NCBI GenBank assembly: GCA_021464245.1 | Contig: JADCRB010000089.1 | Coordinates: 1 to 64,000 of the forward strand | Length of the DNA: 64,000 nt | DNA from: Carallia brachiata | Taxonomy: Eukaryota > Streptophyta > Magnoliopsida > Malpighiales > Rhizophoraceae | Direction: 5' to 3' | In this document: positions 1-64,000 of the stretch, piece by piece | How the letters are laid out: each line of letters begins with the position of its first letter | Position numbering within the stretch: the stretch's first letter is position 1 | The notes under the pieces: model-generated | Seen by the model: only the letters and a program-made list of their open reading frames with translations | What the model was told of the DNA's origin: nothing | Databases searched by the model: none | Translations under genes and position numbers: made by a program

Positions 1-130
1 GTTAGTTTTGGATAGGAAGACTACTATTGGGCAATGTCTCTGAGTGAGCTTTCGAAGAGCTTGAACTATCAAGAGTTGCCCTATCCCTTGACAGTTACAG
101 GCCAACATCTTCATTGGCGATCGTGTGGTT
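1..130 (-). pseudogene. LINE endonuclease, N-terminal fragment
   Basis: On the minus strand the frames around 110 to 1 carry the opening of a plant LINE apurinic-type endonuclease. A Met-Lys start is followed by a C-N-C-Q-G motif (the family usually has W-N-C-R/Q-G-L-G-N). After a frame change comes ALRKLTQRHCPIVVFLSKT, which matches the first beta-strand region of exonuclease-endonuclease-phosphatase folds ending in a Ser/Met-Glu/Lys-Thr motif. It is interrupted by stops and runs off the left edge, so the catalytic residues are not in view. Confidence 0.6.
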
Positions 131-879
131 GTAGGTCAGCCACCACCACAATTATAGTAGTATTAGAAAATTCTTCACATGCTAAAAGGGAGAGTTGTGT
201 TTCTGCCAGCTTCAATTCAAGTTGATTCTGCGTGCCTTAGACTGCATCACCTTTACCTTGGGTTGAAGATGCCTGATTAGGCTTGTTCCTCACTTGAGTC
301 TTTAACCGTATAGGCTTAGTATGTTCAGAGTTATGTAAGGGTGTTTGTTGGGTCACACTCGGCCCACTTGGATAATAGGCCTGAGTTGTTGGAGCGGAGG
401 GGGCTAGGTATGGATCAGGTGAGGTGTTTGTATCAATAAGGTTAGGGTTAGAGTTGGGGTATCACGTGGGATTTGTTTATTTTGTGTTTTGGCTTTTTTG
501 GTGGGGAATCTTTAATGAGCATATAAGGCTTCCTTTTTTGGTACGAGGTAGGAGCTTTGGTGTTTAGGCTCTGCTTGTCAGTTTTTGGGTCAAGGCTAGA
601 TGGGGTTTTTTAGGAAAGTCAATACTCATAGCTGTTTTGCTCATCATACCCAAAGTCAGACTCTGAGGCTCTCTGATGTGGTCTCTTGCCGTCAACAGGT
701 GCCTACTTTGGTTTGCGCCTTCCGAGAAGGGTTCCGATGGCTTTTAGCCCTGCATCTTTTTCAGCAATGTTCTCTTACTGCAGCTTCCTCTGTGGCCTCC
801 AACTCCATTCCCTCACGACATGATCCATGGCTTGGTTTCCCAACTCGACCCATCATCTGAGTTTTAGCTCTCATATGGG

Positions 880-1620
880 GTCCAAAGGGCTTGGTTCGAG
901 TGGAATTTTTAACCTGACCTCTTCTGAATCAGCTAGTGGACATTCTCTTTTGTGGCCCAATATTCCGCACCCAAGCAGAATTCTGACAATCTTTCATATT
1001 TCATAGAGACCCAGTATACCCTGTCTTCTTTCTTGTTGTTAAATCCCACCAATAGGGGCTTGTCAACACAGAACTTAACCAGCAATTGCATATATTTGTT
1101 AATGGACATTGTAGAATCTAGTGTGTTTTCAGCTTCTACCAAACCTGCAAAAGGTTTACCAATTCTTCTGGCATTATCGCTCGACATTTGGGACAGAGAA
1201 GTCCATGAATATATACCCACACTAGTGAGGTTGACAAATCAACTTCATCTAATGCAAGGTTCGGGGGTCACTCTTTAATCATTAAGTGGTATCCAGCCAT
1301 TGACCACAGGACTCCATTAATGACTCTTTTCCTTTTTGCCTCACTCTAGAAGCTTAGCAAGAAAACTTGGTTTTGAGATTTCTAACTTCAAACTCTCCTT
1401 TAAGTCCCCATGCTCTACGAAGCGTTTTCTTTACAACCACAGCTCCAAATGCTTCTTAGCCACAACTCTTGCAATGAGGAACGACCTTGTAGCTCTAGTG
1501 GTTGCCAGAATGTCATCTTGTAGTTGTATCATTGGTTCGCTTCCATCAGGGTTAGGGGTTTCTTCCAGGGCTAGGAACTTTCTTTTCATCTACATAAATT
1601 AAATGGGCTATAATGATAGG
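880..1620 (-). pseudogene. LINE ORF1 (DUF4283 plus CCHC zinc knuckle)
   Basis: The minus strand encodes remains of the ORF1 protein of plant LINEs, an RNA-binding protein. Near 1400-1440 the frame reads LRRAWGLKGEFEV, the DUF4283 signature. Further down (1220-933) an open stretch of 95 codons contains IGKPFAGLVEAENTL and a VYWVSMKYERLSEFCL segment, which precedes the zinc knuckle in this family. The knuckle itself (C-x2-C-x4-H-x4-C) is in another frame, about 930-970, so a frameshift lies inside it. Several in-frame stops show the copy is dead. The plus-strand frames here are only shadows. Confidence 0.6.
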
Positions 1621-2580
1621 ATCTAGTAAAAAACTAGACACTAACTATTCAGACAAAACAAAGAAGGTCCTCAAATGCAAGGAAAAGCCAAGTGATAGAA
1701 ACTGTTTCAAAAAGACGGACTAATATTAACAATAAATATCTCCTTTGTGGATTTCAGAAAAAGCAAATATTGGTACTATGATATAAGAATCGGGTGGGAG
1801 TAAGCTACTAAATGCAAAAAGATTGGTAATTTTGGTTTGAAAGCTAGGAATTGAGGAAAGGTAGAGCATTTAAAGTGGTTCAGGGAGTTGACTTGATTGT
1901 AGGAAGAAAGATCGATGCTTTGAAGAGGTGGTTTGTGAAAAGAACAGGGAGGGAGGAGAGAAGGTGAGGAGCGAAGGGGTTTCAAAGTACCGTATACTCA
2001 GGGAGTTGTTAGAAGGATTAGTTCTTGCTCGGAAAAGATGGCGGTGGTAGGTTAAAGAGAAGGAAAAAAGAGGAGTAGAAGGTGGTAGGTAGGCATCTTC
2101 GATCTTTTTATTTTTTAGCCATGGGGGGGCTGTCCATCTTGACCATTGCAACTCACAAGCATGCATAGCCAGTGCAGGATTTGGGGTACTATACAGAACT
2201 CACATCTTATCACTTGATTTCTCATGGACAATTAGCTCATTGAGTAACTAGTGTAGCCCCCTTCAACCTTTGATGGTTCTATGCTTGTTTAGTTGTAAAC
2301 GAAAATTGTATTATGAAGACAAGATCAGGTCTCTCAGACTTTGGGATAAGGGCTTTGTGGGCCTTTAGGTTTGTTACTTGGAAATAGAATTTCGTTTGCT
2401 AACCTTAACAAGGTAACGCAACATTGATGGACACATGAACTTGCAATGTACGGCTCTCAAGGATAGTTGAAATTGAAAGATTACCATCTCTCCCACATGT
2501 TGCAAAGAAACGCGAGTTCATTAAAGCAAAGATTATTTGAGGAAGTGATGGAGCGAATACTGACAGTAATTACAGATAAA
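1621..2580. other. LINE junction region, no gene seen
   Basis: This stretch lies between the minus-strand ORF1 and the plus-strand reverse transcriptase. The part near 1600-2170 is probably LINE 5' leader read on the minus strand; it has a 98-codon Ser/Pro-rich open frame (2166-1870) that I do not recognise. The switch of strand must fall somewhere between about 2100 and 2580. Confidence 0.35.
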
Positions 2581-4965
2581 TGAATGTGGCTCTAACAGAG
2601 GTAAACGGAGAGAGATAAAGCAAGTGGTATTCCAAATAGGAGGCTCTAAGGCACCGAGTCCAATGGCTTTCCAGGTTTTTTCTATCAAAAATATTGGGAT
2701 ATTATTGGTAATGATCTTATGAATTTGGTGCTAGAATTTTTTTGTAATATGTCTTGCCAGAGGGTTGAACTCTAATTTCAATGCCTTTATCCTGAAACTT
2801 CACAATCCCCTTCATATTTCTAATTTTCATCTAATAAGTCTGTGTAATTTCACCTATAAGCTTATTTCTAAGCTATTGGCAAATCGCTAAAAACCGTTGT
2901 TGGACGATTTTATTCCCTTGACACAAAACACTTTTGTACCTGGCCAAGCTATTCAAGATAATATTCTAATGGCGCATGAGGCTTTTCACGGTTTGAGAAA
3001 TAGGAGAGCACACCCGAGATAAATGGTTGTGAAATTGGATATGCAAAAGACCTATGATAGGATAAAGTAGAGCTTCTTGGAATCGGTTGTGAGGCAGATG
3101 GATTTCACGAAAAGATAGATAAAGAAATTCATAATGTATATTGCTTTGGTGCAATATTAGACACTAGTGAATGGCAAACCAAAACCTCCGTTCAAGCCCT
3201 CTTGTAGCTTGAGGCAAGGGGACACCTTATCCTCGTACCTATATTTACTAGCATCGGATGTTCTATCACGTATGTTGGATTCAGCAACACAAAGCAAGTC
3301 TCTCTCACGAAGCCCCGATGCCCAATCTTTTCCCACATCTGTTCGTTGATGATACCCTATTATTTGTACAAGCGTCTATCCAGTAACAAGTAAGTTAATG
3401 GAGATAGTTGGGCTCTTCTGGAGGGTCTCAGGTCAAGTTGTCAATGCAACCAAATATGGAGTTGAATTTAGTGCCAATACCTGGCATGTGGTAAGATGTG
3501 AATTGCAAAGAGTGTTGGGCATTGGCCCTCTTCAGGCTAATGAGAAGTATTTAGGTCTCCCCATTAAATTGGCTAGATCAAAGGCCAGGGCACTAGAGTA
3601 TATAATCAATCGAGTTGAGAAAAAGCTTTCAACCTAGAAGATTAGGCTATTATCTCAAGTTGGGCGAGCTGTCCTTATAAAGGTTGTAGCTATTTCAATA
3701 CTAATGTACGCTGTGTCTATTCTAGCTTTCCCTAAACTGGTGTGTTCGAAGATCAACTCCCTCATCTCCAGATTTTGGTAGGCTAAAAAGATATAGAATG
3801 CAAAATCCCCTGGATTAGTTGGGATGTACTTACTGATCCTATGGGAAAGGGAAAGCCAGGTTTTCAAGATCTGGTTGCTTTTAACATAGCAATACTAGCA
3901 AAACAAAGCTGCGGCTCTTGTAAGAACCAACGAAGCTCTAGGCTAAGGTTTTAACGGAGAGGTGCTTTCCAGCCAATTCCTTTCTGAGTACAACTCCTCG
4001 TGGTAAGACCTCCTAGGGATGGAAAAGCCTCATGATAGGTTGAGATTGGCTTAAAAATGGTACAAGGTGGATGGCAGGGGATGGCGGTGGTATACAGATT
4101 TGGGATGAACCCTGGGTTCCAAATCTCCTGGAGTTTCAAATTGTCTCGGCTCGACAGAACAGAAGCGTCTAACTAGTTTCTCGTCAAGGATCTGATTGTA
4201 AATAATCATGGTATTTGGGATCGGACCAACCTAAACAAGATGTTCACTTCGGGCGAGGTTAGAGTTGTTGAAACCATCCCAATCACACTTAGCCCAGACA
4301 GTGACAAACTCATCTGGCACCATGACGTGAGAGGAAATTACTCTGTCTATTCTAGATACTCTATTTCTAAGGGAGAAGGGAGAGACGAGAACCAACCAAG
4401 TATTTCCTCAATGATCCCAGCTAGTACTTGTAGACGGATTTGGAAACTGAACTACCCCCCCCCCCCAAGCTAAAGTCACCCTATTCTCATGGCGAGCCTT
4501 ACATGGTTCCCTACCAACGCAGGCAAATTTGTGTAAAAAGGAAAGCCATACAATCCAATGAATGCCTACCATGTAGAAGTGCCAATGAGACAATTGAGCG
4601 TGTGTTTTTCTTCTGCCCACACGCCGAGACTACTTGGCTAGGTGGGGATCTCGAGTATTCTCCAAAACGAAATGGATTTCCAAGTTTTGTGAAATGGTGG
4701 CAGGTAATTGAAGAAGTTTTCTTGGAGTCGGGACAGGAGGAGGTGTTGCCTAAGATTGCTGTCTTCTGCTGGCACATCTGGAAAGTTCGATGTAAGTTCA
4801 TTTTTGAGCAATTAAGGCCAATTCCAGCTCACACTCTCGACCGAATCAGGAGACTACAGTTAGAGATGTCTCTTATTGCAACAGTGGATTCTCAAGCGGG
4901 AAGGACCATAGGTAGAAACGGTGGTTGGAAACCCCCCCNCTTTGCATCTTGAAAATTCAATATAT
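2580..4965 (+). pseudogene. LINE reverse transcriptase and zf-RVT remnant
   Basis: The plus strand carries the 3' half of a plant LINE ORF2. In order there is the RT entry motif around 2625-2690 (FQIGGSKAPSPMAFQVF), a palm region with FVPGQAIQDNILMAHEAFHG near 2930-2985 and VKLDMQKTYDR near 3030. These are followed by LRQGDTLSSYLYLLASDVLS (3211-3270), the thumb part NEKYLGLPIKLARSKA near 3540-3590, and QVGRAVLIKVVAISILMYAV near 3660. A zf-RVT domain follows with CLPCRSANETIERVFFFCPH (4562-4621). The copy ends where an RNase H would begin (WKPP near 4930), just before AT-rich DNA. Stops and frame changes occur throughout, so it is inactive. Confidence 0.85.
4938..4938. other. Ambiguous base (N) in a C run
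   Basis: The only N in the window follows seven C residues. Another C run of 12 lies at 4455-4466. Length and identity here are uncertain in the assembly. Confidence 0.95.
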
Positions 4966-6533
4966 TTAAGAGTAATTCTGTGAATAATTAGTAAAATATA
5001 CGAGAGATACGTAATTTATTTAATAATATTTAATAATTTATTTTTTTAATTTAAATATATTTTTTATAATATAATAAGTTTATATCATATATAATTATCA
5101 CATTCTCACAATTGGGCTGCCATAAAGCTTTTTGATATTTGAAATCGAAACCTAACCCCCTTAACCCCCCTTTTATATAAATATTGAGACCTGTGTGGGG
5201 AATGGAAAAAATTTTAATCATTACTCTTTATTTTTTTAATTTTTTTTTAACTTTCTCTATTTATTTAAGTAATTTATTTTCTTTATTATTTATTTTCACA
5301 AATTATTATTTTTTTTCTTTTTATATTCCTTCTCATAATTTTCTTCACTTCTCCAAACAACTTATTTTCTTTATCATGATCTTTTTCTTTCTCTATACCT
5401 TTTCCAACCTTTTTACGGGCACTCTAAACACAAATGTTTTTTTTTATATTATTTTAAAAAAATAAAAAAAATAGAGGTATTGCGCTTTTTTACCCAACAC
5501 AATAGAAGGGGTTGTTACCCGAATAAGAGAGCGCATACTGGTCAAACTACTCTTATATTATATAAAAAAATAATGTATATTTAGTTTTTATTAAATATTT
5601 TTAAATAAAAATTTAAATTTATGATTTGAATATTCTCAAACTATTAAATTACAATTCGATGGTTGATTTGACTTTTGTGATTATGAATATTTTAATCAAT
5701 TAATAATAATAATAGCAAAAAAACAACAACAATAAATAAGAATAATAATAATAATAATCAATGAATAGGGTCAAATATATCAAGTTTTGGTACTAGATAT
5801 AGGCGAGCTCTCGGTTAGCTTTAATCAAATTTTCCCCACTTTGAGAAGGCTTAACAAGGAAGAACACTTGATTGACATGGCTGAACTTTTGGTAGAAATA
5901 ACGGCCCCTTATTCATTTAATGGACTATATATACAATTGTTACACTGAAATAAGTGAACAACTATGCGCACTCCCTACAACTGCATAAAACAAAGGAGAG
6001 TGTGAGAAAATGATTCAAACTGTGAAAAAACTGATTTTTAATTGGATAGGTCTGTTTGACCATATTGGATAACGTATTAATGATCGAGTAATATTAGATG
6101 ATTTTACATAAAAATAATAAATAGTAAATAATCTTATTTAATAGTATTAGACAATTTTTTTTTTTTTTTTTATAAATTTAATTATCCAACGATCTTTATC
6201 ACTTGATAATTATTTTCAAATTATCTAAGTAAAACCATAAGATCGTTTTTCTTAATGATTTTAAGGTTGTTTAAGAAATTAGATATGAAGAAGTATGAAT
6301 ATTTTTGTAAAAATTAAGTAGTAAAATTTAGATAATAAAAAAATGGCGACAAAGTAAGAAAATTAACCTCCAGCATCGTGGACTTGTTTTCATTACATAA
6401 TATACCAACTTATTAGAAATTACTAAATATACATGACAAAAAAAAGATAAATTATAAAGTTAAATTAATTGTATTGATATTTTAATATTAATTGAAATTA
6501 AAAAAATTTATATTTAACTTTTTAAATAAATCT
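4966..6533. other. AT-rich intergenic spacer
   Basis: Very AT-rich DNA with T and A runs, including an ATA/AAT-rich microsatellite at 5701-5760. The 93-codon open frame at 5184-5465 is Phe/Leu/Ile/Ser low complexity from T-rich sequence and is not a credible gene. A less AT-biased patch at 5800-6010 is not recognised. Confidence 0.7.
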
Positions 6534-7472
6534 TGTAAAGCGTAAATTTCGAGCCTAAACATAACCCGAAAATACAAAAATAAATTACAAATAAAAATTT
6601 AAAGTAAAAGAAAATTTACGTGGGGTCGATCTCCGTAATCCTCCGATTAGTGTTCCTTTTTTGACTCCGTCAAGGGCTGCACGAGCTTGATCTGACAGAA
6701 ATAATTCCACAGATTTTTTGAACTGGGTAGACTGAAACCGGATCTGATTTGGACGTTTTGACTACGGTTAAGAACCGCAGAGACCTGATCTGAGCCGATC
6801 TGGCTTAATTTCACCGAGGTCGAAGAGACTTGTTCTCGGATGAGCTGCCTGGATTTTGCTGAGGGCCGTATGAGGCTTAATCCCAGCCGGATTTAGTAAT
6901 TTGATATTTTTAACTCTATATTCTCAGAAATTCAGATCTAGAACGATCCAAGAATATAAATTTAAAAATAACTTTAGAAATGGAAACAGCAAATTTTTTG
7001 GGCTTTACCCCTGAAATATCTCTCAAAACGGAGTTAGGAGAGTATACTGCTAAGTAAAAGCACGTAAGAAAAGGAGAAATTTTCTTGAGAGATTTTCAAA
7101 ATTTTCTTTTTCTCAAATTCTCTGAATTTTTCTGTTTACAGATTTGCTGAATGTGTTTTGAACTGAGGGGCATGGGCCTATTTATAGGGTTTCCCCTCTC
7201 GTGTGAAAGCACGCGTGTGAAAGGCATAAGTCGACTTTTCCGTGTGAAAGGCATAAGTCGACTTTTCCGTGTGAAAGCACGCGTGAGAAAGGAATAAGTC
7301 GACTTTTCTGACTTTTCCGTGTGAAAGCATGCGTGAGAAAGGAATAAGTCGACTTTTCCGTGTGAAAGCACACATGCGAAAGGAATAAGTCGACTATTGA
7401 CTTTTTTTTTTTTTTTTTCTTTTTTTTTTTTCTTCTTCTTCTTTTTTTTTTTTTTTTTTTTTAATGTTTACA
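6534..7472 (-). repeat. 3' LTR of the Tat element
   Basis: Partner of the LTR at 16390-17334, with the same TGTAAA/TTTACA ends, the same tandem array (7200-7401) and the same TATA box (7177-7188). The open frames inside it (7096-7375) come only from the repeats. Confidence 0.93.
7200..7401 (-). repeat. Palindrome-rich tandem array in U3 of the 3' LTR
   Basis: The same five-unit array as in the other LTR, with unit boundaries and spacer lengths conserved. It is therefore an inherited part of the LTR and not a post-insertion expansion. The palindromes could give short hairpins, but no transcript feature is evident. Confidence 0.85.
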
Positions 7473-7486
7473 AATGCCCCCACTTC
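7473..7486 (-). promoter_or_regulatory. Polypurine tract next to the 3' LTR
   Basis: On the element strand GAAGTGGGGGCATT abuts the TG that opens the 3' LTR. Position and purine content fit the plus-strand priming site of a gypsy element. Confidence 0.65.
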
Positions 7487-7834
7487 AGGGGTCGGTAAGG
7501 AAGAACTTTGCAGACGTGATCCGCACCGAGTCTTGAAGTCCAGTTTGAAACTTGGAAACGTCCTGATGAACATTGAATCTTGGAGTCTTCTATCTTTGAC
7601 CATGCTTGCTGTTGTTGGATCACAATAGGAACCCGATACGATCTTGAGAAAGTTAGCACCCCAGCCAATATAAAAATTGATATTCTGGTTCCAGGTGCGT
7701 TCGAGCTTCCATAGCCCGCAAAGGATTTTTTATATCTCTTAAAGTTCCAGAGCTCTGGTGAGGATGATCCAGTAGGCAAAGAACTTCAACCTCCCCAAGA
7801 GAAAGGCTCAGGACCTTGGAACTTCAAGACCGGC

Positions 7835-8137
7835 TCACAGAGAGACTGACTGTAGTGATGATTTCCAAGTCTGCTTCGACGTAAGGAGAGTAGTTGGAAC
7901 TTCCCTGTACGTCGCTGCATCCAAAGAAAGATTAGGATAATTGCAGCTTCTCATCCCTCTGTGGTAGATGTGAACTAAGGAGAGTAGTTGGAACTCCATG
8001 ACACCGATGGCGTTGGAGATTGAGTTTCGAGGGCTTTTAGGGATCCCTCGAAGAAGACTACTCCTTCTTTTCTTAGCTCGTGCGCCTCCAACTTCTTGAT
8101 CGAAGAACTTCCTGAGACAAGTGTAGAGACTAGCCAT
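7835..8137 (-). CDS. Unrecognised 100-aa ORF between poly(A) tract and 3' LTR
   Basis: ATG at 8137 opens 100 codons starting MASLYTCLRKFFDQEV and containing a basic patch ARAKKRRSSLLRG. It lies in the same frame as the upstream homeobox ORF, so it is also the tail of that long frame. No domain, signal peptide or membrane segment is recognised. A 20-bp direct repeat (plus-strand 7882-7901 and 7976-7995) sits inside the coding part and encodes a related segment twice in two frames, which argues against strong coding constraint. A TATA-like motif precedes it. It may be a captured host gene piece or a chance frame. Confidence 0.3.
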   Translation of the reverse strand: MASLYTCLRKFFDQEVGGARAKKRRSSLLRGIPKSPRNSISNAIGVMEFQLLSLVHIYHRGMRSCNYPNLSLDAATYREVPTTLLTSKQTWKSSLQSVSL

Positions 8138-8190
8138 TTTCTTTTGAGAAAGAAGAGCTGAGGGGTGAATATTACAACTCGGGCACGCAG

Positions 8191-8203
8191 GATATATATA
8201 CAA
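8191..8203 (-). promoter_or_regulatory. TATA-like box before the second accessory ORF
   Basis: The minus strand reads TTGTATATATATC immediately after the poly(A) tract, about 55 bases before the ATG at 8137. It could drive a second short transcription unit. Evidence is motif and spacing only. Confidence 0.35.
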
Positions 8204-8210
8204 ATAATAA

Positions 8211-8214
<4 letters not shown>

Positions 8215-8253
<39 letters not shown>
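8215..8253 (-). repeat. Uninterrupted 39-base A tract on the element strand
   Basis: The plus strand has 39 T in a row. On the element strand it is a poly(A) tract about 190 bases after the EAR-frame stop, where an mRNA tail would be if the homeobox segment were captured from a processed transcript. Other A tracts in this element weaken that reading. Confidence 0.8.
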
Positions 8254-8254
<1 letters not shown>

Positions 8255-8334
8255 AAAAGTCAAAAAAGGTATGCAGAATCGGATAGGGCCATCCACGTCC
8301 CTTTCCTGCATAAGAGACAAAAGAGGCAGCGGCT

Positions 8335-8426
8335 GACGCGTGTCACGAAAGTCGTTACCGTGTGTGGCAGAAGTCGTTGCCGTGTGCTGCGGAAGTCGTT
8401 GCCGCGTGCTGCAGAAGTCGTTGCAC
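8335..8426 (-). repeat. Four-copy 22-bp tandem repeat
   Basis: On the plus strand units of the form CGTGTGCTGCGGAAGTCGTT repeat four times with a period near 22. They lie just beyond the EAR-frame stop of the homeobox ORF, so they would be 3' untranslated sequence. They share AAGTCG with the LTR array, which may be chance. Confidence 0.75.
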
Positions 8427-8444
8427 CTTATCTTGTCGGCCGTC

Positions 8445-9073
8445 CTAGCGGGGCCCGAGGTGCAACTCCAAGTCAAGCTCGACCTCGTCCGGTGGGCCGA
8501 TGATGTTGATGTCAACGTCGACGTCGCTTTCCGGCTGGTTGATGCTGCCGGGGAATATTCTGGAAAGAGAGGCAAAGTTTCGCCGGAATGACTCCTTTCT
8601 GCTAGAAAATGTCCTCCTAGACTTAAGTACCTAGAAGGGATGAACCCTTGGCTGACTCCGTAAGACCACCAGGACCAGCGTGCATGCTCCCATGGGCTAC
8701 GGCTTTGATGAACATACCGTGGAGAGACTATTGCGGTGGAAGAACTCGGACCTGCTTCATTTGACGGCGAAGTTGTACTGGTGGGATCTACCATCGGAAC
8801 AGCAGACTGTTCTTTGGAAAAATCAGCTCTCAGTGCTGGTTTCTTCCTGCTTCTTCTCCGATTCTGGAACCAATAAAACACATTTTTTCCTTCGATTGCC
8901 CCGAGTGGGCGCAATCGTGAGACAAGTTGGTAAATCTGAGATGCATTAGGCATAATACCTCCATTGTTGTGGAAGACTTCCTCTAGAATTTGCAGTTGCG
9001 CCATGGTTGGTTGCCACCTTGTGCGGGGTGACCTTTCTTCTCCCTTGTCTTGAGGTTCTGCAACTGGTTTCAT
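8445..9073 (-). CDS. WUSCHEL-clade WOX-like homeobox ORF inside the retrotransposon
   Basis: WOX proteins are plant homeodomain factors that keep stem cells undifferentiated, largely by repressing targets in the nucleus. The ATG at 9073 opens a frame with a homeodomain at residues 17-79: RTRWQPTMAQLQILEEVF, a loop with NN, then IEGKNVFYWFQNRRR, where the helix-3 core matches WUS-clade proteins. Ser/Thr/Pro-rich sequence follows. At residues 166-171 is TLPLFP, the WUS-box. One frame over (8477-8454) the strand encodes LDLELHLG, an EAR repression motif, closed by a stop at 8445-8447, so a one-base shift lies at about 8480-8560. Read in the ATG frame the ORF instead runs on to 7835 through a poly-Lys stretch. 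The homeodomain is uninterrupted by an intron. The ORF lies in the env position, sense to pol. Assignment to the family is firm; function in the host or element is unknown. Confidence 0.85.
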
Positions 9074-9160
9074 CTTTCTTGTGGTAGAGGAGCAAAGGTT
9101 TGGTGTGTGGTGAAGATCGATTGAGACTGATGCTGAGTTTCAGACTCAAACCCTCCGTCG

Positions 9161-9171
9161 CTTTTATATTT
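9161..9171 (-). promoter_or_regulatory. TATA-like box upstream of the WOX-like ORF
   Basis: The minus strand reads AAATATAAAAG, followed by about 85 bases with CA-rich leader character and then the ATG at 9073. The spacing is what a plant gene with its own promoter would show. Its use is inferred, not shown. Confidence 0.45.
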
Positions 9172-9224
9172 TTGGGCCGTTCACAGTTTATACTCATGCG
9201 GGCCAGGAGTTGGATTGGATTTTG

Positions 9225-9474
9225 AACCTGGTTTCTGGACTGTGTTTAGAACTTGGAATTTTTTGGGTTTTGGGCTTTGAATTGAATTTGGGTTGATTTG
9301 GATTTGGGTTTTTGGATCGAATGTTTGGGTTTGGACTTTTGGATTTGGATTGAGTGTTTGGGTTTTGGACTTAGTTTTTGTGTTTTCTGAATTGGGCTCA
9401 AGTGTTTGGGTTTGGATTTTCGCTTGGACTTTCAGATCGGGACTTCCGAACTTTTTTTTTTTTTTTTTTTTTTT

Positions 9475-9513
<39 letters not shown>

Positions 9514-9542
9514 ATTTTTTTTTTGATTTTTTTTTTTTTTTT

Positions 9543-9583
<41 letters not shown>

Positions 9584-9643
9584 TTTTTTTTTTTTTTTTT
9601 TCTTTTTTTTTTTTGATTTTTTTTTTTTTGATTTTTTTTTTTC
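9225..9643 (-). repeat. Low-complexity block after integrase
   Basis: Right after the integrase stop the element strand has some 190 bases of almost pure A broken by TC (plus-strand T at 9451-9643). About 210 bases of degenerate TCCAAACCCAAA-like repeats follow (plus-strand TTTGGGTTTGGA at 9225-9440). The Lys-rich and Phe-rich open frames here are artefacts. The block separates pol from the homeobox segment. Confidence 0.8.
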
Positions 9644-9651
9644 AAACATAT

Positions 9652-10770
9652 TTACACATAATATTGTTTCAGAAATTTACCATTGATTGGGCCGATTCGG
9701 ACGCCTTCTTGGTCTGACAGCATGTAAGCGTTGTGAGTGTAGGCCTCCTGCACTAAGTATGGCCCGTCCCATTTGGAAGTAAGCTTGTCACCAGGCCGAT
9801 GCTTCATGTTGATGGGCCGTCGCACTGCAAGAACAAGATCCCAACTTGAAAAGATCGAAGACGGACCCTGCGGTTGAACGTGTTGGTGAGCCGGGCTTGG
9901 TAGCACTCAAGTTGCTGTTGTGCTTCGAGCCTCCTTTCATCGAGAGCTTCTAACTCATCCAGACGTAGGCGAGCATTCTCCTCCTGTGTGAGTCCTTCCA
10001 GAACAGCCATGCGCAGGGATGGAATCTGTGTTTCCAACGGCAGTATTGCTTCGACACCGTAGACAAGTGAGTATGGCGTCGCCTGTGTTGGAGTCCGGTA
10101 AGTTGTACGATACGCCCATAATGCCTCCGGAATTCTGTCATGCCAATCTCTTTTGGATTTAGAGACTACCTTCGCAACAGGTTGCATAAGGTCTTGTTGA
10201 ATGCTTCAGCCAAGCCATTTGCTGGGGCATTGTACATGGATGACTTGTACTGCTTGAACTTGAATTTCTCGCAGAGCTTGTCATTAAGCTGTTGTAGAAC
10301 TGCTTACCATTATCAGTGATGATGAATCGAGGGACTCCATAGCGATAGATCAGCTGAGTCCGGATGAAATTGGCAACATGCTCCTTCTTTACCTCTCTAA
10401 GTGGAATGGCTTCAGCCCATTTTGAGAAGTAGTCGGTTGCTGCGAGGATGTACAGGTGACCTAGGGATGACTTTGGCAAGGGCCCCACTAAGTCGAGACC
10501 CCAAGCTTCAAAGGGCCAGGATGAGACAGTTGGATGCAGTGGCTCCGGTGGTTGATGTATGTAATTCGCATGAAATTGACAAGCTTGACAGGTTTTAGCA
10601 AACTCAATTGAATCACGTACCATGTTGGCCAGTAGTATCCCATCCTTCTGAGTTGGAAGTGCAACTTAGGCCCTGATTGATGTCCGCCACAAACACCAGA
10701 ATGTGCTTCAGTGAGAGCCTGTTTTGCCTCTTCATTGGCTAGGCAGCGAAGTAGAACTCCATCAAAAGAC
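9652..10770 (-). pseudogene. Integrase of the Tat element
   Basis: It inserts the DNA copy into the genome. The H2C2 zinc-binding part is seen as EAHSGVCGGHQSGPK and CQACQFHANYIHQPPEPLHP. The catalytic core has its first Asp in LAATDYFSKWAEAIPLREVK, the second in FIITDNGKQF, and the Glu in a further frame near 10210 (NGLAEAF). A C-terminal segment, KWDGPYLVQEAYTHNAYML, resembles the GPY/F module of gypsy integrases. The frame closes at 9652 after QYYV. Frame changes occur near 10625, 10270 and 9850. Confidence 0.88.
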
Positions 10771-10969
10771 CTTCGATACAGAGCATCCTTGAGATATATG
10801 AAGCGGGGAGCTCGTCGTTGAATTTCTGTCTTATGACGACGATCTTCGGGCAGCTTCCCGTGCTGTAGGTAGTCAATGATTGGTTGACGCCAGTCCTCGT
10901 CCTCCGCGAGACGTACAGATACAGCGTTGGCTGCTGTAGTTTCTTCATCATCCTTTTGGGCACTATCCA

Positions 10970-11910
10970 TTTCTGGCATACGGCAACAACTGTAGCCTGG
11001 ATTTCTGACTTTGCAAGAGAAGTGGCCAGGTTAGCCAACGCGTCTGCCTGAGTGTTTTCTCGTCGAGGCACATGCTCCAAGGTGATGCTTTCAAATTCAT
11101 CCATTAGCTGTCGAGCACGTTGATGGTAAGGCAAGGTCCTCTTTCTTCACATCATACAATCCTGTAAGTTGGTTGATGACGAGCTGGGAATCTCCATGGA
11201 CTTCTATAGTTGGAATCTTCATATCGACAGCCATTTGAAGACCAATGATCAAAGCCTGGTATTCAGCAACATTATTTGAACATAACTCACCGAGAATGAT
11301 AGCATATGGTAGTATTTGTCGTGAGGAGTGACAAACACTATACCGGCACCAGCACCATCACGCCTTGCTGCACCATCAAAGAACATCGTCCATGGTGGCA
11401 GTGTCTCAATGTAAAAGACCTCTTCATCTGGAAGATCATCTGTGAACTCCCAATCGACGGGAGGGTGATCTGCAAGGAAGTCTGCTAGAGCTTGTCCTTT
11501 GACTGCTTTTTGAGGCACATAGACAATGTCGTAGCTTTGTAGGATTACTGCCCACTTGGCAAGTCGTCCTGACAAGATTGGTCTAGATAAGATATATTTG
11601 ACAGGATCAGCTCTGGCAATGAGACGTACCGTGTGAGCCTGCATGTAGTGCCTCAGCTTGTCAATGGCAAAGAACAGTGCTAGACATGTCTTTTCAATGG
11701 GCGAATAACTCAGTTCCGGACCGTTTAGTGTTCTGCTCAAGTAGTACAGGGCAACTTCCTTTCCCTGCTCGTTTTCCTGTGCAAGCAAGGCTCCCAAAGA
11801 TCTTTCCTGCGCTGCAATGTAGAGAATCAACGACTTTCCTTGAATTGGAGCTCCCAGGACTGGTGGATTGGAAAGGTACTTCTTTATGTCTCAAAGGCTT
11901 TGCTGCAAGC
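10970..11910 (-). pseudogene. RNase H and second (archaeal-type) RNase H
   Basis: The first RNase H is seen as LGALLAQENEQGKEVALYYL, FAIDKLRHYMQAHTVRLIA and LSGRLAKWAVILQSYDIVY (11800-11520). After a spacer a second RNase H starts with WTMFFDGAARRDGAGAGIVF (about 11395-11336). It then shifts frame near 11300 and again near 11130, and ends in EHVPRRENTQADALANLA. Two RNase H domains in tandem upstream of the integrase are characteristic of the Tat clade. The second is thought to have been acquired and to have taken over from the first. Frame breaks prevent translation as one protein. Confidence 0.85.
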
Positions 11911-11971
11911 TTCGTCCCACTCGAAGTTGACATCCTTCTTCATCAACCGATGGAAAGGTTGACATCTCCAG

Positions 11972-13097
11972 CTAAATTGGAGATGAAACGGCGAATGTAG
12001 CCAGCTTTCCTTGTAGACTTCGCAGCTCGTGCAGGTTTTTAGGTTCAGGCATCTTTTGAATTGCCTCAACCTTTGACTGATCAACTTCGATTCCACGATG
12101 GCGCACCACGAACCCAAGAAACTTTCCTGATGTGACACCGAATGCGCACTTGAGAGGGTTCATTTTGAGCTGATGCCTCCGAAGTCTTTCGAACACTGTC
12201 TTGAGATCCTCGAGGTGGTCTTTGCGCTTCTTAGTCTTTACAACTAAGTCATCAACATAACATTCTACAATCTTGTGCAGCATGTCATCAAAAATTTTTT
12301 GCATAGCACGTTGATAAGTGGCGCCAGCATTTTTAATCCAAACGGCATAACTTTATAGCAGTATATACCTTTTGGGGTGCGGAATGCTGTCAACTCCTCG
12401 TCTTCTGGTGCCATTCTGATTTGGTTATAGCCTGAAGAACCATCCATGAAAGACAATGCTTCGTGACCCGTTGTTGCATCGACTGTGATCTCCGTTATGG
12501 GCAACGGAAAGTCATCTTTCGGGCAGGCCTTGTTAAGATCTCGAAAATCAACACATACCCTCAACTGTCCATTCTTCTTTCTTACCGGGACAATGTTGGC
12601 AATCCACGTTGGGTAGGTGACCTCTCGGATGAAGCCGGCATTGATCAGCTTGTTCACCTCCTCCTCGATTTGTGGAATGAGTTCCGGGCGGAACCGTCGT
12701 TGTGGCTGCTTGACAGAACGGACACCTTCTTTACTGCTAGACGATGCACCGCAATTTTTGGGTCAAGTCCAGGCATTTCTTTGTAACTCCATGCGAACAC
12801 GTCCCTGTATTGACTTAATACCTGAACATATTCTTGCTCTTCTTCTACAGTAAGTAAAGCACTTACAAATGTAGGTCGAGGATCTTCCGGAGAGCCAAGA
12901 TTGACCTCCTTGAGTTCATCAACAGTTGCTTGGCCACCGTCTTCAAGTTCCGGGGGAGCCTCCTTCACTTCACCATCTGATGAGTCGGAATCAGCCTCCT
13001 CGCTAATTGTGACATGAAATGCAGAACCTCTGACTTCACCTTCTTTGTTTGACTGGATAAGCCTGTCTGTTTGGTGTGGTGGTGATGGCACGTGCAT
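11972..13097 (-). pseudogene. Reverse transcriptase of the Tat element
   Basis: It copies the element RNA into DNA. An acidic linker (13097-12700) leads through FAWSYKEMPGLDPKIAVHRL into the RT. After a one-base shift near 12720 comes LINAGFIREVTYPTWIANIV, VCVDFRDLNKACPKDDFPLP and the metal-binding LSFMDGSSGYNQI. A second break near 12300 precedes the catalytic YVDD at 12248-12259 and the thumb (LKMNPLKCAFGVTSGKFLGF, 12150-12100). All signature motifs are present, and the damage consists of frame changes rather than replaced residues. Confidence 0.9.
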
Positions 13098-13592
13098 CAG
13101 CTGCTTGGCTTCGGCTCTTTAGCGTGATCCGCACAGGTGACTTCTCCTGATAGCCTAAGCCAGGTCGGGACTGTGATGTTTGAGAAGCGGCGCCATGTGT
13201 GGACGGCAGCGTACCCATTGTGCTCGGGTTTGAAAAGTCATAGCCCGCCTTTGCCAAAAGCTTGTATGCATTAGGATCAAATCCTTCATGTGTTCTTCTT
13301 TCTGGAAGTGAGCCGCCTTCGACTGCCCCCGTGTGTGGTTTGACGAAGCCTTTTAATGGTTTTGAAGATAAAACCGGCTCAATCTTTGGTATCGGCAGAG
13401 TGTAAGTCTCCTTCAGGTTGTGCAGCTCCTTTGTTTGGGTTGGCTATGACCTTGCTCCTGTTTAAGATCAATACAATAAGAGAAAGGGGGTTGACCTTCT
13501 GAGCGTCGTGACTAGGCACATAGCGTAGGACTGGAGTGGAGCTTGAAGATGCAACATCCTTCGAACGAAGTTCAGCAGGCTGTGGCAGCTTT

Positions 13593-14408
13593 TCATTTGT
13601 TGGAGCCTGGGGTTGGGCATTGGCAGGTTCTTCGACAGCTTTTCCCTTTTTGTGGATGCCCCCAGTCCAAGTAGCTTTTGATGGAATGATCTCCGGATTG
13701 TCTGTGTCGGTAGAAGACTGCATCCGCCAAATGTGATTCAGCATCATCGAACGGCTTTAAGTCAGCATTGACCTTTTGAACGCCACCATTGTAGTACTTG
13801 AAGCACTGATGCAGGCTTGAGAGCACAACTCCATTTCCATGAATCCATGGTCGTCCTAGCAACATCTTATATGTGGTACGTGCATCAATCACGTGAAATA
13901 GAGTGCTAGAAGTGAGATTACCGATAGTTAGCTCCAAGCGAATCATCCCAATTGCTTTCTGTCCTCCTTGATTAAAGCCATGAATCATCAAGCGGCTGTC
14001 TGATAATTCATCAATGCCGATGCCGAGCTCCTTTATGGTGGATTTTGGGATAATATTGACTGCTGAGCATCGTCGATCAGAATACGTCGGACCTTCTGCT
14101 CTCTCACATAGCCTGATACATACAGCGGCCGATTGTGGGGTTTGGACCCCAGCAGGAGATCCTCATCTGAAAATGAGATAGCAGAGTAACATCCGACGTG
14201 ATTTTGGTCCGCCTGTTGCTCCGCTGAGTTAGACTCATTTGATGGCTCTGAGCTGAGGTCTGGAGAGTATTGCTGACTTGATTTTGCCACACTTCTGTTG
14301 ATTGCAAAGCTATAAACAGCTGAGGGTTAGCGAGAAGGGTTTGGAGAGCTTCATATACCTTCTCCGTTGTCGACTTTTTGTTGTCGAGCGGCTCCTCCTT
14401 ACGGTGTG
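13593..14408 (-). pseudogene. Retropepsin-type protease region of pol, broken at the active site
   Basis: The protease cleaves the element polyprotein. The flap and substrate strands are visible: RPLYVSGYVREQKVRRILID (about 14136-14077), LMIHGFNQGGQKAIGMIRLE, and FHVIDARTTYKMLLGRPWIH ending near 13850. The last is the conserved GRPWIH end of plant gypsy proteases. At about 14066-14078 the frame is lost right after the two Asp residues, one base short, so the catalytic Asp-Gly-Ser is not read. The following part (13747-13379) is a Pro/Ala-rich linker. Confidence 0.8.
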
Positions 14409-16104
14409 TCACCTCTTCTGATGGTTTTGAAGTGATGGTGGTTTGGTTCCGAGGTTACCTTCCTGGTCCAGAATGATTTTATTCTGGCTTTTGAGCTTCA
14501 TGATTAGCTCCTTCAGGACGAAACATTTCGGTTGGATGACTTACTATCCGGTGATATTTGCAGAATCTCGGATCGCTGACTCGATCCTTTTCATTCGGCC
14601 GCTTGCACTCTGGGAGTTCGATCAGCTTCGCCTCCAGGAGTTGGTCAAGATGTCGGGGACGTCTGAGTCGGGGAATGGATACTGCTTCTGCTCCAACTCT
14701 CGCAATGTCACCTTCCGCCTTTCCTGTTGTTTTGGCTGAGTTATTTGGGTCGGAGGATTTACCTTGCTTTGGCGCCCACTTTTACTGGTGCGGCTTCAAC
14801 AGTCATCACTTCTTTCCTTTTCCGGAGCTGTTGGGTTTCTTAATCTCCCTTCTGCCCCCTTGCTGGTCCAACTGGATGGGAACCGTGCCTCCGGAAGTCT
14901 GGATGCTTATCTCCATATCATGTGCGCGGGTCGCCAATTCTTCGAAAGTTCGGGGTTTGACACCCTGCAGGATGTATAACAGCTCCCAATGCATTCCCTG
15001 GATGCACATCTCCACGGCAGAAGTCTCCGTCAGGCGATCTTTGCAGTCCAAGCTGAGGGCACGCCATCTGTTGATGTATTCGACAACGGGCTCTCCTTTT
15101 CTTTGTTTGGTGCTGGTAAGCTCCATCATACTTACCGTCCTTCGAGTGCTGAAAAATCTGTTGAGGAACTCTCGTTGTAGCTGTTCCCAACTGTCGATCG
15201 ATTCTGGTTCAAGATTTATGAACCAGGTGAAAGCGGTCTCCCTGAGTGAACGAACAAACTGCTTCACCAAGAGATCTCCGTAAGTCCCTGCGTTGTTGCA
15301 GGTTTCAACGAAGTGGGCGATGTGCTGTTTGGGATCGCCTCGTCCGTCGAATTGTTGAAATTTGGGCGGTTGGTAGCCCAAGGGCATGTTGAGACTTTCG
15401 ATCCGTCTGGTGTACGGTTTGACGTACATCTGTGATCCTTGGAAGGATGTAGCTTGTTGCAGTCGGATCGTATTGGCTATCATTTCCTGCAATTGTTGAA
15501 CAGATAGCGAAGCTATAGAATTTGAGGGTGGCAGCTGTGTAGAACTACCTGGTCGCTTTTCTGCAGGGAAGACGTCGGCTGGTGTGGCTTCTGGAGTGAA
15601 ACCGGGTGGATATGGTTGCTCCTCGCGGATTCGGGATCAACTTGGATCGGGCTTTTTCCTTTGAGAGCTGCGATCTGTTGATCTTTTTCCTCCACGACTC
15701 TGATCAGCTGTAAAATTTTGTTTTCCAATTCTGAAATTCTTTTCTGTGCTGGTTGTGTTGGTCATCATGACGGCAACAGATGAGGCTCCGGGAAAGACTG
15801 GGGGAGAAAACTCTTCTGATTCTTCTGTGTGAGTCGGATTTTGTTGAGCAGGCTTCGTCGTGTTGCCCCCGATTTCGATCGGGGTGGGTGATCGACTCCT
15901 CCATGCGGCAAGAGAGTCAGGGGAGAGATCCTGTTGTGCAAGCTGTGGACTCTTCATTTCGACATTTTGTCGGGTTTGGACGGCAAGAAATTGTGTCCGT
16001 CCCCGGGTTTCTGGACCTGCGTACCCAGGTAGGGTAGTTGATGCAGGCAATGGAGCCGTTGCCTTCTTTTTTGTGGCAGCAGTTGTACTCCTTTTCGGTG
16101 CCAT
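14409..16104 (-). pseudogene. Gag of the Tat element, frameshifted
   Basis: Gag forms the particle that packages the element RNA. From Met at 16104 an Ala/Thr/Pro-rich N-terminus runs to about 15640. After a frame change a short coiled segment follows (VVEEKDQQIAALKGK), and after another the retrotransposon gag domain (15492-14806), with FDGRGDPKQHIAHF, TWFINLEPESIDSWEQL and VEYINRWRALSLDCK. Further down, near 14610-14535, is a Cys/His pattern DPRFCKYHRIVSHPTE typical of Tat Gag, but a frame change falls just before its last Cys. A stop in the gag frame is at 14409-14411, just before pol. At least three single-base shifts break the reading frame. Confidence 0.85.
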
Positions 16105-16125
16105 TTGATGTGCTGAACACCTGTA

Positions 16126-16165
<40 letters not shown>

Positions 16166-16365
16166 TTTTTTTTTTTACCTTTTTTTTTACTTTTTTACTT
16201 TTTACTTTTTTACTTTTTTACTTTTTACTTTTTACTTTTTACTTTTTTTTTTTTTTTACTTTTTTTTTGTCTTTTTTTTTTGTCTTTTTTTTTTTTTCTC
16301 TCTCGGCTCCCCTTTTACCTCTTTTTTTTTTTTTTTTTAAGAAACAAGAGATGGGAGGTGAAGAT
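16105..16365 (-). repeat. A-rich low-complexity leader
   Basis: Between the PBS and the first gag Met (16104) the element strand is a run of poly(A) blocks broken by GTAAA-like interruptions (plus-strand T tracts at 16128-16338). There is no coding content. The length of such tracts is uncertain in assemblies. Confidence 0.7.
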
Positions 16366-16383
16366 GTCCCACCGAGCGTGCCA
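16366..16383 (-). promoter_or_regulatory. Primer binding site
   Basis: A few bases inside the 5' LTR the minus strand reads TGGCACGCTCGGTGGGAC. It starts with the TGG that pairs with the CCA end of a tRNA primer and lies at the expected place. I do not assign the tRNA. Confidence 0.6.
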
Positions 16384-17044
16384 AAAATTTGTAAAGCGTA
16401 AATTTCGAGCCTAAAACAATTAAACTCGAAAATACAAAAATAAATTACAAATAAAATTTAAAATAAAAGAAAATTTACGTGGGGTCGATCTCCGTAATCC
16501 TCCGATTAGTGTTCCTTTTTTGACTCCGTCAAGGGCTGCACGAGCTTGATCTTGACAGAAATAAATTCCACAGATTTTTCTTGAACTAGGTAGACTGAAA
16601 CCGGATCTGATTTGGACGTTTTGACTACGGTTAAGAACCGTAGAGACCAGATCTGAGCCGATCTGACTTAATTTCACCGAGAGTCGAAGAGACTTGTTCT
16701 CGGATGAGCTGCCTGGATTTTGCTGAGGGCCGTATGAGGCTTAATCCCAGCCGGATTTGTAGTAATTTGATATTTTTAACTCTATATTCTCAGAAATTCA
16801 GATCTAGAACGATCCAAGAATATAAATTTAAAAATAACTTTAGAAATGGAAACAGCAAATTTTTTTGGGCCTTACCCCTGAAATATCTCTCAAAACGGAG
16901 TTAGGAGGTATACTGCTAAGTAAAAGCACGTAAGAAAAGGAGAAATTTTCTTGAGAGATTTTCAAAATTTTCTTTTTCTCTCAAATTCTCTGAATTTTTC
17001 TGTTTACAGATTTGCTGAATGTGTTTTGAACTGAGGGGCATGGG

Positions 17045-17056
17045 CCTATTTATAGG
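17045..17056 (-). promoter_or_regulatory. TATA box of the 5' LTR
   Basis: The minus strand reads CCTATAAATAGG, a textbook plant TATA box, immediately downstream of the U3 array. Transcription would start some 25-35 bases further down, near 17010-17020, which would define the U3/R border. The identical motif is at 7177-7188 in the 3' LTR. Confidence 0.75.
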
Positions 17057-17068
17057 GTTTCCCCTCTC

Positions 17069-17269
17069 GTGTGAAAGCACGCGTGTGAAAGGCATAAGTC
17101 GACTTTTCCGTGTGAAAGGCATAAGTCGACTTTTCCGTGTGAAAGCACGCGTGAGAAAGGAATAAGTCGACTTTTCTGACTTTTCCGTGTGAAAGCATGC
17201 GTGAGAAAGGAATAAGTCGACTTTTCCGTGTGAAAGCACACATGCGAAAGGAATAAGTCGACTATTGAC
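17069..17269 (-). repeat. Palindrome-rich tandem array in U3 of the 5' LTR
   Basis: Five imperfect units, each containing a GTGTGAAAG block and an ATAAGTCGACTT block. Four of the five keep the 10-bp palindrome AAGTCGACTT. Between them lie CACGCGTG or diverged forms of that 8-bp palindrome. The array sits just upstream of the TATA box on the element strand, the place of U3 enhancers. A TTGACT core (W-box type) lies at its far end. Confidence 0.85.
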
Positions 17270-17334
17270 TTTTTTTTTTTTTCTTTTTTTTTTTTCTTCT
17301 TCTTCTTTTTTTTTTTTTTTTTTTAATGTTTACA

Positions 17335-20300
17335 AATATAATTATTCATAATTTTATATTATATAATAAATAGTATTTATTTAATATATATATATATATA
17401 AGATAATAAGTGTATTATATTAAAAAAAAATAAATAAAATTTGACAATTACTGACAAGTGAGATATCAACGCCATTAATACCTAACACATGGCTTTCTCT
17501 TTGAAAGACACAACACGCGTCGCCAAATTGCCAGTCATTACTATTCTTATTGTGACATGTGACAGCTTCATCTCACTTGCAAGTGACAGGGTGCCACAGC
17601 CACTCATCACTTTATCCATTGTTTTCTCCTCTAAAACTTTTTCGATTTTACGATCATTATTTTTATTTTCTCTTTTTATCTTTTTCCACGCTTTATCATG
17701 GAATACAAAAATCTAAAACGAAGAGAAACCTAAATAAAATTTGAGTAAATAATAGATTTATAAGTTTGATATCACATCTTAAGGTTCTTTATATCGAGTT
17801 TGCTCAAGTAAAGTATCAAATACTCTAAAAATTAATTTGTGTTAGACATGACAGCATTTATAAAAACTTTATATATCGTCAAACTATTAGTTCTGATACT
17901 ATTCATAAGAAAATATAAGAGCTCAAAACAGGAAGAAATCTATTAGAATCTAAGTAAGTAATAAATTTATAAATTTGACATCATATCTTCAACATAAAAC
18001 TTTAAGACATTAGACTTATTAGTCTTTTTTTTTTCTTTTCTAATTTGAGATATTTTAACTGAACAATTCACACATAAAATTCTAACATTTATGCATAAGA
18101 TGCCTTTGTTTCATAAATTATAATAAAATAATATAAGTTAAAAATTAACTATTTCACTTTAACTCATATTTGATTAATTAATAAGAAAGACATAAAATAA
18201 ACTAATAAAAATTTACTATTTTATAAATATATAATAATATTATCCTTCTCACTTTTATAAACTAGTCATCCTATAAATTAATAACTCATACTAATGTAAT
18301 TACTAATTTGCGCTTTTTGAAAACGTAAAATCAAGTCTAAAATCCCTCAATTAGATACATCCACGGACATCCCTGTCATTACTCGCCTGAGCCGCCTCTA
18401 GCGATCGGCGTCGTCGGTCAGGCTTGGAGCGACCATAGACGAAACAAAAGGCCAGCATCCGAGAATCCAAGAATCAATGACGGAGGAATGATGTCGGGCT
18501 TATGTACGTATTTATCGAATATTAATGTAATGATCTTAATTCAGTTAAAAAAAAAGAAAAGAGAATGATGTCGGGCAAACACCGTAATCCACGTAACCTG
18601 CTGTCACGGGAATATTGGTGGCTTCTGTCGCCGCCTTCTTTTCATTCTGGCAAATTCGTACACCCAAATATCCATAATTTGTTGATCTGCCAATTTCCAC
18701 AGTCATTCTGTTGGTGTTCCTATTCAACTATTTTCTTAACTTTCTTGTTTTATTAATAAAAAATATTAAGATTAATAATGAATGTAAATTAATTATTTTT
18801 ATGAGTAAAAAAATTATTTTGATATATTATATTATTTTGTTTCAGATCATTTAAATATAAAATAAAATAATTATTTTATACTATTTAATTTTATGTAAAT
18901 ATAATATAAGTTAGTGTTTTAGCCTAATTTATATTATCTATACTATAATATTTAGTTTGTATACAAAACGTACTCATATAAAATTACATAAACACTTCAA
19001 TACAACCTGAAGTAGATGTGTGGTAAGAGTGTTTACAGACGGTTGAACTCACTAAAAATTGTTGCATTCGAATTATTTGAATCCACATATACTAAATTTT
19101 TAAAAAGTATTATATGATTTTCAATTTTTCAAAATTGTTAGAGATGAATTAATTGGTTGCAGATTAAAAATTTTGAAAACTGTAAAAAATCGACCTGATA
19201 TGCCATCAGTTGATAATTTTTTAGAATATGTATCATTTATTTAAAACATCATCATCTTAAAATAAAACCACGTTATTTTGAGGAGACTTAAAAGTAAACT
19301 TGTTTCTTAAAGCCTAAGCCTACGACAACAATGTCCATGTCCGCGTTATTTACTTTTATTTTCTATCTCCACTAACACTTTATATATTTGAAGCTATAGT
19401 CTAAACATTGTCCTTTGTTGGTTTTCAGTTCGCAACGTTCCCCTGATTCATCGGATCGTGCTTTGTTGGTTCTCAGTTCGCAATGTTGCTCCATTTAATT
19501 AAATTTATAGTTTCTTGGCTGATGAATATGAATATGTATAATGAATCATGAAATTGCATTTTTAATGTCTTCTTTCTACAGTGTTGATGTAACTTTTCAT
19601 TTAAAAAAAAACATATAAGTTTAAACTGCTTACAATTAATCTGTAATTGACTGATCGATTTGAACAATTTAAAAAGTTGACATATTGATAACAGCTTGAG
19701 ATTTTAGAAAATCATCATCAATTGTGGTTTAAATGTAAAGTGCCCCAGAAAACCATCCAACTCATTCCGCAAATGCCCTTAAAATGAAAAGTGAGTAACT
19801 AAGAAGAAAATTCTTCTTTTTATTTTCTTAGGAAGAAAAAAAGTTATTTTTTAATATCTGTTTTCTTTTCAAAAGGAAAAATACTGCTCAAATTTTGTCT
19901 TTTTTATTTTTTCTATTTACATAAAATACAAATAAAAAATATACTTCTCAACAAATATAATAATAACATATGCATAGCACAAGTATAAAACTAGTGTTAA
20001 TTAATTAGGGGTTTCAATTTGTTGATTAAATGAGATTATTGGTGGGTTTTTATTTATTTATTTATAGATCGACTTAATCAATTCGGATTTTGACTTGTTA
20101 GTTGGGTCAGATTTAGTTTAACTATTCTGTTTCTTTTTTGAAGTTTGAAGTCAACTTATCATATAGACTTTGGTTTTAACTGAGCAAAGACGTATCTGGA
20201 CCAAAGAGACCCGGAAGTTAATGTGGATCTTAATAAGCACTCTTGTCTTATTTCGACACCATTTTATTTCACATATCAGACAATTTTTTTTGAGGCATTT

Positions 20301-23270
20301 AAGGTATCAAAGCAGCTATATAGTCATGTAATTTATAGTACGTAGAAAATACGTAGTTAATTAAATAATTTATCTATTTTTTAAAAATTTAATACATTTT
20401 TTACGATTTAACAGTTCAGATCTTATGTGTCTATTTTATACCTACTATTGCGCACCCACCTAGTTTTTTCTTTATATTTTGTTACATTTGTAACCAAAAA
20501 ATTACACAAACTTCAAACTATTAACCTTTAAAAATAATTTTTAATTTGTGAAAGCACACAAAATTCATGTTATATTTGTATATTAACCCATATTTAATCG
20601 TAGTGAGTGAATTTCATTTTTTCCATTGATCATAATGCAGTACATAAATGTTAATAAAGGAGAAATTGATATTGAAGAGACCAAGAACTCACCTTCATCC
20701 TTCAACATTGTTGCGTAATGGATTGTGGTCAAATCTTCTCATTCTGATCAACTCAATCCACTATTGTCTTTGTAAAGCACGGTTAGCGCATTCCTTTTTC
20801 TTAATTTTTCTTTCACTATCAAAAAAATCTTTTAACAGTGAATTACGGAACATATAATATCCTCAGAATATGAAATTGAACAATTCAACAAGTTGTGGTA
20901 TACCACTATTGATGGACTCCCGGTAATGCTTAAGCATTTGAACTCCAAATCGAAATTTGCAAGTTCTAATTTATTGAATAGAATGAGATAGAAATTATAA
21001 ATTATGATAATAATGCCTTGTATTGTTTTATATAATTCTTGGACTAAATGGACTCCTGTAAAAAACACACACACCCGAAAAAGAGAGAAAAATGAAGTCT
21101 AAGCCTGTCCTTTTCCAATGGTTGGGAAGGAATAATCACGACGGCATTACCAACAATATCACTTCTAAGTGCTGTGCCTTTTTTGGAGTCAACACCAACT
21201 CAGCACTTCGGCTTCTCCAGGGCGTCCTAATTTTCCACAGTGCCCACTCGCGCAAGAAACTTGAAGTTGACAATGGCTAACAAACTTGCAAAAGGGAAAG
21301 TTTGGGTTACCGACCTTGTAGCTCGGCACCTCCAACTAAGATTCTTAAAATCGAGATCTTACGTAAAATCGATTTGAAATCTTATGGATTGAATCATAGA
21401 ATCAAATAATATAACTGTAAAATTATATTAAAAATAAAGAAAAAATAAAAAAATTAATTAATACTAATGTATATGACTCACAATTAAATATTTTATATAT
21501 ACAATTCAGCAATAATGAGAACAATTATAAAAATTCTCTTTTTATATAAGTAAAAAATAATTTCTCCCTTCTTTATAGTCGGTAAAGAATAATTTTATTA
21601 AATTAGATTTTTGTTTTTGCATCTATTTACTTTTTTAGCTATATTTAACATTTAAATTTAAACAAAAAACACATCTTTATAAATTTTTTTTATGATTAAT
21701 AAGAATGAGTTTCACCTCAAAACTTATTAGAAAGAAAATGAGAACTGATCTTACGATTCGGATCGAAACTCTACCAAAATTTTATCTAAAAAAGATTTTA
21801 CAATTATCCGGATCGTTAGCTTCATATATGATCATAAGATCGTAAGATTCTACAATTCGAATTGAAATTTTAACAATTTGCCCCCAACCGAAAAAATAAA
21901 ATAATATTTTTTTAAAAAAATTTTGAATTTTGAATTAAAAAAAAAAAACCAACCACTTGAATATTGTGTTATAAGTAATTTTTTTCTTTAGATAGGACTT
22001 TGTGGTATACCTAACCTAGTATTGGGTGAGATTGAGAATTTCAGTTAAATATTTGTAGAACCATTGTTTGACAACTGTAATTATTTAGAATTATCTTATT
22101 ATATAACTCACAATTGAATGAACTTTTAAAAAAAAACAAACAATTAATATTTACAAATTTGAATATATTTTAATCCTTATACATATAATTTACTTTTGAG
22201 CAACTTGTAATTATAATTTCAATCTTCCATCAATATGGGTTAAACTTTTTATTACGTGCACGCTCTACATCCGATCTCAATTTTATAGAAGGCCCTCTAA
22301 AGTCAAGAGGCTGGTGATCTCATCCTCAGTGGCAATTACAATTCTCAAAAGTATTTTTTTTTTTTTTGTTTTTTTATACAAAAGGTGAAAACCAAAAGAA
22401 CGATGAAGACAGCGAATTTTAGACATTCAAAAAAAGAACAAATGCAAGAGTCAAGCACTCCCATTTCTTATCTTCCACATCCAAGTTAAGTTCTAACTTG
22501 TAAGTCAAAAACTCACACCGATACTTTGGTCCCTTTAAAGCATGATGGATGATAAAGGCAAAACTCGATTTCGGGAAGAAATGGGACATCCTGGAGCTAT
22601 TGACAACCATCTCTGAAGAGACTTTTCTTCCTTGTTTTTGTCTGCCTCCAATTTTTCTTTCAAATGGTTCCTTTTCATTCTGTTACATCACCCCCTGCCA
22701 AGCGCACTCTCGTGCCATGCGTACAGCATACGGGACCAGATCCTATAAAAACTCAGCTCACGTTTGCAAACCGATGTAACATTCATTCCAGAATTGGAGT
22801 ATAAGCAGAACCGTCCATTCTGTTTAAACCATTGGCAACCCCGTTCATTGGTGAGTGGGGGCAATGATTTTGGGAAGGAATTATATACGGTTACTATATT
22901 TTATTTATTTTCTTTGAGTTTTTATTTATTTTTTAAAATAAATGGTTCCCTTAAAATTGAGATTTACTTATCTTTTTTTTTTGTGAAATATAGAAAAAAA
23001 CATCGTGTTTACATAATTTTTATTTTTCAGTTTTCAGTTAATTATTCTTTATCTAAATTTTTAATTAATTCTTTTTATTTTCAATATTTAAAAAATCGAT
23101 GTTTTTTTTAAATTTCTTTTCTTATTTCTTTGTCAAACAAGTCCACAAAATAAAAAGCATTGACTATAATCCTACTCTTAATAAACATAATATAAACCGT
23201 CCAACCAACCAAATTAATATGTAATCAATAACATTTTAACTAGTTTTAAATTTGTTTTCACAATAATAAT
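17335..23270. other. AT-rich intergenic region
   Basis: About 6 kb without a recognisable gene. A TA microsatellite lies near 17381-17400. A less AT-rich patch occurs at 18340-18530. A short direct repeat, TTGTTGGTTYTCAGTTCGCA (19415-19434 and 19463-19482), lies 48 bp apart. A 62-codon open frame at 21092-21280 and two at 22549-23111 match nothing I know and have no gene context. Confidence 0.65.
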
Positions 23271-23271
23271 T

Positions 23272-24010
23272 TTAAAAAGGATTAAATACATTTAACCCCC
23301 TTATAATTTAATTATTTTACGTTTTACTTCCTTATAGTTTTAATTTAGACAATAAACTCTTTATATTTTTCAATTTTGAAAATTAATCTCTCTAACAGTA
23401 ATTTATTAAATCAATCAACAAAAATTAGCCAAAATTATATCACTTTGTAATTATTATTTTTTTCTTTACTATGTCACATATTTTTTAAATTAAAATTCAG
23501 CATGTGCTTTAACTGCATTCTGCATTATTTACTTCACAATTTTTGTTATTTTTAGTGTACTGCATATATTGATATATAAATATTTGAGACAGTATTTATA
23601 ATTAACTCTTACGTAGAATATAATAAAGTTTTTGTAATTATACAACATTGTAATTGTGGTCAATATCTATTAATCGATTTAATAAATTATTATTAGGAAA
23701 GTTAATTGTCAAAATTAAAAAAATACAATAAGATTTATTGCCTAAATTAAAACAAGGAGATAAAATACAAAATAATCAAATTTGAGACAGTATTTATAAT
23801 TAACTCTTACATAAAATATAATAAAATTCTTGTAATTATACAACATTGTAATTGTGATCAATGTCTATTAATTGATTTAATAAATTATCGTTAGGGAAGT
23901 TAATTGTCAAAATTAAAAAATACAATAAGATTTATTGCCTAAATTAAAACAAGGAGATAAAACGCAAAATAACTAAATTTTAAGAGAGTTCAATGCATTT
24001 CACCCTTTTA
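23272..24010. mobile_element. Foldback/MITE-like element with a duplicated arm
   Basis: The left end (AAAAGGATTAAATACATTTA) and the reverse complement of the right end (AAAAGGGTGAAATGCATTGA) match and continue matching inward for well over 100 bases, giving long inverted arms. The right arm is present twice as direct repeats with a 198-bp period (23583-23780 and 23781-23980), the two copies about 90% alike by eye. No coding sequence. The TTTTAAAA at both ends may be the target duplication or part of the terminal repeat. Confidence 0.7.
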
Positions 24011-24416
24011 AAAATTTTCAAACCACTAACAATTTAATTTAAATATTCCACATCGCAGCTTAGGGGTGAGCTAGACCTAAAGTTTCCCAATGTGGATATG
24101 ACCCAACTTCGACAAGCCGTGGATTCTCTAACAAATAAGCTTAGGTTCCAAAATATGTCATCCTACACTATTTTCCTGGCACCTTTTTTTGGCATGAGCT
24201 TTCATTCAATCCAATTCTTACATAAAATTAAGCAATTAAATAATCTAAAACGAGTTGACATATATCTCCAAAACAAAGACATACCACTAGCAGCACAGTT
24301 CATATGTAGTTTCCTAGTTTCCTACTAATAAATGCATGCCGTGGCGGAAAAACTTGTTAAGCTGGACACACAGGTAGAAAAAAATGAAGAACTGCAACAG
24401 TTTTGAGGGTTTTTTT

Positions 24417-24442
24417 GGGGGGGGGGGGGGGGGGGGAGGGGG
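24417..24442. repeat. Poly-G tract in the RZ-1-like gene 3' flank
   Basis: Twenty G in a row, then A, then five G on the plus strand. The tract is about 85 bases beyond the stop codon of the RZ-1-like gene, so its transcript would carry a long C run there. The plus strand could form a G-quadruplex. Confidence 0.9.
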
Positions 24443-24527
24443 ATAAACAGAGCCTACACCATCCTACATAGCTCAAAATAAACCCAGCAGTGGACACACA
24501 TACATGACACTAACTGTCATCTACCAA

Positions 24528-27500
24528 TTAGTAGCGATCGAAAGAAGAAGGGTGCCCTCCCCTACCAGGACGATCATAAGGACCTGGCCTATTCCTGTAG
24601 CTCCTGTCATTACGTGCTGCAGGACCTCCATTCCCATACCGATCAAGACCCCCTCGTGGACCATCTCTATCATAGCCTCTGTCTTTGCCATAACCATTAT
24701 GTGCATAGCGATCTCCATAACGATCTGAACTGCCATACCTATCACCAGCAAAACGATCTCCGCCAGGAGGGTACCTGCAAAGGCAAGTATTACTTGATTG
24801 TCAAATCTACTAGATGGTATAATTTCTCCAATTGCCAATGATGCGATTGACCAATCAGACTACATGATGGTTCCACAGAGGCACATAGAAATAGAAAGGG
24901 GGAGAACAAAAGAAAAGCCAAAAACAGGCAATTATTTAACAATTTCTAAGACAGTTTGACATGATAGCTATCTGAGTAATTAACTTATTGTCAAATTCCA
25001 GGTACCTGTCATCGGCATAGCGATCACGGCTCCCATACTTGTCTTTGCTGTCCAGGCGATCTCTATCACCATAGCGTCCTCCATCATAGCGATCGTCAAT
25101 ATATCGATCACGACCTCCTCCAGAGCGGTCCCCGCGGTCAACAACACCTCCAAACCTGGAACGTGAAGAGAAGGAACCAGAACCTCCACCTCGGCCTCCA
25201 GCTGAAGGGCAGTCTCGTGCCCAATGGCCCAAACGCCCGCACTTGAAGCACTCATCTTGTCCAACAGGTCTATCACCTCCATAGCTGCCCCTGCCACCTG
25301 ATGAGTAGGCTCCCCTGTAGCTGTTGTCTAAATCATCACCTCCCATTCTTGGTTGGGCCTTGTTCACAGAGATAGTACGATCACCAAAGTCCCTCCCGTG
25401 CATCTCCCTGATAGCATCATCCATGGCTCGACGATCTGCAAAGGTAATGAACCCAAATCCACGTGGACGGAGGGTATCTCTCTCCAGCATAACCTGAAGA
25501 AATGCCACAACAGAAAAGCAAAGTGACAAAAACCTATCTGAAGGCAACAAATGTTAAGCTCAACCACAAATGAAGGGAACAAATGTTGGCAGAGCCTAAA
25601 ATGCTACAAAAGTGAAGCTATAGCATGGTTATAGCTGAACAAATATGCATGTCATGAAATGATGAGTTTGAAAGGTAAATACACATAAAATACATGAACC
25701 ATAAGCAATTAGACCAACAGTTGGCAGAAATCATTTACGAATAAAACAGCAACATACAAATCGTACAAATTCTTGCAAAAAAAGAATACATATCAGTTCC
25801 CTACAGACTAACCTAATTTATTGTTGAGGCCATACACGCTTCTGTCCATAAAAATCATGCAACAGGTATGATCAGTTCCTTACGGAAATTAACTAATAAA
25901 GCATCTGTAGTGGTTGACAAACCTAACAGGCTAATAAGGATCTGGCCATTTCACAATTTTGATTGTAAATTTCAAATGCCATTCAAATTGGTCAGCTTTA
26001 TCAGAAGTAGCAGCAGTACTGATATCTTGCAAAACCACGAATACATATCAAGCACATGAGCAATTTAATCACAACATCAGTAATGCAAGAGTGATTGATT
26101 TTAGAATTTACTTTCACAGCCAATTTATTAACTTGCTATCAAAAGAGAAATAATGGAGTAGGAACAGGAGTCTCACAAAGTAAACTCTTCAGAATAGCTG
26201 TTTACCCTTTTTTTATTAAAAAAAAAGTAATAAGGAAGAGTATGAGAAGTAAAAAGCCGGCTACTTACTTTCTCTCTGATAAACAAAGCATCCTTAAAGA
26301 AACTAGAAGAATCAGCAAATTGTATCTGACATCTAATACAGTAGGTTTGACATCTATTCTGGCTTAAAATCTGAGATGACATTTCCACAATAACTTGTTG
26401 CATACCCCCCATTTTGGTGGATCAATATTCTCCTGATATAAACTTGAACTGATAGTCACTGCTACCATTCTCCTCAAACCTAGGTCACAAAATCCCAACA
26501 GCATTTCAATACAAAATATGGTTGACACATCAGATGGATCTCGATCCGGGTTTAACAACCAACCATCCACGATTCTAGCATATACCAGTCAATTCTTCAA
26601 TATCACCATGGATATCAGATAGAGAATATTTCCTCCCCTCCTCATAACTATTAAGTAGCTCATCTCAGCAGGCTGGCAAACAGCTTAGTCATCCATATTG
26701 TCAAGAAACAACTAATTTGTCCCACCTTCGCAAGCCACACAAAAGCTGAAGAGCTTCTTCTAACCAATAAAATTTACTCACATGATCAGATATAAATTTG
26801 AATATCCACCACTTGTACTCAGATTGATTATTTATATTGTAATTAAGACCAGTCTAAAATGATCAGCACATCATTATCCCAGATGCCATGAAATCATAGT
26901 TTTCTGTCTGAAAGTTACGAGTGGACACAGGAAAGAGCACACAAAAGCAGAGAGCAAACACTTTGAGGGCATAACGACAGCCACGGACACAACTAGAACA
27001 TATTTCCCCATGTTCCTAATTCTTCACGTTATTTTCCAAAGAGATGGGTAAGCCACAAAGCCCAGACGCTTCCATATTGTTGAGACAGCCCTGAGTCTGA
27101 CCTCTGCCATGACAGAACGCAATTCCAGCACATCGACAATGATGGCTGGGAATTTCAACAGACAAGAGTGCATGCAAAGAACCATCAAAAACATTAAGAT
27201 CCGTGAAATGAGAACCCTAAATATGCCAAATTCGGGATCTGAAAGATGTTATAGCAGCATTTACAAAGCATATCATGCTCTGAAAACAATGAATTTGGTC
27301 CAGACTGCCCAACTAATAAAACCAATGATAAGATCTAGTCGCAACAAATAAGCCATGAGCTAGAAGCAGTTCAGGCACAAGAGTATGTAGAAGGATGGAA
27401 AGCAGGATCCTGGGAAACCACGAATTCAGTGGCGGGCGGACACTTCAATCAAATCCGGCATCCTCATATGAGTTAAAACATTGAGTACAAAAATTCTGAG

Positions 27501-28741
27501 CTTCCACTCTGTATTTGCAACAGTCAGTGAAAGAGTGCCACCCAAACTTGCTAGAATCGAAGTTCACATGCACTAAGGTAAAGAGATCGAACATCAGGGA
27601 TTCAGCATTTTCAGATAACTAGTGAAATGGAAGACAGGAACAGCATGATTAGAGGCTTAAAGGCACTAGATAACCATCTGAATTTGCTTACACTCACACT
27701 TGATCTCCAACAGAATTTTCGGACATGTGAAACCATCTGACACAAATCTCTATTTATACATTTCCAAGGATGAACCAGTGACAAGAGGGCATGGCAGGCT
27801 TTCACAATGGTCGGTCTCACTAACACGAAAGTTCGGAAACCAGTCGAAACACGAAAAATTTTCCTTCACAAAAGCTCAACTAATTTCTTCACTCAATTGA
27901 GAATTCTAGATGCTGAAAAATGATCAATTGAGTCTTGCCAGTACTTCATGCATACCATGAGAGATAGCAAGATACTCATTTCTTAACTAAAAAACATTTC
28001 AAAATATAGTGGCGCCACCAGTTTTGCCCGATCCGAACTTACATATCGGTTTCTCTTGAAGCTCAAACCACAGTGCCCTCCTTACATACTAAAACTTCCT
28101 GCCAGAAAACCAATATGACCGAAACCCAGCATTCAGCTTCACCCAACTCTGCAAACTACCGCCCATATATTTGGAACTTCTTTCATTTTCTTCCTCGTGA
28201 AACTAAATAAAACGTGCAAGTGAGTCTAAAACACACAAATCTGGCTCTGCTTGAGAAACTTGACCGAATGAATCGAACCCAAAATATCTCTAAACATACA
28301 GCATCTCAAATGGTCATAACCAGCAATGCCCAAAAACCAAAAAACAAAAAGAAATTGAAACTGAAATTAGGCATGTGTCTGCAAATATAAGAAATACAAA
28401 CTAGTTTTTTTTTTTTTTTTGAGGAAAGAAATACAAACAAGATACTTAAAAGAATTTATCTTTTTTTTTTTTCCTTTCAAAAAGCATTAGAAACTGGCGT
28501 TATTTTTCCTTTTAATGATTAGAAAACCAAAAGGACAAAAAAAAAAAAAAACACCAAAATTCCACTCCCGATTTCAAATCATGAAACACTACGAACCAAA
28601 CAGACGTTTTGGATGAGGGCGGGAGGTTACCTGACACTCGAGAATTTTGCCGAAACGGCTAAACGCATTCTCGAGCTGTCGTTCGCTGACGTCCCAAGAC
28701 AATCCTCCAACGAATATTCGATTCTCTTCCTTCCCAGCCAT
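24528..28741 (-). CDS. RZ-1: RZ-1-like glycine-rich RNA-binding protein (RRM plus CCHC)
   Basis: A nuclear RNA-binding protein of the plant RZ-1 group, linked in Arabidopsis to splicing and transcript control. Exons on the minus strand: 28741-28631, 25493-25006, 24774-24528, all with GT-AG borders, giving 281 residues. The RRM covers residues 8-83 with RNP2 IFVGGL and RNP1 [13 protein letters not shown] knuckle follows, [14 protein letters not shown] (119-132), then a long Arg/Gly/Asp/Tyr-rich tail with repeated DRY motifs ending in SFDRY. The first intron splits the RRM and is 3.1 kb long. Length and layout match RZ-1B and RZ-1C more than RZ-1A. The start is the ATG directly before the RRM. 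No frame damage. An untranslated first exon probably lies upstream, with a donor at 28926-28925. Confidence 0.92.
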
Positions 28742-28983
28742 CTCTCTTACTCACATAAACACCGTAAACTTCACAGCACAAATCCAAACAAAAAAAAAAA
28801 AAACAAACAAACAAACAAATGAAAAACAACGTTGTTTTACTCAATAAAAAAAAAAAAAAGCGACAAGATACGAAACCACGAAAAACTGAGGAAAGGGAAA
28901 GAGAAGAAGCTGTCCGCCCATTACCTGATTTGTCTCTGTCGAGGAAGGAAGGAAGGAAGGAAGGAAGAGCCGGGGATTATCAG

Positions 28984-29066
28984 AAACCCTAGAATGCGAG
29001 ACCCCCCAATCTTTATTGAACCGTTTAAGGCCCAATGAGTCCATGCCCACACTGGCCCATCGGGCC
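28984..29066 (-). promoter_or_regulatory. Telo-box and site II motifs upstream of the RZ-1-like gene
   Basis: The plus strand has AAACCCTAG at 28984-28992 (CTAGGGTTT on the gene strand), then GGCCCA at 29029-29034 and 29054-29059 and GGGCC at 29062-29066. Telo-box with TGGGCC site II elements is a known pair in promoters of plant genes for growth and translation. A GAAGGAAGG microsatellite (28942-28967) lies in the presumed 5' untranslated exon. Confidence 0.6.
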
Positions 29067-29069
29067 AAA

Positions 29070-32000
29070 TTTAATTTCGGCTATATTAACTTAAGCACCC
29101 AACCATTAATATCTATTGATTTAAGTAGTGAGGAGTTCGATTTTTTTTAAATAAAATTTTAAATTTGAACTTTATAAATAGAGAAGATATGTAATAGGAG
29201 AGTTTTATTCCTCTCATGGGTCTATTCGACTTGACTCGAATTAGTCGGAATCCTAGTGACTTTCGAATACTATTATCTGAAAAAAAAAAAAAAAAAGCAC
29301 CCAACCATATAACATTATTACAATAAAAAGTTATTTTAAATAACTGTAAATTGAGGACCTACGCCTTGCATAGCAAGATAAATGTTAATGTCCCTATTCT
29401 TAGTGTTCGGATTATTTTCCGTAATGTAACAATATTTGTAATTTGTGTAACAATAATAACAAGATGTAGAATGAGAAAATAATGTTTTTTTATCCTATTT
29501 TTTGTTGCGTATTTGCCAAATGTAGTTGCAAAAAATTTTCAACTTGTTCCATTATGGACAAATTTTCGAGCTGATTAATCCTACCATGTAATAGGACTCG
29601 CATTGCAAATATCTATTGTTCCTTGAGAGATACCCGGCGTTAAGAACTTTGAATTTTGTTTTTTTATGCTTTTAGCTCTATTTCTAAGAAGAATGATGAG
29701 TTAATCAGAATAAAAGAGTTATCGTTATTATATAATTTACAACTAATTAACATCTTAATAGTTAAGGAGAATACAAATATCAATTTAATTTTATTAATCA
29801 TTTATTGTAGCATTCCACGATAGTGTATCATTTTTTCTGCAAGTTACTAACATTTTGTTTGGGAGATGAGAAAATATTGCGGGGGGTGTGGGGGTGAGGA
29901 AAAATTACTGTGGGAGAGAGGAAAGGGATTGAAAAAGGATTCACTTGTTATTTTCTTTTATACTTTATGGGTTGGGAGAAGAAAAAAAATTTTCAAAATT
30001 TTCCTTATAGCACACCACATTCATTTCTTCCAATTTTGAGAGAAAAAAATTACTAATTTATTAATTTTACTTATAAAATGATTGATTTGTCTATATTAGT
30101 TTTCTTTTTGTTGATAGTCATAAATTTTAGTATAAAGTCTAATTTAGTATTATAACACAATTTTTTAATTTTTTATTTACTTTTCACTCCTCACAAACAA
30201 AGAAATTTTAGTTTTATTTCTTTACACTTCTATATCTTAAGTTTGCCTCTTTCGCTCTTTTGTTCCTTTTATTTTCTTTCAACCTAAGGCTGCAAACTAG
30301 TTGAGTTGCGCTTTGTAGCGTTTAGACTACGGTTAGTTCAATTTTTAGAAGGTTTGACCTCAACTCGAGATTAATACGAAGCCTAATTATTTATTATTTA
30401 TGCTAGAGCTAGGCCCGAAGAGGAATTGTTGAAGCTGGGACTTTGTTCCCGTTCCTTAAATGCTAAAAAAGACTAAAGTTCGGTTGTGTTCAGTAACAGC
30501 ATTGGAATAGGGTGGAAATAAAAATTACAGTTTTCAATGTATTTTTTGGTGTTTGGCTGCACGTTAGAAAATCATTTCATCGTAACACTGATGTACAAGT
30601 ATTAGAATAAAAATAAAAAAAATCTCAAAATACATGAAATTAAAATTATTAAAATAAGTCTAATTTTGTACTTTTCAACCCACTAAATAATTATATTTAA
30701 GGATATTTTGGTATTTTTAATCATACACTTTTTTTCTCATCATTTGTTCATACAATATAAATATAAAATTTTACCTTTTTATTATTTTCTCTTTTTTTCA
30801 TCACTTTCTTTTTTGAAACTTTGGGAAACTGTACCCAGGGTATGATTGCCACAGCAACATTTATTTATTTTTTACCATCAAAGCAACTTTCTTCCACATT
30901 TCTAGAGTATGAGAAAACTGAAGAAACTGATATCTGTTTTTAAAATTTTATCCCATGATCACAGAGGAAAAAAAATAATAATAATAATTTTTCTGTTACA
31001 CCGTAACTTTTCTTCTAGCATTTACAAAATCTTCACCCAAAATGGCCATTAGCTTGTAGAGTCAGGACTTGTGAAAAATTGTCCACGCGATATCTGACAC
31101 GAAGCATGAACTTTAAATCATGAAAATATTACTAGAATCAAGATGAAAATTCAATTAGATAGCAAAAAATTTAATGTCTATGTTATCATTTGTTTAACCA
31201 ATTTTTCAAACCAAAATTCACATGCATATATCAAACTAAAATATTAAGAATTTTGAAAATTGTTTGACTTATTTTTTGAAATAAAATTTAATATCAATAT
31301 TCCAGTTACAATCTAAAAACAAGATAAACGCATGATAATTTCGATATTCAAAATTGTGTTAATGAATTTAATTCTCATGAATTGAATTCTTTTGAATATA
31401 TTAAGTACCAAGGCAGCAATAGTTTATTAGTACTAATCATTTTTAAATTTGTTTGTAAATATTTGTTTATTATGCTAAAAAATATCTCCTCGTTAAAAAG
31501 AAAATTATGTGCAAAACGACGTCATTCAAGTTAGCACAGCCCACTTTTCCTTTCAGGAACCCAAACAAAGAGCTGGTTCAAATGAACCGAAATATTGTCA
31601 AAAAGCATTAAAGTGACAAGTTGCTTTAGCCAATGAACTTGTCGTCGAGATCATTTTAAGCCTTGCATCAACCAAGTTGCTTAGTAAAGGCTAACCAAAG
31701 TTAAAGATTCATTTGGACATTAACATATTCTAAGCAAAGTTTAGTATTTCCAGTAAATTTACAATTTTTTATGTCCAAAAAAAAAAAGGTAATTTACAAT
31801 TTTTGTTCCGTTTGGTCTAGTCAACTTAATTTAGAGAAACGACAATAGAAAGGTGAATCAAATTACATATTTTTAAAAATTCAGAATCGATATTTCATAT
31901 TTTTAATAGAATTAGTTGAGAGATTTTGTTGAAATTCTAACATTAGAGAAAGGTGAATCAATGTGAAGCTATGATAATATTAAGCTTGAAATTGTGCATG

Positions 32001-33830
32001 TCGTGCTTATTCATTTTATTTGTTTTGATCATAGTTTTTAAAATAGGACCTCTTATTGACCCAGTGAGAAGGTAAGCTTAGTAGGCTAGCAGTTCAATCA
32101 GTAATTCAACAATTGAACCAACGAGTTTATTCTTATTTAGTAAAATAATAATAAATACTTATTATTTATCATTTTTTAATAATAAAAAGTTAGTGTAACC
32201 ATAAAAAATAGAATAAAAGTCTACTTATAACCAAAATAAAATCAAATTACAAATGTTTAAAATAGTTTTCTAATTAAGTGAATTAACAGAGCATTCACAT
32301 CCAAAATAAAATATCATGAAGTCAACATATGATCAAAAAATGCTACATTTTTTATTAATATAAGTATGAGCGATTCGTTCTTTTTTTTTTGATAAAAAAA
32401 ATAAAATGGCACCATTTTGAAGAAATTTAGAAAAACAACCCGGGTTAATATTGAACATCTGATTCTTCAGTTTTTGGGTTACCGATTCAGGTGGTTTTCA
32501 AGTAGTTTGTTTCCAACCTCAATTTTATGGCAAAATCGGCCAGTTCAGGTGTAGGTTGATCAATTTAGTTTTGATTATAAAATAGGAGTTTAGCTTAGGG
32601 TCCTTCCCTTCCTCTATGTTCTAGTGATTTTTTTTTTACATTATACTGTTCAAAGTCTGCCGTTTAGGGAGATGTAATTTGCTCCTCATTGTACATTTAT
32701 TTTTCTCTCTTTCTTCTTACTTCTTATTTGGATGTTTGATGCAATGTTCATTAATCAGTCAACAGTTACCACTTTATTAGCAAAGAGTCTCATTACATAG
32801 GGAACAAAAAAATCAAATACAGAACAGATCTATAACAATCGATTAATTAGTTTGTACATGATTAATATTTGTAACAAAAATGAAAACTTTAATTGACTAG
32901 TTTTACAAAACAATGAATCGATTACTATACGTTTATTCTGTATCTATATTTTTTCCTATCTATCTAAATCACCTCAGTTGCTGTTAGAGGTTTGAAATGC
33001 TGTGTGTTCATCTTAGTCACTGTTTTCCATGTTTTGACATAGAAGGCTTAATGACACCACAACAGGAATGATGTCAATTTTGAACAAGATTTTCATTTTT
33101 TGTGGAACAACAGCAATGTAAAACATCCGTGGCATTTCTTGAAGGCCATTTCTGGTACTGGATAAGAAAATGAAGGTTTTTGCACATCACTTGCCATGTG
33201 TTGGCATTTCCACGAGATCCTACGGAAACATTTGATCTACGACCTTTATATACTGAGTCGCATCCCCGTCTTGGACAATGAGTTACTCACATCATGTTTA
33301 GGTGCATGGCATTGGCATGGTCTACCATTATAAACATGGAAAATTTCTTTCCAATATTTGCTGATACGGGAGGTGTTCGTCCTGCCTCACATTCACGTGT
33401 ATGGCTGGCATTGTGAACAAGGGAAAAGTTTGGGGTACCCAGTTACGAATCTTCATATCCCAAATCAAGGACTAAAATAATATATTTTTTTATTTTTTGA
33501 TTTTTCAAAAAAAATTGAAGAATTTTTCTATTTATGTTTAACACATAAAATTTAGGGTCTAAATTATAGAATTTAGATAATACTCATTCAAATTTTAATT
33601 TTAATTTTAACTAATAAATATTCCCTTGGCCTTATTAGAGGCAAATTTTTCCGTATCCATAGCCCTGCTCTTTGAACAAAATCATTTGATTACTTTTGGA
33701 ATATTTTTAAATCTTTGGTAGATTGATTATTGAAGTTGTTTGTTATTAGTTAAACAACAGAAGAAAGCAAAGGAGACCAAAGAGTAACAAAGAACAGATG
33801 TACCGACTGAAAAACAAAAAATTCAGGGGT
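29070..33830. other. AT-rich intergenic region
   Basis: Nearly 5 kb with no recognised gene. Patches at 29140-29290, 29850-29950 and 30470-30620 have the look of old transposon ends. A slightly GC-richer patch at 32990-33430 has no open frame of note. No RNA gene was recognised. Confidence 0.6.
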
Positions 33831-33840
33831 GCAAAAAAGC

Positions 33841-33924
33841 TCCGACCTGCCGGATTCGAACCAGCGACCTAAGGATTCCAGCACCAACTACAGTCCTCCG
33901 CTCTACCAACTGAGCTAAGGTCGG
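33841..33924 (-). tRNA. tRNA-Tyr: tRNA-Tyr(GTA) with an 11-nt intron
   Basis: The minus strand folds as a nuclear tRNA-Tyr: acceptor CCGACCT pairing with AGGTCGG, an A box TAGCTCAGTTGG, the anticodon GTA in loop CTGTAG, and B box GGTTCGAATCC. An intron of 11 bases (TTGGTGCTGGA) interrupts the loop after position 37, as in other plant tRNA-Tyr genes. The mature length is 73. Six T follow shortly after the 3' end on the gene strand (33834-33839), a Pol III terminator. No CCA is encoded, as expected for eukaryotes. Confidence 0.95.
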
Positions 33925-34519
33925 TCATGTGAATGAGGTGTCAAAATATTTATTAAATCATATAAATTTTTTTAAGTGTTTGTTTGCCCGACGCGGTCAT
34001 GAACGAGACATATCGATCGCAACAATAGTATTTTATTATCATGCCCGATGCAGTTACACTGATAACACTGCAGCGGAAAAAAGTGCCTTCTTTCACCTTT
34101 TTTTTTTTTTTATTTTAATAAAAAAGAAATCATTACATTAAAATAATTTATTTTTGTAGATGGAACCAATACGAGGGTGTAAAAAGAATCTACACAAAAT
34201 AAAAAATATAATCAGTTTAAATAACTTACGATTGACTAAGTTATAAATACCATAAACTAATTGAATTTGAAACTCAATTAGATAAATCTTTCTGGCAAAT
34301 GAACAAATTGAAACTAAATTAGACATACATAAATTCAAGATTTTAAATAGATCTAACTCATTCGAATAAAACTGCTTCCTATAGAACCAACTACACCTTG
34401 GCAAACTTACAACAAAAATTGACCGGGTATACCTGACAATAGTTTCCTTCAAACCTATCTTATAAACTCACGCGAGTTAAAAATAAACAAAATACAGCTC
34501 CAGTCCCAAAAACCAACAA

Positions 34520-35080
34520 ACAAACACATTGGTGCATCCAACCCAAAAATAAAAACAGTAGCTCAACTAAGATCTAAAGGTGATAGCAGCAGACAACGGT
34601 GAGAGCGGTGGCACCACCACCGGTGGGACGAGTGACAACATCTCTAATAGTGGAGGCTTTGTCGATGACAGTATTAGAGGTGGTACCGGCCACACTAACT
34701 GTGGCAAAGAGAACGCTGGCGACGTGGGTAGCAGCGGTACCGCTTGTCCATTTGCAGCAGGTAGCATATTGGTTCCATCTGAGGCAAACGGAGCGACAAA
34801 TTTGTGGCAACTAACGTGGCACCACCATAGTGCCAACCGGCCGCAGCGGCGAAAATGACGTCTCAAGTAGTGAAAGAGATCGCTAGACTCGAGAGGGAGC
34901 TGAAATCAATGACAAAAAGGGCCGTGGAACACACTATTGGAGTTAGATCTGGGGAGAAAACAAACTAAAAAATATGAACAAAACAATCAGGTGCAGAAAA
35001 GAGAAAAACACAGGATGGAAAGGACAATAGAGACTAGGGCAAGAGGTTGAAGGAAATGGAGAGGGAGAGGGTGAGGGTGA
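34520..35080. other. GC-richer DNA interrupted by the LTR element, left part
   Basis: A patch with Gly/Ser/Thr-rich open frames on both strands (34567-34866) followed by a GA-rich stretch. Together with 37439-37640 it would be continuous if the LTR element were absent. On the minus strand the joined sequence looks like a pyrimidine-rich leader (CTCTCTCTCTC near 37530). I see no recognisable protein. Confidence 0.4.
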
Positions 35081-35336
35081 TGTTGAAGTTAATTCAGATT
35101 CGTTATAAATTAGGATTTAGCGTTTTAGTAGAATTATAATTAGTTTGTCATGTTTTCATTATTGGAGTCGGAATATAAATTGTTAGTCTAGTATATAAGA
35201 AATTGAGAGTCACAATTTATTGTGTGACTGATGAGCATATTCATTGAGAGGTTATAATTAGTGTGTGTTTCTCATTATTGTTGTGTGACCTTATTCAAAT
35301 AATAAATTAGTAGTGTTATGTTAATTAAAACTAACA
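35081..35336 (+). repeat. 5' LTR of the TRIM/LARD-like element
   Basis: Begins TGTTGAAGTTAATTCAG and ends AACTAACA. Roughly 96% identical to 37183-37438, differing by about a dozen substitutions and no length change. Confidence 0.9.
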
Positions 35337-35337
35337 G

Positions 35338-35350
35338 TGGTATCAGAGCC
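35338..35350 (+). promoter_or_regulatory. Primer binding site, initiator Met tRNA
   Basis: TGGTATCAGAGCC, the standard plant LTR-element primer site, starts two bases after the LTR. Confidence 0.9.
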
Positions 35351-37172
35351 AGGTTAATCGAGAAGTCACCGTCACCGAGTTTTAGATCCAATTAGTTGAA
35401 AATAAATGTTGATTACGAAATTTTGTTCAGTTTGTTTGAGTTAAATGCTAGTAAAATTGTTGTTGTCAGATATCGGAAGAGATATCTGATCTAAAACAAA
35501 GAAAAAGGAGCCGTCGGAGCACCGTCGGAGCCGCAGCCGGCCGTCCACGCGCCGCCACCAGAAGCCGTTCAGTCACCGGTCACCACCATCTAAAGCGGAG
35601 ATCGCCGATCTCCCCGATTCCGGCACCCACGCAACGAAAATTTTGCCAGAAACACGCAGATCTTGATAACACCGAAAGATTCCAGTCGCCGTTTCCACCC
35701 CGATTTCGGCCTCTCCCGTCGCCACCACGCATCAGAAGCCTCGGACTTCGCCTCCCCATCCACCGATCTTCTTTCCCCCACGTCCGACGCACTGATTTGT
35801 CGTCGGAAAGTGATCGGACCAAGCCATCAGTTCTCTTTCGCTTCTGTCCCGTCGAATTAAGCAGCCCAGTAGCCGTTTTTCACGATCCCTACCACCGTTT
35901 GCCTCAAGAGTTGTCTAGAGGTCATCACCGGCCGGAGTCAGTTGGCCACCCGTCGCCGGTATAGAACGGTGGGGTTAGATTGATCGAGGAAGAAAAGAAA
36001 AAAAGAAAAAAAAAAAGGAAGTAGAGGCAGATCTGAGAAAATAAAGAAAGTGGAGTCAGATTGAAAATAAAAAAAAGGGGCAGATCGGAGAAAAAGAAAA
36101 AAATAAGGGGTCAGAATAAAATATTCAAAGGAGAGTAACAAAGAATTATTGGAAAAACAAAGATTTGATAGAATTTAAGGATTTGACAGACTTGAAAAAT
36201 ACAAAAAGTTGGAAGAAATTTGATGATCTAATAATTATGGGTATAAGAAGGAAGAAAACGAAAAGGAAGAAAAAGAGAAGGAAGAAAAAGAAAAAGAAGA
36301 AAAAGAAAGGTGGAGAGACTAATTTTAGGAATAACTTTGAAGAAGTCACGAAGAAAAAGAAGATTTGAAGTTGCAGATAATTCAGAAGTAAAGAAGAGAA
36401 TAGTTATGTGAAGTTAGAAGCGAAGAGTTTTAATTAAAGTAATAAAAATACATCAAAACAATCATGGAGGTCAAGATAATAATGAAGCAGTTAAGAAACG
36501 ATGAAGCAACAAAAAGGAGAAGGTAGAGTTGAGTTGAAGCGAAGGAAAATTTGAATTTAAAGATGATTTCAGGAGTTGAATTGAGATTTGAAATTATCAG
36601 TAATCGATAGCTAGTGAATGTTCAGATAAAAGTATTTGTTAGAGTTAATCAGAAAACTCGTGTGAGGACTTGTGGAGCTCAAAGAGCTCGGAGTTAGGGA
36701 CATGTTATGTTGAGAGTTAAGATGCTCAGTTCAGTTGAGAGTTAATGATAGCTCGTTTCAGTTTTTCCATGTATGATTGGAAAACAAACTAAGAAGTTGA
36801 GTAAAAGTACTATACAGTCTCACGGCTGCGTGTCGTGGAGAATGAAGTCTCGGACCTTATGGAAGGTCATTTGTCACAAATTCTTTCAAGGATTGAAATG
36901 TTAAGTAAGAATTGACGAAATAAAATTAACGGCCATGTTGAAATTGATGAGAAGAATTTAGAAGAATAATTGTCAAGAAGACTCATGATAATCATGTTAG
37001 TGAAGTTTTGAAAGTTTGGTTGAAGATTGTGAATCAGTTTGAAGAAGAGTTAAGGTTCCAGTTGAAATTATGAAATTGTTGATTTGATGTAGATTTCGAT
37101 GATGAAATTGAAGTTTGAAGATTTTGTTAAGCGAAGTAGATGTTGTGAATGACTGCAGGACCGAATCAGAAT

Positions 37173-37182
37173 TAAGGGAGGA
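37173..37182 (+). promoter_or_regulatory. Polypurine tract before the 3' LTR
   Basis: TAAGGGAGGA directly precedes the TG that opens the 3' LTR. Confidence 0.8.
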
Positions 37183-37438
37183 TGTTGAAGTTAATTCAGA
37201 TTCGTTATAAATTAGGATTTAGCGTTTTAGTAGAATTATAATTAGTTTGTCATGTTTTCATTGTTGGAGTCAGAATATAAGTTGTTAGTCTAGTATATAA
37301 GGAATTGAGAGTCACAATTTATTGTGTGACTGGTGAGCATATTCATTGAGAAGTTATAATTAGTGTGTGTTTCTCATTATTGTTGTGTGACTTTATTCAA
37401 TTAATAAATTAATATTGTTATATTAATTAAAACTAACA
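37183..37438 (+). repeat. 3' LTR of the TRIM/LARD-like element
   Basis: Same length and ends as the 5' copy. The next bases GGTGG match the GGTGA before the 5' LTR at four of five positions. Confidence 0.9.
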
Positions 37439-37640
37439 GGTGGGAGTGGCTGGCCGACAGCGGTAGCTAACCACCTCCGCCGACTATGAATCCGATAGAA
37501 AATGGAAGAAAGACTTCAAAGAAATTTGAGAGAGAGAGTTATAGAAAAAAAGGGTCAGGGTAGCTGTAATTTCAAGATCGAGATCATTGACTCAAGGCCA
37601 ATGAGTCCTCGCTTTCTTCCCTTTTAAAAGTAAAGAATTA
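37439..37640. other. DNA interrupted by the LTR element, right part
   Basis: Continuation of the patch at 34520-35080. It includes a GA repeat near 37530 and no recognisable coding sequence. Confidence 0.4.
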
Positions 37641-37899
37641 GAATGATGAAATAATGATAGGGAGAAATTAGGAATGTATAAAAAATTATTATAAAATAGT
37701 TATATATGGTGAAAAATTTTGTTTTAGTAATTTGATTTTTTTTTAAATCAAGATTTAAAGTAATATTAAGCATATTTAGAATAATACAAAATACATTTTA
37801 GTGTTTAATTTTTTTTAAAAAATAAATTTCTAATTGTTATTAAGAGACAAACTCATTCTTATGAGTATTTTATAGTTATTTTTTATATTCTTTTAATAA

Positions 37900-37904
37900 T
37901 ACTC

Positions 37905-37937
<33 letters not shown>

Positions 37938-37938
37938 G
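37900..37938. repeat. (TAA)n microsatellite
   Basis: About a dozen AAT/TAA units in a row, directly before a foldback-element relative. Confidence 0.85.
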
Positions 37939-37942
37939 TAAT

Positions 37943-38490
37943 AAGGGGTTAAATGTGATTTAATTGTTTTACATTTTACTTCCTCGTGATTTCAATCTAG
38001 GTACTAAATTCCTTTATACTTTTTAATTTTAAAAATTAATCCTCTTAATAGCAATTTGTTAAACCTATCAATAGAAATTTTTTACAATTGCGTTGTTTTA
38101 TGAACATAGAAATTTAATCATATCTTTAGATAGAATTTAACTATAAATACTGCATCGAACACTTGTATATCAACATCTGCAATATATTGAAAATCACAAA
38201 GATTGTGAAGAAAATAATATAAAAAACAGCTCAATTATATACTAAAATTCAAATTCAAAAATCTATGACATGTTTTTATAATTTTGGTATAAAAAAAATT
38301 AATAATTCTAAAACAATGTAATTTTAGTTAATTTTTATTAATAAATTTAATATAATATTGACTAAAGAAGTAAATTATAAAAATTAAAAACTATAAAAGA
38401 ATTTAATACTTAAATTAAAATTACAGAAAATAAAATATTTTTTTTGACAATAAAAATAAAATATAAATTAGCCAAACTACAGTAATTAAA
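37943..38490. mobile_element. Diverged relative of the 23272-24010 foldback element
   Basis: The left end AAGGGGTTAAATGTGATTTA and the following TTACATTTTACTTCCTCGTG, AATTAATCCTCTTAATAGCA match the left arm at 23281-23410. An inverted, more decayed arm is seen at 38330-38490. No duplicated arm here. Confidence 0.5.
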
Positions 38491-38798
38491 TGCACCTAAT
38501 TCTAAGCGGTTACCCTTCCCTCTGTTTTTTTCCAATTATCATTTTTTGGTAGGTGGAGTGGCATTTAGGTAATTGTAACGCAACAAAGACAATGTAGCTA
38601 ATCCAAGCCGAGTACCAAATCACATCCACGTCAGCTTGAAAGAGACAAAGAACGCCAACACCAAAAAAAACCTGTAGAAAAACCAGGGGCAAGAAAAAAA
38701 ACAAAAAGGAAAACAAAAAAAACAACGAAACCCACAGAACAAGAAAGAAGCTTTGAAGAAAACGACCCTTTTTGTTTTTTTTTTCCTCTTATTATGCA

Positions 38799-38810
38799 TT
38801 ATAAATATAA
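38799..38810 (+). promoter_or_regulatory. TATA-like box of the DUF4050 gene
   Basis: TTATAAATATAA lies about 75 bases before the first ATG of the presumed leader exon. Confidence 0.4.
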
Positions 38811-38875
38811 GTAACCCTCTGAATTTCGCTCTCTTTCTCTCCCTCATCAACCAAGCATCCTTAGATTACTCAACC

Positions 38876-38893
38876 ATGGAGATTCAGCATTAA
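38876..38893 (+). promoter_or_regulatory. Five-codon upstream ORF in the leader exon
   Basis: ATG GAG ATT CAG CAT TAA lies at the end of the presumed untranslated first exon, directly followed by a GT donor at 38895. The second leader exon probably starts at 39530 after a CAG. A complete upstream ORF so close to the cap could lower translation of the main frame. Confidence 0.4.
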
Positions 38894-39655
38894 GGTTCGT
38901 CCCATTATTAAAAATTATTGCCTTTTTCTTTTCTTTTCTTTTGGGTTGTTTTCTGTTTAGTTTATGTATGTAAAACAGATTTTCTTTCCCTTTCTTTCTT
39001 TTTGTGGTTGGGGGTTGGGAGTTAAAACTGCATTGTTGAAATTGTAAATGGGTTTGTTGGTTTATGGGATGTTGTTTTGGATTTTGGTGGGATAAGCTTT
39101 GTTATTGTTGAATTGGGCTTAAATGTAACCTTGTTTTATGTTATTGAATCAAGAAAACGAAGATTAGAATGCAAGATTGGCATTGTGGGTTTTATGAGGG
39201 AAAACAAAATTTAGGTTCTTGTGGTTAAAATCTCTTGATGTGAAGAGCGAGGATCTGGATGGAATCTTGAATTTCTCCTTTTTCTTTGTAGAAATGCAAT
39301 TTTTTTTTTTTTTTGTATTTGCCGATATGTGTGTTTATTTTGGAAAAATTGCCATCGCAGTGAAAGAATAATGGTTTAGTGATTTGAAGAAAAAGGCCCA
39401 ATGTGCTCTGTTTAATAATTCACCATGTTAAGTTATTGCTTGTAAGGAGTGAATATGAGTATGCTGTGTAAAATAGGATCCATTGTTTAGAATTCTATTT
39501 CATTTTCAACCTGTCTTTTGAACAAGCAGAGTTGTTTCTGCCAAGCAGATGTTTCGGATGTGTTTGTGCATTCCGCGTAGCCGTATCTCTTAATAACTAC
39601 CTGAGGGGACTTGTAAAGAGGACCAATTTTTGAATGGTTACTTTGTTGTTGCGGA

Positions 39656-42201
39656 ATGGAATTGTCATTCAGTTTAAGGCCAGTGGAGATGAGTTCTGGA
39701 ATTTCCCGTTCTAATGAGAAGCAATCTCCAGAGCATTCAAAGTCTGCACGTAGAGGAAACAAGCCTGTAGAGATACAAGTGAACACTTCTACATTTGTTA
39801 ATCATGGTGAGTTTGGCCTTTGGGGAATAAATTCCAGAAGCTTTGTTTACTATATTTGATATTTTATGGAGATTCTTTAGACAAAACCAACATCTCTCAG
39901 TTTTATTGGAATAGATTAAAAGTTTTTGAAGTAGATATTTCCTGTGTGCCAATACCTGCAACTGCTAGTCTTTTCATTCAGAACTTGATTTTGAAAGCTC
40001 ATTCTTCTTATAATCTGTTTTCTACTCTTAAGTGGAGTTACTTAGCACTTTTATAGGAGCATATAGAAACAAACACTAAATGCATACAAGAGCAGCAAAA
40101 TCAGCTGCTACTTCAGCTTATCTTTAGGTCAAATTTTCTGACTCTTATTTGAGGCTTTCTTTGATAGTAGTCAATCCTCCCACTGCCACAACTACAGGGC
40201 AGTGAGAATTTTTTTTTTTTTTTTCAGTGCATAAGGACATATGGAGAGAAAGTATCCCTTCCCTAACATTGCCAATTTATTTCTAACTATTGAAACTTGC
40301 GTTCCCAATGGCACGGCTGTATTTCATGTTAAATCTTATGTTCACCCGGATTCATCATGCTCACCATTGTTTCTAACTCATATTACATTGTAATAGCCCC
40401 GATCCAGGACAACTTAGGACAGGTTTTGTCACAATTCAGTCCCATTAATGAAGAGATATGACGAAATAATTGGTGGGTGTATAAGGATTATAAGGACTGA
40501 AAAATCTCCTCTCTAAAATTGAGAATTTCATTTATTGCCAATTCTTGAAACTTGAGTTACAAAGAGGGCACAGCTCTTCTCCATCATCGATCTCATTTTC
40601 ATTTGCATTCTTTCATCACCATTACTTCTGATATATTTACCCCATAAGAGTACACACCTGAGATGGCTTTAGACAGTTTTGGCGAGATTAATTCCTTGGA
40701 AGATATGACAACTTGATTAGTGGGTGTTTAAGAAGATAAGAAGACAGTATGTCTTCCATAAAATTGTTCATTTACTGTAAACTCTTGAAACTTGTGTTAC
40801 AATGATACCACGGCTCTGCTCCATCTTAAACCTTATGTTCATTTGCCTTCTTCCTTGATAGCACTCTTCAAGTACAAGTCATAGAAAACAGGATTCATGT
40901 GTAAAGCACTCTCATTACCATTTCAATCCAACTTCTTTTTTCTCCTGCCCAAAATATTTCAATATTGGAATTCTCTTTTTTGGCATGTGATCTCTTTATC
41001 TTTGTTGGATTTATGCAGATTTTCCCTTGTTTCCTGCTTATTTAGTTGTAAACAGAATGAGTTTGTAATTTCTGTACCTGTCACCGAGGTACTGTCATAT
41101 TATGGCATTAATAGTTTCTCAAAAGTAACATGTTTAATGCAAGTTGATTCCTTATATATGTTTCATAATCATTTATATTACCGAAATATTAGAAATCTTG
41201 AAGATTTAGTTTTTTTTTTTTTGCCACAATTTTTATTTTGACCACAGTTATGCTCTTCTGCTGTGCATCTGCCCTTTTCCTTTGATATAGGTCCTGACAG
41301 ATGACTGTGAATTTTTGTTAGTTCATACTATACCTTCTGTGTTTCCTTTAATTTCTTTAATTCTTTTCCTTCTTGAGAATAATTGGGCCAAGTACATTTT
41401 GCAGCCGCCATCACTTGGCATGAAAATAGAAGAAAGTGGATTGGAGATCGATCTCAACAAACCCAAAGAATGGAAAAGGATCCAATCATAAGGTACATGA
41501 TCTATTAGAGCTTCTTGAATATATTGGGATCTAGTTGGTGAATGCACATCTATTTAGCAATAGTGTTTAGAGAATTTCATGCCATTCATGAGCATGAAAA
41601 AATTTTGAGTAGCTTTTGAAGGGTGAGCTTTGGTGTGACAATAAGGTCTTTCTATTGACCTAAAGGTTGCAAGTTCGAGACAAAAAGTAAGAGAATAAAT
41701 ATCCAATTCGTAATAACGTTCAAGGATTCTTCATTGATGATCGGAGGGTCCTTGTCTTTACCATTTTATTTGTTTGCGACTCTGGTCCCTTGCCAGACCT
41801 CACAGTATGAGTCTCACACACTATAAAGCCCATTTTTTCTAGTACTGGTTGGCTTCCTTTATTAAAGCTCACAAGTCTTGTAGAGCTCTATAGTACTTGA
41901 TCTTATGGTCAGTGTATGTGAAATTTTTTCCATAACTATTCTTATCAATACGTGGAAAATTAATTATATAGATATTCTCCACAGCTGGTCAACGACCTAT
42001 GAAGAATTGCTCTCAACAAATGAGCCCTTCCCCCAGTCAATTCCTTTACCTGTAAGCTTCTTCAAATGCTCATTGAATTTGTGACAAGTATACTTTTTGT
42101 TCTGGTTTGATGTTAATGTGGGTTCCATTAAATGTTTAATTTTGCAGGAGATGGTAGATTTTCTAGTTGACATTTGGCACGACGAAGGCCTCTTTGACTG
42201 A
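39656..42201 (+). CDS. Small DUF4050-type plant protein
   Basis: Plant proteins with this C-terminal domain are small and of unknown biochemical role. Four coding exons, 39656-39806, 41405-41492, 41985-42051 and 42148-42201, all with GT-AG borders and matching phases, give 119 residues. The N-terminus is Ser/Lys/Arg-rich. The conserved part begins AAITWHENRRKWIGD, continues DPIISWSTTYEELLSTNEPF and ends PLPEMVDFLVDIWHDEGLFD at the stop. No signal peptide or membrane span. Another Met at 39692 (MSSGISRSNEK) is an equally good start and would give 107 residues. Introns 1 and 2 contain repeats and a SINE. The exon structure is clear; the family name is from memory of the EMVDFLVDIW signature. 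Confidence 0.8.
40230..40865. repeat. Three diverged tandem copies in intron 1
   Basis: Copies near 40240-40370, 40490-40625 and 40740-40865 share the order of a TGAAACTTG(C/A/T)GTT motif, a GGCTCTG/GGCTGT-like segment and an ATCTTATGTTCA or ATTTGC(A/C)TTCTT segment. They are old duplications of non-coding DNA with no ORF. Confidence 0.55.
41618..41838 (+). mobile_element. Au-like SINE in intron 2 of the DUF4050 gene
   Basis: A box-A-like TTTGGTGTGACAATAAGG is followed 30 bases later by a box B, AGGTTGCAAGTTCGAGAC, a Pol III promoter pair. The downstream part, with a CCCTTGCCAGACC segment and CACACACT, has the order seen in the plant Au SINE family. It carries no coding sequence and lies in the gene's sense orientation. 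Confidence 0.6.
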
Positions 42202-44352
42202 GAAACCGTCAGAGTCAGAGAGTTTTAGCTGTTAGTGTAAGAATTGACTGGTAGAAGGTAAAGAAAACATGCTTCGTTTACAACCTGAAAACATTCCAAT
42301 TTCTTTCATTGTCCTACTGGAGAGTAGTATGGCAGAAAGACTTCAGCTTAATTCAAAATGTTTGGCTAAGAAAAACCTTCCTGGTTGTGGAACTCACCCT
42401 GAAGTAATATACTTCTTTAATATTAGTGTGTTGATGGAGAGTTAGTGGTCCTATGAGCATGAGCTCTTCATAGCACTTTTTTTTCTTTCTTTCTTCTTTT
42501 TTGTCAGGCATAGCACAATCATTTTCTGTTACAGGGACTAGAGCAAAGGACTAGAGCAAATATCCAAGTTGTGATTGGCAGACAGAGCAATGTGAATCAC
42601 ATTTGTAGGAGGTGGGGTTAGTGTATTTGCCTCTTTAATCTTCCATATGTTAAGCCTGGATGAATATTTTTTTGAAGCATCTTCAGGACTGATGTAACAG
42701 AACTTTTTGTAGTGTTTTTTTTTTTTTTTTTTTTTTTTGTTTTTAAATCATATCTAACTCCCGTAAATTAGACTCCTAAATTGTGTGATGATGCATGCCC
42801 CTTCTGATTTGGCATTACTTGAATGGGTTGCAGCTCAATAATAACTAGAGTCCTTTAGCACTAATGGTGTGTTTGGATTTTGTTGTGGGGTGAGAAAGAA
42901 AATAGTGAGAAAGAAATGAAAAAAAAAAAGATTTTACTAATTGTTGTTTAGATATGTTAAAATTAGGTAAAAAAGAAAATATAAGAAAATAAAGTTATTT
43001 GTTTTTATATAATGAAAAATAGAGAGAAAGAAGAGTTGTATATAGTAAATGACAGGTTCCCCTCAACTATTTGTTTGAAAAAGAATAAATTAAAAATAGA
43101 TAAATTAAAAAAGCACAATTTAGTAATTCTATTAAAAATTTGACTCCTTCATTTTTTGGAGCCTCTCTCTCCAATTTGGTGAGAAAGGCTACTAGTGAGC
43201 CCATAGAAAAATAATGGGTTTATTCTCTTACGAACTTGCATGAAATCCCAACATAAGAAAATTTTTTAGTTTTCGTGTTTTTTTTTTATAATTCTTTCTT
43301 CTCTTTTCCCTTAATTTAAACGGATGGTATAAGTCTCAATTTGAGTTGGAATCAAATTAACAAAAAACAAAAACTTGATCTGTATTGCAACGATATAATG
43401 CACAAAATATCACATAAGTAGGGATCAATATTACTAATTCTATTGATAATTTCACTGTTAAGAAGAGAGGGTACCTGATTTATGGGAGAGAGAGCCCAAA
43501 AAGTTTTTTTTAATTGGACCAAAAAAAATTTGAACCACAATTCATAAGACGAGTATCTGTCATATATTTGAACATTCTTTTTCTTGTGTCAAGGTTCTTG
43601 AAAAGTATAGAGCAACGCACAAAGTGTATTTTTCCTAATTAAATTTTCGTTCTTAATAGTTTGGTTGAATAAAATGGCCCAAATAATTAAAAAGAAAATT
43701 TTTGTTGCTCGCAAATTTTTAATACATACCACTAAAAAATATAGTTATTATAATTATTACTTAGAGTTGTTCAAGTAAGTACTTATTAAAGGTCAGTGAC
43801 AAGTACTACCAATCGTTGTTATTTACTGATAAGTATCGAATGTTATCAAATTAAAGGTTTTAGATTTAAAAACTGTTAAAATATTTAATTGAATTAAACA
43901 TACTTTTTCTTTTATAATGCTGGATTATACTATAATCACTTATCATTTGCATCCCCATTTCCAAATGTGCTTCCAAGAAAAAAAAAAAGAAAAGAAAAAA
44001 AAAGCCCTAATACGTAACCCAATTAAAAGATGCCAGACAGGCACGGGCCTGGAGATGGATTCCCGACAAACGCCTTCTACAGCAAAACCGTTAAATAGAA
44101 CGCAAAGTGAGGGAAAACAAAAGTGAAACGACAACGTTTGACACAGTTGTCGCTCTTTCCCGGCAGGAGACCGAAAAAGAATCTCAGAAAACAAACGCGG
44201 AGAAGAAGATCTGATCGTAGAAATCTAATCTAATCTTACCTTCTTTTCTAAGCGAATTTTCTTACAAAATTCCCATTGCTTTTAAAAGTAAAAAAAAAAA
44301 CCTGAGGAAAAACGACTGTTTCTCTTCCAAATCTCGAGAGAGAGAGAGAGAG
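42202..44352. other. 3' flank and AT-rich spacer
   Basis: Holds the presumed 3' untranslated region of the DUF4050 gene (to about 42700), a T tract at 42715-42738, then AT-rich DNA. A patch at 42865-43210 with a TGTGTTTGGATTTTG start resembles a MITE, without a clear partner end. From 44110 the sequence becomes the VPS24 leader, ending in a GA repeat before the ATG. Confidence 0.55.
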
Positions 44353-47300
44353 ATGGAGAAGATGAAGAGCGTGTTAAAACCAAAACCAAATCCGCAGCAG
44401 CAGTTGAGAGATTGGCAGAGAAGGCTTCGCCAAGAATGCCGCAACGTCGAGCGCCAAATCAGAGGTAAAGCCTCTTTTTTTATCTTTTTATTTTTGTTTT
44501 AAATAATTTTCCTTTTTTTCTTGCCTTTCTCTTAGTGGGTCCGATTTTGCGGTCGCGATTTCCATTTTCCTATTACAAATTTTGTGAATTTTTGACATTT
44601 TCTTTGGGTTTAATGTTTTTTTTTTCTTTTTTTTTGGGGTGATTAATATGGGTCAAAATTGGTCCTGGGTTTTTGGGGTTTTAGATGTTGCAATTGGGGC
44701 ACTTAATTTCAATCTGGGGTTTTTTTTTTTTTGTTTATAAGTTAGGTTGCCTGGCTGCTTGGTGTCTTTTTGATGGTGAATTTGTGTTAAAAAAAAAAAA
44801 TTGTTGTGGCTGTTTTGATATTTAGATATTCAGAGAGAAGAGAAAGGCGTGCATAAAGCAATTAAGGAGGCTGCCAAAAGAAATGACATGGGCTCTGCTA
44901 AGGTAATGCTTATTGCGGAGCATTATTATATGTACGATCAACTAAATTTATCACACTCATTCACATGCCTGCGGCAAGGAGGTTTTTGTTGGAGATTTTT
45001 TTTTTAATGTATTTTCTATTATCTGTGCTCAAAATCATTTTTCTCGTATCACTTTCATGTTTTTATTGGAGTTCTGGACATGGATCTGGTCCTTAAGGTA
45101 ATACTTACAAGTTTCTAGATGGGCTAATTTTTTTACTTCAATGGGAAGTTAATTTTTTGAGCTGATCGGAAGGGAAGATTGAAACATTTTTTGTTGTGGC
45201 TTTCCTTCACTTAGCTGTGAATTTACAGTTTTGATCTAAGAACCAGGAAGACATCAGATCATTGATAACTGCAATCTACTGGGGGCTTTGGGGAAGTCAG
45301 AATAGGAGTGCACTTATCTATAGACCTGCTAAATTACTGTACCTTGGAGTAGTTAAGATATAGAAGAAAAGGCTCTCTATTGATTCAAATGCTGAAAAAT
45401 CCAAGATTTGTACGTTTGCTTGGTTGAAGAGCTTAAGGAGTTATTATAAGACAACTCATAGAGTTACAACATCATCCAGGGGCTGAAGGCACTAAATTAA
45501 TTATGATTATTGATTTTAAACCCAAAGAGAAGAAAATTCTGATTGTCTAACCGAGCCTGTCAATAATTATGTCTAAAAAAAATGAAGAATGAATGAGGCT
45601 AAGAAATGGAAAGAGAGATTGTCTTTTTTCTTTGGCCCCAGGGGGTGGGGGGGTTCTATAACTCTGATTATCTGATAAGAGCAAATGAAGGAGATGACTA
45701 TCCTAAAGGAAAGTGGGAACTTTAACAAGTGGACAAGAACATTAACCAGCATTCTGTGACCTATTAACAACCCCGACCAAAGTTACCAAACAAAAATGTG
45801 TTAACATAGCTAAAACTGCCATGACACTGAGCTATTGATTACTTATGGTCAGAGCTAAGTCTCCAAAATTTCTAGTCAAAGAACCAGCCCCTCTGCTCTG
45901 TCTTGTGTATGGATACATTTTAAAACTCAAGATATGTATGGAAGAACCCAGAATAATGATTTAGTAGAAAAGGGAAACAAAGTTAAATTGGAGACATAAA
46001 ACAGCATGAAGAGAGGAATTGGATAAACCATTCTATCTGCCTCAATCCAGATATCTAGTAAGACTGTGCAGACAGATGTTTACAATCAAATATGAGATAA
46101 TAAGTCTAAATACATGCAAACCAATAGCCAATGCACAAAACACACAGAAGGCATTGCCCTATAGTCCCTGCATTCCAGGTTTTCAAACATCACAGGAATT
46201 CTGGAATAGCATGCAACAGCTAAAGAATATGAAATATTGATTTAAAGAAGGATTTGGGCATTTGGTGTGAATATGAATCACAGACGTGGGATGTAATTGA
46301 CCAAAAAATAAATTAGCAAGAAAGTTGAAGTGAAGTAAATATCAAGCAGAAAATCATAGAGAAAGGGCAGCAGACTCAGTTTAACTAATTCCTGCTTTCC
46401 AACAGCAAACTGAAATACCTGATTGTGGGTTCTATGGGATCAAATTAATGCTCGAGACAAATGATTATGGAATAACGTGGTCATTGCATTGTAGAGTTCA
46501 TGTCACCCTCAAAAATCCCGTGGCAAAGATTCTGTTGAATACCTTTCTGTGAAGCCTTGTTGTATTTTTTTTTTGGTCCATTAGGAAGCCTATTGGGCTG
46601 TGAGCTACACAATAGGGGGTAGCTCTTCCCATTCCCATAAACCCCATACTTCATTCCTAGGAAGAGAACCCGAGACCTCCAAGAAGGAGTTTTATGTTCT
46701 TAATCACTAAGGTGTCCCTTGAGGGACTAGTGCAGTTTTTTTTATATGCTCATTTAGAGCTCTACCCTTTTGTGTTCTTCAGGCACTTGCAAAGGAAATT
46801 GTAAGGTCAAGAAAAGCAGTGAATCGTCTTCATGAGAATAAGGCCCAACTGAATTCTATATCAATGCACCTTGGAGAAAGTGTTGGTATGGTGCTTCAAT
46901 CAATGCCATGTTTTATTCCAATATTCTCCCTGTATGTATATCTATTTTAAATATCACTATCATGGTGTTTCCAACTGGGGAAATTGATGTAATGGAATCA
47001 TTTCCTCCACGATGTAATATCGTAAAGAGATGGATGTTCTAGTTAACATAGCTTCTTGTCATTTGCATTAGAACTATGACACCTTAATGTTCTTTTCTAT
47101 TTTTCAGCAATTGCTCGCACAGTGGGCCATTTGTCCAAAAGTGCCGAGGTCATGAAACTAGTCAATAATCTAATGAAAGCTCCGGAAATGGCTGCCACAA
47201 TGCAAGAATTCAGCAAGGAAATGACTAAGGTAATTTGGATACTAATTTGTTTGAGAGTAATTCATGTGCAGAGAAACAACTATTTTTCATCATAGTCTTT

Positions 47301-48401
47301 ATATGCTGATCTGTTAATAGCAATGTTGGCTGTTCCTGGTTACCTGCCACTGCTTGAAAAGCACATTAGAGATGCAACATGCATGCGAACTGCATGATGG
47401 GTTTTATTGCGTAATTTCCTTAGAAAGTGCAATATTTCAAGATGTTGGGCTTCCATTAGAATTGATGCGCAGAAATGCTACGGAATTAGGATATATCCGA
47501 TTTTTCATCCAAGTGGCCCGACAGCCCCCATATGAGAAATATTGTCACTAAATAGTTGCTTGTTCCTGGTTATTTGCTTCTGCTTGAAAACCACATCGGG
47601 GATGCAACAGACATGCTAAGTGCATGTAGCTTGACAAACCCTATCACTTAATTTCCTTAGAAGTTGCAGAATTTGAAGATTGTGGGATTCCATTGTAAAT
47701 TATAACTGGAAAATGCCTTGGAACTAGTATCTATCCAAATTTTCATCAAAGTGATCAAATGAGGCTCCTGTAACAACCATATTTGTTGAGTGTTTCAAAT
47801 GTAAGAAATGTGAATTCAAGCGATTTGCCCATTTTTCTGTAATATGGAAAGATGAATGGTATGCATGCACAAACATGCCAGCGCCTTCCCTCCTCTCTCC
47901 ACCCCGTCCCCCTCTCTCTCCCTCACATGCACATTTTAGGTTCAGAACATTCACTACAAGTTTGAGATTTTTTTTAAAGCAAACATTCTTGGGTGTGTAT
48001 GTGTCAAGGTCTAATCGCAAATGTTTTCGCAGGCTGGAGTTATTGAAGAAGTGGTAAATGATGCGGTGGACACAGCTTTGGATTCAGAGGATATAGAAGA
48101 GGAAATTGAAGAAGAAGTCGATAAGGTGCTGACAGAAATAGCTGGTGAGACAGCTGCCCAGCTTCCTGAAACCGTCAGAAAGGAAAGAGTGAAGGCACCT
48201 GCCCAAAGAGCGACCACCTCCCAGGAAGTATGTCTAATTGTTTCCCAAGTTTTCTTTGCATGGTTTGAAGAGACCATTGACCTGACATGGTTGTATCCAA
48301 TTTGTAATACTTAACAGGAAGAAGCCATAGCAGAGGGTGCAGATGACGACGAGGAAGAGCTAGAGCAACTAAGGGAACGGCTTGCGAAAGTGAGATCATA
48401 A
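44353..48401 (+). CDS. VPS24: VPS24, ESCRT-III subunit (CHMP3 homologue)
   Basis: VPS24 assembles with VPS2 and SNF7 on endosomes to cut vesicles into multivesicular bodies and is disassembled by the VPS4/SKD1 ATPase. Six exons (44353-44464, 44826-44902, 46783-46885, 47108-47229, 48033-48227, 48318-48401), all GT-AG and in phase, encode 230 residues, the normal length. The N-terminus is basic (MEKMKSVLKPKPNPQQQLRD), followed by the long helical Snf7 domain with RQIRDIQREEKGVHKAIKEA and HLSKSAEVMKLVNNLMKAP. The C-terminal half is strongly acidic (EDIEEEIEEEVDKVL) and ends with EQLRERLAKVRS, an MIM1-type motif for binding VPS4. No frame damage. Introns 2 and 4 carry a SINE and a tandem duplication. 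Confidence 0.96.
46565..46730 (-). mobile_element. tRNA-derived SINE in VPS24 intron 2
   Basis: On the minus strand a CCTTAGTGATTAAGAAC segment (box-A-like) is followed by GGAGGTCTCGGGTTCTCTTC (box-B-like, 46661-46680). A body then ends in GGACC plus ten A (plus-strand T at 46565-46574). This is the plan of a plant SINE with A tail. It is antisense to VPS24. Target duplications were not found. Confidence 0.55.
47327..47760. repeat. About 230-bp tandem duplication in VPS24 intron 4
   Basis: Copies at about 47327-47550 and 47557-47760 share GTTCCTGGTTA, CTGCTTGAAAA, GATGCAACA and TAATTTCCTTAGAA in the same order, at roughly 70% identity. Neither is coding, although the first leaves a 65-codon open frame. 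Confidence 0.65.
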
Positions 48402-50580
48402 TTCTGGACATCCTCACTAGGTCGTGAAGGGGAATTTGCAGTCACAATGGGCTGGTCGGTGCCCATCATAGTAATGTAACCATAATTTTATGCCGATAGC
48501 ATGTCTCTACAATGTGACATGTCTGTGCACTGTGATGCTAGTTTTCATTGTAAATGTAGGGATTGATTGTCTTCGATATTCAGTATATCTGGATGGCCCT
48601 CAAACAAATTTATGCATTTGTACTGGGTTAGAGGGCAATCCTTTAATACGTGCTTCAGAGGTCCACTTCAATTCAGCTTTCTGCTCTTTTTGATCCGAAC
48701 GTTTGCATTGCACTTGTTCCCTTGGTTGTAATTACTTGCATTTCCCCCTCCCCTCACTGTTGACAATTGCCCGGGCCAGCTATTAGTTTTTCAAAGATTT
48801 TTTTATTTTTTTTTTCAATGCTCTATACGGTTAGAAAGTAACCTTAAGTTGTCCCATGAGCTAGAAGATAATAAGTGAAGTGACGTCAAACTTACTAGGG
48901 AAACAATTCCATAATTTAGAAAGCTATCTTATTAGTCACAACTGTTTATTTTTTTTTTTATAATCGTTTATATATGACATGTATTAATTAATTATTAAAA
49001 AGTTAAAAATTAAATATATAAAATTTATTATTAAAAAATATTAATATTTTAATTTTTGATTAATGATTATAAAAAAAAATAATAACTATTCGTAACAAAT
49101 CCTTCTAAAATGATATACTCTCAACTATTGAAAATAACAAAATTAAACGTAGCAATCTTTGAGTTGGGTAATTGCGTACATGATCTACATGATCGGTTTC
49201 AACTTGGCGTAAAGTAACAGAAAGAGAAACAAGAAGTGCAACATGGGGGAAAAGCATCAACTAAAGTTCAAGTGCTTGCGTTGATGGTGACATAATAAGT
49301 ATTGTACAGGCTGCAACACGACTCTTACAAAACTGAAAAACTTCCTACCAAAAATCTGTTTGGGACAAGCAAAGTCAGTCACCGCCGATGTCCACCTCGC
49401 CCTCCGTCGTCCCTTCCACGCCGCCGAACACGCAAACACCAAAGATTTATCATTTTTTTTTTTAATATGAGACTGTTCGGTACCTAACTTAATAAATTAA
49501 TTAATTTAAAATAATTTAAACATAATTCTAAAAAACGATAAAAGTCTCTTCTAATATATATATATATATATATATAGTTCGCATGATGATACCACTGCCA
49601 CCCCCGGTGGGCCTGCCCACTAAATTAAAGGTCTGGCACATTTAACGGTAACGATGGTTATGATCTCATCTGACAAAAAAATGAAAAGAAAATATTTAAT
49701 AAGATTATTTACATGCGATTAAAGTACAATTGGGGATTGGGACTGAATTTATAAAGTACAATTGGGACTGAATTTAAAGGAAAGAAAATAATAAATTTTT
49801 AGAGGTAGATTTACTGTACTGTTAATTTGATATTACCTAAAATATGGTTTCAGGTCAACGTCAAAATGCACACTCAGAATAGCTATTTAGGACAAATATT
49901 ACATGCGGATAGGATAGGAGCGTTAAAATCTGACCTAATTTAATAAATTGATTTGAATTCATCATAGAAAAATAGGATCTAAATCTGATTTAAAAAATAA
50001 TTTAATTTAAAATGACTTAAATCTAATATAACTTAAAAATCTTAAGTCAAACTCATATTCGAGTTAAATGATTCGTCTGACCTGAATTTTTTTAAGAGAA
50101 AAAAATAAAATAAAAAATTTAGCATATTTTATATTATAAAAATATAAATTATACAATTTTTAATATAAATTTTAATTATAAATTTTGTAGGAATGTTTTT
50201 AAATTTTTTATGTAGTTTTAAATTTTATTTTGAGTTTTTAAAATATTTTTAAAAAGTTTCTTAAATTATTTTTTAATTTTATAATTTTCTTTAATTTTTA
50301 AGAATTTTTAATAAAATTTTTAAATTTTTAGTAAAAAATCTCACGTCATCATTTTGATGACATGATCAACCCGTGAGTTGATCCGAACCTAATTTAAACC
50401 TAAAGTGATTCGAATTCAAAGTAACTCAATTCAAACTTGATTCGATGACTCATTTTGACACATTTACATGAAGAGTATGTTTTATTTTATTTATTATATA
50501 CGATCAATAAAATAATAATTTTATTAACAAATAATAATATATTTTCTAAAAAAGTTTTTATTTATATATTGTTTTTAAAG
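48402..50580. other. VPS24 3' flank and AT-rich spacer
   Basis: The VPS24 3' untranslated region reaches perhaps 48700. AT-rich DNA follows, with a GC-richer patch at 49230-49445 that I do not recognise and a TA microsatellite at 49554-49576. No gene seen. Confidence 0.6.
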
Positions 50581-50919
50581 GTGAGTTGAGCTTAATCAAT
50601 AAAAACTGTTCGCTCACTCAACGCCCCAAATGGACTGGCGTGCAAATTTGTAGACAGGGACCACTGCACACGTCGACCTTTCTTCCCGCCCGCACCGCAA
50701 GCCAAAAGAGGGAAAAGGCAACGCCACATCGCTCGTGGCCAAGCCAACAAACAATCCGCTCTTCGTTCGTTTAGACTGGCAGTTGGGGCCACCCCACACC
50801 CACCCGTCTTCTTCTAATATCCCCTTCTTCGCCCTTTTTCTTAATTCTCACAAACACAAAAATCTATCTCAGAGTACAGAACAAGGCAACCCAAAAAGAA
50901 AAAAACGCAGAGAGAGAGA
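50581..50919 (+). promoter_or_regulatory. Promoter and leader of the carboxypeptidase gene
   Basis: GC-richer than the spacer to the left. It contains ACACGTCG (ACGT core) near 50668 and a CT-rich leader with an AGAGAGAGA run just before the ATG. No clear TATA box was identified. Confidence 0.35.
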
Positions 50920-53900
50920 ATGGAGATACAGAAACATGTGTGTCTGTTTTATGTCTGATGTTCGTTGCATGCCGCGCTGGTCTTTCCCAGGCGGAACTCC
51001 GCCTGCCCAGGTCCAACTTCCCGTCGCTGCAGGCGGAGGAGATGATAAGGCACCTCAATCTTTTTCCGCCGCAGGATGTTAACGTCGTCGAACACGACGA
51101 CCACCTCGACCGCGCCCATCCATCCAAGAGGATCGTCGAGAAGAGGTTTGTGTTCCCTAACGTCATCGGCGAGGAGAAGAAGGATCCAGGGGTTTCTGTC
51201 GAGGATTTGGGCCACCACGCTGGTTATTACAAGATTGCCCACTCCCATGCCGCCAGGTCCGGTCCCTCTGTCTCCAATTCCCACCCTTCAATCAAAATTT
51301 TTATTTTTTATTTTTTTTGTTTCTCTCTCTCTTTGTGTCTATGTTGTTTCGTGAGCACTGCCATTGTTTTAAATGTTTAGGCTTTGTTTTTATGTTTAGG
51401 GTTTGATTACGAAAAATTAAACATTTGTAATAGTGTTTCGGTTGGCCGCCCGGATTTGATTAGAATATTCATAATTAGATTCAAGGGTTTTTAGTGTTGC
51501 TAAGAGACCTTGGAATGGCCACAGGGCTGTAATCTTTTTTGGGGTCTTAAGGCTTGAACATTATTATGTGATGTTGTCAACTTGAATGGTGCTATGATTT
51601 GAGGTTTCGTTCAAGATTGCGCCTTTTGTTCCGTCTCCCTGGTGATTCTATTGCAGACCCTTACATTTTACCAGCTATTGTAACCCTCATCAAATTCTGT
51701 TACTTTTGCAAACCTAGTTTTCTCAACGAAGTTTTGGGGATTGTTTGTGTAAGTACTTGATATTCCAATTGTTTCAGGGACGGCTAATTTCAAAGGCTTT
51801 AGTTAGTTGCTGCCACCATTACAGATAATTCTTATTAGTTACTTGCAACCTAAAGTGTTTGCTTATGTGGGTCAGTTTTATCCTCTTTAATTCCGTGCTG
51901 ACCTATCCTAGTTGTTGCTTGTAGGATGTTTTACTTCTTCTTTGAGTCCCGCAACAGTAAGGAGGATCCTGTCGTCATTTGGTTGACAGGCGGACCAGGC
52001 TGCAGCAGCGAGTTGGCTCTCTTCTATGAAAATGGTCCGTTTACTATTGCACCCAACATGTCTCTTGCGTGGAATGAGTACGGTTGGGACAAGGTATTCA
52101 TTTTGCTTTGTCCTTTTCTTGTCTGTATTTTGTAATTAGGTTTTCTTAAGTTGGCATCTGTTTGTTGTATCGCAGTCACGTAGTCATGGGTTTCGTTCAT
52201 TGTACATAGATATGGTGATAGTGTAGGATCCTTGGCCTGTTGCATTATATGTCTAAATTTTACCTTGTATTAAGTGGAAGTAACCAACTTTTTTTTTTTT
52301 TTTTTTTTTTTTTTTGAGAATGTGGAAGTAACCAACTTATATCAGCCTGTCTTTGTTTTAATTTGAGTCTTCATATATGGCCGCCATTCTCCTCTAGGAT
52401 ATTCATGTATAATTCATTTTGTCAGACCTATTTTGCTTTCAGATGAACTTGGTCTCTATGCTTTTGATTTCAAAATACACAGCATTCGTTGTGGTCTTGA
52501 ATCATATTTACATGAAATACTTGGCGATGTATCGTGTACACCTTATTTAACCTTAATCGATCTGTCAGTGCAATGATTGGACCATAATAATGCTGTTCAG
52601 CTGAAAAGTGAAAGAACAGAGAAGAAAATATGTGCTATTGAATCTCTTTTGCAATTTTTTGGCTCACCTTGCATTTGACTTCTATTTGTCTCTGCTCACT
52701 AGCTTCAGATTTCTTTTAGGGTCCCTTATGACACCTACTGATTAGTGAAAAGAGAGATTCTAATTGCAAGAAATGTTTGCAGGTTTCAAATCTTCTTTAT
52801 GTTGACCAACCTATTGGGACTGGGTTCAGTTACAGTTCTGATGCACGTGACATTCGTCATAATGAAGATGGAGTTAGTAATGACCTGTATGACTTTTTAC
52901 AGGTTGGTTATCCATTGACTTTTCCATACTAGAGAGCTATACTAATGTACAATTCTGTACTTGTTGTGGTGTTCATATTTGGGGAAAAGCCGATGGAGAA
53001 TCAGGGATGTCTATTTTGTGAATTTAAGTATGTACCCATGCTGATAGAATTAAGTGGGTTCTTTCTCTGACCTCAGGCCTTCTTTGAGGAGCATCCTGAA
53101 TTTGCAAATAATGATTTCTACATAACAGGAGAATCATATGCTGGCCACTATATTCCTGCCTTTGCTGCTCGTGTCCACAAAGGGAATAAGGCTAAAGAAG
53201 GAATTCACATAAACCTCAAGGTATGTATCCGAGTTCACATATTCTCATCTTTGATGGGCCTATTTTTCTAATATTAATCGTTACTGAAATTGTTGAGCAG
53301 GGATTTGCCATTGGCAATGGGCTTACTGATCCTGCAATCCAATACAAAGCTTACACAGATTATGCATTGGACATGGGAATAATAAAAAGACTGAGTATGA
53401 TCGTATCAAAAAGGTGGTTCCAGTTTGTGAAATGGCAATAAAGCTTTGTGGTAATACTATATCTTAAGTTTCCCTGGATATTCTGTGAGCAATTGATACG
53501 TGTCCTATTATTTCATTTCTTCAAGCCTTATTATCTGGTGGAAGTTTTATTTTATATTAGCTTCTCAGACACTCTTTTTTTTTCCCCCCATTTCAGGCAC
53601 CGATGGTACTATATCTTGCATGGCTTCCTATTTCGTTTGCAATACCATATTCAGTAGCATTATGGCACATGCTGGTAACATAAATGTAAGGCATCATAAA
53701 TCTTCTCTTGAATACGAGGCAGGAAAACTGGGGTTTCATTGTTATTTTTGTTGTTATTTCACCACATAATATTTTCTGTGAAAAACAGGCTACTTTTTTC
53801 TTTTGTGATCAATCTGAGGAAGTCAGTTAAAACAGCATAAACCAATCCACTTAATATGATATTGTACCAAGATGGAAAGATGATCGACTGCCAAAAAGAT

Positions 53901-54913
53901 ATGATTGTCTCGTGTTTTAGTCTTTTAGTGTGCTTTGGGAGCTTGTGGGCTGGGATGGCTTTTCCCCTTATTAACAACACATTTATCCCTTTATTGGCTC
54001 GAACACGGGATGGTGATGCTTTTTGCCAACATCCCAGCAGTGTTAGGACTACGCGGCCTGCTTATTGTATTCTGCCACCATATTTATGCACAAAAGAAAA
54101 TGTACAACCCCGGCATGTTTTGGCTCTGATGAGCATGACATTGTTTTTTCTGCAGTACTATGACATCAGAAAGAAATGCGAGGGAAGCCTATGCTATGAC
54201 TTCTCAAACATGGAGACATTTTTGAACCAGAAATCCGTTAGGGATGTGCTTGGAGTGGGGACTTTGGATTTTGTGTCCTGCAGCCCTACAGTGTATCAGG
54301 CCATGCTGATGGACTGGATGAGGAATCTTGAAGCTGGCATTCCTGCACTTCTTGAGGATGGAATCAAGTTGCTTGTGTATGCTGGAGAATACGATCTCAT
54401 CTGCAATTGGCTTGGTGAGTCTTTTGCGGAAAGTTAAATACATCATTTGTTATGAATTGGGATTTTGACCAAATAAAAGGTTGCAAGTTTCGTGTATGTG
54501 ACAATTTCCTTGTTTACACGAGCAGGTAATTCAAGATGGGTTCACGCAATGGAATGGTCTAGCCAAAAAGAGTTTGTGGCATCAAATGAAGTTCCATTTG
54601 AAGTGGATGGTTTAGAAGCTGGACTCTTGAAGAATCATGGACCTCTTACTTTCCTTAAGGTTCGTCCCTATATCTGTTCCTCGCCCCCACCCCCATCTCC
54701 CTCCTCCTCCTCCTCCTCCTCCTCAATTATTTCATTTGTGAATTGTTAGTGCTGATGTAATTGTATGTTTTTATCTGCCAACAGGTCCATGATGCCGGAC
54801 ACATGGTTCCGATGGACCAGCCCAAGGCTTCATTGGAGATGCTGAAGAGGTGGACTCAGGGCAAATTAGCTAAAGCAGGAGATAACCCGGACAATTTGGT
54901 TGCTGAGATGTGA
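50920..54913 (+). CDS. SCPL49: Serine carboxypeptidase-like protein (SCPL47-49 type), with two apparent frameshifts
   Basis: An S10 peptidase that removes C-terminal residues, made with a signal peptide and working in the vacuole or outside the cell. Nine exons: 50920-51256, 51925-52093, 52783-52902, 53077-53220, 53301-53450, 53597-53685, 54156-54414, 54526-54659, 54785-54913, all GT-AG. Together they span about 510 residues, the family length. The oxyanion region is [20 protein letters not shown] and the catalytic Ser lies in GESYAGHY. Asp is in [11 protein letters not shown] and His in [12 protein letters not shown]. The propeptide and [14 protein letters not shown] match the SCPL47-49 subgroup. 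Two single-base losses interrupt the frame: near 50956 inside the signal peptide and near 53385-53392 in an A run of exon 5. All else is intact, so they may be assembly errors. Confidence 0.9.
52288..52315. repeat. T tract in intron 2 of the carboxypeptidase gene
   Basis: About 27 T in a row, flanked on both sides by the same GTGGAAGTAACCAACTT segment (52274-52290 and 52322-52338). The segment is a target-site duplication of 15 or more bases around an inserted A/T tail, the trace of a severely truncated non-LTR insertion. Confidence 0.7.
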
Positions 54914-57900
54914 TTACCTTTTAAAGTCAGACGACTAGTTTAATTTGGTTTCCCAGACGGTCTTGTATATAAGTGCTGCTCGTTGAAGCAGAAATTTATA
55001 CAGACGTCCAATATGGTTTGCCATTACAGTAACTGAGTTGTTAAATTAAAGCAAATAATTGTCGTTCCGATTCCATGTTTGCATAGCTTAGTTGCAAATC
55101 TGTGCTGCTCTCTATATTTATGCACTTATAAGGTGATGCAAGAGTATTGACTGATGTGGGTGAGGGTAGGCATGTTTCGTGCACTATACACTGGCTTGAA
55201 TCAGTTACGCCCTTGAGCTTATCTGACAAGGCACTTAAAGTTGGCAGACGCTTAAACTCCGAAAGATTCTGACCGTTCCATGGCGTCATTCATTCGGTAT
55301 CTGCCCTCTCATGCCCATAGAACCATCGTAGAGGACACAAAGGAACTCTTGAGGAGGCCATGACATTAGCAATGTATCGTCCAACGTGCGTTTTGCGAAG
55401 CTAATTTTTGTGTTCTGATGCATCCAGGGGTCAAGTTAAGTAGATGAGTGCACTAATTGGTTCAATTCCCCAATACAATTAAGAAATGGAGACATGCTCT
55501 TAGTTTACAGGGTGGGGGTTTGCCATTTGCGGAGCTAATTTTGCACCATTATTGACATGGGAAACAGTTTGATGAACGAGTTCAAAATGGCCGGTTCAGA
55601 GAAGAGGGAGGATTGATTGGCGTAAGCCCCATAGTTCCATAGCTATTTGCTGTTTGCGCATTTTTGTTACTCCCTTCAGCACACTGTACTTAAATGTTTG
55701 TACATCATTTTATTTATAAAAAAAAAAGAGGGAAAAAGTGAGCGGGACTTACGTTGGCCCTGCGCCCAGGTTTGTCAATCTCTCCCCTCTCTCACGAAGT
55801 GTGAATAATTTTATCAATGAGTAACGATATACATCTTCAGTGTTTTTATTTAAGCCAGTATTCCGATTAAAATTATGATTGATATTTTTAAAATAAAACT
55901 GATAATTTTTAAAATACAAAAATAACAAATTTTTAAAAAATATTAGTTTTCATTTTAAAAAAATCACTCATAATTTCAATTAGGACACCGCCTGAAACAA
56001 AAACACTCGAGACACTAACATTTTTTTGTTCATCATTCGTCATCTGTCTGTCAACCTTGAGGTTCAGCGACAGATACCTTTGTTAGAGGATGAGGACCCT
56101 TATTTGATGACCCAAGGGTCGTTGTTTTTCTATTTTCTCTGTTGGCGAAGAGGTGTGGGATTTCAATGGTTAAGGGTTCTTCTTCTACATCAAACTGGCA
56201 TAGATACGTTCATGGGAATCACATAGGCATCTGCTTCCCATTCCCAAAGGAGGATACTGGTGTAATTTTGACTTCTAAACAGCGGTTCTTGGTTGGAGAT
56301 TCTTTTATAATTTCGTAATCAATTGCCATATATTCTGGTGTGGCTCCAACATAAAACGTCTTATTGCTTGAAAACTTACTCGTTGCGAGCATTGAAATGT
56401 GCACTCTTATATCAACATCATGTTCTACTTGAGTTGTTGGACTAACAGCTATCTGATACCTAGGTCTAACTGCAACTATAAATTTCTAGGGACAGATTCA
56501 GCAGCTTTTGAAGGATGTGGATGGCGAATTTTTGCCGGTGATACTGTCCGTCTCGGTATTTCTCCTTCCTTTAATGATGGTCGATTTTTTAGCAATACGA
56601 AAAATCGCAGGAAGTGTTCGATAAGAATAACGATAACTTATTTTCTTACAGGACACTCATATCTGTCCAGGGATCGGACGACGACATAGACAGTTATAAC
56701 CATTCGATATGTGTTCTAACTACAAATTTCATGCACGAAAGAAAAAGGAGAATGCTTCAGGATCTTTCAGGATTTGGATGGTGGTACTTCATTACATGTT
56801 AACTTGTACATTTTTCCTATGCCATTATGTGTTCATAAAAAGATTATGGACATTATTAATTGAGGTTGCCGTTGTCATAGGCAATCATCCAAAGCTTACC
56901 GAAATGTTAACTCGACATACAGCAACAAGACATGTTGCAGTTGACAAAAAATGAGGAGACATGGACATTCTTATATATCATTATTTTTGGTTTGTCTGGA
57001 GTCTAGACTCTGCAATGTGCTGTCCATTTGCACGTTGTTTTATGTACTCAAACCATGATTTCCCGTAGAATTTGAGAAGCTGTGCACACGAGCCAAGAAA
57101 ATTTGGGAGCAGTTGAGGTTGAGCCTAAACATACTGGACCTTTTTCTCATTTTCTTCCCCTGTTTGCATTTTATTCAAATTCTTTCTACATTTGCATTTT
57201 ATGCCTATTACACATGCAAAATCTTTCAACAGTTGAAAGGAAGACTGGCAAGAATTCGAAATATGCCTGACCTTGGATTTGCTTCTTATCTGGCCTTAGT
57301 GGGGAGGAGATGATGCTGATGCTAACCAATGCTTTTCCGGAAAGCCGGCATAATCACTCTTTCTGCTGCAGATAGCAATTTTTTCTCAAACCATTTGATC
57401 TAAGGTCGATGAGATTAAACTTGCTGCCTGAAAGCATCTCCATATACCCAGTGGCTTACCTAGCCCAGGGATTGTTCTAAACAACAGGTCATTTGCCTGC
57501 TATGACAGGCAGATGAGCTAAACCACAGTAGGAATTGATAGAAGAACTTGTGGGACACCATGACATGCTGGTGAGCTGATCATCTTGCTATTGTCAACAA
57601 ATAAGTAGGTGAACATCTTATGTCCCTTTTAACTTTGATTCAGACTGGAAAGCAAAAAGGCTTTAGGCACAGCCAAACCGGCTAAAACAGATTCCTACAT
57701 AATTGGAAGGCTTAGAGCGATTGTGATACATGCTGAATCCAGGACAAGATATAGAACCCAAAGCCCAGTTTTTCGAAATGGAAGATGTTTCCTTCTTTTT
57801 GAATTACTGAAAAAGGAGGCATGAAATGTAATGACTGGCCATGGTTTTTCAAACTGTTTTAGTCCCCATTTTATTACAGAAATCTTACACGACAAAAGAC

Positions 57901-57988
57901 ACAAGCAAATGGAGTTTCATCATCGTTCTTTCAGAGATATAAGCAGAAAAACAAATCAAAGAGACCCCATGAGTGCAAATTACAAAAA
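54914..57988. other. Intergenic region, no gene recognised
   Basis: The carboxypeptidase 3' flank is followed by 3 kb of moderate AT content. Open frames at 56399-56689, 56614-56802 and 57082-57313 overlap in different frames and match nothing I know. A decayed gene or transposon at 56000-57350 is possible. I cannot name it. Confidence 0.5.
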
Positions 57989-58747
57989 TCACTCCTCCTC
58001 ATCACTCTCGTCGCTAAAGTAACTGGCTTTCTTTGCCTTCTTCTGCTCCGCTTCCTTTCCTCCTCCTCCGGCGCCTCCCAACAGCCGCTCGTCCGCTCTT
58101 CCGTCCACCACCGAAGCCCAGTTGTCCTCTTCAAACGCCTCCGCAGTATCCCCCAAATCCTCTTCCCTCCTACCCTGCTGCGCCCCGCCGCCGCCTCCTC
58201 CTCTCCGTTCCCGCTTGGCCACCGGCCTTTCTCTGGGTCCCAGCTGGTTCTTGGGACACTCGTAAGACATATGCCCGCTCTCCCCGCACTCGTAGCACCT
58301 ACTCTTGTCCTTGTAAACCCGTTTCCTGATGAACTCCGCGGCCCGGCCGTTGTCCACGGCGATGGATACGGAGATGGTGCGGCCGTTTAGGATCTTCCGG
58401 TCCATCTGGCGGGCGGCCGAGACGGCGTCGTTACGGGAGACGAATTGTACGAAGGCGACGCCGCGGGACTGGCGGGAGGCGCGGTCCTTGAGGACGGTGA
58501 CACGGGCGATCTTGCCGAATGTGGAGAAGAGAGTGTGGAGGTCGGAGTTGGTGAGGGAGTAGTCGAGGTTGGAGACGTAGACGGTGGACTTGGAGGGGGC
58601 TAAGCCTCCAGAACCGCCGCCGGATTTAGGGTTTAATTTGGCGGCGGAGGCGGACGACGACGGTGGGTGTGATGTGGTGGAGGCGGAGGCATAGCGGTAA
58701 TAGAAAGTCTCATCTTCGTCGCTGTCGCTGTTGTTCTTCCGCCCCAT
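57989..58747 (-). CDS. U11/U12-31K: U11/U12 snRNP 31 kDa protein homologue
   Basis: A protein of the minor (U12-type) spliceosome, needed in plants for correct removal of U12 introns and normal growth; it acts in the nucleus on the U11/U12 di-snRNP. A single exon of 252 codons starts [19 protein letters not shown], the family's N-terminus. The RRM covers residues 55-131 with RNP2 VYVSNL and RNP1 RGVAFVQF, followed by the zinc knuckle [14 protein letters not shown] (151-164) and [10 protein letters not shown]. The C-terminus is Gly-rich, then acidic, ending [11 protein letters not shown]. The gene is unusually GC-rich for this window, and its plus-strand frames are shadows. The frame is intact. 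Confidence 0.95.
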
Positions 58748-58929
58748 CCCACTGAAAATTGATTCCCTTTTTTTTTTTAATTCGCTCTTCTCGCTTTATA
58801 ACTTATAATAAGAAGGTATAATTAGTAACTTATTAATTAAAAATTTCAGCTAGACCTCTAAAAGAACTTAAAAATTTCAGCTAGTTGGTTTGAGTCATAG
58901 CTCAAATATGTTTTTGGATTAAATTTTTT

Positions 58930-59770
58930 TTTTTTTTTAGTCCGGAAGTTGCTATCGTCGTCGAAGCGCTTTCTAGTGTGTGCTTGCCCAGTGGAGCTTG
59001 GTCGGTCCCCAATGGCCGTTTTACTCCCCTCGTGGAGCTTTGTTGGCCCTTAGTGGCTAGTTTTAATTGTTTTCATTCGATTTTGTTGCTTGGTTCATCT
59101 TCCTTCAAGGTGAGGGTGGGCGCTGGTTTCGGCTTTACTGGGGTGTTGCTATGTGCTGTGCTTTGGTGGTCCTCAGGGTTCGTGTGAGTGCTCTCCTGCC
59201 TCCCCCGATCGTGTTTTCGTTTGGCGCAGGGGTGGGGGAGGTGGCTCTTTTTGAGATACAAGTGGGGCTGTGTATACCTCATGTGGGATTCGCCCTGAGT
59301 GGTCTAATGGTGCAAATGGTTCGATGGTCCTTGGGGTTGCGGTTTCAAGTCTTGGAAGCGACAGCGGCTTGGTGGTGTGGCTGGTTTCTGAGTGTTTCTG
59401 GTCAGATTTGTGGCAGATTCCAGCATGTCTTAGTCCCGTGTAGCCGTTTGGCGATGTTGGCTGTTTCGGCCGTTCGGCTTATACCGACTTTTGTCGGTGT
59501 CGGCGTCCTCGCCTGCGGGGGCAGCTGTGGAGCCGTTTGTCTATTTGTTGTCCACTAGCCTATGGGCCTTCTGTTTGGCCTTAGGTTACTGTTGTTGTTG
59601 TTCAAACCCTTTACTGATCCTTATAGGCTGTTGGGCCGCTTGTTGTCTATTGGACCTCTGTGTATAGTCTTTTTTTTTGGACCCTCCTTGTGCACTAGTG
59701 CTGTTTTTACGGCTTAGTTATATATATCTATCTTTGTTGTTGGTCAAAGAGATTAATGTCTCTTTTTTTT
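58930..59770 (+). other. GC/GT-rich block of unknown origin
   Basis: A sharp island of higher GC between AT-rich flanks, starting after a T tract (58927-58939) and ending in TTAATGTCTCTTTTTTTTA. Strand asymmetry is strong, with much more G and T on the plus strand. A long open frame (59067-59558) is Val/Leu/Cys/Gly-rich and looks compositional. The T-rich end and the nearby LINE remnant suggest non-LTR transposon sequence, but I recognise no domain. Confidence 0.4.
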
Positions 59771-60079
59771 ATTCGAAATTCGATTACCAGTTACTACCGC
59801 CATGATTCGAATGACAAATTAGATTTAGTTAATATCAACTCAACTCACTCGAGGATGTCAAAGTTTTCAATGAAATAAAGAGTGTTACTATGTGATTATA
59901 AATTAAAAATATGCATATAGACACATAATTTATCACGATGTACAATAATATATATATTAATATATATATATATTATTTTGACGGTGTCTAACCTACATTT
60001 ACCAAATCATTCCCTCAAATAAAACGATAGAAAACTACTTGGCAATATTTTTGTTTATGTGCCTTTTTGTTTTTTTTAA

Positions 60080-60560
60080 CTGTTTCAGTGGCTATTAGAG
60101 TTGAGCTGTAAGCTATTTATGTGACTTTACTCGTGGTCTAGGAAAAAGGATATGGAAAGGTTATTGTTGAAATGGATTTGTTGCTCGCCTTGCATATTAT
60201 CGCTAAGCAATATTGGAATTTGAACAATTATATCAAAATTTTCTAATTTCATTAACATCATTAGGAATGTCTCTTAACTCTTAAGAGACATCATATTTTG
60301 GGAGAAAAAAATGAGTGTGCAGATTATTTGGCCAAAGTTGGGGTAACAAGTGAAGCATTTCTTTTTTTTTTTTTGAAGGTATGAGTGAAGAATTTCTTAA
60401 GTTGTGGGATAATGCTTCGTCTAGCTTAGATAAATGCTTCTAGTTGACACTTGACATTGTGGGCGTGGCTCTGCTAGGGGCAGTTAATTTTAGCATTTGT
60501 TTTTTCGTCTGTGTTTTACACTTTGTTAATACATATATACTTTTTGGGCCGGAGAGATGA
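60080..60560 (+). pseudogene. LINE RNase H remnant
   Basis: The plus strand carries KGYGKVIVEMDLLLALHII and, after frame breaks, EKNECADYLAKVGVTSE. These match the end of the RNase H domain that closes ORF2 in plant LINEs (the usual pattern is R-E-x-N-x-x-A-D-x-L-A-K). A typical short tail, LKLWDNASSSLDKCF, and a stop follow. A small T-rich insertion near 60360-60380 is flanked by near copies of GTGAAGMATTTCTT. Confidence 0.65.
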
Positions 60561-60562
60561 AT

Positions 60563-60830
60563 CTTAGGTCCGTTTGTTTGCTATAAAATAACTTACATTT
60601 GTAAAATATTTGCAGTGAAAATAATGATTTTTCTTTGTCACTTACTTATAGCACAGTTTGTGTTTTCCCTGAAAATAACTTCAACTCTACAAAAGGAGAA
60701 GTTATTTTACCTGAAAATCTGAAAATTTTCTCTAAATTTTACCTATGTAAAATATTTTTCGTGAAACAAACGTCGGAAAACCTGTAAAATTTTTTCCTAT
60801 AAATATTTACAGGAAAAAACACACCCTAAA
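60563..60830. mobile_element. Probable MITE
   Basis: The left end CTTAGGTCCGTTTGTTTGC and the reverse complement of the right end TTTAGGGTGTGTTTTTTCC are alike. Inside, TTTGTAAAATATTT and CTATGTAAAATATTTTTCGTG-like blocks recur in both orientations. The length of about 268 bp and the lack of coding sequence fit a MITE. Superfamily is not assigned. Confidence 0.5.
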
Positions 60831-62300
60831 TAATCTCTTCTTTTTTCTTCTTTCAAATATAATGTTAAAAAAAAAAGAAAAAAAAAGAGACGAGTTCAAA
60901 CACGGAACATTATATGAGACACACATGACTCAGATTAATTGGCAATATTTATTAAATTACATGGGAGACACAAAAGCAATTGGCTAATTGCATTTATATT
61001 ATTTTTTTAAATAAATAAATGTAAAATTAAAAATATTACTTTACCATTTTTTTATATCTACATGTATTTCAATAAAGGTTGCTAGTTGCTGCATGTTGCT
61101 CCTAAAAGAAAGGAGCATGTTTGAGACTTGAACATTTAGTTAACAGAGTAGGAAGTACATCCATTTTTTTTGTTAGGTCCATGCTTAGAATAAAAAAACT
61201 AAGCATAAATAAAAGAGTTATGACAAATTGACAATTAAGAGTATTAATTTAAGACGTATCAAACATGTAATTTTGAGCGTTGATTTATAAATTCGATCAA
61301 CGATTTGTTTAGTATGTCACTAAAAAATAATTAAAATATTCATGTGGCAACTGAATATTCATTTGGGAATTAGGCAATAAAATATCCCTCCTCCATTCAT
61401 TTGGAAAAAGAAAAATGTATGTGAAATTCAACGTCAAATTCCTGTAACATTGCAACAAAATAGAACTCATCTCATAAAGTTGACAATCTGAAATTCAACT
61501 CAACTCATTTTGGAAGAGAAAAAAAAACAAATAAAAAATGACTCAGAAATTTCGTTAAAATTAATCATATTAAAATTAATGTAACTAATATGACCAAAAA
61601 AAAAAAATGTAACGAAATAATTTTTAACTCACACATAAATTCCACTGCTTATTCTGGTATATATTTTTATGTGCCAACAAAAATGACATAGATAGATGTA
61701 ATTTAATTAATATTTCTTCTTATTATTCAGCATTACTCACACTCAAATTTAATTATGGATTACTGAGCAAAAGAAATGTTTCATTACATTAGAACAATAA
61801 ATTTGATATGTCACTAACGTGCAATAGTCACGAAAAAAAAAAGGTTAGAGCTTTGAGACGAAGGTCTTGAAATTGGAATTTTAGTTGAAACTAGTGTATT
61901 TGGCTTGAGAAAAATTGATGAGAAAAGAAAATAATCTAGATAAATGAAAACTATAGAAAACAACAATGAGAAAGAAATTTATAAAAAAAATTTGTGAGAA
62001 AAAAAATTATTTAAATAAATAAAAAATATATAAAAATGATAAAAAATAACGTAAATAATAATTTTCTTATTTCTGCAATTCTTTTTCCTTGTTTTCACAC
62101 AAGCAAAACGAACAAACAAAACATTTGACATATCTATATTACACGAACATGAAGATTAATTATACATATATGATCCGATAATTAATTGTAACAACTATTT
62201 TTTGAATATAATTTTTATTGACCACCATTTTTTATAGTTTAATGGTAAACACCAAATATTATTAAACCATAGCTTTTAAATTTAAGTACTACGGACAATG
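60831..62300. other. AT-rich spacer
   Basis: No gene recognised. The patch 61880-62115 starts GTGTATTTGGCTTGAG and ends CACACAAGCAAAACGAAC, which could be the ends of another old MITE. Confidence 0.5.
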
Positions 62301-62689
62301 AACTAAACTTACCTTTATCCTAATGCTAAAGTATGCGGTAACATCCAGATTTCATTCCTATGACACAACCTTTGCTCCAAAAAGAAAAGAATTATCCTTC
62401 CACAAAAAAAAAAAGAAAAAGAAAAAAGGGAAGCAACGGGTCCAAAATTCGGAAGATCAGGCTGGTAAAATTACCAACCGTAAGATTTGTGAAATTAAAA
62501 AACAGAAAGGGCAAAAGCTGTCGATTAAATTAGTTTAGGAGTCAGAAACAAACAAACATTGCCATGGTCTGGTTGGTTTTGTCTCTGTATGCCGGAGGAC
62601 CTGACAGTAACATTATCAGCACAAGCCTCAATCGAGACTTGTAAGAAACTAGAGAGAGAGAGAGAGAAAGACTGAGATATGGTTCCACT

Positions 62690-64000
62690 CTTTTTTTTTT
62701 TTTTTTAATGTTAATCTCAAATAAATATTTGCAAAAACCCAGATAATCTCGAAGGAAAGTTTGAGGAACAAGGAAGAAAAAAACACAAGCACCGATCAAG
62801 AACCTGCAAAGACTACTATGCTCCTCCTCTCCTTCATCCTCTTATCCTTCTTCTTCTTCTTCTAGGGCTTCATGTAAGTAATTCCCATTTCCCTTTTCTT
62901 AATCCTTTGATTGGTTCTTGAGTTTTAAGATCATAATGGGAATTTTGTGAAGTTGGTCTTGTTCTTCTTGTGATTATCGGGTGGGTGTCGGTTTAATTGA
63001 TTGCCTGTTGTTTTCTTTTACTGCTATTGGTTTTTTCTTGGCTTCTTGCTTCTGTGGCAAATATTCTTAGGAAAATTGCTTAACAAGAATAAACATCCCC
63101 ATTACATTAACCCAAGTAGAGAACTATTTTAGTGTGTTCATTGGTTTGTGTTCGGAATTGGGTGGGGAAATTGTTTTCTCCACCTCTGCGTGGTATCAGC
63201 TGAATCACATAAAGAACAATCATGAGTTCTTGACACTCCCACTCCATCACTTTAATTTGGTTATTTTGAAGCAAAACCCGACTTGGATCGTTTATCATTT
63301 GTCAAAATGCTTCTGTGATGGAGTACACATGGAAATTGACAATGTAACAGCGTACGAGGTCATGAATTGGAATTGTAGTTAAGATGATGAAGTGAATTGC
63401 TCTCGATGAATGCAAGATGTTGGATGGGGGATCCTTGGGCAGAATGTTTTTATAAGATATGAAATATAAGTAGTTTTATTTTTTACATGGCACATTAGGG
63501 GTCTAAGTATTTTCTATTCCCATGATCAACAGGAAAGGCCAAGGAATTTCTTTCAGAAGAAAAAATTGAGATGTTGTGCGAGTTTTATTGTTATCTGTCT
63601 TTTTGCTTTTGTGCGACAATTAAAAGGCCCTTCACCCTGGGGACATGAAAGAGATTGGATCCTGTGTGGCTTGAAGTTGTATTCTCCGCATAAGGATTTC
63701 TGCCTTTGCTTCATGAACCATGTTTCATAGCTAAATTTTCTTTTAGTTCTTCCTTGAAGCTTTGTAGATGATCTGATTTGATGCAAATTTTGAATGTTAT
63801 CACAATGCTGGAGTGATAATTTGGGACACATGTAGAGGTTGCGAAAAGATATTGTTGTTATAGGCTTGCAAAAAGTATGGCAATGAATTAAACCAAAGAT
63901 GTTACATTGATATGTATGTAAATTCAATTATGTATGTACTATTGCTGCCTTTGACAATTTGGATTAACTGACGTATGATTGTTGTTAATTTGGAAGCAGT
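62690..64000 (+). other. Probable 5' exon and first intron of a gene leaving the window
   Basis: A C/T-rich segment (62815-62872) with ATGCTCCTCC followed by Leu/Phe codons to a TAG is succeeded by GGGCTTCAT and a strong donor GTAAGTAA at 62873. This looks like an untranslated leader exon with a short upstream ORF, with the rest up to 64000 as intron. An AG near 63999 may be close to the next exon. The AGAGAGAGAG run at 62651 is also leader-like. The coding part is beyond the edge, so the product is unknown. Confidence 0.35.

Follow-up and report, generated by a model that had tools for sequence, protein, structure and literature searches.

The window that we analysed, a stretch of 64,000 nucleotides of the Carallia brachiata genome (contig JADCRB010000089.1, positions 1 to 64,000; host assembly of 337.5 Mb in 164 contigs), carries on its minus strand an LTR retrotransposon of approximately 10.8 kb (6534..17334), within which lies an open reading frame (ORF) of the WUSCHEL type. 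The element is bounded by a 5' LTR of 945 bp (16390..17334) and a 3' LTR of 939 bp (6534..7472), and is flanked by a possible 5-bp target duplication (AATCT/AATAT) that matches at four of five positions. The two LTRs show 15 mismatches over 940 aligned columns in a MAFFT alignment (K2P 0.016; BLAST gives 7 mismatches and 17 gap openings), which at rates of 1.3e-8 to 4e-9 corresponds to approximately 0.6 to 2 million years. A probable primer binding site (TGGCACGCTCGGTGGGAC, with TGG at its start; 16366..16383) stands after the 5' LTR, and a polypurine tract (PPT; GAAGTGGGGGCATT, 7473..7486) precedes the 3' LTR. Pfam matches on the same strand comprise a gag piece (Retrotrans_gag, 14806..15492, E 3.1e-15), a reverse transcriptase (RT) in two overlapping frames (11972..12657), its RNase H (PF17917, 11249..11830, E 3.3e-23), a second RNase H ahead of the integrase (RVT_3, PF13456, 10739..11134, E 2.4e-06) and an integrase core (rve, 10159..10623, E 1.1e-08); no protease was identified among the Pfam domains of the element. 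Breaks at many places interrupt the gag-pol frames in this copy. The order gag, RT, RNase H, integrase, together with LTRs, primer binding site and PPT, is that of Ty3/gypsy elements, and a dual RNase H is described as a Tat feature in the part of the literature accessible to us (PMC9289625). Domain order and the two RNase H domains thus support a Tat-type assignment, in agreement with an earlier reading of the locus made from its letters (the sequence-only reading), which had called a Tat retrotransposon.

The remainder of the window holds a piece of a serine carboxypeptidase gene (Peptidase_S10; 53856-54437), a piece of an RRM and zinc-knuckle RNA-binding protein that is probably a host gene (24936-25550, minus strand), and an open single-exon U11/U12-31K host gene (57989-58747, minus strand) with best matches in Manihot (79% identity) and Hevea (78%), which make Malpighiales the most likely order of the host. 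An element-like unit of about 2.4 kb with no obvious ORF (35083-37440) has direct repeats of about 262 bp that are 95% alike, the first of which is followed by TGGTATCAGAGCC, which we take to be an initiator-Met primer site; a strong G-over-C skew is seen in 36001-38000.

The WUSCHEL-type ORF region (8445..9073, minus strand) is sense to gag-pol. Its ATG, at 9073, lies approximately 0.58 kb beyond the last integrase-frame stop (9652) and ahead of the PPT and 3' LTR. It encodes a WOX homeodomain (8840..9025) that was recognized by Pfam (Homeodomain, E 8.4e-11), by a sequence search of the PDB, which at E<=0.01 returned WUSCHEL (6ry3, E 9.7e-18) and STENOFOLIA (6wig, E 2.4e-15) and nothing besides, and by an AlphaFold model. 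The model has three helices, with block pLDDT values of 92-94 over residues 21-70 and 74 over residues 71-80 (mean 61), and its seven top PDB structure matches are WUS-homeodomain chains. The homeodomain segment IEGKNVFYWFQN shares one frame with the WUS-box TLPLFP (8561..8578, minus strand); an EAR-like motif, ELDLELHL(G) (8457..8480, minus strand), is found in another frame in the window copy, where this C-terminal part stops at 8445-8447, and is in frame in other copies. The recognition helix of the window copy deviates from the form common among copies. Coordinates, Pfam and PDB results therefore agree with the sequence-only reading of a sense homeobox ORF between the integrase stop and the PPT/3' LTR with TLPLFP in frame, and its assignment to the WOX/WUS family is borne out by a homeodomain of WOX type (Pfam, PDB and model) accompanied by a WUS-box.

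Within the WOX family, the element rows and both host WUS genes (L031, L032) of our codon alignment have an insertion of one residue where helix 1 ends. The insertion is absent from seven other host loci that we take, by resemblance, to be WOX1-, 2-, 3-, 4- and 5-like; the host comparison took in WUS1/2 and these seven loci, leaving out intermediate and ancient WOX genes. An origin from WOX1-WOX5 type genes is accordingly disfavoured. In the structure of WUS, as given in the accessible part of its report, a single-residue insertion at this place forms a pi-bulge, and bases are read by R38, Q89, N90 and R94 (PMC7203112). All four residues are kept in the six element rows aligned. A WUS-box of the form TLxLFP is present in the element (some copies of the second homeodomain type described below have ILPLFP), as is the C-terminal EAR-like motif, so that likeness to WUSCHEL (host L031 and L032; Arabidopsis 6ry3 and 6ryd) extends to the helix-1 insertion, the base readers, the WUS-box and the EAR-like motif. 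Unlike WUSCHEL, the element gene is intron-less, shorter and multi-copy within a retrotransposon, and its homeodomain is only 47-50% identical to that of host WUS. In a tree, the element copies form one clade (100/100) on a very long branch whose attachment point within WOX was not placed; the best reading, resting on helix-1 insertion, WUS-box and EAR, is that the gene belongs to WUS proper among modern-clade WOX genes. Homeodomain and WUS-box lie on separate exons in host WUS, and in the element version no intron separates the two, as would be expected of capture through RNA. The homeodomains of the two host WUS genes differ from each other with a dS of 0.18, pointing to a fairly recent host WUS duplication.

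The gene is carried throughout the element family. Allowing up to three mismatches, a homeobox 29-mer found 832 sites in the 337.5-Mb host genome and its reversed control none, and an RT 29-mer of the window element found 730 sites genome-wide (control 0). These sites, with the Pfam match (E 8.4e-11) and the PDB matches, rule out a chance motif. Copies were also chosen by RT, which avoids picking them by their homeobox: the sample comprised 85 of 150 RT places, those on contigs C1-C48. A listed homeobox lies 2.4-4.6 kb downstream on the same strand at 46 of the 85. From the other 39, which have no listed homeobox, 22 were fetched, and every one, including L126, which is cut short, contains a homeobox match. 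The match is therefore present downstream in 68/68 resolved RT places (68 of 85 being resolved), which answers in the affirmative the question, raised by the sequence-only reading, of whether other family members carry the ORF; together with the 832 sites, it rules out a one-off capture. The gene keeps its place and strand: among 50 copies with flanks, the integrase is upstream in 47 and the DNA that precedes the LTR is downstream in 49. In a protein search, the ORF matched 408 proteins, and the best 120 of these are plant homeobox proteins, mostly WUSCHEL where named, with identities of no more than 56% and no close element relative among those 120. Scans of IMG/VR with the ORF and with the RT piece gave no relatives, and a weak search run without a positive control found a homeodomain inside long polyproteins in none of 1939 candidates at E<=1.

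Many copies encode the whole motif set and many others are broken. A coding stretch of 621 nt, encoding 207 residues, is identical at 20 loci, and in the 207-residue open copies (translation inspected for seven loci) homeodomain, WUS-box and EAR are joined in one frame; among 20 RT-chosen copies that could be scored, 6 likewise have all three in frame. A protein-level genome search with the ORF, in which 150 matches were scored out of 2780 first-look candidates, found stops inside the match in 32 of the 150. By alignment, which may have created some of the breaks, at least one frame-breaking event or stop occurs in 76 of 110 copies examined. Not every copy can therefore need the gene, which counts against a retained accessory gene and favours the view that a captured gene fragment hitchhikes without function in a successful element; transduction of genes into LTR elements is a known process, according to the accessible part of a published account (PMC7264820). 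The presence of the gene in 68/68 resolved RT copies, the occurrence of open frames in both main homeodomain types and the retention of homeodomain, WUS-box and EAR speak against such a passenger. The breaks in the 110 homeobox copies are mostly one-nt deletions, even where substitutions are few; this excess may stem either from decay that is prone to deletions or from errors left uncorrected where repeats were assembled.

Substitution patterns bear on the same question. Between element and host WUS, the homeodomain shows pN of 0.33-0.36 and pS of 0.79-0.89, so that synonymous sites are saturated and nonsynonymous change is limited. When the element ORF was evolved neutrally to 52% homeodomain identity in a simulation of substitutions without indels, it acquired a mean of 5.5 stops, and 0.5% of 400 runs had none. 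We took dN/dS from RT-chosen copies because picking copies by protein similarity biases against nonsynonymous change. For the homeodomain, the 22 RT-chosen copies gave 0.12-0.37 in 21 cases and 0 in one (L133) against the reference copy; these 22, being the RT places without a listed homeobox, are enriched for diverged types, are mostly of one type and are not independent. The pooled homeodomain value is 0.27, and two wrong frames gave 0.59 and 1.91. Pooled values are 0.59 for the linker, 0.44 for the whole ORF and 0.93 for the C-terminal part, the last not below one wrong-frame control (0.91); all three include L126, which ends after the homeodomain and whose later values are meaningless. Under a stricter count, which took fixed differences and controlled for mutation spectrum, one subfamily gave no significant result, either for codons 1-171 (N30/S17, P 0.14) or for the homeodomain (N15/S8, P 0.24), and another gave a weakly significant one (N4/S7, P 0.019), with none of the differences in its homeodomain. 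The question posed by the sequence-only reading, whether dN/dS is below 1, is thus answered in the affirmative for the homeodomain of RT-chosen copies (approximately 0.27), with no significant backing from the fixed differences of the first subfamily. We conclude that purifying selection acts on the homeodomain, and that the evidence is weaker elsewhere in the ORF. That non-significant count would suit a functionless passenger, and the saturated synonymous change against host WUS, the homeodomain dN/dS and the conservation of a TATA box (below) do not; we consider such a passenger improbable.

There are two main homeodomain types: type 1, that of the window copy, has NVFYWFQNRRSRKK in open copies, and type 2 has NVYFWFQNRRHRET. 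Divergence between the types peaks at 18-21% over ORF bases 90-270, from the end of helix 1 to the recognition helix, and is only 0-4% downstream of the ORF in L130, L132 and L128; L124, L141 and L142 have local peaks of 6-14% between 630 and 900. Upstream of the ORF, too, the types differ, by 2% to more than 30% depending on the interval compared. A third type (L129) is divergent throughout, and one copy (L136) mixes type-1 and type-2 parts inside the homeodomain. Since the types differ in the homeodomain and have near-identical downstream DNA, the DNA-reading part has been exchanged between backbones, which suggests a diversification of the protein's DNA targets by swapping of homeodomain types. 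Homeodomain dS between the types is 0.50, which exceeds the value of 0.18 for the host WUS pair, and the gene is therefore much older than the present copies.

Upstream of the gene, a putative TATA box (TATAAAAG; 9161..9168, minus strand) lies 95 nt ahead of the ATG in the window copy. Of 72 copies, 66 have it at -92 to -98 from the ATG, 68 have an intact ATG and all 72 have A at -3. The accessory gene of Grande elements is transcribed from its own promoter, according to the title of a study cited in PMC11963269 and PMC7264820. The Carallia family thus has a gene that predates its present copies, encodes homeodomain, WUS-box and EAR, and is preceded by its own conserved TATA box. The LTR has a TATA box of its own (CTATAAATAG; 7178-7187, minus strand), adjoined by a U3 tandem array of 27-50-bp units that stands just before it (7214..7395, minus strand). 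The array contains six TGAAAG and six CACACG 6-mers, and U3 also has one TTAATG (0.06 expected, P 0.056). Such an array beside a TATA box could serve as the main target of the protein, which would then damp or time transcription from the element's own LTR, host effects being incidental; a role as element regulators has been proposed for the accessory proteins of Retand in the accessible text of PMC11963269. Enrichment of TGAA in U3 was not found, however (6 occurrences against 5.05 expected from shuffles), and tandem duplication alone would yield the excess of 6-mers. We regard self-regulation as the main role as unlikely, while granting it appreciable weight.

Accessory genes of this position are known from related elements. 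The TRP28 ORFs of Retand/Tat elements resemble the Carallia gene in lying between pol and the 3' LTR in most copies and in encoding a predicted DNA-binding protein with a proposed regulatory role (accessible parts of PMC11963269 and PMC7264820). The Retand/Tat ORFs with known domains are antisense, whereas the Carallia ORF runs in the sense direction and combines the motifs of a host transcription factor; no sense ORF between pol and the 3' LTR encodes a known domain in the accessible part of the Retand survey (PMC11963269). The pol-3' LTR region measures 2.2 kb in the window element against the 2.9-6.6 kb given there for Retand, and its three plus-strand ORFs of at least 80 aa, considered as TRP28-like antisense candidates, have no Pfam match at E<=0.01; we therefore do not assign the element to Retand. 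Gypsy elements of Phalaenopsis with an AlkB-type 2-ODD ORF are likewise of the Tat family, with a host-type accessory gene kept by their lineage; their cargo is an RNA demethylase, and that of the Carallia element is of a developmental transcription factor type (accessible text of PMC9289625). According to the same source, a B3 DNA-binding domain is carried by elements of Aegilops, which gives a plant transcription-factor domain as cargo a precedent. Its screen of angiosperm LTR elements names B3, G-patch, KOW, ArgoL2, AlkB and others, and the words homeobox and homeodomain do not occur in its main text (PMC9289625). Two surveys of WOX genes that cite Gypsy concern, in their accessible parts, elements near WOX genes and not WOX genes inside elements (PMC5501002, PMC6482515). 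Among the papers listed by our search of titles and the openings of abstracts, which had preprints and most subscription papers outside its range, none describes a plant LTR element that contains a WOX or homeobox gene. Accessory ORFs as such are known from Tat-type elements, and we found no earlier report of WUSCHEL-type cargo. A more distant likeness is to retroviral oncogenes, which are processed host genes that regulate cell proliferation or fate and travel in a retroelement. Their usual setting is a defective provirus, with the oncogene in place of viral genes; unlike them, the Carallia gene is family-wide and retained.

Plants set aside no early germ line, and the activity of an element must therefore fall in cells from which gametes later arise. 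The account that we favour is that the lineage of this element long ago captured a host WUSCHEL gene as a processed, intron-less copy and has since retained it between pol and the 3' LTR as an accessory gene, which would be transcribed from its own promoter. Because the base readers are kept, the simplest reading of the product is a WUS-like repressor: the four residues would direct a nuclear protein to TGAA-type sites, where its WUS-box and EAR would recruit TOPLESS. Recruitment of TPL through WUS-box plus EAR has been demonstrated experimentally for HEADLESS of Medicago, according to the accessible part of the report (PMC6305195). By repressing WUS-type targets, the protein may hold cells near the state of shoot stem cells or germ-line progenitors, so that new insertions are inherited; alternatively, it may repress genes that limit the element, with the same outcome. 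In Arabidopsis vegetative shoot stem cells, 54 TE families are raised, 26 of them LTR retrotransposons, and at the embryonic and 35-day stages the stem cells show less TE expression rather than more (accessible text of PMC7560203). An element gene acting in the vegetative phase could therefore favour inheritance. The lower expression at the two other stages counts against the account, as do the lack of TGAA enrichment in U3, the weak constraint on the linker, the C-terminal dN/dS that is no lower than a wrong-frame control, and a tree that does not place the element clade within WOX.

The protein might instead antagonise host WUS, occupying WUS sites or TOPLESS rather than mimicking WUS, as its limited homeodomain identity to host WUS and its shorter length of 207 residues would allow; mere occupancy of sites would not need the two repression motifs, both of which are kept, and we think such a competitor very improbable. 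That a captured WUS gene has been kept as an accessory gene encoding a WUS-like, TOPLESS-recruiting repressor that aids inheritance of the element is a conclusion that we hold with somewhat more belief than doubt. A bolder version, which we put forward tentatively and consider doubtful, is that a recently active lineage encodes a complete WUSCHEL-type repressor that holds cells in, or returns them to, a stem-cell or germ-line-progenitor state and changes its DNA-reading helix by homeodomain swaps, as a stable, family-wide plant counterpart of a retroviral oncogene.

With an element that carries a master regulator of the shoot stem-cell niche, the manipulation of cell fate by a retrotransposon for its own transmission becomes directly testable. 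The finding would also imply that an element has multiplied a regulator of host development to hundreds of copies. Such element-borne WUS copies would matter for the annotation of the WOX family and for regeneration work that uses WUS as a tool gene.
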